Source of the DNA: Streptosporangiaceae bacterium
GTDB taxonomy: Bacteria > Actinomycetota > Actinomycetes > Streptosporangiales > Streptosporangiaceae
Reading direction: 5' to 3'
NCBI GenBank assembly: GCA_025935815.1
Contig: JAICUO010000006.1
Coordinates: 1 to 36,938 of the forward strand
Length of the DNA: 36,938 nucleotides
Numbering within the stretch: the first letter of the stretch is position 1; each line of letters starts with the position of its first letter. Below are positions 1-36,938 of this stretch, piece after piece. Both the position numbers and the translations under genes were made by a program. A model generated the notes under the pieces. It worked only from the letters and a program-made list of their open reading frames with translations. It was not told where the DNA came from and did not search any database.

Positions 1-201
1 GGGCAGACGCCGGACCTGGCCTCTTCCGGCACGTCGCGTCAGAGTCTGGGGCGCCCAAGAGCTACCACTATCGTCTGCAAGTCGCGCGGTGCTCCGGGGG
101 CTGGGTGAACCCCGTCGATCGGTGGACTGGTGCCATCGTGGCCGGATGCTATGGGGTCGTTGAGGCATCCGAGGGCGAGCTCGCCGTCATCGCCAGGCAG
201 G

Positions 202-639
202 TCATGGGGCGCTTCGGCGTTGGTTGGTCCACCTGCGCGCTGGCAGAGGTAGGTGGGCAGGTCTTTGCCGCCACCCGCCGGGCAGCAGCTGCTCGCGGTG
301 CCGGCCGTAGGTGAACGCGCCGGCGTAGCGGGGGTTGTGCAGCGCGTTCAGCACGGTGGAGTGCCGTAGCGGCTGCCAGTCGACCTCGCCCTTGCGGGGT
401 CCCTTCTGGTGCCGCCAGGGGAAGGGCAGCCCGGCGGCGCGGAACGCCTTCACCACGGCGGTGGCTGACCCGGTGGCCTCGAAGGTGGCGAGCAGGTGCC
501 GGACGGCGCCCTGGATGGCGGCGTCGGGGTCGAGGATGGCGTGCCCGGCGGCGTCGTAGGCCAGCCCGATGGGCAGCGGCATGATGAGCTCGCCGCGCCA
601 GCCCGTTTCCCCGGACCGCCTCCCGAACCCGCCGTGCGA
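202..639 (-). pseudogene. Serine recombinase fragment (recombinase domain remnant)
   Basis: An open frame on the minus strand resembles the middle 'recombinase' domain of large serine recombinases. It contains PLPIGLAYD, a run like DPDAAIQGAVRHLLATFE, then GSATAVVKAFRAAGLPFPWR and ALHNPRYAGAFTYGR, which are hallmarks of that domain. The catalytic N-terminal resolvase domain is missing. After YGRHREQLLPGG the frame drifts into unrelated Arg/Pro-rich sequence, and the zinc-ribbon and coiled-coil C-terminus are absent. It is therefore a decayed remnant, probably of a phage or integrative-element integrase. The upstream limit is approximate because I saw no start codon with a credible ribosome site. 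Positions 1-201 hold nothing I can assign. Confidence 0.7.
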
Positions 640-715
640 GTCGTCCCCGCCTCGGCTTCACCCTCGCCGCCTAACCGAATAAGCCAGCAGGGTCCTACAA
701 GCCGACGAGGCACGG

Positions 716-1408
716 TTAGAAGATCGGGGGATAGCCCAAGCGGCCCTGAAGCTCGTTGATCCGGTCGGCTAGCGGGATCGGCAGGTGGCTTGCGGGCAGC
801 GGCACCCCGGCCAGGGGATCGTCGGCCTCCTCCCCGGCCAGGACGGGGGCCGGCTCGCCGAGGCCGAGGAAGGCGAATGTCTCGCGAGCCTCCTGGACGG
901 GGCGGCCGGCGAGGTCCTCGTACCTGACCTGACGGCAGGCATCGGGATGCGCCTCCCGAAACCGCAGCAGCGATTCGGTCCGTTCGGCCCAGTACGCCGC
1001 TATGGCCGCGTGCCCGGCGCCCGGGTTGGCATCGAGGCCCGCGCGCACGACGTCCGGGCAGCTGCGGTGGAGGCAGAGGAACTGCGTCTGCGGGTAAAGC
1101 TCGAGGAAGGCTTCGCCTACCGAGGGTGGCGAGAAGCAGACCTCGCACCACCGAGGCTTGCCGACCTCCGCCAGAATGATGCTGATCATGCTGCTGGCCA
1201 TGGCGCGGATGGACGAGACCGCTAGCGATGACAGCGGGCCAGCGCGATTGTCGACCTGCCGCCAGGCGGCGGCGGCCTGGGCACACGCTGGCAGCAGGCC
1301 GGTGCCGCTGGTGCAGGCCAGCGCGGGGCTGCGGGCCAGCAGCCGCTGGATCCGCGCGGCTCCGGAGTAGCCGCACGCGAGCACGACGACCGGCTGACGA
1401 GCAGTCAC
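716..1408 (-). CDS. Sulfotransferase-like protein with degenerate PAPS-binding loop
   Basis: This 230-residue protein has the sulfotransferase fold pattern. It starts with a beta strand and loop (VVVLACGYSGAARIQRLL) and has a mid-protein FLCLHRSCPDVVRAGLDA segment matching the 3'-phosphate-binding strand. It also has the typical VRYEDLAGRPVQ and FAFLGLG motifs and ends with ELQGRLGYPP. The family transfers sulfuryl groups from PAPS to alcohols or amines. The 5'-phosphosulfate loop, normally G-R-S-G-S-T, reads G-Y-S-G-A-A here, so catalysis may be weak or lost. Its start overlaps the upstream sulfotransferase stop by 4 nt (ATGA), so the two are translationally coupled. It could be an inactive partner subunit, which is an inference. 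Confidence 0.85.
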   Translation of the reverse strand: MTARQPVVVLACGYSGAARIQRLLARSPALACTSGTGLLPACAQAAAAWRQVDNRAGPLSSLAVSSIRAMASSMISIILAEVGKPRWCEVCFSPPSVGEAFLELYPQTQFLCLHRSCPDVVRAGLDANPGAGHAAIAAYWAERTESLLRFREAHPDACRQVRYEDLAGRPVQEARETFAFLGLGEPAPVLAGEEADDPLAGVPLPASHLPIPLADRINELQGRLGYPPIF

Positions 1409-2778
1409 TGGCGTACCAGGCCCCGGTCAGGACCGGCCCCGGCCGGCTGCCACGCCGGCGTCAGGCCGAGCAGTTCGGCGAGCATGGCGATGCGGGCATC
1501 CGTGACGACGGGGCCGGCCTCGCCGGTGTCGCAGTAACGCAGTTCGCAGCGGCGCATGGCCACGCCGAGGTTGATGTGGCCAGCGAGCACCGCCCGCCAC
1601 GAGCCGACGGAACCGACGATGTCCCAGGCGGTGTCGTCCTCACCATCGCGGTCCACGCTGGTGAGCGTCCTGGCGGCCAGGTCCACCCGCCACCGGCTTT
1701 CCCGTCCGCCGCCCGCTCCGGCGTCGGGCATCGACACGACCATGAAGGACTCGCTAGCGCACGCGCCCCAGCGTCGCGCGAACCCGCCTCCGATCCGGGA
1801 CAGCCCGGTGCTGAGCAAGTCGACGACGGCTGAGAGTCCAGGAGTCTCGGCCGCGCCGTCCGCTGCGGCGCGGGCACCGGTTACCCGCAGGTCGGCGGGT
1901 ACCGCCGCGGTACCCCACTTCTCATCCACCGGCAGGTAGCCGAGCTTGCCGGTCAGCTCAGTCATGACCTGGGTCACCGGCGGCGGGATCAGCCCGGCCG
2001 GCAAGGACCAGCCTCGGCCGACCGAGGTCCTGCTGATGTGAGAGGTGTGCCAGATCTTGTAGTCCGCCGGGCCGAACCGCTCCCGTTCGGGGGAGAAGCA
2101 GTGGCCCGAGATACCCGGCTGCTGGTCCACGCCGAGGAACTCGAAGATCCCGGCCGCGATGGTCTCGGGCTCGGCGACCAAGTCTTCGTACCGTACCCGG
2201 TGGCAGGAGGCGGCGAACCGCTCCTCCGCGGCCAGGGTGGCGCCCGCGCTGTCCACCCAAAACCTGGCCAGCGCCCACACCGCGTTGCCGGGCGTGCTGG
2301 CGATGTACGGGTCGAACCCGTAGCCGTTCAGGCCCCACGGGCACGCCTCGATCCCGGAGGCGATCACGTCCATCGGGTGCCGGTACAGACACAGGAACTT
2401 CGCCTCCGGGTAGATGCGCAGCAGCAGTTCCGCGTACCGCGCGGTGCCCAGGCTCTTATCGCAGTACCGTTTCTTCCCGCGCCGAGCCAGGTAGGACGCG
2501 GTCATCTCATCCATCGTCCGGCGCACCCCGGCGATGGCCGCGTCGGGGATTTCCGGGGGTTCGTCGCCGCGCTCGGCCGATAGCGGCGCCCCCTCGATCA
2601 GCGACCACACCGTGGCCAACTGCCCGGTCACCCCCGGCAGGTTGGTCTCCGGCGGGCAGGCCAGGTCCGGATGCGCGTCCAGCAGGAACCTCAGCAACGT
2701 CGAGCCAGACCGCCCGTTGCACAGCACGTACACCGGCGGCCCTGGCGTGCAGATCACCGGCGAACCCTTATCTGTCAT
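1405..2778 (-). CDS. Sulfotransferase with C-terminal SCP2-like domain
   Basis: This 457-residue protein begins with an intact sulfotransferase domain. The 5'-PSB loop NGRSGSTLLRFLL lies near residues 21-33, followed by KFLCLYRHPMDVIASGI (3'-PSB) and VRYEDLVAEPETIAAGIFEFLG. Residues after about 300 form a second domain. Its GSWRAVLAGHINLGVAMRR segment and preceding W-R-V-D beta pattern resemble SCP2 sterol-binding domains, which would supply a hydrophobic pocket for an acceptor. A strong GAGGAGG ribosome site lies just upstream of the ATG at 2778. It is the first gene of a two-gene operon with the degenerate paralogue downstream. The acceptor substrate is unknown, and a lipid or secondary metabolite is an inference from the SCP2-like tail. 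Confidence 0.85.
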   Translation of the reverse strand: MTDKGSPVICTPGPPVYVLCNGRSGSTLLRFLLDAHPDLACPPETNLPGVTGQLATVWSLIEGAPLSAERGDEPPEIPDAAIAGVRRTMDEMTASYLARRGKKRYCDKSLGTARYAELLLRIYPEAKFLCLYRHPMDVIASGIEACPWGLNGYGFDPYIASTPGNAVWALARFWVDSAGATLAAEERFAASCHRVRYEDLVAEPETIAAGIFEFLGVDQQPGISGHCFSPERERFGPADYKIWHTSHISRTSVGRGWSLPAGLIPPPVTQVMTELTGKLGYLPVDEKWGTAAVPADLRVTGARAAADGAAETPGLSAVVDLLSTGLSRIGGGFARRWGACASESFMVVSMPDAGAGGGRESRWRVDLAARTLTSVDRDGEDDTAWDIVGSVGSWRAVLAGHINLGVAMRRCELRYCDTGEAGPVVTDARIAMLAELLGLTPAWQPAGAGPDRGLVRQ

Positions 2779-3017
2779 CAGACCTCCTCAACCACGGACA
2801 CGACCAGGAAGCTATGACCAGGCTCGCGCCGCGGTCAACGCCGGTACGGGCCGTCCCGTACCCGGGCGGAGCAGTGACGGGCGGCCGACGGCGGCGTGGC
2901 CAGCGAGGAAAGCCGACCCGGCCGCGGCGGCCGACCGTCCCCGGGCGCAGCCGGCGCACAGCGTGCCGTCGCACCATGGGCTGGTGGCCGCCGCGAATGC
3001 CGCGGCAGCGAAGCCAA

Positions 3018-3024
3018 CGGAGGG
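3018..3024 (+). promoter_or_regulatory. Ribosome binding site fixing the start of the secreted protein
   Basis: CGGAGGG ends nine bases before the ATG at 3034. It selects that start over an earlier in-frame ATG at 2896, whose extra 46 residues would bury the signal peptide. Confidence 0.75.
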
Positions 3025-3033
3025 AAACCGCTC

Positions 3034-3495
3034 ATGAAGAAGGTCCGTTACGCACTCGGCGCCCTGGGCGTGGCACAGGCCCTCGGCCTGCTGGCCCCGG
3101 CCGCCAACGCCGCGACCGCCCAAGCCCACGCGCCGAAGCACCCGGTCAAAGCCGTGTCGCTGAGGAAGGACACGCCCTTGATCGTCTGCGGTGCTACCAC
3201 CGGCAAGAATGCGTCCGCCAACCACCTGCACGCACACGTCACCTACCAGGGACATTGCGTCCACTTCCAGTCGGCGTACATCACCCACTCGCAGAACAGC
3301 CTGACCGAGCGGGTCAGGTTCTACAACTCCGTGGGCACCAGGATCGCCCAGACCAGGATCGGCGGACACCAGGGCGGCGGGCGAACGACCTTCAAGTCAT
3401 CGCCCAACGTCACCGACGTCTACAAGATCTGCGAGGCCCTCGTCTTCAATGGGACCAGCTCGGTGAATTACGGTCCCGTGTGCGAGAACATCTGA
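3034..3495 (+). CDS. Small secreted protein of unknown function
   Basis: This 153-residue protein has a clear Sec signal peptide: basic start MKKVRYALG, a hydrophobic stretch through about residue 22, and an Ala-rich cleavage region near APAANAATA. The mature part of about 125 residues has four cysteines (IVCGA, GHCVHF, KICEA, PVCEN), enough for two disulfides. It is rich in Thr, Ser and Asn and looks like a compact extracellular beta protein. I do not recognise the family. It is transcribed divergently from the sulfotransferase operon and convergent with the XRE-SARP gene, with a shared hairpin terminator between them. Confidence 0.8.
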   Translation: MKKVRYALGALGVAQALGLLAPAANAATAQAHAPKHPVKAVSLRKDTPLIVCGATTGKNASANHLHAHVTYQGHCVHFQSAYITHSQNSLTERVRFYNSVGTRIAQTRIGGHQGGGRTTFKSSPNVTDVYKICEALVFNGTSSVNYGPVCENI

Positions 3496-3510
3496 CTGGG
3501 TGACGCTATA

Positions 3511-3540
3511 GCCGCCGTGCCGCATGCCGGGCACGGCGGC
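3511..3540. terminator. Bidirectional hairpin terminator
   Basis: A perfect 10-bp inverted repeat, GCCGCCGTGC and GCACGGCGGC, is separated by 10 bases. It lies between the stop of the secreted-protein gene (3495) and the stop of the convergent XRE-SARP gene (3540). There is no U-tract, which is common in actinobacteria. It can serve both strands. Confidence 0.75.
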
Positions 3541-4592
3541 TAATCGGCTTGCTGGCGCAGTATCCGCAGGTAGGATGCTGCCACCTGCGGGCCGGGACGG
3601 ATCCCGAGCTCGCGGTCCAGCCGCCGCCTCAGCTCGCAGAAGACTCGGATCGCCGTGGCCTGCTGCCCGGTGGCCGCCAGCGCCGTCATCAAGATCGCGT
3701 GTGCCTGCTCGTTGAACGGCTCGCTGGCGCACAGCGCGCGCAGCGGCGGCAGTGCCCGTCCGGCCCGCCTGGCGGCCGCCGCAGCCCCGGCAAAACGCAG
3801 CACCACGTCCCCGCGGCGACGCGTGACCTCGGCGGCCGCCGGGTAGCCGTGCAGCACCTCCAGGTCGGCCAGCACCTCACCTCGCCACAGGCCGAGTGAT
3901 CGCTCGTACAACGCGCAAGCGAGGCGACACTCGCCCCTGGCGGCGGCCCTGTCGGCGCGGCGTGACAGCTCGCGGAACTCCGCGATGTCCAGGTCCATTC
4001 CTTCGCCCAGCCGGTAGCCATCGGAGGCCAGCGGGACCGGGCCGCCGTTCCGGCGTGGTACCCCGCTGGGGCCGAGCAGCCGACGTAGCCGGCTGGCGTA
4101 CGCCTGGACCCGCGTCACCGCGCTGGCTGGGGGACGGTCACCCCACAGCACATCGATGATCAGGTCCCGCGGCACTGCGGCGGGCCAGTGCAGGGCCAGC
4201 AGGCCAAGCACCGTTCGCTGCTGGGGTGAGCCGAGGTCGACAGCGGCCCCGCTGTGACGCGCCATCAGCGGGCCGAGTGCTCCGATCCGCACCCCGGCCA
4301 GCGCCCTGGCGCCGACCGTCCCCGCCGGGCCGTAGTCCGGGTCAACATCAGGCTGCCCGCCGCACCACGCATCCGCTAGCTCGCCCCGTTCCCGGTGATC
4401 CATGCTCAGGGCGGCGGCGATCGCGGCCACCGATCCCCAACGCGGGCACCGGGTCCGGCCCTGCTCCAGGTCCCGCAAGGCTCCGATGCTCCATCCGGCT
4501 GCGGCCGCTAGCTCCCGCTGGGTCAACCCCGCGCTCACCCGGCGCTCCCGCACCAACTCGCCCACCCCGTCGGGGGCGTCGTCTGACATCAT
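3540..4592 (-). CDS. SARP-family regulator with N-terminal XRE helix-turn-helix
   Basis: This protein of about 350 residues has two DNA-binding modules. Residues about 10-65 are an XRE/Cro helix-turn-helix (LVRERRVSAGLTQREL, then AAAAGWSIGALRDLEQGRT). The middle is an OmpR-like winged helix (QQRTVLGLLALHW, VLWGDRPPASAVTRVQAYASRLRRLLG). The C-terminus is a bacterial transcriptional activation domain (RALCASEPFNEQAHAILM, VFCELRRRLDRELGIRPG). It lacks the NB-ARC and TPR parts of AfsR. I chose the ATG at 4592 because GGAG lies six bases upstream; an ATG directly after it at 4589 is also possible, and a longer frame to 4661 has no such site. SARPs usually activate secondary-metabolite clusters. 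The nearest candidate targets are the secreted-protein and sulfotransferase genes, which is an inference. Confidence 0.9.
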   Translation of the reverse strand: MMSDDAPDGVGELVRERRVSAGLTQRELAAAAGWSIGALRDLEQGRTRCPRWGSVAAIAAALSMDHRERGELADAWCGGQPDVDPDYGPAGTVGARALAGVRIGALGPLMARHSGAAVDLGSPQQRTVLGLLALHWPAAVPRDLIIDVLWGDRPPASAVTRVQAYASRLRRLLGPSGVPRRNGGPVPLASDGYRLGEGMDLDIAEFRELSRRADRAAARGECRLACALYERSLGLWRGEVLADLEVLHGYPAAAEVTRRRGDVVLRFAGAAAAARRAGRALPPLRALCASEPFNEQAHAILMTALAATGQQATAIRVFCELRRRLDRELGIRPGPQVAASYLRILRQQAD

Positions 4593-4740
4593 GACGGACT
4601 CCACTCGGACACATCCAGCTCGATCGCCCGTCCAGGCTGAAGAATGGCCACCCCGGTGCATCCGCCCAGTTCAGCAGGCACGTTCTTCACTATGAGATGA
4701 GCCCCCCGCGTCTTGACGCCATGTCCTGGCTGAAACCCCA

Positions 4741-4920
4741 TCATCGATGGACGCGTCCGCGTCTTATGCAAGTCGGATGCAGTGCAGTGCGGGAAGGGGC
4801 ACGGCCCACGGGGCGGCCGGGGCGTTCGTGTTCCGGGTGGTCGGCCTGGACGGAGCCACCTAGGCCGAGTGTCGTAATGACGAGCACTGGCACGAGGAAG
4901 CATGCGAGGCGTTTCAGCAT
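4741..4920 (-). CDS. Putative small secreted cationic peptide
   Basis: This 59-residue frame begins MLKRLACFLVPVLVITTLG, continues with GLGGSVQA, and then reads DHPEHERPG. That is a textbook signal peptide with an A-x-A-like cleavage site, followed by about 33 mature residues rich in Arg, His and Pro. A modest purine-rich ribosome site (GAGAGAGCGGA) precedes the ATG at 4920. A longer in-frame start at 4995 would put 25 polar residues before the signal peptide, so I prefer 4920. It sits between two SARP genes. I do not recognise the family. The N-terminus is convincing, but the Arg-rich tail could be out-of-frame high-GC noise. Confidence 0.45.
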   Translation of the reverse strand: MLKRLACFLVPVLVITTLGLGGSVQADHPEHERPGRPVGRAPSRTALHPTCIRRGRVHR

Positions 4921-4950
4921 TCCGCTCTCTCGATAGCCGAGTTCGGTGTC

Positions 4951-5012
4951 GCACGGACCCCAGTCTCGGAAATGCGCGTTGAAGTCCTGTTGCACTCACA
5001 CTGCATCGGGCT
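4951..5012. repeat. Copy 1 of a 62-bp imperfect direct repeat
   Basis: Paired with 5361-5422, exactly 410 bp apart, with 50 of 62 positions identical by eye. The best-conserved core is CTCGGAAATGC and CGTTGAAGT followed by CTGTTGC and CTCA. This copy lies just upstream of the small secreted peptide on the minus strand. Confidence 0.75.
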
Positions 5013-5360
5013 TTGCGCAGGACCAACGCTGACCACCGCAGACGCCCGCCCCGTTACGCATAAGAGGCCGCGCGGATAGGTGATGCGGCGCCCATCCTGG
5101 CTTCCGGCGCACCGCGGGTCACAACAAAGCCGGGGCAGGCGGCGCTGGCGCCGACTCCTCGCTGAATCTCTCAAGGGAACTAAATGGCACGTCTTTGCGG
5201 CACCAGCCCGGCTCGAAGACGATCGGTCGAGTTTGTGTCCCGGCGGCCCCCGATCACATGCGGCACCGTTAGTGCGTTGCTACCCCGTCGTTCTCATGTG
5301 CTGACAGGAATCAAAAACTTCTCGTTCCGCCTGCAGTGCCGTCTGCGTTGCGCCGGGACT

Positions 5361-5422
5361 GTACGGAACCTAGCCTCGGAAATGCACGTTGAAGTTCTGT
5401 TGCGCTCATGTCGCACCGGGCT
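5361..5422. repeat. Copy 2 of a 62-bp imperfect direct repeat
   Basis: Matches 4951-5012. This copy lies just upstream of the AfsR-like gene, which starts at 5454. Because both copies are on the same strand, they face opposite ways relative to their nearest genes. Apart from the putative peptide and these repeats, I see no gene in 4593-5453. Confidence 0.75.
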
Positions 5423-5453
5423 CGACGAGGGGCGTGCTGTCCAGGAGAACGGA

Positions 5454-8400
5454 ATGTGGTTCGCGATCTTGGGACCATTGCTGGTCCATGACGGGGAAAT
5501 GCAGGTTAATGTGCCGAAAGGGCGGCAGCGTGTGCTGCTCGCGGCCCTGCTGGTGCATGCTGGAGAGCCGGTTTCGGCCGACTCGCTTGCCGAGGTGGTG
5601 TGGGACGGAGCGCCTTCGTCCGGTGCCGAGGTCACGCTGCGATCCCATGTGCTCCGGCTCCGCCGCGCGCTGGGACCATATGCCGGAGCCCGGCTGGTGA
5701 CCCGGCACCCTGGTTACCTCCTCCAGGCCAGTGAAGACGAAGCCGACGTGCTCCGGTTCCGCCGCCTGTGTCAGGACGGCGGAACCGCGCTGCGGGAGAG
5801 AGCCTGGTGGCGCGCAGACGGGCTGCTCGGTGAGGCACTGAACTTGTGGCGTGGCACACCCCTGGCCGACATCCCGTCCGAATCGTTGCACCGGGACCAG
5901 GTGCAGGGTCTGGAGGAGCTGCGACTGCAGGCCGAGGAATGGCGGACCGACGCCGCTCTGCACCTGGGTCGCCACGCCGAGCTGGTGCCCAGGCTGCAGT
6001 CCCTGGCTGCCGGGCATCCGCTGCGGGAACGCTTTCACTCCCAGCTCATGCTCGCCCTCTACCGGTGCGGCCGTCAGGCGGAGGCACTGGCCGTCTACCA
6101 GCGCGCCCGCGACGTCCTCGTCGGGGAACTCGGCGTCGAGCCGGGACCTGGCCTGCGGGACCTGCACCAGCGGATACTGTCCGCCGACGCGGACCTGGAC
6201 ATCACCAGCCCGGTACGCTCCGCGGAGGCCGGACCTCAGCGGGCCGTGCCGCGGGAACTGCCGCCGGCGGTGCCAGGATTCACCGGCCGTTCGGATGAAC
6301 TCTCGGCGCTGTCCCGGCTGCTGGACCGGCCAGATGAGCAGGCTCCCGGAGCCGTCGTGATCTCAGCGATCGGCGGGACCGCCGGAGTCGGCAAGACCGC
6401 GCTGGCGGTGCAGTGGGCGCACCAGGCCACCGGGAGTTTCCCCGACGGGCAGCTCTACGTGAACCTGCGCGGCTACGACCCCGGCCAGCCGATGCCTGCC
6501 ACGGACGCGCTCGCTGGGTTCTTGCGCTCGCTGGGCGTAGCTGGCTCCGAGATCCCGCCAGATGAAGAGGAGCGTACCGCCCGCTACCGCAGCCTGCTGG
6601 CCGGCAAACGGCTGTTGGTCGTGCTGGACAACGCCGGATCAGCCGATCAGATCAGGCCGCTGCTGCCCGGCACCCGGGCCTGCGCTGTGGTGGTCACCAG
6701 CCGGGGCACACTCGCCGGGCTGGTGGCCAGGGACGGCGCTGCCCGCTTGAACCTCGGCGTGCTCCCGCAGCAGGACGCGGTCGCCCTGCTGCGAACGCTG
6801 ATCGGCGCGCGGGTGGACGCCGAACCTGAGGCATCCGCCGAGTTGGCCGACCAGTGTTGCCGACTCCCGCTCGCGCTGCGGGTGGCCGCCGAGTTCGCCG
6901 CCAGCCATCCGGCTGCCACACTGACCGGGCTGGCCGACGAGCTGACCGACCTGCGCACCCGGCTGGACCGGCTGGCCGCCGACGGTGACCCTCGCACCCA
7001 GGTGCGGACCGTGTTCTCCTGGTCCTACCGCCACCTCGACGCCGATGCCGCCCGGACCTTCCGGCTGCTGGGCCTACACCCCGGCCCCGACCTCGACCCG
7101 TACGCCGCCGCGGCCCTCACTGACACGGCGATGCCACAGGCCACGCGGGCGCTAGACGTGCTATCGCGCGCGCACCTGATCCAGCCTGCCGCACCGGGCC
7201 GGTACGGCATGCACGACTTGCTCCGCGCCTACGCCCGCGAACTCACCGCTGACCTGGACACCAGTCAGGAGCAGCACGCGGCGCTGACCCGCCTATTCGA
7301 CCACTACCTGCACACCGCTATGACGGCGATGGACGCGCAGTTCCCCACCGACCACCACCGCCGTCCCCTCATCCCCCGGCCGACTACCCCGGTCCCGCCG
7401 CTGACCGATCCCGCTGCGGCACGGGAATGGCTGGATGCCGAACGCACCGTTCTGGTGGCGGCCGCTGGGCACACCGCCGCCCACGGCTGGACCGGCCACG
7501 CCACGCGGCTAGCCGCCACCCTCGCCAGTTACCTTCACAGCGGCGACTGCATCCCCGAAGCCCTCACCATTTATGGCCACGCGCTCGGTGCCGCTCGCGG
7601 CAGCGGTGACCACGCTGCCGAGGCGACGGCCCTCAAAAACATCGGCAACGTCGAGTTGCAGCAAAGCCGCCTTGAGCAGGCCGGTGACCACCATCGCCAG
7701 GCGCTGGCCCTGTTCCGTGAGATAGGCGACCGATCCGGTGAGGCGCGCACGCTGGGAAGCATAGGCCTTGGTGAAACCAGCCTGGGCCGATACGAGCAGG
7801 CCGGACGCCATCAGCAGGAAGCTGTCGCCATCTTCCGTGACATCGGCGACCGTGTCGGCGAGTCACGCGCGCTCGGCAATCTCGGCCTAGTCCGGCAACG
7901 GGAAGGCCGCTATCAGGAGGCTGCCGACCATCACAAGCAGTCCCTGGACCTGTCCCGCGAGTTCGGCGATGGTCAGGGCGAAGCCTGGGCACTGGCCAGG
8001 CTCGGCTTTGTTGACCTGCGGCTGGGCCGCTTGCAGCACGCGGCCGGCTACCTCCAGCAGGCCATCGCCATGTTCCATGAAATGGGTAGTACAAGCGGCG
8101 TAGCCGAGAACCTGGTGAGGCTCGGCGACGTTTATGTGGAGCTCGGCCGCTACGAGCAAGCTGCCGGGAACTTTGAGCAGGCCCTGGCCATGTTCCGCGA
8201 GATCGGCGATCCGATCATGGAGTCCGATGCGCTCAACGGCCTCGGGGAGGTTCTCTTCCGGACAGGTGATCTCGATCAGGCACGCGCGCACCACGCCACC
8301 GCACTCCGGCGCGCATCCGAGGTCAGCGCGCCACGTCACCAAGCACGCGCGCACAGCGGCCTCGCCCGCGTCTACCAGGCCTGCGGCGATTCTCTCCGGA

Positions 8401-8615
8401 CCCGGCACCACTGGCAGGAAGCCCTCACTCGCTACGAGGCCATCGGCTCCCCCGAGGCCGACGAAATCCACGCCCGCCTCGACAAGGCCAGTGACAGCGA
8501 CGACGATCAGCCGGGGTTATGCCCGGGGCGTCCGAGTAGGTCCTGCTGGGTAGTGGCGATAGCCGCTCCAGGGCACGATTACGCGCGATGGCTGCTGGGA
8601 GGCGGTCCAGGCTAG
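5454..8615 (+). CDS. AfsR-like SARP regulator (wHTH, BTAD, NB-ARC, TPR)
   Basis: This 1053-residue regulator begins MWFAILGPLLVHDGE. An OmpR-like winged helix (residues about 1-95) is followed by a bacterial activation domain ending ELGVEPGPGLRDLHQRIL, an NB-ARC ATPase with P-loop GTAGVGKT (about 308-315), and a C-terminal array of TPR repeats with recurring GRYEQA and FREIGDRSGEAR units. I chose the ATG at 5454 because AGGAG lies six bases upstream; a longer frame back to 5184 crosses the direct repeat and has no family-like sequence. Such proteins integrate signals, often through Ser/Thr phosphorylation, to control secondary metabolism. The last 40 or so residues after LDKASDSD look unlike the family. 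This may mark a local frameshift or a read-through tail. Confidence 0.92.
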   Translation: MWFAILGPLLVHDGEMQVNVPKGRQRVLLAALLVHAGEPVSADSLAEVVWDGAPSSGAEVTLRSHVLRLRRALGPYAGARLVTRHPGYLLQASEDEADVLRFRRLCQDGGTALRERAWWRADGLLGEALNLWRGTPLADIPSESLHRDQVQGLEELRLQAEEWRTDAALHLGRHAELVPRLQSLAAGHPLRERFHSQLMLALYRCGRQAEALAVYQRARDVLVGELGVEPGPGLRDLHQRILSADADLDITSPVRSAEAGPQRAVPRELPPAVPGFTGRSDELSALSRLLDRPDEQAPGAVVISAIGGTAGVGKTALAVQWAHQATGSFPDGQLYVNLRGYDPGQPMPATDALAGFLRSLGVAGSEIPPDEEERTARYRSLLAGKRLLVVLDNAGSADQIRPLLPGTRACAVVVTSRGTLAGLVARDGAARLNLGVLPQQDAVALLRTLIGARVDAEPEASAELADQCCRLPLALRVAAEFAASHPAATLTGLADELTDLRTRLDRLAADGDPRTQVRTVFSWSYRHLDADAARTFRLLGLHPGPDLDPYAAAALTDTAMPQATRALDVLSRAHLIQPAAPGRYGMHDLLRAYARELTADLDTSQEQHAALTRLFDHYLHTAMTAMDAQFPTDHHRRPLIPRPTTPVPPLTDPAAAREWLDAERTVLVAAAGHTAAHGWTGHATRLAATLASYLHSGDCIPEALTIYGHALGAARGSGDHAAEATALKNIGNVELQQSRLEQAGDHHRQALALFREIGDRSGEARTLGSIGLGETSLGRYEQAGRHQQEAVAIFRDIGDRVGESRALGNLGLVRQREGRYQEAADHHKQSLDLSREFGDGQGEAWALARLGFVDLRLGRLQHAAGYLQQAIAMFHEMGSTSGVAENLVRLGDVYVELGRYEQAAGNFEQALAMFREIGDPIMESDALNGLGEVLFRTGDLDQARAHHATALRRASEVSAPRHQARAHSGLARVYQACGDSLRTRHHWQEALTRYEAIGSPEADEIHARLDKASDSDDDQPGLCPGRPSRSCWVVAIAAPGHDYARWLLGGGPG

Positions 8616-8793
8616 GCTCCCGCTGGGGGATGTCGGCTGCTTTATCACCGTGAATGGCTACCAGGTGGACGTGCTCCAGGGTAATACGGTGCCGGTCGGC
8701 AAGCCTGGCTTGGCGGCGGGCCTGGATGGCGCGAGGAATCAGGTGGGCTGGCATGCGGTTGTCTTCGCGAAGCTGGCCGGGCCGCACTCGGCG

Positions 8794-9570
8794 TCAATCC
8801 TCCGCGCGCCGAAGTACTACGCGATCCCCTTCGTCGCGGAACAAGCTGGCGAGGGCCTGCCCTAGGGCTTCGTCGTCGCGGACGTCTAGCCAGCATGCGA
8901 TGCGCCCATGGTCGCTGAGCGCGCCCCGCAGGATCTGGTAGGCACGCGGCAGCGGGGGCACGCTGGTATTCGTGACCACGAGAAGTCGAGCCCCGGCGGG
9001 CAGCGCCGAAAGCAGGGTGGGCAGCGTGCTCCCACCGAACGGGTTGCTCGGGTCGGTGCGCCACTTGGTCTCAACGAACAGTGCGGCCCCCTGATACCGG
9101 ATGATGAAGTCCGGAGAGGCACGGCTGCGGGTGTCCAGCGCGATGATCTCGACCCCGGGGAGAAGTCGGCTGATGGCGGCCATGACCGCTAGGTCATAGG
9201 CCTCGGCGGGATGGATGGGAACGGAACCGGTTTTCTGCAAGACAGCGAGCCGGTCCCGGAGGTTTATCAGCTCGCGGAGAGCCACCTCGCCGTCATCGTC
9301 TTGCTGGGCGACGCGAATCTGAGTCGCCATCGTCTGATCGATGCTTTCCCACGAGATCTCGTTCCCGGATACCGTGAGCCGGGATGGCCAGCGCCCGATG
9401 AGGCCGAGTGTGCTTGTGAGGGCGCCCGTGATGATGAGCGCGGCGGCTCCCGCGCCATTGCCGCCGCTGAGGAACGCAGCGGCACCTCCTGCCCCCCAGG
9501 ACGCCAGGCCCGCGACCAGCAACCCGACCCGGTAGTGGCGGCCGATCATCCGGCTTGCCCCCTGACCCAT
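8794..9570 (-). CDS. Membrane-anchored PD-(D/E)xK nuclease-like protein
   Basis: This 258-residue protein has two N-terminal hydrophobic segments (about 16-34 and 41-59) and then a cytosolic domain. That domain carries a restriction-endonuclease signature: helix AEAYDLAVMAAISRLLPGVE, then P153-D154 in ASPDFIIRYQG, then E167-x-K169 in ALFVETKWR. The order alpha-beta-D-beta-ExK matches Mrr-like PD-(D/E)xK nucleases. It is the last gene of the leftward operon, three bases after the vWA stop. In conflict systems such a domain would be a nucleic-acid-cleaving effector held at the membrane; that role is inferred. The fold could also bind DNA without cleaving it. Confidence 0.75.
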   Translation of the reverse strand: MGQGASRMIGRHYRVGLLVAGLASWGAGGAAAFLSGGNGAGAAALIITGALTSTLGLIGRWPSRLTVSGNEISWESIDQTMATQIRVAQQDDDGEVALRELINLRDRLAVLQKTGSVPIHPAEAYDLAVMAAISRLLPGVEIIALDTRSRASPDFIIRYQGAALFVETKWRTDPSNPFGGSTLPTLLSALPAGARLLVVTNTSVPPLPRAYQILRGALSDHGRIACWLDVRDDEALGQALASLFRDEGDRVVLRRAED

Positions 9571-9573
9571 GTG

Positions 9574-10203
9574 CTAGCCCCGACGGCGTCTCGCCGTGAG
9601 GCTGGCCGCCATGGTGGCAATGCCGTTGGCCAGGTCGGCGACGTCGTCGATGGAGGCGCTCTCGGGTTCCTCTGATGAGATCTCCCCGAACGCCGCGGCG
9701 GCCTGCCGCCCCAGCCCGCGGGTCACGAACCGGATGTCCTCCGCCTTCATCAGCGCTACCTTGGCCAAGACCTTGGCCCGGGGGCCGAGGTCGCCGTCCC
9801 CGAAGATAGCCACGACGCGGTCAGGGGCGCCCTTGAACCGGTCGAGCAGCTGGTGGCAGCACTCTAGCGGCTCCAGCAAGCTGGTACCCCCGGCGGCTTT
9901 CTTCGTCCGGTCGAGCAGACGGCGCGCCGCCTTCCCGTCTGAATCCGGCTCGGCCAGGTCAGCCACGCCGGTATTCCAAAGCATGACACCGACGTCGTAC
10001 CGGGCTTCAACCGCCTCCGTGATGAACGTCCCTGCCCCCCGCACCGCTTCAAGGATGGGCTTGCCGTCCATGGACCCGCTCACGTCGATGCAGAGCATGA
10101 CGACACCGCCTCGGTAGCGGCCCTGGAGCTTGCCGAGGTGCGGCCCCAGCGGGATCTGAGTCAGCCCGGGCGCGGTGAACGAGCGCCTTACCCAGTCAGC
10201 CAT
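9574..10203 (-). CDS. vWA-domain protein with N-terminal signature peptide
   Basis: This 209-residue protein is mostly one von Willebrand factor A domain. The metal-binding MIDAS is intact: DVSGSM at 40-45, Thr107 in AGGTSLLE, and Asp136 in AIFGDGDL. vWA domains make metal-dependent protein contacts and in bacterial systems often pair with chaperone ATPases. The first 26 residues form a separate conserved element, FTAPGLTQIPLGP preceded by W-x-R-R and followed by L-x-K-L. The same element is found at the start of the ThuA-like protein of the rightward operon. The gene starts three bases after the Hsp70 stop and is followed by the membrane nuclease. There is no signal peptide, so it is probably cytosolic. 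Confidence 0.92.
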   Translation of the reverse strand: MADWVRRSFTAPGLTQIPLGPHLGKLQGRYRGGVVMLCIDVSGSMDGKPILEAVRGAGTFITEAVEARYDVGVMLWNTGVADLAEPDSDGKAARRLLDRTKKAAGGTSLLEPLECCHQLLDRFKGAPDRVVAIFGDGDLGPRAKVLAKVALMKAEDIRFVTRGLGRQAAAAFGEISSEEPESASIDDVADLANGIATMAASLTARRRRG

Positions 10204-10206
10204 CTG

Positions 10207-11838
10207 TTATCCCCGCACTCTCGTCTGGCTGACCATCTTTGCTAGCCTCTCGGTCTCGGCGGCGTCGATCACGCCCTCGACGAACGCCTCCAGGGTGAGT
10301 TCCTTGCGTGAGCGGGGCTCGTGCGCGATGACCGTCAGCCGCCCGTCGACGGAGATCCGCAGCGTGACCTGGATGACAGCGCCGGCAGGCAGCTTGCTGA
10401 GGCCGGTGAGCTCGCCGTCCAGCACCCGACGGTTGTGCTCGACCTCCGGGGAGAGCACGGCCCCGGACTGCTCGTACACCTGGATCCGGACCGATCCCTG
10501 ATTGGGCACGATGGTACCGAAGCGGTGCTCTGTCTGGTCGACCGGCAGCGGCGTGTTAGCCGTCACCATGTGCGCGATGAAGGCACGCTTGCCCTCGGGA
10601 TCATTGCTGTCCTCGATGCGGATGCCGACCGCGCGCGGCGTTACCGGGGTGATGGCGCCCGGGCCGCCGGGCAGGCCGCGCAACCATCCGGCGGAAGCCG
10701 CGGGGCCGCCACCCCGGGAATGGCTCGCTGCGTGCCGTGCGGTAAGGGCGGACATCTGCGCGGAGCCTACCAGGTGGTGCGCGCGCAGGGCGGCGCCCTT
10801 GGCCACGGCCAGATCCGGGTCGATCAGCTGGGGAACCTTGCCGAACAGGTCGGCGAGCCGCTGCCCGAGAACCGGGATGCGGCTCGACCCGCCCACCATG
10901 ATGATCTCGTCGATGTGATTGCCGCTGTTACCGGCGGCCCGCAGGACCCGCTCGATGATCTCCGACGTCGTCTGGTAGAGGTCCGAGCAGGCGGCGTCCA
11001 GGTCGGCGCGGTCGATCGTCACCGCGGCCCGACCGCGCGGGGTCCGCACCGAGATCTCCCGGGAGGTCACCTTGCTCAGGTCCTTCTTGGCCGCCTCGAC
11101 ATCCAGCGCGAGATCGGCCAGCCACGCCTGATCATCGATGAGGTCGTCCAGTTCCTCGGACGGCAGGATCTCGCCGAACCGCTCGGTAACCAGGTCGAGC
11201 AGCCGCCGGTCCACGTCCGCGCCGCCTAGCTCGTGGTGACCGTCGGTGGCCAGGACCCGGACCGCGCCGTCGACGATCCGCAGCACCGTGGTGTCGAAGG
11301 TGCCGCCGCCGAGGTCGTAAACGAGGATCGTCCGGTTCCCGCCGGTGGTCAGCCCATAGTGGGTGGCGGCCGCGACCGGCTCGTCGAGCAGTTCCAGGAC
11401 GTCCAGACCGGCGAGCACGCCCGCCTGATGGGTGGCCTCGCGCTCGGCCATGCCGAAGTACGCGGGCACGGTGATGACCGCGCTGACCTTCTCGTCTTGC
11501 GCTGGCCCGCCGCCCGTACCGGTGGCCGCGCTGACCAGCTGTCGCAGGATCAGCGCGGAGATGGATTCCGGGGTGTGCTGCTGCCCCCGGATGTCCAGCG
11601 GAAACTCGCTGCCCATGTACCGCTTGACCAGCCGGACACCGTTGTCCGGATCGAACGCGGCATCGCGGACTGCCTCGGTACCGACGAGCGCGGTGCCGTC
11701 CGCCTCGAAGTACACGACCGAAGGGGTGATCTGGCCGCCGTCCGCGTTGGGCAAGATCGCGACCACGCCGCTGTCGTCGACCGTGGCGACGACTGAGTTC
11801 GTCGTCCCGAGGTCAATCCCGATCACTCGGTGACTCAT
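10207..11838 (-). CDS. Hsp70/DnaK-like chaperone B (lidless)
   Basis: This 543-residue Hsp70 has a complete nucleotide-binding domain: phosphate 1 loop GIDLGTTNS, VPAYFGMAEREAT, phosphate 2 loop LVYDLGGGTFDTT, adenosine motif IIMVGGSSRIP, and DPDLAVAKGAA. A Gly/Ala/Pro-rich linker of about 40 residues and a beta-sandwich substrate domain follow. It stops near the end of the beta domain, about 70-100 residues shorter than DnaK. Most of the helical lid and the C-terminal tail are missing, as in the other two Hsp70s here. Its ATG overlaps the stop of the upstream microprotein by one base (TGATG), so they are coupled. It has no dedicated GrpE gene beside it. Confidence 0.95.
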   Translation of the reverse strand: MSHRVIGIDLGTTNSVVATVDDSGVVAILPNADGGQITPSVVYFEADGTALVGTEAVRDAAFDPDNGVRLVKRYMGSEFPLDIRGQQHTPESISALILRQLVSAATGTGGGPAQDEKVSAVITVPAYFGMAEREATHQAGVLAGLDVLELLDEPVAAATHYGLTTGGNRTILVYDLGGGTFDTTVLRIVDGAVRVLATDGHHELGGADVDRRLLDLVTERFGEILPSEELDDLIDDQAWLADLALDVEAAKKDLSKVTSREISVRTPRGRAAVTIDRADLDAACSDLYQTTSEIIERVLRAAGNSGNHIDEIIMVGGSSRIPVLGQRLADLFGKVPQLIDPDLAVAKGAALRAHHLVGSAQMSALTARHAASHSRGGGPAASAGWLRGLPGGPGAITPVTPRAVGIRIEDSNDPEGKRAFIAHMVTANTPLPVDQTEHRFGTIVPNQGSVRIQVYEQSGAVLSPEVEHNRRVLDGELTGLSKLPAGAVIQVTLRISVDGRLTVIAHEPRSRKELTLEAFVEGVIDAAETERLAKMVSQTRVRG

Positions 11839-11963
11839 CAGGCCCCTTTGACCAGCGCGGCCAGCGAGCCAAGCGCGTCGCCGAGCAGCAGGAGGAGGAT
11901 GAAGGCCAGCGTTATGGCCACGCTGACGGTGCGGAAAGCGGTGATGTACTGCGGGGTTTTCAT
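11838..11963 (-). CDS. 41-residue single-pass membrane microprotein
   Basis: This short frame starts MKTPQYITAFRTVSVAIT, continues into the hydrophobic run LAFILLLLLGDALG, and ends SLAALVKGA. It is predicted to have one transmembrane helix with a basic N-terminal side. Evidence that it is a gene is positional. Its ATG (11963-11961) overlaps the TGA of the membrane GTPase in an ATGA, and its TGA (11840-11838) overlaps the ATG of Hsp70 B in a TGATG. It fills the only gap larger than ten bases between the nine larger genes of this operon. I do not recognise a family. A role as a membrane partner for the adjacent GTPase or as an anchor for Hsp70 is inference. Confidence 0.75.
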   Translation of the reverse strand: MKTPQYITAFRTVSVAITLAFILLLLLGDALGSLAALVKGA

Positions 11964-13609
11964 GCGGATGCTCCTACAGGCCGCCGGGCGGGCTTGGCCA
12001 GGAGTGCGTCGCCGCCTGGCACCTTGACTCCGTGCGCGGCCAGCAGCCAGCGCAGCGGGACGCCGGGGTCATGCGCCCGGCCAATGGAGACGCCGAGCGA
12101 CGCAACGGTGAAGTACCGCACCTCGCGGAACTCGCGGGGGGCACCCATGGTCACGTTGTGGACCCCGTTGCTGGCTAGCCACCGGGCGATGTCACCGGAA
12201 TCGAAGGGGACCGCGAGGCCCGCGCCGCTGAGCAGGTCGGCCTTGGACACGATGACCGCGAGGCGCTGCGACTCGACCGGCACCCCCAGGCCGCGCAGCT
12301 GCGTCAGGACTTCGGTGTAGGAGACCTCCGGATCCATGCCTGCGATCGTCACCCGCGACAGCAGTGACGGGTCGCGGGACGCGGCCTGCTCGCGGATCGA
12401 GTCGACCGAGAACGGGTCCAGCACGTAGGCTAGGGCCTGGCCGTCTTCCAGGAACCGCAGAGAGCCGGCGTTCGTCTCCTGGTTGCCGTACCCCAGGGTC
12501 CAGTTTCCTGGGTTGCTGAACTGCTCGCCGGCCGCGTCGAACAGGTGGATGAAGTCCGCGTGGGTGCCCTCGCGCAGCCTCATGCTGATAGCAGTGGCGG
12601 GACCGTCCTGGGTCTTGTCGACCTTGTCGGCCTGCATCCGGCTGATCCAGTCCTCGGCCGTCTTCCGCGAAGGCTCGTCGAGGTATTCCCACTTCACGCG
12701 CGCGCGGTCAAGGTCCTGCTGCAGGCTATTGAGCGAGGAATACAGGAAGCGGGTCTTGCCTGCCGCCACCGCACCGAAGATCGGCACCCGGATGTCGCGC
12801 ACCGCGCCCGTCCCGTCGGGCAGCTCTTGCTGGCACTCCGCTCGCTTGCAGACGGCCCGCGTGTGCCAGGCCGCACGCGACGGCAAGGTGGGGAAGGTCG
12901 TGCCGCACCGGCCGCACTTACGGAAGAACGTGCCCAGGTCACTTGGCATGACGTCGTGGTGCCGCTCGCCGCACGTACGGCAGGCGTAGGCCGGCCAGGG
13001 GGTCACGTGCAGGCACTTCATGCAGGCGGCAGCGGTGTGCTTGCCCTTGCGGCGCCTGCCTTCACGGGCTCGCAGCTGCCCGCGCAGCACCGCTATGACC
13101 GTGTGGTCAAGCCACCAGCTCGCGGTCAGCAGGCCCCAGTACACCCAGTAGGAGGCCCATGAGACGAGGAAGGCTCCGCCCAGGAAGGACAGCACCGAGA
13201 CCGGCACCGGGAAGAGCAAGACCCACCAGGGCCAGCGGTGCTTGCCGTACCGGCGCTTGAAGAAGGTGTTGACCGGCCACGTCCACAGCCGCTTGTGGTA
13301 CGCGAGGAGGTTGGCCCGGACGGCCTTCTTGTCGATCCCGGCTTGCCGGAACGTGTAGAGCGGCCAGGCCAGGTCCGGAGGGAACTCACCCGGCCGGGGA
13401 ACCGGAACGCCCAGCCTTTTTGTCTCTGCCTGCAGCTTCTCGTCCTGGTACTGCTTGGGCTGGTAGAGCATGGACGGCAGGAACTGCTGGGGATTCTTGG
13501 CCTGCCCCCACAGGGTGAGCCAGAATGTCCGGGCGATCATGAAGAACCCGAAGAACAGGCCCGCCTGCAGCGCGATTAGATAGAAGTTGCCCAAAAGGAA
13601 ACGGATCAT
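11960..13609 (-). CDS. Membrane zinc-ribbon GTPase (DO-GTPase2-like)
   Basis: This 549-residue protein has hydrophobic segments at about 5-30 and 127-165. A cytosolic part with two Cys clusters follows: C196-x2-C199 with C210-x2-C213, then C232-x2-C235 with C254 and C259. The C-terminal GTPase has P-loop GAVAAGKT (279-286), switch-like DAAGE (358-362) and a base-specificity motif SKAD (455-458). This layout matches the membrane half of paired GTPases found in predicted actinobacterial conflict systems. The other half is the soluble GTPase at 16054-17217. It starts four bases after the GAP1-like stop and overlaps the microprotein start. Zinc binding and GTP hydrolysis are inferred from motifs. 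Confidence 0.85.
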   Translation of the reverse strand: MIRFLLGNFYLIALQAGLFFGFFMIARTFWLTLWGQAKNPQQFLPSMLYQPKQYQDEKLQAETKRLGVPVPRPGEFPPDLAWPLYTFRQAGIDKKAVRANLLAYHKRLWTWPVNTFFKRRYGKHRWPWWVLLFPVPVSVLSFLGGAFLVSWASYWVYWGLLTASWWLDHTVIAVLRGQLRAREGRRRKGKHTAAACMKCLHVTPWPAYACRTCGERHHDVMPSDLGTFFRKCGRCGTTFPTLPSRAAWHTRAVCKRAECQQELPDGTGAVRDIRVPIFGAVAAGKTRFLYSSLNSLQQDLDRARVKWEYLDEPSRKTAEDWISRMQADKVDKTQDGPATAISMRLREGTHADFIHLFDAAGEQFSNPGNWTLGYGNQETNAGSLRFLEDGQALAYVLDPFSVDSIREQAASRDPSLLSRVTIAGMDPEVSYTEVLTQLRGLGVPVESQRLAVIVSKADLLSGAGLAVPFDSGDIARWLASNGVHNVTMGAPREFREVRYFTVASLGVSIGRAHDPGVPLRWLLAAHGVKVPGGDALLAKPARRPVGASA

Positions 13610-13612
13610 CGG

Positions 13613-16057
13613 TTAACTCCGGAAGGTCCAGGTAAGGCCCCCATGCCTGGGGAACAGCGCTTCCCACTGATCGCGCAGTCCATCGCGCCCGAGCCGCTCG
13701 CCTACCTCGGCCCGCCACTTGTCCGCGCTCTTGCCGCCACTGGCGGCGCTGATCACGCTCGGGAACTGGCGGATCTCCCTGGCCACCATTTCCCGCCTTC
13801 GGCTCGGCATGTCCGGGTGCGTGTAGATATGGAAGAGCCACAACGCGCACTGCACCCGGTCCTCCGGGTCCTTTAGCTCGCCGAACCGAGTGCCGGCCAG
13901 GGCGATTAGCGCCCCGACCGGCGACTGTTTCCCCCGGGCGGGAAACCGCGCGAACGTATCCGCCGCGAGGTCTGGGTCCCGGCTGAGGGCTTCGACCACC
14001 TCGTCCGCCCGGAGCCGCACCACGGCCGGGCTCGCTTCGCAGACGAGCTTGATGGCCGTGCTCCGCATGCGCTGCTCGTGGATCTTGTCCCCGGAGGTGA
14101 TGTCGAGGAAGCGCGTGAGCTTCCGGTTGCCGTCGGCAAGGTCGGCCAGCTCCGGCGATCCGCTCGGGACCCGGTCGCCCAGGCTGGCCAGCACCGTGAG
14201 CAACTCCTGGTCCGGGTTGCGGGCCTTGTCCGCGAGCCAACTGCGCGCGTAGCCGTAGATCTCCGGGTTGACCTGGGATCCGGATACCTCCGTGATGATC
14301 GTGACGGCCACGGCCTCATTGACCGCGCCCCAGTCGAGCAGCGCCTCCTGCAGCTCGCGTACCGCCCGGGCGCCGAGATTAGCGTCCTTCCGCCGTAGCC
14401 TGCTGGCCGACGCCAGCAGGCTACGCAGGTACGCGATCTTCCTGTCAGCGGTCAGGGCGCTGACCCGCACCGCCTGCAGCGGCCAGTACAGCACGTCGTC
14501 CGGGTCCTTTGCGGCGCCGAAGAACGAGGCGAGACGGCGCACCGTTTCCCGAACGCCCGGCGCCGACGGGACTTCGGCATACCGCTTGGCCAGCTCTGCC
14601 CGTGCTTCGTCGATGATCAGGACGCCCAGGGCCCAGGTCCGCGGGTCGCCCGGTTTTTCGCTGCTGAGCCAGGCCCACGCGAGCTCCGTCACGAATTTGC
14701 GTACCGACGGCGATGGCGGCTCGAGTGAGATCCCGTGCCGCCGGGCAAGCCGCAGCAGCCGGTCGGCCTCGGCCTGGTCGATCTTGCCGTCGGTGCCGCG
14801 AAGCAGCGCCGACGTAAGGGCGCTCTCGGCGTCCCGCCGGGTCTGGTCAGTGAGTGCGGCATTCGGCAGTCCCGCGTCCGGGATGGCGCCGTCGGCGAGC
14901 GCATCGCCGATCTCGCTGTCGAGCAGCCGCGTGCGGATGACATTGTGATCAAATTCCAGTTCCCCGGCGGTGACCTGCGCGTCCAACCAGCGCAGCAGGT
15001 CGCCTGGCGGTCGCCCGGGTCCGCTCAGCAGTGCCTCGGTGATGGCCGGGCCGTGCTCGCGCAGCAGTGCCTGGCTGGCTTGCCGGAGCCAGTTGGACAG
15101 CGCGGCCGGGTCGGTGGCCAGGTCATCCGGCCGGGTCAGCGTCCAGGCGGCCTGCAGCGCTGACGCGTCCCCCGGCTTCAGGCCCGCGCCCAGCGCGCTG
15201 GCCAGGTCGATGGCATCGACGATGTCGTACGGGTCGGCGTCGCCGGTCAGTTTGGCTACCAGGAACTCGGCCCGCGCGGTGGTGGCGGCCTCATCGCTGC
15301 GGCCGGTGGCGGCGTCCAGCACGAACACTCCCAGGCCGGCGCCCGGGCGCAGGTCCGGGTTCACCTCCGGCGTGGCCGCCACTACCCGCTGCTGGGCCCG
15401 CAGCGGGGCGCCACTGAATACCTTGAAGGACACCTGAAGCGCCTCGCGCTGCGCCAGCAGCAGCGTCGCGGCAGCGATCCACCGCATCGCCTCGTCCGCG
15501 TCGGCCGAGACGATAACCACCCGCTGGCCCTTGGGGTCCTCCAGGACGCTGAGCAGGCGAGCCAGCGCCGGGCCGCGCTCGACCTGCTCACGGGCCCAGT
15601 TGGTGACGGTTTCCAGGTTCAGCGGACCGATCTCCAGGTCACCGTCGAAGTCAGGGCAGTCCCGGGTCGGCCACGGGTCGGCCCGCCACAGCGGCGACTG
15701 CCACAGCTGGGCCGGCCGGATAGTCCCGTACCGCTCGGGGTCGCGGGTCAGCAGGCAGTCGGCGAGATGGTTTCCCATCCGGCCGCCGACCGCCTCCTTC
15801 CCGACGTACCGGCCCTGAGCGGTCCCGTATCCCTCGGCGCCGGCGTGGGCGAAGCCGGGCGGGAAGTCCGCCACCGGACGGCCCGCGGCCAACCATGCGT
15901 TCTGCACCTCATACAGTAGCCACCCGACCGCGAATGACGCCTGCTGGGAGTCCACGCCAGGCGACTGCGCCTGGACCTGGAAGCCGCCCCCCGCGCTGCG
16001 CCCGGTGCCCGGCGCGCAGTCGGTGTACAGCAGCCGGCCAAAGGCAGTCTCCGTCAC
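13613..16057 (-). CDS. GTPase-associated protein 1-like (GAP1-like)
   Basis: This protein of about 814 residues begins MTETAFGRLLYTDCAPGTG, followed by GGFQVQAQSPGVD. Further on are GRYVGKEAVGGRMGNHLADCLL and a PFAM-like stretch around DGDLEIGPLNLETV. I recognise this as the N-terminal pattern of GTPase-associated proteins encoded with paired GTPases. The rest is helical and may be a repeat scaffold. I chose the GTG at 16057 because it overlaps the TGA of the upstream GTPase in a GTGA, a typical coupling arrangement; a GTG at 16102 would add 15 acidic residues and overlap by 49 bases. No enzymatic motif is visible. It is probably a regulator or adaptor of the two GTPases, which is inference. 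Confidence 0.8.
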   Translation of the reverse strand: MTETAFGRLLYTDCAPGTGRSAGGGFQVQAQSPGVDSQQASFAVGWLLYEVQNAWLAAGRPVADFPPGFAHAGAEGYGTAQGRYVGKEAVGGRMGNHLADCLLTRDPERYGTIRPAQLWQSPLWRADPWPTRDCPDFDGDLEIGPLNLETVTNWAREQVERGPALARLLSVLEDPKGQRVVIVSADADEAMRWIAAATLLLAQREALQVSFKVFSGAPLRAQQRVVAATPEVNPDLRPGAGLGVFVLDAATGRSDEAATTARAEFLVAKLTGDADPYDIVDAIDLASALGAGLKPGDASALQAAWTLTRPDDLATDPAALSNWLRQASQALLREHGPAITEALLSGPGRPPGDLLRWLDAQVTAGELEFDHNVIRTRLLDSEIGDALADGAIPDAGLPNAALTDQTRRDAESALTSALLRGTDGKIDQAEADRLLRLARRHGISLEPPSPSVRKFVTELAWAWLSSEKPGDPRTWALGVLIIDEARAELAKRYAEVPSAPGVRETVRRLASFFGAAKDPDDVLYWPLQAVRVSALTADRKIAYLRSLLASASRLRRKDANLGARAVRELQEALLDWGAVNEAVAVTIITEVSGSQVNPEIYGYARSWLADKARNPDQELLTVLASLGDRVPSGSPELADLADGNRKLTRFLDITSGDKIHEQRMRSTAIKLVCEASPAVVRLRADEVVEALSRDPDLAADTFARFPARGKQSPVGALIALAGTRFGELKDPEDRVQCALWLFHIYTHPDMPSRRREMVAREIRQFPSVISAASGGKSADKWRAEVGERLGRDGLRDQWEALFPRHGGLTWTFRS

Positions 16058-17217
16058 TTCGGCTTCACCGCCTTCACCATCTTGGCCTTGGACATCAGCC
16101 ACAGGATCGGGTCCGCGACCCGGTGCGGCCGGACCCCGCCGGTGGCGACGTGAGCCTGGTCGTAATCTGGCTGGGCGCCGAGCGCGGACACCCCGAAGTA
16201 GCGGTAGTTCGCGTAGTTCCGGCTGATGTGGCGGTCAATCTCCTCGGCGTCCCACTCCTTGAGCAGCATTCGCATCTGCTCGTGGACGGCCAGCCCGTCG
16301 CCCTCGTCGTAGGTCGTTCCGGACGGGGCTTTCGCCAGCAGCGGGTCGCTCTCCTCCAGCCCGGGGAAGAAGGAATCCATCTTGGTGAACACGAACGCCA
16401 CGTGAGTGGACAGCAGTTTTCCGCCCTTGAGCCGGTTGTGCGTCCGGAGCTGCTCGGTGACCTGTTCCAGGGCCTGCAGCGCGGCGTTGTCGGTCGTGCT
16501 CTGCAGCGCCTTCGGCGGCAGGTTGATCGAGGACCGCGCACCCGGCAGCGAGAACGGGTCGAGGGCCACGATGAGGTAGTCGCAGGCGTGCAGGTAGCGG
16601 ACCGCGGACACGTTCTCTCCGGAGGTGAAGTCCTCACCCGCGCTGTCGAGGAACGCCAGCATCGTGGACCTGCGGTCGGCCCGCCAGCGCAAGACGATGG
16701 GTATTCGCCCGTCCGCCTCGAACGTCCCGGTGCCTCCCGGGAGGGTTCCCGTCTGGTAGATGGCCTGCTCCCGCTGCCGCATATAGTCGGCGATGCTATT
16801 CATGCCATCGGGGTTGTCGACGGCGATCGCGATGTCCGCGTTGAAGCGCTGCGCGATGACCTTCCGCAGTTGCTGGATCATGACCGTCATCAGCACGGTC
16901 TTGCCGGATCCCTTGGAGCCGACCATGCCGAGCATCGGGGTCTTGGTGTCCACGAAGTCGATGGACAGCCCGGTGTGGCACTTGGGGCAGGCGCGCCGCC
17001 GGGTCTCGCCCTGGCAGTTCCCGCATTTGGCGACGCCCTTGCGGACCGCCGCATCGGGGGGGAGGTACCGGCCAGACGCGACGCCGCTGCCGGTGATGTC
17101 GCGCCGGTCCGGGTCGATGAGCGGCGGGCACTTGATGTGCCCCTGGCGGGCACACAGGTAGCCGAGCTTGGATGAGTCGATCTCGTAAAAGCAGAACGGG
17201 CAGGTAGTGCGAGCCAC
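16054..17217 (-). CDS. Soluble zinc-ribbon GTPase (DO-GTPase1-like)
   Basis: This 387-residue protein opens with zinc-binding pairs CPFC (6-9) and C22, then CGNC (65-68) and CPKC (77-80). A TRAFAC-like GTPase follows: P-loop GSKGSGKT (100-107), DSAGE (191-195) and FTKMD (277-281), the last fitting guanine recognition. There is no membrane segment. It starts with GTG three bases after the FN3 gene stop, and its own stop overlaps the GAP1-like start. A soluble and a membrane GTPase flanking a GAP1-like protein is the defining core of the predicted conflict systems I recall. The trigger and the fate of GTP are unknown. Confidence 0.85.
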   Translation of the reverse strand: MARTTCPFCFYEIDSSKLGYLCARQGHIKCPPLIDPDRRDITGSGVASGRYLPPDAAVRKGVAKCGNCQGETRRRACPKCHTGLSIDFVDTKTPMLGMVGSKGSGKTVLMTVMIQQLRKVIAQRFNADIAIAVDNPDGMNSIADYMRQREQAIYQTGTLPGGTGTFEADGRIPIVLRWRADRRSTMLAFLDSAGEDFTSGENVSAVRYLHACDYLIVALDPFSLPGARSSINLPPKALQSTTDNAALQALEQVTEQLRTHNRLKGGKLLSTHVAFVFTKMDSFFPGLEESDPLLAKAPSGTTYDEGDGLAVHEQMRMLLKEWDAEEIDRHISRNYANYRYFGVSALGAQPDYDQAHVATGGVRPHRVADPILWLMSKAKMVKAVKPK

Positions 17218-17220
17218 GCG

Positions 17221-19866
17221 TTAGTCCTCCTTCATGTCGCCCACGGGGGGGTCGACGAGCCTGCCGGGACCGCTCATGACGAAGCAGCGCACCCAGTAGG
17301 GCTTCTTGATGGTCTTGGGGAGCTCCGCCCGGTACTCGGCGGGCACTCCCGGGGTGAGGCTTAGCGTCGTCTCGAAGACGGTGACGCCCTCGGTCGGCCG
17401 GGTTGGCTTTATCGTGCCGGGCACGGCGATCAGCCGCACCGCGGTGCCGCCGCAAGGCTCGTCGGCGGTGAACGTCAGCTTCTTGGCGCGCCCGCTGAAG
17501 GGACCGCCGCCTGCCACCCGGTACCGGATCGCCGTCTTCATGACCTTGATGACGGTGTCCTTCACCGGCGCCGACGGGTAGCGCTTGCCGTTCGCGGTGA
17601 TCACGGCGCGGACCTCGATCTCAACTGGCCGCTGGCCCAGAGGGACCTGGGCGCCGCCCTTAGACTCGTACTCGGCCCGGCTGAGCACGTACGACTCCCA
17701 GTCGTCATCGCTGTCGCCTTGTGCCCGCCAGGAGACCTCGGCCAGCTGGACGGTTCCGGGCCAGTGCCAGGCGATGGACGCGTGATCCGCGAACGGGGTG
17801 GGGATGAGGTTGGTCACCGGGTCGATGATGGCCGTCGGCCGGGACCGCCCGACGGCGATACCGGTCCCGCCCACCGACACTGGCGTGAGGTAGTGCATGC
17901 CGCCGGGCAGCTCCACCTCCAGGGTTCGCTCCGCCCCTGATACCTCGACGTGCCCGGAGAGCATGGTGCCGCCCCGCCGGACCTCCTCGGGGGAGATCAC
18001 GGTCCCGTACGGCCACGGCTGGTCGCTGACCGTCTGCAGGATCCGGACCTCGGAGCTGTCGATCTGCTTCCAGCTCGCCCGCACCCGGGTCTGGCCGGCG
18101 GCCAGGGAGGTGGTGATCCGCAGGGTGTCGTTGGGCTTGGCCTCACCGCGGGGGGTCGCGGTGACCGTCCGCGGGAGCGAGCGCAGCTCCTCGCCCTCGG
18201 CCCCGCGGTAGACGGCCACCGCCGCGAAGAGCTGCGTGACCCCGTCCGGCAGGTCGGCGAGCTGCACGCTGCTGCCACTCACCGGGACCTCGACCGGTGG
18301 AGCGCCGCCGGCGGCACCGGAGGGGGAGCGGGTCACCATCACGCGCGCTTCCGGCTTGGCCTGCCAGTGCAGCGACACGGTGCCGATTCCCGTTTCGGCC
18401 CTCAGGTTCCACACCGGGGGCTTGGCCGTCACTGTGACGCTGCCGGCTCGCGACGGCGTCCGGCCCTCGGTGGTCGCGAACACCCCGTACTGAACTGGTC
18501 TGCCCGCGGGCGCGGCGGAGTCCGCGCACTCGACCTCGGCCCCCCGGTACACCGGGGTCCCGTCGCCAGGAGCGGCCGGAGCGCGGCCCTCGGTCCGCGC
18601 CACGACGTAGACAACGGACTCGTCATGCCCCGGTCCCCGCTGCCAGAACACCTTGACACTCTCGGCGTCGCCGGTCGCGGAGACAGCGCCAGGCGGGGCC
18701 AGCGGCAGCTGGCGCAGCAGGTCCTCCGCGTCGGAGAGGCTGATCCGCCTGGCAGCTTGCAGGTACTTTTCGGCCTCAGCCTCATCCGATGCCTGCCGGG
18801 CAGCCTCGGCCTTGGCCAGCAGCGCGCCCAGCTCCTGCTTGCTGGCTGCGATCAGTTTGACCAGGTCGGACTTATCGTCACCATCAGGCAGCGCGGCGGC
18901 CTGGCCCTCGGCCTCCTTCAACTGCCCGTCCGCCAGCAGTTTCCGGACCTGGTCAGCCAGGTTGACCTGGGTCGCCTTCTGGCGCCCGTCGAGCAGGGCC
19001 GCGATGATGGCGGCGTCGGTCGCCTCGACCCCGAGTCCCGCCAGCTCGCGCTTGGCCGCGGGCGGCGGGGCGTTCTTGACCAGGTCCACCAGGTGGCAGA
19101 GGGCCACCGCGTCCAGGTTGACGCCGCCGCCCAGCGCGTTGCTGAGCGTCGCCAGCGCCTCGCCCTTGGCGGTGGTGACGGGGTTGATGGCCTTCCCGGT
19201 GGCTTCCTTCTGCTCGCTGATCGCCTCTTTGTCGAGCCGCAGGGCTGGCTTGCCGGTGCAGGCATACCGCTCGACGATCTTGAACGTCCCCGATCCCGGG
19301 TGAAGCAGCTCGGGGATCGTTTTTACCTGTGCTTCCCTGAGCTTCTGGGTAAGGTTGTTGAACTGGACCGTGTTGATCGGGGGCTGCTCGGGGAGCTGCA
19401 CCTTCTCGTCGACGACGATCAGGCCGGCCTGCCGGGCTGCTGAGATAGCGTGCTCGGCGGACAGTCCTTGCAGGCTGCCGTAGGCGGCCGCGTTCCTGGC
19501 CGTCACCGCGCCGAGGCTGGCGTAGTCCTCGCGCAGGCTGACGGTGAGGCGCTGCACGGCCGCCTCCGCCTGCTTCGCCTCCGCTGCTGCCCGCTGCTGC
19601 CACCAGGCGATGGTCTCCAGCTGGCCGCCAAGCCTGGCCTTAAGCTCGCCGTCCCGGTCCTTGCACCACTTGGCGGTCTTGGCGAACCTGGCGTTCCCGT
19701 TGGCATGCTGGTTCCAGAACGCGCGGACCGCCTTGACCTGGGCCGCGATCTGCTCATTGGTGGTCGGAAGCGTGATCGCGTACCGTTCCAGCAGGTCTTC
19801 CGGGTTGGTCCCGGCCTTGCTGTGCCGGGTCAGGGTGGCCTTGTAGGCTTCCTTGTCGAACTGCAT
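17221..19866 (-). CDS. Large J-like / FN3 multidomain protein
   Basis: This 881-residue soluble protein has three zones. Residues about 23-75 (DLLERYAITLPTTNEQI, then VKAVRAFWNQHANGNARF) have the helical spacing of a J-domain, but the invariant HPD is replaced by H54-A-N. Residues about 90-385 are helical and charged, probably coiled coil. From about 392 to the end are several beta domains with fibronectin type III character (VKVFWQRGPGHDESVVYVV, VSLHWQAKPEARVMVTR, ASIAWHWPGTVQLAEVSW). It lies between Hsp70 A and the soluble GTPase, nine bases after the Hsp70 stop. It may act as a co-chaperone-like scaffold linking Hsp70 A to a target. The J-like reading is a hypothesis. Confidence 0.75.
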   Translation of the reverse strand: MQFDKEAYKATLTRHSKAGTNPEDLLERYAITLPTTNEQIAAQVKAVRAFWNQHANGNARFAKTAKWCKDRDGELKARLGGQLETIAWWQQRAAAEAKQAEAAVQRLTVSLREDYASLGAVTARNAAAYGSLQGLSAEHAISAARQAGLIVVDEKVQLPEQPPINTVQFNNLTQKLREAQVKTIPELLHPGSGTFKIVERYACTGKPALRLDKEAISEQKEATGKAINPVTTAKGEALATLSNALGGGVNLDAVALCHLVDLVKNAPPPAAKRELAGLGVEATDAAIIAALLDGRQKATQVNLADQVRKLLADGQLKEAEGQAAALPDGDDKSDLVKLIAASKQELGALLAKAEAARQASDEAEAEKYLQAARRISLSDAEDLLRQLPLAPPGAVSATGDAESVKVFWQRGPGHDESVVYVVARTEGRAPAAPGDGTPVYRGAEVECADSAAPAGRPVQYGVFATTEGRTPSRAGSVTVTAKPPVWNLRAETGIGTVSLHWQAKPEARVMVTRSPSGAAGGAPPVEVPVSGSSVQLADLPDGVTQLFAAVAVYRGAEGEELRSLPRTVTATPRGEAKPNDTLRITTSLAAGQTRVRASWKQIDSSEVRILQTVSDQPWPYGTVISPEEVRRGGTMLSGHVEVSGAERTLEVELPGGMHYLTPVSVGGTGIAVGRSRPTAIIDPVTNLIPTPFADHASIAWHWPGTVQLAEVSWRAQGDSDDDWESYVLSRAEYESKGGAQVPLGQRPVEIEVRAVITANGKRYPSAPVKDTVIKVMKTAIRYRVAGGGPFSGRAKKLTFTADEPCGGTAVRLIAVPGTIKPTRPTEGVTVFETTLSLTPGVPAEYRAELPKTIKKPYWVRCFVMSGPGRLVDPPVGDMKED

Positions 19867-19875
19867 GGGCGCCGC

Positions 19876-21564
19876 CTACATGCCCTTGCGAAGCGCGGAG
19901 ACGATGGCCTTCTCCTGGGCGACCTGCTCGTCTGACATGATGGCGATCTTGACCGACATCTTCAGCTCCTTACCGCTGGTCGGCTCGACCGCGAGCAGGT
20001 TGACGGTGCCCTCAGCGTCGACGTCGAAGGTGATGTCGATTGGCGAGCCGGCCGGCAGCCGGAACGATCCAAGGCCCTCGATGAGGCCCGCGTTGTCGAC
20101 CCGGTGGTTGGCTGAAAGCGCCGTGCCGGGAACGGCCCCGGCCTGCTCCCAGATCTCGATCTCAATCGTCTGCTGGTTAGCCCGCATCGTGCCGGCGGTG
20201 AACTTCTCGGCCTGGTACGGGAGCTGGGTCTGCGCGTGGACCATGTGCTCGACGTAGAACCTTTCCTCATCGGAAAGTGAGTCCCAGTCCGGCTTGTCGT
20301 CGGCCAGCTTGATGCCCACCGCCTTGGGCAGCACGTTGACGATCGTCTTGGTGAGCTTCTCGACCTGCTTGGGATCCAGCCCGGTGTCCGCGGCGACGGC
20401 CGCGATGGCCGCCGGGCCGGGCAGGGACCGGGTGCGCCCGGTGCCCTCCGCGGGGGCATCGCCGGCTTCCGCCTCGACCAGCCGGACCGTCTGCCCGGCC
20501 GCGTACAAGGCGGCACCCTTGGCCACCGCGAGGTCAGGGTCAGCCAGCTTCGGCTCCCACGAGTACTCCTTGCGGAGCCGCTCGGCCACGGCGGGCATCT
20601 TGCTCGACCCGCCGACCAGCAGGAGGTCGGTGATCTGGCCGAGCACGCCGGGGAAGCGCTCCTCCGCCTTGTCCAGCATCCGGCTGGTGATGGTGACGGT
20701 CGCCTCCAGCAAGTCGGAGGTCATCTCCGCGAACTGCTCGCGGGTCACGGAGATCGAGGTCGCCATGCCGCCGGCCAGGCGGTGGTTGACCTTCTTGGAC
20801 TCGGCCTTGGTCAGCGCCTTCTTGGTCTCCTCAGCCAGCCGGCGCAGCTCCTGCAGGGTGGCCTCGTCGTCGTTGATGGAGTCGTCGCCGGTCTGCTCGA
20901 CGGTCTGGTCCTTGAGGTAGTCGAATAGCCGGGCATCCCAGTCAGCGCCGCCGAGCTTGTGGTCCCCGTCGACCGCGAGGACCTCCACCGAGGTGTCGGT
21001 CATCTTGATCAGCGTGATGTCGAAGGTGCCACCGCCCAGGTCGTAGACCAGGAATGTGGTACCGTCCCCGCTGCCGGTGACCCCGTAGGCCAGGGCGGCG
21101 GCGACCGGCTCGGGGACGATCCCGATGACCTCAAGGCCGGCGATCTCGCCGGCCTTTTTGGTGGCGTCCTTCTCCAGCAGCCCGAAGTAGGCCGGCACGG
21201 TGATGACCGCCTGCTTCACCGGACGGTGAGTCTCCTCCTCAGCGCTCTTGGCCAGCGCCGCGAGGATGATCCCGGATATGCCGGACGGAGACAGTTCCTG
21301 TCCGTAGAAGCTGCGGGAGTAGTCCTTGTTGCCCATCTCACGCTTGATCAGCGAGACGACATCATCGGGGCGGAACCCCGCCGCCTCCTTGGCTGTCTTG
21401 CCGACGACGGTGTTATCCGCCGTCTCGAAGTACACCACGGACGGGGTCGTGTCCTCGCCGTCTGTGTTGCGGACAACCGCCGGGCGGCCTGTCTCGTCGA
21501 TGTAGGCCACCACCGAGTAGGTGGTGCCGAGGTCGATGCCGTAGATGCCCTGCTGCTCGCTCAC
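19876..21564 (-). CDS. Hsp70/DnaK-like chaperone A (lidless)
   Basis: This 562-residue Hsp70 has all nucleotide-binding motifs: GIDLGTTYS, VPAYFGLLEKDAT, LVYDLGGGTFDIT, LLLVGGSSKMP and DPDLAVAKGAA. The linker is unusual. A helical insert of about 50 residues (AIAAVAADTGLDPKQVEKL) replaces the short DnaK linker, and Hsp70 C has a similar insert (DVAATTGMTIPEVEAI). The substrate domain is a short beta-sandwich with EIWEQAG, and most of the C-terminal helical lid is absent. Its ATG overlaps the stop of the upstream GrpE-like gene by four bases, so the pair is coupled as nucleotide exchange factor and chaperone. It is clearly not the housekeeping DnaK, whose operon would include grpE, dnaJ and hspR. 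Confidence 0.95.
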   Translation of the reverse strand: MSEQQGIYGIDLGTTYSVVAYIDETGRPAVVRNTDGEDTTPSVVYFETADNTVVGKTAKEAAGFRPDDVVSLIKREMGNKDYSRSFYGQELSPSGISGIILAALAKSAEEETHRPVKQAVITVPAYFGLLEKDATKKAGEIAGLEVIGIVPEPVAAALAYGVTGSGDGTTFLVYDLGGGTFDITLIKMTDTSVEVLAVDGDHKLGGADWDARLFDYLKDQTVEQTGDDSINDDEATLQELRRLAEETKKALTKAESKKVNHRLAGGMATSISVTREQFAEMTSDLLEATVTITSRMLDKAEERFPGVLGQITDLLLVGGSSKMPAVAERLRKEYSWEPKLADPDLAVAKGAALYAAGQTVRLVEAEAGDAPAEGTGRTRSLPGPAAIAAVAADTGLDPKQVEKLTKTIVNVLPKAVGIKLADDKPDWDSLSDEERFYVEHMVHAQTQLPYQAEKFTAGTMRANQQTIEIEIWEQAGAVPGTALSANHRVDNAGLIEGLGSFRLPAGSPIDITFDVDAEGTVNLLAVEPTSGKELKMSVKIAIMSDEQVAQEKAIVSALRKGM

Positions 21565-22235
21565 TGCTCTTCCTTCGCGGCCATGAAAACGGTGACTTCG
21601 GCGGGCGCCAGCGGGCTGTCCGACTCGATGTCCAGGTAGCCGGGCTGCCGCACGGCGGCGACGAGCCCGGCCTGGGCCGGGTCGGTGCTGGGCTGGCGCT
21701 TGACCTGACGGTGCCGGCGTGGGTTGAAGGGATCCCCCTCATCTGGCTGGTACATGATGACGCCGTTGTCCTCCAGCGCTTCCCCGAGCGTGTCGGTGTA
21801 GGACTGCAGCAGCCGGACGGCCTTAGCGGCATCAAAGTCTGGCGGCAGGGTCGCGGCCTGCCTCACGAGGTCAGCATGCAAGCGGCACATCTGCGTCAGG
21901 AGCGGGCGCAGCAGGCCGCGACGCTCTCCCCGGCGCAGCAACTCAAGCTCTGACCGCAGGTAATCAATCACGCGCTCGCGCTGCTGCGCCCGGTCGTGAT
22001 AGTGCCCGGCCGAGTCGGCCAGGTCGCGGAGCACCGCCGAGATCTCAGGATCGGCGGGTGCGGGAACCGCTGTCCCCGTGTCCCGCAGCGCGCCGGACGG
22101 CTGTGCGGAACTAGACGGCTGTGCGGGCGGCGTGACGCCTGCGGGGCTATCCGCGTGGGGAAATTCAGGATGATCGAATTCACCGGCCGTGGTGCTGGTC
22201 AACGAGTTTTCGACCGAATCTAGCTCCGGTGCCAC
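21561..22235 (-). CDS. GrpE-like nucleotide exchange factor A
   Basis: This protein of about 224 residues has a disordered N-terminal 90 residues rich in Pro, Ala, Ser and Asp. A GrpE-like coiled coil follows (RAQQRERVIDYLRSELELL) and then a four-helix region (RRGLLRPLLTQMCRLHADL). The C-terminus contains EDNGVIMYQP, PFNPRRHR and a beta-wing ending PLAPAEVTVF. The second GrpE-like protein shares the same positions. I chose the GTG at 22235 because a GAGGAGG ribosome site lies five bases upstream; the longer frame from GTG 22289 has none. It is the first gene of the leftward operon and overlaps Hsp70 A by four bases. Its role is probably to release ADP from Hsp70 A. Confidence 0.82.
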   Translation of the reverse strand: MAPELDSVENSLTSTTAGEFDHPEFPHADSPAGVTPPAQPSSSAQPSGALRDTGTAVPAPADPEISAVLRDLADSAGHYHDRAQQRERVIDYLRSELELLRRGERRGLLRPLLTQMCRLHADLVRQAATLPPDFDAAKAVRLLQSYTDTLGEALEDNGVIMYQPDEGDPFNPRRHRQVKRQPSTDPAQAGLVAAVRQPGYLDIESDSPLAPAEVTVFMAAKEEQ

Positions 22236-23083
22236 CGGCGCCTCCTCAACGATTTTTGGGCACGGCGAATGAGCACCGCGATAATCCACCGATCACCCGA
22301 GCCGGACTCATGGTGACGGAATTCCTGACTAGCTTTCTGGTGTGACGCCAAGGTGCGCGGTCCGGTTTACGCGGAACCGGAAACTGTTAGGAACATATTA
22401 GAAGATTGAGCTTAGTGATTGGCGAATAGGGCTACTGCGACACGTAGGCGGGGCGCGGCAATTCCCTATGACGTGCGCCAGAGGTGGCTTAGTGATGGCC
22501 CGTCCCCCGGATCCCCCCGGTTTCTCCCATCACATCCAGTACCACGCGTGTCGCATCAATCGCTAGTGTCGCGGCCCCGCTTGACGTGTCTGGTTACGTT
22601 TTGTACGCGGGGCGCCCTATCGAAGGCAAGGCCACCCGGTGCTTCATAGCGAGAATCGCGCAAACCGAAGATCGCAGGTCAGGCAAACTCCCATCTCAGA
22701 GGGCTTGCGTCGGGTGGTTTATGGAACCAGCCGGGTGATCCGTGGAAAACTACTGCCATGGGACGTCCGCAGGAGCCGCCAGCCAGCTAGTCTCACCGCC
22801 CTGGGCACAACCCGGCCTGCGGGTGGCGGGCGGCCAGCCTGCCGACGGCAGGTATGCTGCCCCTCCAGACCGGCTGATCCCGGCGACGACGACGGCCGCG
22901 CTCGCGCAGCAGGCGCAGGTCGGCTACCACATTCGTTAGTGGCGGCAGCCCCGTTCTGGGGCAGCGGTTTGCGCGGCCAAATGCCCGCATGCCGATTCCG
23001 GTTCCTCGGTCACAGTCCCGAGCATGCCCTAGTTCAGGGCGGGTCGCATATGGTCAAGTGTCGGTGCGCGGCACGGGCTGGGC

Positions 23084-23109
23084 CGGGTATGAAGAACGGG
23101 TATGAAGAA
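23084..23109 (+). repeat. Perfect 13-bp tandem repeat upstream of rightward operon
   Basis: Two head-to-tail copies of CGGGTATGAAGAA end 97 bases before the GTG start of GrpE-like C. This is a candidate binding site for an activator or repressor. It may also be fortuitous. Confidence 0.7.
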
Positions 23110-23192
23110 TATGCGCGTTTGTGGCCGCCGCCGGGGTAGCCTACACGGGAACAGCTTGGCGGCCGCGGTAATTAGAAAGGCCGCTTAGCGAT

Positions 23193-23198
23193 GGGGGG
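23193..23198 (+). promoter_or_regulatory. Ribosome binding site of GrpE-like C
   Basis: GGGGGG followed by AA ends six bases before the GTG at 23207 and supports that start. Confidence 0.6.
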
Positions 23199-23206
23199 AA
23201 CTTTCC

Positions 23207-23791
23207 GTGACGGACGATGCAACCGTTGCCAAAAACGAAGGGCAAGTGGCCGCAGTGCCAGCTGGCCTGCTACTCGAGGCTGTTAGATCTCTGCACGACG
23301 CAATGCAGGACCTGGCCGCTCAGGTTGCCAATGAGCATGACCGGGCGAAAGCGCGTGAGGCGGTCATCGACCGGCTGCACGAGGAGACCCAGCGGCTGCG
23401 CGCAGGGGAGGGCCGTGAATTGCTCCGGCCTGTGCTGTCTGACCTGCGAAAACTCCGCGATGACCTGCAAGGCCAGGCCCGGTCGGTTCCGGGGGTAATG
23501 TCGAACGCCAATGTAGCGGCCCTCCTCGATTCCTACGCCGACAGTGTGGAGCTGATCCTGGAGCGGAATGGCGTCATGGCGGTCCGCCCGAAGCCGGACG
23601 CGCCGTTTGACCCGCGCCGGCATCGCGCTGCCGGGATAGCGGCCGCCTCTGAGCAGGGACTCGATGGGATGATCGCGACGGTGCTGAACGACGGCTACGA
23701 GGACACGCAGACCGGCTCGGTGATCGCGCCAGCCAGGGTCATCGTCTACCGGCACACGGGCGCCGGAGGACCAGACGGTCGGGACGGCTGA
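23207..23791 (+). CDS. GrpE-like nucleotide exchange factor C
   Basis: This 194-residue protein is a compact counterpart of the leftward GrpE-like factor. A long coiled coil (DLAAQVANEHDRAKAREAV, then IDRLHEETQRLRAGEGREL) leads into LLRPVLSDLRKLRDDLQGQA. The C-terminus has ERNGVMAVRP, PFDPRRHR and a wing ending IAPARVIVY. The shared blocks VID-L, LR-GE-R-LLRP, E-NGV and PF-PRRHR show the two are paralogues. It lacks the disordered N-terminal 90 residues of its partner. It starts the rightward operon, with the CHAT gene five bases downstream and Hsp70 C after that. It probably serves Hsp70 C. Confidence 0.82.
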   Translation: MTDDATVAKNEGQVAAVPAGLLLEAVRSLHDAMQDLAAQVANEHDRAKAREAVIDRLHEETQRLRAGEGRELLRPVLSDLRKLRDDLQGQARSVPGVMSNANVAALLDSYADSVELILERNGVMAVRPKPDAPFDPRRHRAAGIAAASEQGLDGMIATVLNDGYEDTQTGSVIAPARVIVYRHTGAGGPDGRDG

Positions 23792-23796
23792 GCGCC

Positions 23797-26700
23797 GTGC
23801 ACCCGGTACAGGTGGCTAGCCGCATGGCCGCGCTGCGCATCGAGCTCTCCATGGCGGGAACGTCGGCGGAGTCCGTTCCCGCGCTCGCCGCACTGATCGA
23901 GATCGCGGGCGAACTCCAGCAAGACGGCGGCGCGGGAGGGGAGCAGGCCAGGCCGGTCCTTGATGACGTGCTCAGCTACCTGCGGGCCGCGCGCGGGCGG
24001 CTGCCAGACAAGAACCCGGCCAGTCCGCCGCAGGAGGACGAGACGGTGGCCATGCTGTACCTGGAGGCCGAGGCCTGCCTCTTGCGGGACGCCGAGGGCA
24101 CCCCAGTCTGCGACCTCGACAACGCGATCGAGTGCCTGCGTCGGCTACGCGCCCTGCTCCCTGAAGACAGCGACGAACGGGCAGAGGCCGACGCCCGGCT
24201 GACGTTCGCGGCGCTCACTCGCGTCGGCCGCCCGGGCGGCAGCCGGGCCGACATCGACGAGGCGGCCACGCTGCTCGATGGTCTGCTGGCCCGCACCGCC
24301 CCCGGTGACCCGGGCCGCCGCCAGGTCACCCGGAGCCTGGCGGTCGCGCGCGGAGTGCGCTTCACGACCTTCAGTGGCACCGACGAAGACCGCAAGGCCG
24401 CCCTCGGCTACGCGCAGGAGTGCCTCGCGATGCCAGCTCCCGCAAGCGCGGCAGACGCCACTGGGGATGTCTGCCACTTGATGATCGCGTGGCTGACGCT
24501 CGCCCGGCAATTCACCGCCGAACAGCGATCGGCGGGATTCCGGCAGGCCGAGGTGGAGGCCGCGCGCCACGACGGGAAGGCCGCCGCCACCCTGATGGCC
24601 CAGTTCGGCAAGCTGGCTATCGCGCCGGACGATGCCCGCGTCGCGCTGGGCCACCTGCGCCAGGTATCCGGCGCGCTGGCTGATGAGGGCATGCGAGGCA
24701 TGAAGCCAATGCTGTGGAGCACGGCGCTGCTGGCCGCCCGCGACGAAGCACCGGACGGGGACGCCCGCCCGGAGGATGAACTACGCCAGATGGCGGATGA
24801 GCTGGAGCGCGCGGCGGCTGAGGATCCGCCGGGAGCCACGGAGATGCTGGTGGCCCGCGCGGCGCTGCTCGTCACGCACGTGCAGGACCCCGCAGGAGCC
24901 GGGCAGCACGCCCGAGCCGCGCGGGCGCTGAACGACGCCGCGGCCCGGCTGCCCGCCGGGCACCCGGTCCGGGACGCCGGCCTGGCCATGCTCACGAGCG
25001 GGCTGAAAAGCCAGGTGGACTCGGCTGACAGGGCAGACGATCCCGCCGCGGGCCTCAGTGAGGTCCTGGCGGTCCTGAATCAGGTACCCCGCGATGACCC
25101 CGACTTCGCGCGGCTGCTGGCCTCGGTTGGCATTCACGCGCTCGGCCTCGGGATCACCCATCGCTCCGTTGCCGCCGACGGCCAGATCGCTGAGCAACTC
25201 AACCAGGCTATTGCCGTCCTTGGCCCGGAGGAGCCGGTGGGCGTCCTCGCCGAGATGATGTCGGCGACATCCGCTGGGCTGCGCGGGGAACTGCGGCAGG
25301 AGCCAGCCGAGCTGGACTCGGCAATCGGCCGGCTGCGCACGGTGGCTGACTCTCGCAGCGGCAGTGACTGGCTCCGGACGTTCGCCTTGTCGGGGCTAGT
25401 AATGACGCTGATTGACCGGCACGCCATGCGCGGCGCGATCCGCGATCTCGAGGATGCCGGCACCTGCCTGGAGCAAGCGTTCGCCAGCATAGACCCCGGA
25501 GGGCCGTACGCCGAGGGCACCGCCCTGCACGGGAGCTTGCTGTTCATGCGCGCGCACCTGCGGCTGGTGTGGTGCCACTACAGCCAGGAACCCGACCCGG
25601 TGCACATAGGGGAGGCGGTCGCTGACCTTGAGCGTGCCCTGCCGGCGGTGGGCGGGCATCAGTCACTCGAGTCCATGGTATCGCGGGAGCTGCAGGCCGC
25701 CCGGGCGCTGCGCGAGATCGCATCGGCTAAGGGCAGGGTTTTCCTCAGCCCGGTCGCGCGGGAGTCCTACGCGGAGATGCTGGCCCAGGCCCAGAGGCTG
25801 AACGCCGATCATCCCGACTACCCCGCGCTGGTTGCCCAGGGCGCGAGTGGCCTCATGATGGGCGCCTTGGCCGACAATAACCTCAAGCAGATCGACCGGG
25901 CCATTACGCTGCTCGGCGACGCTTGCTCGGTTCCCGGGCTGGCGGTCCGGGAGCGTCCCCGGCTGCTTGCCCTGCACGGGTTCGCGCTGCTGACCCGGCA
26001 TTTCCGGCGCAACAGCCCCCGCGACCTCAGCAACGCGATCGGACGGCTGGAAGAGGCGCGGCGAGCGGTGGAGCTGGAGACCGGGAGCCCTTATGCGACC
26101 GACGTCCTGCTGAAGCTGGCCCTCGCCTACCGCACCCGAGCGGACGTGGCGCGTGGTGACGTGGACCGCGCCGTCGACTACGGACTTCAGGGCCTGCGCG
26201 AGCATACCGGTGACGTGCTGCTGCAAAGCAACGATTACCAGGCGCTGCACATCGCCCGGCGCGGGCGGGAGGACGCGACCGAGATGGTCCGGTGGTTCCT
26301 TGACCATGGCCGGGAGGCCGCCTCCGTCGCAGCGATCGAACTCGGCCGGGGAGCAGTGCTGCACGCTGCGACTGCCGGCGCGAGCGTAGAGGAGGCTCTG
26401 CGGCTGGCAGGCAAGGCCGAACTGGCAGCGAGATGGACCCAACGCTCACCTGATGACCGGGAATCCAGCGCTGACCCGGACCTGCGGTACGAGGTCATGC
26501 TGGCCATCGAGAATTCCCCGGCAGAAGCCCGGCTGCTTTCCCCGCCATCGGTAGGCGACATTGCCGCGGCGCTTACGGTCAGCGCCGCGGACGTGCTCGT
26601 TTACCTGCTGGCAGAGGAGTCCGGGGCACCTGGCCTGGCCGTGCTCGTGGACCGGGCCAAGGACGTCCGCCAGCTACGGCTGCCCGGCCTGGCGGCCGAC

Positions 26701-27798
26701 AATAGCACCCCGGCAGGGCGCTTCATCCAGGCCCGGCGCGATGCCGACGCGCTCGACCGGGCACACCAGGACGCAAGGGCGGCGACCAAGGCCTGGGAAG
26801 CCGCTCTCGCCTCGTTGTGCGAGTGGGCATGGCGGGTCGCCATCGGGCCGGTGCTCGATGACCTGCGGGATCGCGGCGGCAGCCGGGACTGGCGCATCGT
26901 GCTGGCCCCTGGCGGGGAACTGGGCCTCATCCCGTGGCATGCCGCTCGCGAGCCCGGCACGGGGCGGTATGCCTGCCAGCGCGCGGTGTTCTCGTACGCG
27001 TCCTCGGCCCGGCAGTTCATTGACGCTACCCAGTGCCAGCCGCAGCCCTGGAGGCAGGACCCGGTCCTCATCTCTGACCAGAAGAATTCAGAGCGGCTGA
27101 TCAACGTCGGCATCCGCGGGCTGCACGCCGAGCACTACCAGGCCGGCGCCGTGTACGGCGCGGCGCGGGATAAGCTGCCCGCCAGCGTCCCGGGCGAGGA
27201 CACCGCGAGGTCGGGCACGATACTCACCGCCCTGCCCGGTCCCGGTGGCCCCGGCAGGTCCATGCTGCACTTCGGGTGTCATGGCCGGGCCGAGGTGCCG
27301 GTCTTGCGCTCCCGCATCCGGCTGGGAGATGAGGCAGGCGCCGACGGGCGGCAACGGGAGATCCTGCTCAGGGTTGAGGACATCATCCGCCAGGCGCGCA
27401 GATGGCGGTCGGACCGGCAGGCCCCAGCCAGCACCTGCGGGCTGGTGGTGCTCGCGTCCTGCCTATCCGACGTCACCGACGCCGACTACGACGAGGCGCT
27501 CACGCTCGCGACGGCCTTCTTGTCGGCCGGCGCGGGCGGCGTGGTCGCGGCCCGGTGGCGGGTGGACGTGAACGCCACTGCGCTCTTGATGGCCGCGTTC
27601 CACCGGTACCTCAACGCCGGAGCCAGCCCGGCCTGGGCGCTGCGGCAGGCCCAGCGGTGGATGCTCGACCCGGGGCGGGACATCCCGGGGGAGTGGCCGC
27701 GCGAGCTACGCGAGGAAACAGGGCTTGCCGCCGAGTCCGGCGGCCCGGACCTGGCCAGGCCGGCGGCCTGGGCCGGGTTCACCTACCAGGGCCGGTGA
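23797..27798 (+). CDS. CHAT-domain caspase-like protease with helical repeats
   Basis: This protein of about 1333 residues has a long N-terminal helical part of TPR character (repeated A-L-L and LDNAIECLRRLRALLPEDSD-type units, roughly residues 1-900). A C-terminal CHAT domain follows from about 1000, with APGGELGLIPWHAARE. The catalytic dyad is visible: His1162 in HFGCHG and Cys1222 in VLASCLSD, followed by the typical GAGGVVAARWRVD strand. CHAT proteases belong to the caspase-like clan CD and act as effectors or signal transducers in bacterial immunity and death pathways. The start is uncertain: GTG 23797 follows the GrpE-like stop by five bases, while ATG 23824 has a better purine stretch. 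Its substrates may be encoded in this same locus, which is inference. Confidence 0.93.
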   Translation: MHPVQVASRMAALRIELSMAGTSAESVPALAALIEIAGELQQDGGAGGEQARPVLDDVLSYLRAARGRLPDKNPASPPQEDETVAMLYLEAEACLLRDAEGTPVCDLDNAIECLRRLRALLPEDSDERAEADARLTFAALTRVGRPGGSRADIDEAATLLDGLLARTAPGDPGRRQVTRSLAVARGVRFTTFSGTDEDRKAALGYAQECLAMPAPASAADATGDVCHLMIAWLTLARQFTAEQRSAGFRQAEVEAARHDGKAAATLMAQFGKLAIAPDDARVALGHLRQVSGALADEGMRGMKPMLWSTALLAARDEAPDGDARPEDELRQMADELERAAAEDPPGATEMLVARAALLVTHVQDPAGAGQHARAARALNDAAARLPAGHPVRDAGLAMLTSGLKSQVDSADRADDPAAGLSEVLAVLNQVPRDDPDFARLLASVGIHALGLGITHRSVAADGQIAEQLNQAIAVLGPEEPVGVLAEMMSATSAGLRGELRQEPAELDSAIGRLRTVADSRSGSDWLRTFALSGLVMTLIDRHAMRGAIRDLEDAGTCLEQAFASIDPGGPYAEGTALHGSLLFMRAHLRLVWCHYSQEPDPVHIGEAVADLERALPAVGGHQSLESMVSRELQAARALREIASAKGRVFLSPVARESYAEMLAQAQRLNADHPDYPALVAQGASGLMMGALADNNLKQIDRAITLLGDACSVPGLAVRERPRLLALHGFALLTRHFRRNSPRDLSNAIGRLEEARRAVELETGSPYATDVLLKLALAYRTRADVARGDVDRAVDYGLQGLREHTGDVLLQSNDYQALHIARRGREDATEMVRWFLDHGREAASVAAIELGRGAVLHAATAGASVEEALRLAGKAELAARWTQRSPDDRESSADPDLRYEVMLAIENSPAEARLLSPPSVGDIAAALTVSAADVLVYLLAEESGAPGLAVLVDRAKDVRQLRLPGLAADNSTPAGRFIQARRDADALDRAHQDARAATKAWEAALASLCEWAWRVAIGPVLDDLRDRGGSRDWRIVLAPGGELGLIPWHAAREPGTGRYACQRAVFSYASSARQFIDATQCQPQPWRQDPVLISDQKNSERLINVGIRGLHAEHYQAGAVYGAARDKLPASVPGEDTARSGTILTALPGPGGPGRSMLHFGCHGRAEVPVLRSRIRLGDEAGADGRQREILLRVEDIIRQARRWRSDRQAPASTCGLVVLASCLSDVTDADYDEALTLATAFLSAGAGGVVAARWRVDVNATALLMAAFHRYLNAGASPAWALRQAQRWMLDPGRDIPGEWPRELREETGLAAESGGPDLARPAAWAGFTYQGR

Positions 27799-27841
27799 GC
27801 CAGGACCTGGAGAGATCAGGGACAGGGAGATAAGGGGAGAC

Positions 27842-29467
27842 ATGGCATTTGGCATTGACCTGGGCACCACGAACTCTTGCGTCGCCCACATTGACGACGC
27901 GGGCCGGGCGGTGATGATCAAAAGCGCACTCGGCGAGGACACGACGCCATCCGCGGTGTACTTCGAGTCTGCGCGCCTCGCGGTCGTCGGCCGCACCGCG
28001 CGCAACGCCGCGCTGATCGCGCCAGACCTGGTAGCCCAGCATGTAAAGCGCTCCATGGGCAAGCCGAAGGAATACACCTTCCACGGCAAGCCGCACACTC
28101 CGGAGATGGTCTCGGCGCTCATCTTGAAGGAACTGGCCCGCGGGGTGGAAGAGAACACTGGCCAGGTGGTACGGGACGTGGTGATCACAGTCCCGGCGAA
28201 CTTCGGGGTTGCCGAGCGCGAGGCCACCCGCCGGGCCGGGCAACTGGCCGGGCTCAACGTCCTCGACCTGCTAGCAGAGCCGGTCGCCGCTGCCTTGCAC
28301 TACCAGGCGGTGACAGGAACCGGCACCGAAGCGCGGAACATCCTCGTCTACGACCTGGGTGGCGGCACGTTCGACACCACGGTGATCCGGGTTGAAGGGG
28401 ACGATATCTCAGTTGTCTGCAACGACGGGGACGCCAATCTTGGCGGGGCCGACTGGGATGCGATCCTCGTGGACTACTTCCTCGACCAGTTCACCAGCAC
28501 GTACCCAGGGCTGCAGCCGCGTGAGGACGCGTCGTTTATGCAGGACTTGACGATCGCGGTGGAACGGCTGAAGGAGGACCTGAGCTCGGTCCAGTCCGGC
28601 CGGCACAACGTGCGGCTCACCGGCAAGGCACTTCAGGTAGTGCTGACCAGGGACACGCTGGAAGAGCTGACGAAGAAGCTGCTTGACGAGACGATCGCGG
28701 TGACCGAGCGGACGATCGAGACCGCCCGCACCAGGGGCGTGGCCACTTTCGACGATGTCCTGCTCGTGGGAGGCATGGCGAAGATGCCGGCCGTCGTCCG
28801 GGTGCTCAAGGAGCGGCTGGGGCTCACCGCGCGGCAGCACCAGCCGGACTTCGCGGTGGCCAAGGGGGCCGCGCTGTTCGCGCTCACCCGGACGATCCGG
28901 CCCGCCGGGAGCGGGGCGAACGGGCTGCGATCGGTGCAGGACGTCGCGGCCACCACCGGGATGACCATCCCCGAGGTCGAGGCGATTGCCCGCAAGCGGG
29001 TGACGACGGTGGTGTCGCGCGGGTTCGGGGTGATGAGCCTCGACGGGCGTGACCCGCTGGCGTTGACCGACCCGGTTCGCGCCCGCAAGATGATTGTGCA
29101 CCTACTGCCCGCCAACACGCCGCTGCCCGAGGACACCGGGCCGTTCACCTTTCACACGGTGATCGACAACCAGCGGATGGTCGCGATTGAGGTATGGGAG
29201 CAGGCGGGAGCGATGCAATCGGAGGAGCTCGCCGACAACCGGAAGATCGGGCAGGGCCTGCTAACGAGCATCCCGGCCCGGCTGCCAGCCCAGACGCCGA
29301 TCGAGGTCACCTTCTACATGTCTGAGACTGGGCTGCTGACGGTCCGCGCGGTCGAGCCCAATTCTGGCCGGGACCTAAAATTCGAGCTGCAGATCGGTGA
29401 CCTCGACAAGGCCGGGATGGACAAGGCTCGGCAATCGGTCGCGGATTACGAAGTGAGCGGTGACTGA
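27842..29467 (+). CDS. Hsp70/DnaK-like chaperone C (lidless)
   Basis: This 541-residue Hsp70 begins MAFGIDLGTTNSCVAHID and has VPANFGVAEREAT, LVYDLGGGTFDTT, VLLVGGMAKMP and PDFAVAKGAA. In the adenosine motif the usual G-G-S-S/T-R is G-G-M-A-K, a noticeable departure. The linker insert DVAATTGMTIPEVEAIARKR parallels that of Hsp70 A. The short beta domain contains EVWEQAG, and most of the lid is missing. I chose the ATG at 27842 because AAGGGGAG lies just upstream; an open frame extends back into the CHAT gene without such a site. It sits between the CHAT protease and the antitoxin-like gene and slightly overlaps or abuts the latter. Confidence 0.95.
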   Translation: MAFGIDLGTTNSCVAHIDDAGRAVMIKSALGEDTTPSAVYFESARLAVVGRTARNAALIAPDLVAQHVKRSMGKPKEYTFHGKPHTPEMVSALILKELARGVEENTGQVVRDVVITVPANFGVAEREATRRAGQLAGLNVLDLLAEPVAAALHYQAVTGTGTEARNILVYDLGGGTFDTTVIRVEGDDISVVCNDGDANLGGADWDAILVDYFLDQFTSTYPGLQPREDASFMQDLTIAVERLKEDLSSVQSGRHNVRLTGKALQVVLTRDTLEELTKKLLDETIAVTERTIETARTRGVATFDDVLLVGGMAKMPAVVRVLKERLGLTARQHQPDFAVAKGAALFALTRTIRPAGSGANGLRSVQDVAATTGMTIPEVEAIARKRVTTVVSRGFGVMSLDGRDPLALTDPVRARKMIVHLLPANTPLPEDTGPFTFHTVIDNQRMVAIEVWEQAGAMQSEELADNRKIGQGLLTSIPARLPAQTPIEVTFYMSETGLLTVRAVEPNSGRDLKFELQIGDLDKAGMDKARQSVADYEVSGD

Positions 29468-30140
29468 CATGGCCGTCGAAGACGCCATCGCGGCGTTGCG
29501 TGAGCATTGGGACGATGTCATCTCCCAGCTGGATCCCCAGGCCGCAGGCCAGCTAGGCCGGCTGGTCGGCGAGCTCAGCGGGCCGGGTCGGGAAGCGGCC
29601 GCTGACCAGATCGCCGACATCCTCGTCGATAGCCTGCCCGCCCGGCACCCCGTGCGCCGGGCACTGGTCAGCGGGGTCATGTCCTCGCCCCTGGTCCTCG
29701 ACTGGGATTCGGTCGCCGCCGACCTGCTCGCGCGGGCCGGACTGTCGGTGCCGGGAGAGCCGGAATTCGCGGACGACAGTGCCCCGTCGGTCGCCGAGAT
29801 CCTGCGCAGGGTCACAGAGCGGCTGCTTGCGGCCCCGGCGCTGTCAGAGCAGCAGGTCCTAGGGCACGGGGCCGACCCCGCTGATCCTGGACTTATCCGG
29901 CTGCCCCGGCCTGACGGCGGCCAGCAGTGGCCGCTCTTCCAGTTCACGCCGGGCAATGGCCCGCTGCGGGTGGTGCGGGCCATCAACATCCTGCTGGACG
30001 CGGATGGCGATCCGCTCGGGGCCGCCGACTGGTGGCTGAGCCGCAACGGCTGGCTCGACGGGCGGCCGAGCGAGCTACTTGGCCGTGTCCCCGATGATGT
30101 CCTGCTGAGTGCCGCCCGCGTCGTCGGCTCGGAGGTGTGA
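29460..30140 (+). CDS. Xre/MbcA/ParS-like antitoxin of the RES toxin
   Basis: This protein of about 226 residues has an N-terminal helical part (residues about 1-115). Its C-terminus, WPLFQFTPGNGPLRVVRAI then LDADGDPLGAADWWLSRNG and LDGRPSELLG, matches the toxin-binding region of Xre/MbcA/ParS antitoxins that partner RES toxins. Two starts are possible: GTG 29460, overlapping the Hsp70 C stop by eight bases, and ATG 29469 directly after it; neither has a strong ribosome site. Its stop lies one base before the RES start. It should bind and block the RES protein. The N-terminal part is longer than usual and does not show a clear DNA-binding helix-turn-helix. Confidence 0.75.
   Translation: MTDMAVEDAIAALREHWDDVISQLDPQAAGQLGRLVGELSGPGREAAADQIADILVDSLPARHPVRRALVSGVMSSPLVLDWDSVAADLLARAGLSVPGEPEFADDSAPSVAEILRRVTERLLAAPALSEQQVLGHGADPADPGLIRLPRPDGGQQWPLFQFTPGNGPLRVVRAINILLDADGDPLGAADWWLSRNGWLDGRPSELLGRVPDDVLLSAARVVGSEV
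30131..30135 (+). promoter_or_regulatory. Ribosome binding site selecting the RES toxin start
   Basis: GGAGG inside the end of the antitoxin gene lies six bases before the GTG at 30142. It argues against an in-frame ATG at 30109. Confidence 0.7.
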
Positions 30141-30141
30141 C

Positions 30142-30849
30142 GTGGTGTGGTGCAAGCCTCCCGCCCACTTCGGCCGTAGCCCGAACCGCTACGTGCTCCG
30201 GCACGATACCGAGCTATGGCGCGTCCACCGGCGCCCACATGGCGCCTGGCAGTTCAAGGGGGAACCGGCCGACGTGCTGTGGGGTGGCGCTCGCTTCGAC
30301 GCCACCGACGCTGACAAGTACCCCTACCTCTACGCCGGACTCAGCCCTGCCGCCGCACTGGGCGAGACTCTCCTGCGCGACGTCGCTCCCAACGGGTCGG
30401 GCGACCGTGTCATCTTGAACAAGGAGGCGGCGGGACGAGCCATCTCGATGGTGACTCTAACCCGGGACCTGAATCTCGTCAGCCTGATCGACGCTGAGAG
30501 CCTTGGCGTCATCGGCCAGGACAGATGGCTGGTCGACTGTTCAGGTCACGACTATGCGTTCACCCGGGACTGGGCGCACTGGGTGCGCCGCCAGGCGCCC
30601 TGGTCACATGGGTTCATCTGGGATTCCAAGCGCATGCCAGGCGAGTTCGCGATCGTCGTCTTCGGGGACCGGCTCGCCCGCGACTTCGGTGATGGCTACG
30701 AGCAGAGCCTTCCCGGGGAGGTCACCGGAGTACAGCGCAACCTGGGTGATAGGGCGGGAGCGGACTGGGCGAGTGAACAGCTGCGTCGTTACGGCGCGAT
30801 CGTGTCGCGGCCCGGATGGCTGCAGGTGCTTCGCGGCGGGAGGGCCTGA
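30142..30849 (+). CDS. RES-domain toxin (predicted NAD+-degrading)
   Basis: This protein of about 235 residues has the RES-domain signature. There is an early Arg in LWRVHR, then GGARFDATDADKYPYLYAGLS with the conserved Tyr and Ser, and GETLLRD with the conserved Glu. The C-terminal part reads HGFIWDSKRMPGEFAIVVF. RES toxins resemble ADP-ribosyltransferases and deplete NAD+, halting growth. It follows the antitoxin-like gene by one base, and its stop overlaps the next start (TGATG). The toxin-antitoxin pair is thus built into the chaperone/protease operon and does not stand alone. Length and motifs fit an active enzyme. Confidence 0.88.
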   Translation: MVWCKPPAHFGRSPNRYVLRHDTELWRVHRRPHGAWQFKGEPADVLWGGARFDATDADKYPYLYAGLSPAAALGETLLRDVAPNGSGDRVILNKEAAGRAISMVTLTRDLNLVSLIDAESLGVIGQDRWLVDCSGHDYAFTRDWAHWVRRQAPWSHGFIWDSKRMPGEFAIVVFGDRLARDFGDGYEQSLPGEVTGVQRNLGDRAGADWASEQLRRYGAIVSRPGWLQVLRGGRA

Positions 30850-31571
30850 TGTCTGGCTGGCGACGCCGGGTGTTCGACGCCCCAGGCCTGACACAGTCCC
30901 CGCCCGGACCCTGCCTAGAGAAGCTGGCGCGGCGCTGGACGCGCATGATCTACGTGACCTCGCCCGGCTATGACGACATCGGGCAGGTCCTGCGGTCAAT
31001 GGGCGCGACGTTCGAGCCGTTCCAGGGGAACTACGACTGCGACCTCCTGTTCGTCAACTGCGGCACCCATGATCACCTGAACCCCGGGCAACTGCGGCGC
31101 TTCGTTCACTCGGGCGGGTGCCTGTACGCCTCCGACCTGACCAGTAGCCTTATCTCAAAGGCATTCCCCGGGGCATTCCAGTTCCGTGGTTCCGGCTCGT
31201 CCGGCGAGGTCGCCGCCGACGTCGTTGACGACGAGTTGCGTGAAGTCGTCGGGGACACCACCACTATTCACTTCGACATGCCCAGCTGGTCTGTCATCGA
31301 CGAATGCCAAGGCGAGACGCTGGTCCAGGCGGCTCACCGCACGCCGTACGCCGGGCGACCGCTGATGGTCGAGGTTGAGCTGGGCGAGGGCGCCATTTTC
31401 TACACGTCCTTCCACAACCGGGCACAGGTTTCTGAGCAAGAGAAGGTTCTGCTTCAGCTGCTCGTGCTGAAGCAGATCAGCACGTCATCAAAGACGACGG
31501 TTGTCCAGGCGAGCCAGTCTTTGGGAATTAACCTGAGCGCGCTGAAGAAAAACCGCCACGGAAGAAGCTAA
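30849..31571 (+). CDS. ThuA/GATase1-like protein with signature N-terminal peptide
   Basis: This protein of about 240 residues starts MSGWRRRVFDAPGLTQ with SPPGP next, the same signature as the vWA protein. From about residue 33 is an alpha/beta domain like ThuA and class I glutamine amidotransferases: MIYVTSPGYDD, CDLLFVNCGTHDHL, then LRRFVHSGGCLYASDLTSS. A later beta part reads VELGEGAIFYTSFHN. The Cys of VNCGT sits where a nucleophile elbow could be, but I cannot confirm a catalytic triad. The C-terminal 40 residues are Ser/Lys-rich. It is the last gene of the rightward operon, overlapping the RES stop by one base. It may deliver a signal or act as a binding scaffold; no substrate can be named. 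Confidence 0.75.
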   Translation: MSGWRRRVFDAPGLTQSPPGPCLEKLARRWTRMIYVTSPGYDDIGQVLRSMGATFEPFQGNYDCDLLFVNCGTHDHLNPGQLRRFVHSGGCLYASDLTSSLISKAFPGAFQFRGSGSSGEVAADVVDDELREVVGDTTTIHFDMPSWSVIDECQGETLVQAAHRTPYAGRPLMVEVELGEGAIFYTSFHNRAQVSEQEKVLLQLLVLKQISTSSKTTVVQASQSLGINLSALKKNRHGRS

Positions 31572-31572
31572 C

Positions 31573-31587
31573 GCGGCTGGGCGCCGC
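31573..31587 (+). terminator. Possible weak hairpin after the rightward operon
   Basis: GCGGC and GCCGC flank a five-base loop just after the stop at 31571. The stem is only 5 bp and there is no U-tract, so support is weak. Confidence 0.3.
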
Positions 31588-31693
31588 TCAGATTCCGTGG
31601 TGAACATGGCCGACCCAGCTCGCTGGATGGCTCAGGCGGAAATCGTCGTCCGCTTCCATTTCCTTTCTGAGGCTCAACGGCCGCATATCGGTC

Positions 31694-31798
31694 GTGCGAT
31701 CCAACCAGCGGCTTGAGCACTGCCGGGTACCCGATCTCCTCCAGTGCCTCCAGCGCAGCCTCTGGCGTGAGGCCCAGCGCTGTGCGGGGCGTCGGCAC
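31694..31798 (-). pseudogene. ATP-grasp (LysX/RimK-like) fragment
   Basis: About 35 residues on the minus strand read VPTPRTALGLTPEAALEAL, then EEIGYPAVLKPLVGS. This matches the start of the ATP-binding half of LysX/RimK-type ATP-grasp ligases. Sequence on both sides loses the family pattern in this frame, and no adjacent frame restores it. It is a short relic. The rest of 31572-32399 holds no gene I can support: a T-arm-like hairpin at 32234-32250 and a short open frame (32233-32403) reading [20 protein letters not shown] that overlaps the FbiB-like start by ATGA, possibly the tail of a lost gene. Confidence 0.6.
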
Positions 31799-32233
31799 AT
31801 CCGCACCATCACGATCACCGGGACTTCCCCGTCGGCCACCGTCACGCAGAGCACCGCGACTGCCCTGATATCCGGCGGCACCATGGACGGCAACGAGGTG
31901 ACCGGTGTGGGGACATCGACGGTCAGCAACTGCCCCAACGCCGGCGACGGCTCCATCAACCTTGGCTGAGCCAGCGGCCAGCCGCCAGCGCACCGCTACC
32001 AGCCGGGACGCTTACCGGCGCATGCCAGCGAGTTCACCAGCCGGACCGCCGATGACGGCACCTGGTCGCTCAAGCGACTCGTCAGGGGGTCCGGCTGCTC
32101 GAATCGGCGCTCCGCGTCGCGTGCACCCTCCCCGCGCACGATGCACTGGATTACTGCGGTGCTCCGCTATGCGCTCGGCAAGGACTCCTCGCAGCTGAGC
32201 GCTGAAGGCCTGCTACCGTCGGCTCAGCCTAGG

Positions 32234-32250
32234 TTGGTTCGAACCCAACA
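32234..32250 (+). other. tRNA T-arm-like hairpin
   Basis: GTTGG, loop TTCGAAC and CCAAC have the exact shape of a tRNA T-arm. No matching acceptor, D-arm or anticodon arm lies upstream, so this is not a complete tRNA. It could be a tRNA relic, an attachment-site core or a chance palindrome. Confidence 0.3.
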
Positions 32251-32399
32251 CCTGCCCGACAATATCTGGCCGTGTGCGTTCTGGCAGAAGGCACCGATCG
32301 AGCCGCCGGTCAAGGTGACCTCGAACGGGCCGCGCGACATCTGCTGGCGTGCTGGGACCGGACGCGGTCCGCCATCGACCTCGCGAAGGAACTCGCCTC

Positions 32400-33755
32400 A
32401 TGACCAAGGCACCTGCTGCTCGGCCGGCGGTGTCGGCGGTGACGCCGGAGCCCGTGCGGATTTTCGGCATTCCCGGTATTCCTGAGATATCGCCCGGCAG
32501 CGACCTGGCGGGACTGATCGCCGACGCGGTCGACTCGCCGGGTGCGCCCGGCCTGCGGGACGGCGACATCCTCGTCGTCACCTCGAAGGTGGTCAGCAAG
32601 GCCGAGGGCCGGGTGGCCGTCATGGCCCTCGAAGACGCGGCCGCCGCGGAGACCGCGCGCGTGCTGCCGTGGCGCGGCAGGGCGGCGATCTCCCAGACCA
32701 GGCACGGGTTGGTGATGGCCGCCGCTGGGGTGGACGAGTCCAACACCGCGCCGGGCACCGTGGTGCTCCTCCCGGTAGACCCCGACGAGTCGGCGCGGCG
32801 GCTGCGCAAGGCCATCCGCGATAGGCGGGGTGGCGGCCAGGCGGGCGCGCGCATCGGCGTGGTCATCACGGACACGCTCGGCCGCCTTGGGCGGGTCGGC
32901 CAGGCCGACCTGGCCATCGGCGCGGCAGGGGTCCTCACGGTGCGCGATCACCGGGGCGAGCCGGACACGTGGGGCAACGTCCTCGACGTCTCGATGGCCG
33001 CCGTTGCCGATGAGATTGCGGGCGCGGGCGACCTCGTCAAGGGCAAGGCGCTGCAACTGCCCGTCGCCTTGGTCCGCGGACTGTCCGCGCTGGTGACCGC
33101 GGCCGACGGGCCGGGTGCGCGCACCCTGGTCCGCCCGGTGGACGAGGACATCTTCCGGTTCGGTGCGACCGCCATGCTCCCCGCCAGGCGGGCGGTCCGC
33201 GCGTTTAGCGCCGAGCCGGTCGATCCAGCAGCGGTCGAGCGGGCGATCGCAGCCGCGGTGACCGCCCCGGCACCACACCACAGCGAGCCCTGGCGGTTCG
33301 TGATCGTGAGCTCACCGGCCGCCCGGCTGGCCCTGCTTGACGCGATGCGGCGGGCGTGGACCGCGGACCTGCGGCGCGACGGGTTCACCGATGAGCAGAT
33401 CACGAGCCGCCTGCGACGCGGCGCGCTGCTGCGCGACGCACCGCTGATCGTCGTCCCGTGCCTGGAGCTGTCGGCCATGCACGCATACCCGGATGCCCGC
33501 CGGGCCCGTGCCGAACGAGACATGTTCACCATCGCGATGGGCGCGGGGGTGGAGAATTTCCTCGTCGCCCTGGCAGTGCAGAAGCTCGGCTCGGCCTGGA
33601 TCTCGTCGACCCTCTTCTGCCAGGACGTCGCGGCCGACGCGCTCAGCCTCCCGGACGGCTGGCACCCGATGGGCGCGGTCGCGGTCGGCCACCCGGCCGC
33701 CCCGGCCCCCCCGGCCCCCCCGCGCGACCCGGCCGCGTTGACCCTGATCCGCTAG
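32400..33755 (+). CDS. FbiB-like F420 gamma-glutamyl ligase / nitroreductase fusion
   Basis: This 451-residue protein has the FbiB architecture. The N-terminal CofE-like F420-0:gamma-glutamyl ligase (to about 245) carries [32 protein letters not shown] and [17 protein letters not shown]. The C-terminal FMN-binding nitroreductase (about 265-435) carries [24 protein letters not shown] and [20 protein letters not shown]. FbiB adds glutamates to coenzyme F420 and reduces dehydro-F420-0. AAGGA lies upstream of the ATG at 32400. No FbiA/CofD gene is adjacent, although fbiA usually precedes fbiB. The ligase motif I remember as G-R-x-W-R-x-G-Q-T-D reads [10 protein letters not shown], so this may be a divergent paralogue. 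Confidence 0.85.
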
Positions 33756-33877
33756 TATCCCGGACCCGAAACACCGGTCATGCCGCCATCCGCGACGAAG
33801 TCCTCGCCCTCGTCCGCTGACCGCCGCGCGGGCGCTGGGCACGGACCTTACACCGAAGTGCGCTGGACGGCGACGGC

Positions 33878-34654
33878 TCAGTCCGCTGGCCGGGCGTTCA
33901 GCCGCGACCAGAAGCCCGTCAGCGCTTGCGCTGCGGGCCCGGGGTCAGTGACCGGCCACCAGTGGCCGACCTCAAGCCCGGCAATCACCGCGCCGGCTTC
34001 CTCGGCCGCCTCGCGGTGCTGCTGCGGGGTCCCGCTGGCGTTCCCGGCGTCCTGCAGGCAGATCAGCGCCAGCCCCGGCCGCCGGCGCGCCGCGGCGAGA
34101 CCGCGCCCGGCGTCGGCCATGACAGGCTGCACCGCTGAGCGGAGCAGGGACAGCACCGCCTGCCCCATGCTGTCGTCCATCCCCGCGGCCACCCGCTCCG
34201 CGGCCGGGCCGGTCATCCCCAGGCTCGCGACCACGCCGAGCCGCTCTTCCAGCGTGCCGGAGAAAATCTGCTTAGCCGACTCCTCGCCCGCCCCCTCCTG
34301 CTGCCACACCTGGGCGCGCGGATGCCAGACGTAGCCAGGGGCGTAGAGGCCCAGCGCGTCCGACGCCCAGCTGCGGAGCAGGTCCGGCCGCGCCATCGCG
34401 ACCTGCACCACATGGGCGCCGCCCCAGTCGTGGCCGACAAGGTCGACCGGCTCGCGGAACGCCTCCAGGCGCGCGATGAGCCACTCCCGGTAGCCCGCCA
34501 CCGTCGCGGCGAAGGACCTGGGAGCCGGCACCCCGAACCCCGGGGGCGACAGCGTGATCACGTCGTCGCGCTGCAGTTCCCCTAGCAGCGGCCCCCAGAC
34601 CGCCGCATTCTCCGGGTTGCCGTGGACGAGGACGAGGGGCGCGGGACGGGTCAT
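33878..34654 (-). CDS. Alpha/beta hydrolase, epoxide hydrolase/dehalogenase type
   Basis: This 258-residue protein has the oxyanion-hole motif LVHGNPENAAVW, the nucleophile elbow VGHDWGG (Asp nucleophile, as in epoxide hydrolases and haloalkane dehalogenases) and a C-terminal catalytic His in GLEVGHWWPVTDPG. A lid region lies between. I chose the ATG at 34654 because GGAGG lies five bases upstream; a GTG at 34666 would touch the operator. The gene sits just downstream of a perfect palindrome and a TetR gene on the same strand, so TetR repression relieved by a substrate-like ligand is likely. Confidence 0.88.
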   Translation of the reverse strand: MTRPAPLVLVHGNPENAAVWGPLLGELQRDDVITLSPPGFGVPAPRSFAATVAGYREWLIARLEAFREPVDLVGHDWGGAHVVQVAMARPDLLRSWASDALGLYAPGYVWHPRAQVWQQEGAGEESAKQIFSGTLEERLGVVASLGMTGPAAERVAAGMDDSMGQAVLSLLRSAVQPVMADAGRGLAAARRRPGLALICLQDAGNASGTPQQHREAAEEAGAVIAGLEVGHWWPVTDPGPAAQALTGFWSRLNARPAD

Positions 34655-34666
34655 GGCTTCCTCCAC

Positions 34667-34692
34667 TAACTTGCGTGCTTACACGCAAGTTA
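34667..34692. promoter_or_regulatory. TetR-type operator palindrome
   Basis: Perfect 11-bp arms TAACTTGCGTG and CACGCAAGTTA are separated by CTTA. It lies between the TetR stop and the hydrolase start. A minus-strand TATGAT (34698-34693) overlaps its edge and would place the transcription start inside the palindrome, which suits repression of the hydrolase. I found no convincing -35. Confidence 0.82.
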
Positions 34693-34741
34693 TCATACCG
34701 CCCAGGGCTGTCGTCGCCTGGAGCCGCGCGCAGACGGCGCG

Positions 34742-35356
34742 TCAGGAAGAAGCGGGGGAGCCGAACGCCCCGCGCGTGGCGCGCCTGGCCTCAGCCGCGA
34801 TCGCCGGGAAGCTCCCTGGCGGCGGCGTCGCCATCAGCTGCAGCCCTGTCCCTCGCACCACCGCCATCAGGAAGACCCCGGCCGCCTCCGGGTCGGCGTC
34901 GGCCCGCACGGACCCGTCCGCGATCCCGGCGCGGACCCGGCCAGACAGGTAAGCGCGAAAGCTGGCGTCCTGACGGGCGAACATGGGCACCAGCACGGGA
35001 TCCCCGGCGATGGCCTCCGACCACAGCTGCAGGAACGCCCGGGCCGGCGGGGACCGGTCAATCACGTTGCGGAGGTACGCCTCCACGATGCCGCAGACCT
35101 GCTCCAGCCCGTTGCCCTCATAGGCCGGGGCCGCAAAGCGCTGCGCGTCCTCCATGACCGCCGCCAGCAGCCGCTCCCGGCTGCCGAAGTGATGACGGAC
35201 GATCCCCCGGCTATAGCCGGCGGCCTCCCCCACCTCGGCCAGCGTGACCGAGCGGGAGCCGTGCGCGGCGATCAGCGCCATCGCCGCGGCCAGCACGCGC
35301 CGTTCGGTCTCCGCGCGCCGCTCCTCCTGAGTTCGCCGAACGGCGCGATCAGCCAT
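34742..35356 (-). CDS. TetR-family repressor
   Basis: This 204-residue regulator has an N-terminal helix-turn-helix (ETERRVLAAAMALIAAHG, then SVTLAEVGEAAGYSRGIV and RHHFGSRERLLAAVM). A helical ligand-binding domain of typical length follows. I chose the ATG at 35356 because GGGAGGG lies six bases upstream. It is cotranscribed with or immediately upstream of the alpha/beta hydrolase and probably binds the palindrome at 34667-34692. Confidence 0.93.
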   Translation of the reverse strand: MADRAVRRTQEERRAETERRVLAAAMALIAAHGSRSVTLAEVGEAAGYSRGIVRHHFGSRERLLAAVMEDAQRFAAPAYEGNGLEQVCGIVEAYLRNVIDRSPPARAFLQLWSEAIAGDPVLVPMFARQDASFRAYLSGRVRAGIADGSVRADADPEAAGVFLMAVVRGTGLQLMATPPPGSFPAIAAEARRATRGAFGSPASS

Positions 35357-35439
35357 ACCTTGCCCTCCCAAGCAGACATCGACAGCCAGAACGTAGTGTG
35401 GCACCCCGCACGCCGTTGCGGCTGCCCAGATGCAGGACC

Positions 35440-35740
35440 GGGCTTGGCGGCGGGTTACTACGGCGGCGGGCTGCGCGGCCAGAATGCGGACGTGGCCGAG
35501 GGCTACGCCAAAGTCATCGTCATCGAGGTCGTGAAGTTCGCCGACCCAGGCGGTCGCGGCGGGGTCGAGTTCGGTGTCCTGGGCGCGGAGTTCCTCCCAC
35601 TGCAGGAGGCGGGCGAGGCGGGGGTGGGACGCGTGGTAGTCGTACAGTGCGGCGGCGAAGGGGCCGATGTCGCGCAGCGATTCCTCGGTCAGGGGGGACG
35701 GCGGCGGCGAGTTTTTCCAGTTCGTACGGGACGCGGCAGA
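35440..35740 (-). pseudogene. C-terminal fragment of a second TetR-family regulator
   Basis: On the minus strand, PLTEESLRDIGPFAAALYDY then HASHPRLARLLQWEEL is the ligand-domain pattern of a TetR protein, but no helix-turn-helix precedes it. Just upstream, VPYELEKLAAAV is in another frame, split by a C-run near 35692-35698 that looks like a frameshift. The fragment reads open into the intact TetR gene in the same frame but has no start or ribosome site of its own. Limits are approximate. Confidence 0.6.
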
Positions 35741-36745
35741 TTACCTCAGTCGCAGCAGCGGTTCCCCTGGCTGATCCGCGAGCTCGCGAGAGTGGCGCCG
35801 GTAGCGGCCGGGGGGCTGGCCGTGGTGCCGGGTGAACGCGCGGGAGAAGGAGTATTCCGAGCCGTAGCCGGCTCGCCCGGCCACCACGGCGATGGGCTCG
35901 TCGGTGTCGCGGAGCCATCGCGCCGCCAGGCTCAGCCGCCACCAGGTGAGGTAGGCGAGCGGCGCTTGGCCGACCAGGCGGCTGAAGCGCCTGACGAACG
36001 CCGCCCGGGACATGGCGGCCTCGGCGGCGAGCGACTCCGTGGTCCAGGGGCGGTCCGGATGGGCGTGCAGCCTGGCGAGCGCGGTGGCGATCTGGCGGTC
36101 GCGGAGCGCGCCCAGCCAGGACGCGCCCGGATGCTGGTCAGTCGCGAGCCACGCCCGCAGGATGTGGACGAACAGGATGTCGGCCAGGTGCGAGACGACA
36201 GTGTCGGACCCAGCTCGCGGCCGGGTTAGCTCGGTGGCGAGCATGTGCACGACCGTGGCGAGCTCATCGGCTCCGGTGCCGGGGGCGCCGGGTATGTGCA
36301 GCAGCGGCGGCAGCAGCGACAGCACGGGATGGGCCTTGTCGTGCTCGAAGGTGAATTCTCCGTGGATCAGGTGCACGGCGGGGCCGCTGCCGCCCAGGTC
36401 CACGGTGCCGTCCTCGCCCCGCGGGTGCTCGGCCAGCACTTCCCGTGCGGGCATCGCGCGGCCGTTGCGGGAACTGGTGAGTGCGGCGGCGGACCCGCTC
36501 GGCAGCAGCAGGACGTCCCCCTGGACAAGCTGGATGGGGGGGTGGCCCGCCGCGCGCAGCCAGCAGCTGCCCTGGGCGACGATGAGGAAGGCGCAGTCGT
36601 CGATGCTGTCGGTGGCCAGCCCCCAGCTGCCCCGAGCCCGCAGCTGCATCGCCACCATCCCGGTAACCCGGTTAGCGGTGAGGACATTACTCAATGCGTC
36701 CACGACGAAAGCATATGTGCGGCTCGGTGGGTTCAGGCAGCACAT
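35741..36745 (-). CDS. AraC-family regulator with cupin-like sensor domain
   Basis: This protein of about 334 residues has an N-terminal cupin-type domain (CAFLIVAQGSCWLRAAG, then VQGDVLLLPSGSAAAL) typical of AraC_binding/cupin_6 proteins. The C-terminal double helix-turn-helix carries WTTESLAAEAAMSRAAFVRR, QAPLAYLTWWRLSLAARWL and GYGSEYSFSRAFTRHHGQPP. The start is uncertain: ATG 36745 lacks a good ribosome site and the first 14 residues look unlike the family, so an internal GTG at 36703 is possible. Targets are not evident. It may act on the hydrolase or on a gene beyond the right edge. Confidence 0.9.
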   Translation of the reverse strand: MCCLNPPSRTYAFVVDALSNVLTANRVTGMVAMQLRARGSWGLATDSIDDCAFLIVAQGSCWLRAAGHPPIQLVQGDVLLLPSGSAAALTSSRNGRAMPAREVLAEHPRGEDGTVDLGGSGPAVHLIHGEFTFEHDKAHPVLSLLPPLLHIPGAPGTGADELATVVHMLATELTRPRAGSDTVVSHLADILFVHILRAWLATDQHPGASWLGALRDRQIATALARLHAHPDRPWTTESLAAEAAMSRAAFVRRFSRLVGQAPLAYLTWWRLSLAARWLRDTDEPIAVVAGRAGYGSEYSFSRAFTRHHGQPPGRYRRHSRELADQPGEPLLRLR

Positions 36746-36813
36746 CGAGCCGATCGGTTAAAAAATAGAGCTGACATGTCATTTTCCGTATCAACCTCAA
36801 GCCGTAAGGTTCA

Positions 36814-36829
36814 AGTTAGCTATCTAACT
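36814..36829. promoter_or_regulatory. Inverted repeat near the right edge
   Basis: AGTTAG and CTAACT flank CTAT in an AT-rich stretch upstream of the AraC gene and of a possible rightward gene. It is a candidate operator, and its regulator is unknown. Confidence 0.4.
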
Positions 36830-36863
36830 GAGCAGTAGTGGCCTCGGCTGAGAGGCGGAAGAA

Positions 36864-36938
36864 TTGCCATCAGATCAGTACGTGGCCGCGGGGCAGTCAA
36901 CGGGGCTGCGCACGCGGCTGGGCATGGCCAGCAAGACC
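36864..36938 (+). CDS. Possible start of a gene running off the window
   Basis: A frame from TTG 36864 (LPSDQYVAAGQSTGLRTR) stays open to the edge, with GGCGGAAG just upstream. Only 25 codons are visible and the family is not recognisable. Confidence 0.25.
   Translation, partial: MPSDQYVAAGQSTGLRTRLGMASKT

Follow-up and report, generated by a model that had tools for sequence, protein, structure and literature searches.

A conserved helical domain at the N-terminus of an FN3 protein lies beside a stripped-down Hsp70 in many soil actinobacteria, and stands directly downstream of that lidless chaperone in three types of system, two of which have no GTPase/GAP1 genes nearby. The reading that we favour, with a probability of roughly 0.55, is that a dedicated, non-J domain docks a J-independent lidless Hsp70, with GrpE resetting the chaperone, the FN3 repeats sensing and the GTPase/GAP1 components serving as a relay. 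The protein that led us to this arrangement, P0001 (881 aa; 17221–19866, minus strand), has an N-terminal four-helix domain (residues ~1–85; 19612–19866, minus strand, delimited from AF2 models and an alignment), a middle helical region and a C-terminal half of FN3-like β domains (17224–18759, minus strand). Assignment of the latter holds at the family level: the FN3 family profile matches fibronectin chains (E = 2e-6) and Pfam fn3 is found in 2 of 20 homologues, with no Pfam FN3 match in P0001 itself.

P0001 is the third gene of a nine-gene operon on the minus strand of the window (the whole 36,938-nucleotide stretch of Streptosporangiaceae DNA that was analysed), and its open reading frame and coordinates were confirmed. 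The operon opens with a GrpE-like nucleotide exchange factor (21561–22289; PF01025, E = 2e-8), which overlaps by 4 bp the gene for Hsp70 A (19876–21564; PF00012, E = 4e-89). P0001 starts 9 bp behind the Hsp70 A stop codon, so that its placement directly behind an Hsp70 with no α-helical lid, as given in the first-pass annotation, stands. There follow a DO-GTPase2 (16054–17217; PF19993, E = 6e-9), a GAP1-N2/GAP1-M protein (13613–16102; PF20013, E = 4e-21; PF20014, E = 7e-15), a second DO-GTPase2 (11960–13609; PF19993, E = 1e-10), the lidless Hsp70 B (10207–11838, with Glu at the DnaK R167 position, from Pfam and residue comparison), a stand-alone vWA protein (9574–10203; PF13519, E = 5e-10) and, as the last gene, a 258-residue protein with a hydrophobic N-terminus recognized by sequence inspection (8794–9570). 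Neighboring genes overlap or are separated by a few bases throughout, except for ~120 bp ahead of Hsp70 B. With GAP1-N2 and GAP1-M beside two DO-GTPases and, on family-level evidence, an FNIII-repeat protein, the operon is a GAP1-N2 DO-GTPase conflict system of the HSP70/GrpE theme of Kaur et al (2020; PMC7159879). PADLOC defence models returned nothing from the window beyond a marginal DO-GTPase match, and a plasmid search with GAP1 gave zero matches. A second copy of the module is present in the same genome (locus L050), its FN3 paralogue being 43% identical to P0001.

The 258-residue protein contains a PD-(D/E)XK-like stretch discernible by eye (SPDFIIRYQGAALFVETKW) and is possibly a membrane-anchored nuclease effector; a Pfam match was sought for it and none was found. 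Elsewhere in the window, a SARP/AfsR-type regulator (BTAD, NB-ARC and TPR; 5184–8615, plus strand) is convergent with the nine-gene operon, and a second Hsp70 cluster (23207–31571, plus strand) comprises GrpE, a 1333-residue CHAT-domain protein, a lidless Hsp70 C with Asp at position 167, a 226-residue unknown, a RES-domain protein and a 251-residue unknown. A related Hsp70 + CHAT pair adjoins the GAP1 operon at another locus (L083).

The first-pass annotation had read residues ~23–75 of P0001 as a J-like domain in which the HPD motif retains its His and has lost Pro-Asp. The AF2 model of the domain (pLDDT 83) has helices at approximately residues 5–18, 25–28, 37–55 and 59 onward, in agreement with the model of a homologous domain (pLDDT 89, pTM 0.78), and an alignment of 33 members has Asp24, Arg28, Tyr29, Val47 and Trp51 invariant. 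The segment that had been aligned to RKYHPDKN (residues 48–58) corresponds to the end of predicted helix 37–55 plus a three-residue turn, and this turn between helices II and III has the same length in both models; the HPD-bearing loop is hence absent altogether rather than mutated. The HPD tripeptide is missing from P0001 and from every aligned homologue; the supposed site falls inside a helix. The retained His is accidental: where P0001 has His54, the closest homologue has Val and most others in the 33-member alignment have Ala, Ser or Cys.

Comparison with J-domains at the level of sequence gave little. Pfam DnaJ (PF00226) matches none of the 33 members up to E = 1, and P0001 scores −1.5 bits against the J-domain HMM, a value equalled or exceeded by 94% of its family's shuffles. 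Profile–profile comparison by hhalign (against 8, then 15 J-domains, both with HPD masked and unmasked) yielded scores of 10–15 where the 95% limits from column shuffles lie at 12.6–15.8, and true distant J-domains used as controls reached 45.9 (HscB) and 55.4 (DjlA); a few shuffles scoring near 130 from tiny end matches were treated as artefacts. The widest N-domain profile reached 15.1, higher than any of 100 shuffles of itself, though in a shifted register. Three Foldseek searches of PDB and BFVD with the two AF2 models returned no J-domain up to E = 10, and neither model has a J-fold with a II–III loop of ~10 residues, both observations being made without a J-domain folded as control. Pfam, profile–profile comparison and the AF2/Foldseek analysis thus speak together against J-domain identity: no HMM, profile or fold comparison lends convincing similarity to the residues first likened to a J-domain, and the refuting outcome named alongside that likeness, a predicted fold other than the J-domain helical hairpin, was reached as far as models without a folded J-domain control can show. 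Sequence and predicted structure do not allow the N-terminal domain to be identified as a J-domain; the DnaJ fusion of FNIII proteins stated by Kaur et al (2020) was not confirmed among the 33 homologues.

A distant J ancestry must nonetheless be weighed, the proposal being that the domain is a real, extremely diverged J-domain without HPD (akin to Pam16/Tim16) that docks the J-site of Hsp70 without stimulating it. Kaur et al (2020; PMC7159879) describe the FNIII protein in such systems as usually carrying a DnaJ fusion, the order of the helices (short, long, long) matches that of J-domains, and masking HPD gives a family median of 3.6 bits with the J HMM, above a shuffle 95% value of 3.0. A set of relatives that we term group-2 (L215–L227, e.g., L217:8555–11134) has the Hsp70 and the FN3 protein without DO-GTPase/GAP1; their FN3 proteins contain a second unit resembling J helices I–II (score 31; 95% of the null lies below ~13–14), which aligns to some N-domain profiles with scores of 23–28 and so leaves a very distant J ancestry of the N-domain standing. 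The link drops to 15 with the widest profile, however, and it meets the negative Pfam result, profile–profile scores that no version lifted clearly above shuffles, the lack of any J-domain up to E = 10 in Foldseek and the three-residue turn in place of the HPD loop. We consider such an origin unlikely. The group-2 second unit (SLFDLLGVPPGSDRATIRAAHDDAATRNRARRPDRRRALIDDLL) is likewise without HPD, and a second J-like unit in P0001, looked for by analogy with these relatives, was not found.

The preferred reading, a dedicated non-J domain, draws on the constancy with which the domain accompanies the lidless Hsp70. A first attempt at a contig scan of genomes with the single protein P0001 gave zero relatives; relatives turned up in 64 of the 201 genomes searched within the same order, and a further 80 loci came from named genera (Actinomadura, Thermomonospora, Actinocorallia, Spirillospora, Sphaerisporangium, Herbidospora, Actinoallomurus and Acrocarpospora) and unnamed bins. 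Of the 68 P0001-derived loci, 46 have the domain immediately after a lidless Hsp70, at a median gap of 34 bp; among the 80 N-terminal-family loci the count is 79, with a median gap of 27 bp. As an independent test, 395 genomes of the class were searched with Hsp70 A alone and 20 new Hsp70 loci inspected: by HMM, the domain is directly downstream in 15, rising to 18 upon inclusion of three (L324, L327 and L328) in which the FN3 protein downstream of Hsp70 has a divergent or undetected copy, the remaining two having a domain fragment and no domain (L321), respectively. Neither DO-GTPase nor GAP1 was detected at 16 of the 20, nor at 13 of 14 group-2 loci; this persistence of the Hsp70–domain pair without them indicates that the domain follows the chaperone rather than the GTPase. 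Across 182 loci, no open reading frame matched the canonical HPD J-domain profile.

Loss of the two partners is also associated. The domain is missing from none of 43 loci with the Hsp70 and from 7 of 13 without it (Fisher p = 7e-6; treating the three divergent copies as missing gives 4e-4; both values uncorrected for relatedness). At Hsp70-less loci, the domain has in many cases disappeared or been cut short, and three of them (L086, L088 and L246) keep a C-terminal Hsp70 relic beside the FN3 gene. Strict co-loss was considered and does not hold, with six exceptions: six genomes of genus g3 (L087, L239, L240, L244, L245 and L247) keep the FN3 protein with its N-domain and have no lidless Hsp70 that we could find anywhere, which argues against an exclusive role and makes another role for the domain possible. 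The alternative that the domain serves DO-GTPase/GAP1, its adjacency to Hsp70 reflecting operon order alone, finds its footing here, in five genomes where the domain and GTPase/GAP1 genes occur without any lidless Hsp70; we regard it as improbable given that the domain and Hsp70 persist without detectable GTPase/GAP1 in the group-2 loci and in those found blind with Hsp70 A.

The chaperone itself departs from DnaK at the points where a J-protein would act. Hsp70 A comprises a nucleotide-binding domain (NBD, residues 7–355) with conserved ATPase residues, an inserted segment and an SBDβ (residues 444–548), having lost the VLLLD linker along with the lid; at DnaK positions R167, N170 and T173 it has Gly, Pro and Val, whereas the host's own DnaK retains Arg, Asn and Thr. 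Arg is found at position 167 in none of 167 operonic Hsp70s (Asp in 144, Gly in 13, Asn in nine and Glu in one), while the ATPase residues Asp8, Lys70, Arg71, Glu171, Thr199 and Asp201 are invariant in all of them. The set has likewise lost the lid and the VLLLD linker: linker residue D393 is nearly always replaced, the linker region spans 26–50 residues (vs. 10 in DnaK) and ~18–20 residues follow DnaK position 508 in most groups (vs. 131 in DnaK). R167 is the residue engaged by the Asp of the J-domain HPD; work on DnaK and Ssq1 found that changing it to Asp mimics the J-bound interface in simulations, and that changes to the arginine network somewhat raise basal ATPase and render J stimulation ineffective (PMC7289447). 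Loss of R167 and of the VLLLD linker, with ATPase residues kept, suggests that these Hsp70s are probably not DnaJ-driven and that the pair probably operates without the classical J-protein switch.

We also considered R167 loss as a signature specific to co-evolution with the N-domain, and discarded it: among the Hsp70 paralogues of three complete genomes from a related genus, DnaK alone still has R167, and the loss is thus better taken as a mark of DnaJ independence. Charges at Hsp70 position 167 and just after Trp51 seemed at first to compensate for each other (Asp with WRR, Gly with WN), a pattern that the group-2 loci break; Gly at 167 co-occurs with both WN and WQ, and there is no consistent covariation with the N-domain. 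The first-pass proposal of a co-evolved, non-canonical Hsp70 partner survives as gene linkage across the three system types, and is not supported as a J-domain that has lost its HPD.

In the mechanism that we propose, GrpE, lidless Hsp70 and the FN3 protein would form a three-gene chaperone module, whose linkage is observed and whose direct binding we infer. The N-domain would tether the FN3 protein to the Hsp70, which would probably run without a J-protein, by itself or under the adaptor, and be reset by GrpE; the FN3 repeats could recruit or sense a target and, in the Streptosporangiales and relatives, the module would be coupled to DO-GTPases and GAP1, passing the signal to effectors (both steps following Kaur et al, 2020). 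That the FN3 protein is instead an ordinary client or effector assembled by Hsp70, its N-domain being a client tag and not a co-chaperone, fits a retained SBDβ with which peptide binding is possible and the description of Hsp70 itself as an assembly-forming effector (Kaur et al, 2020; PMC7159879), but is highly improbable, as a four-helix domain with invariant Asp, Arg, Tyr, Val and Trp looks more like a folded module for interaction than like an extended peptide tag. More tentatively, and at somewhat less than even odds, these loci may represent a widespread actinobacterial class of Hsp70 that has discarded the J switch, combining replacement of R167 by Asp, Gly or Asn, loss of the lid and classical linker, and a non-J adaptor fused to FN3, sometimes together with a GTPase conflict system.

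The conflict system itself is already known (Kaur et al, 2020; PMC7159879). The window shares with the GAP1-N2 systems of that study, which are mostly actinobacterial, the DO-GTPase pair, GAP1-N2, HSP70, GrpE, an FNIII-repeat protein, a second HSP70 and vWA. It differs in that a DnaJ domain, to which (or to TPR) the FNIII protein of this theme is typically fused, is not demonstrable in the 33 homologues, in that the GrpE–Hsp70–FN3 module also occurs without GTPase/GAP1, and in that the Hsp70 is without the J-docking arginine and linker; if our reading is true, the annotation of these conflict systems as DnaJ fused to FNIII would be revised for this lineage. Our literature search found no report of the module without its GTPase core, of FNIII proteins in this lineage for which the DnaJ assignment fails or of universal R167 loss. 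In Pam16/Tim16, too, a helical domain without HPD accompanies an Hsp70 machine, but Pam16 is a recognizable degenerate J-domain paired with a true J-protein (PMC3174187), whereas the loci here have no recognizable J-domain and no J-protein. With DnaK–DnaJ–GrpE, in which J-proteins are described as obligatory cochaperones (PMC7289447), the window system has in common the Hsp70 NBD, SBDβ, GrpE and invariant ATPase residues, and differs by the absence of lid, VLLLD linker, R167 and HPD partner. It would, if so, constitute a natural Hsp70 family missing both halves of the HPD–R167 contact with GrpE and the ATPase residues kept, and a ready test of whether an Hsp70 cycle can run J-domain-free and of what a substitute adaptor looks like.
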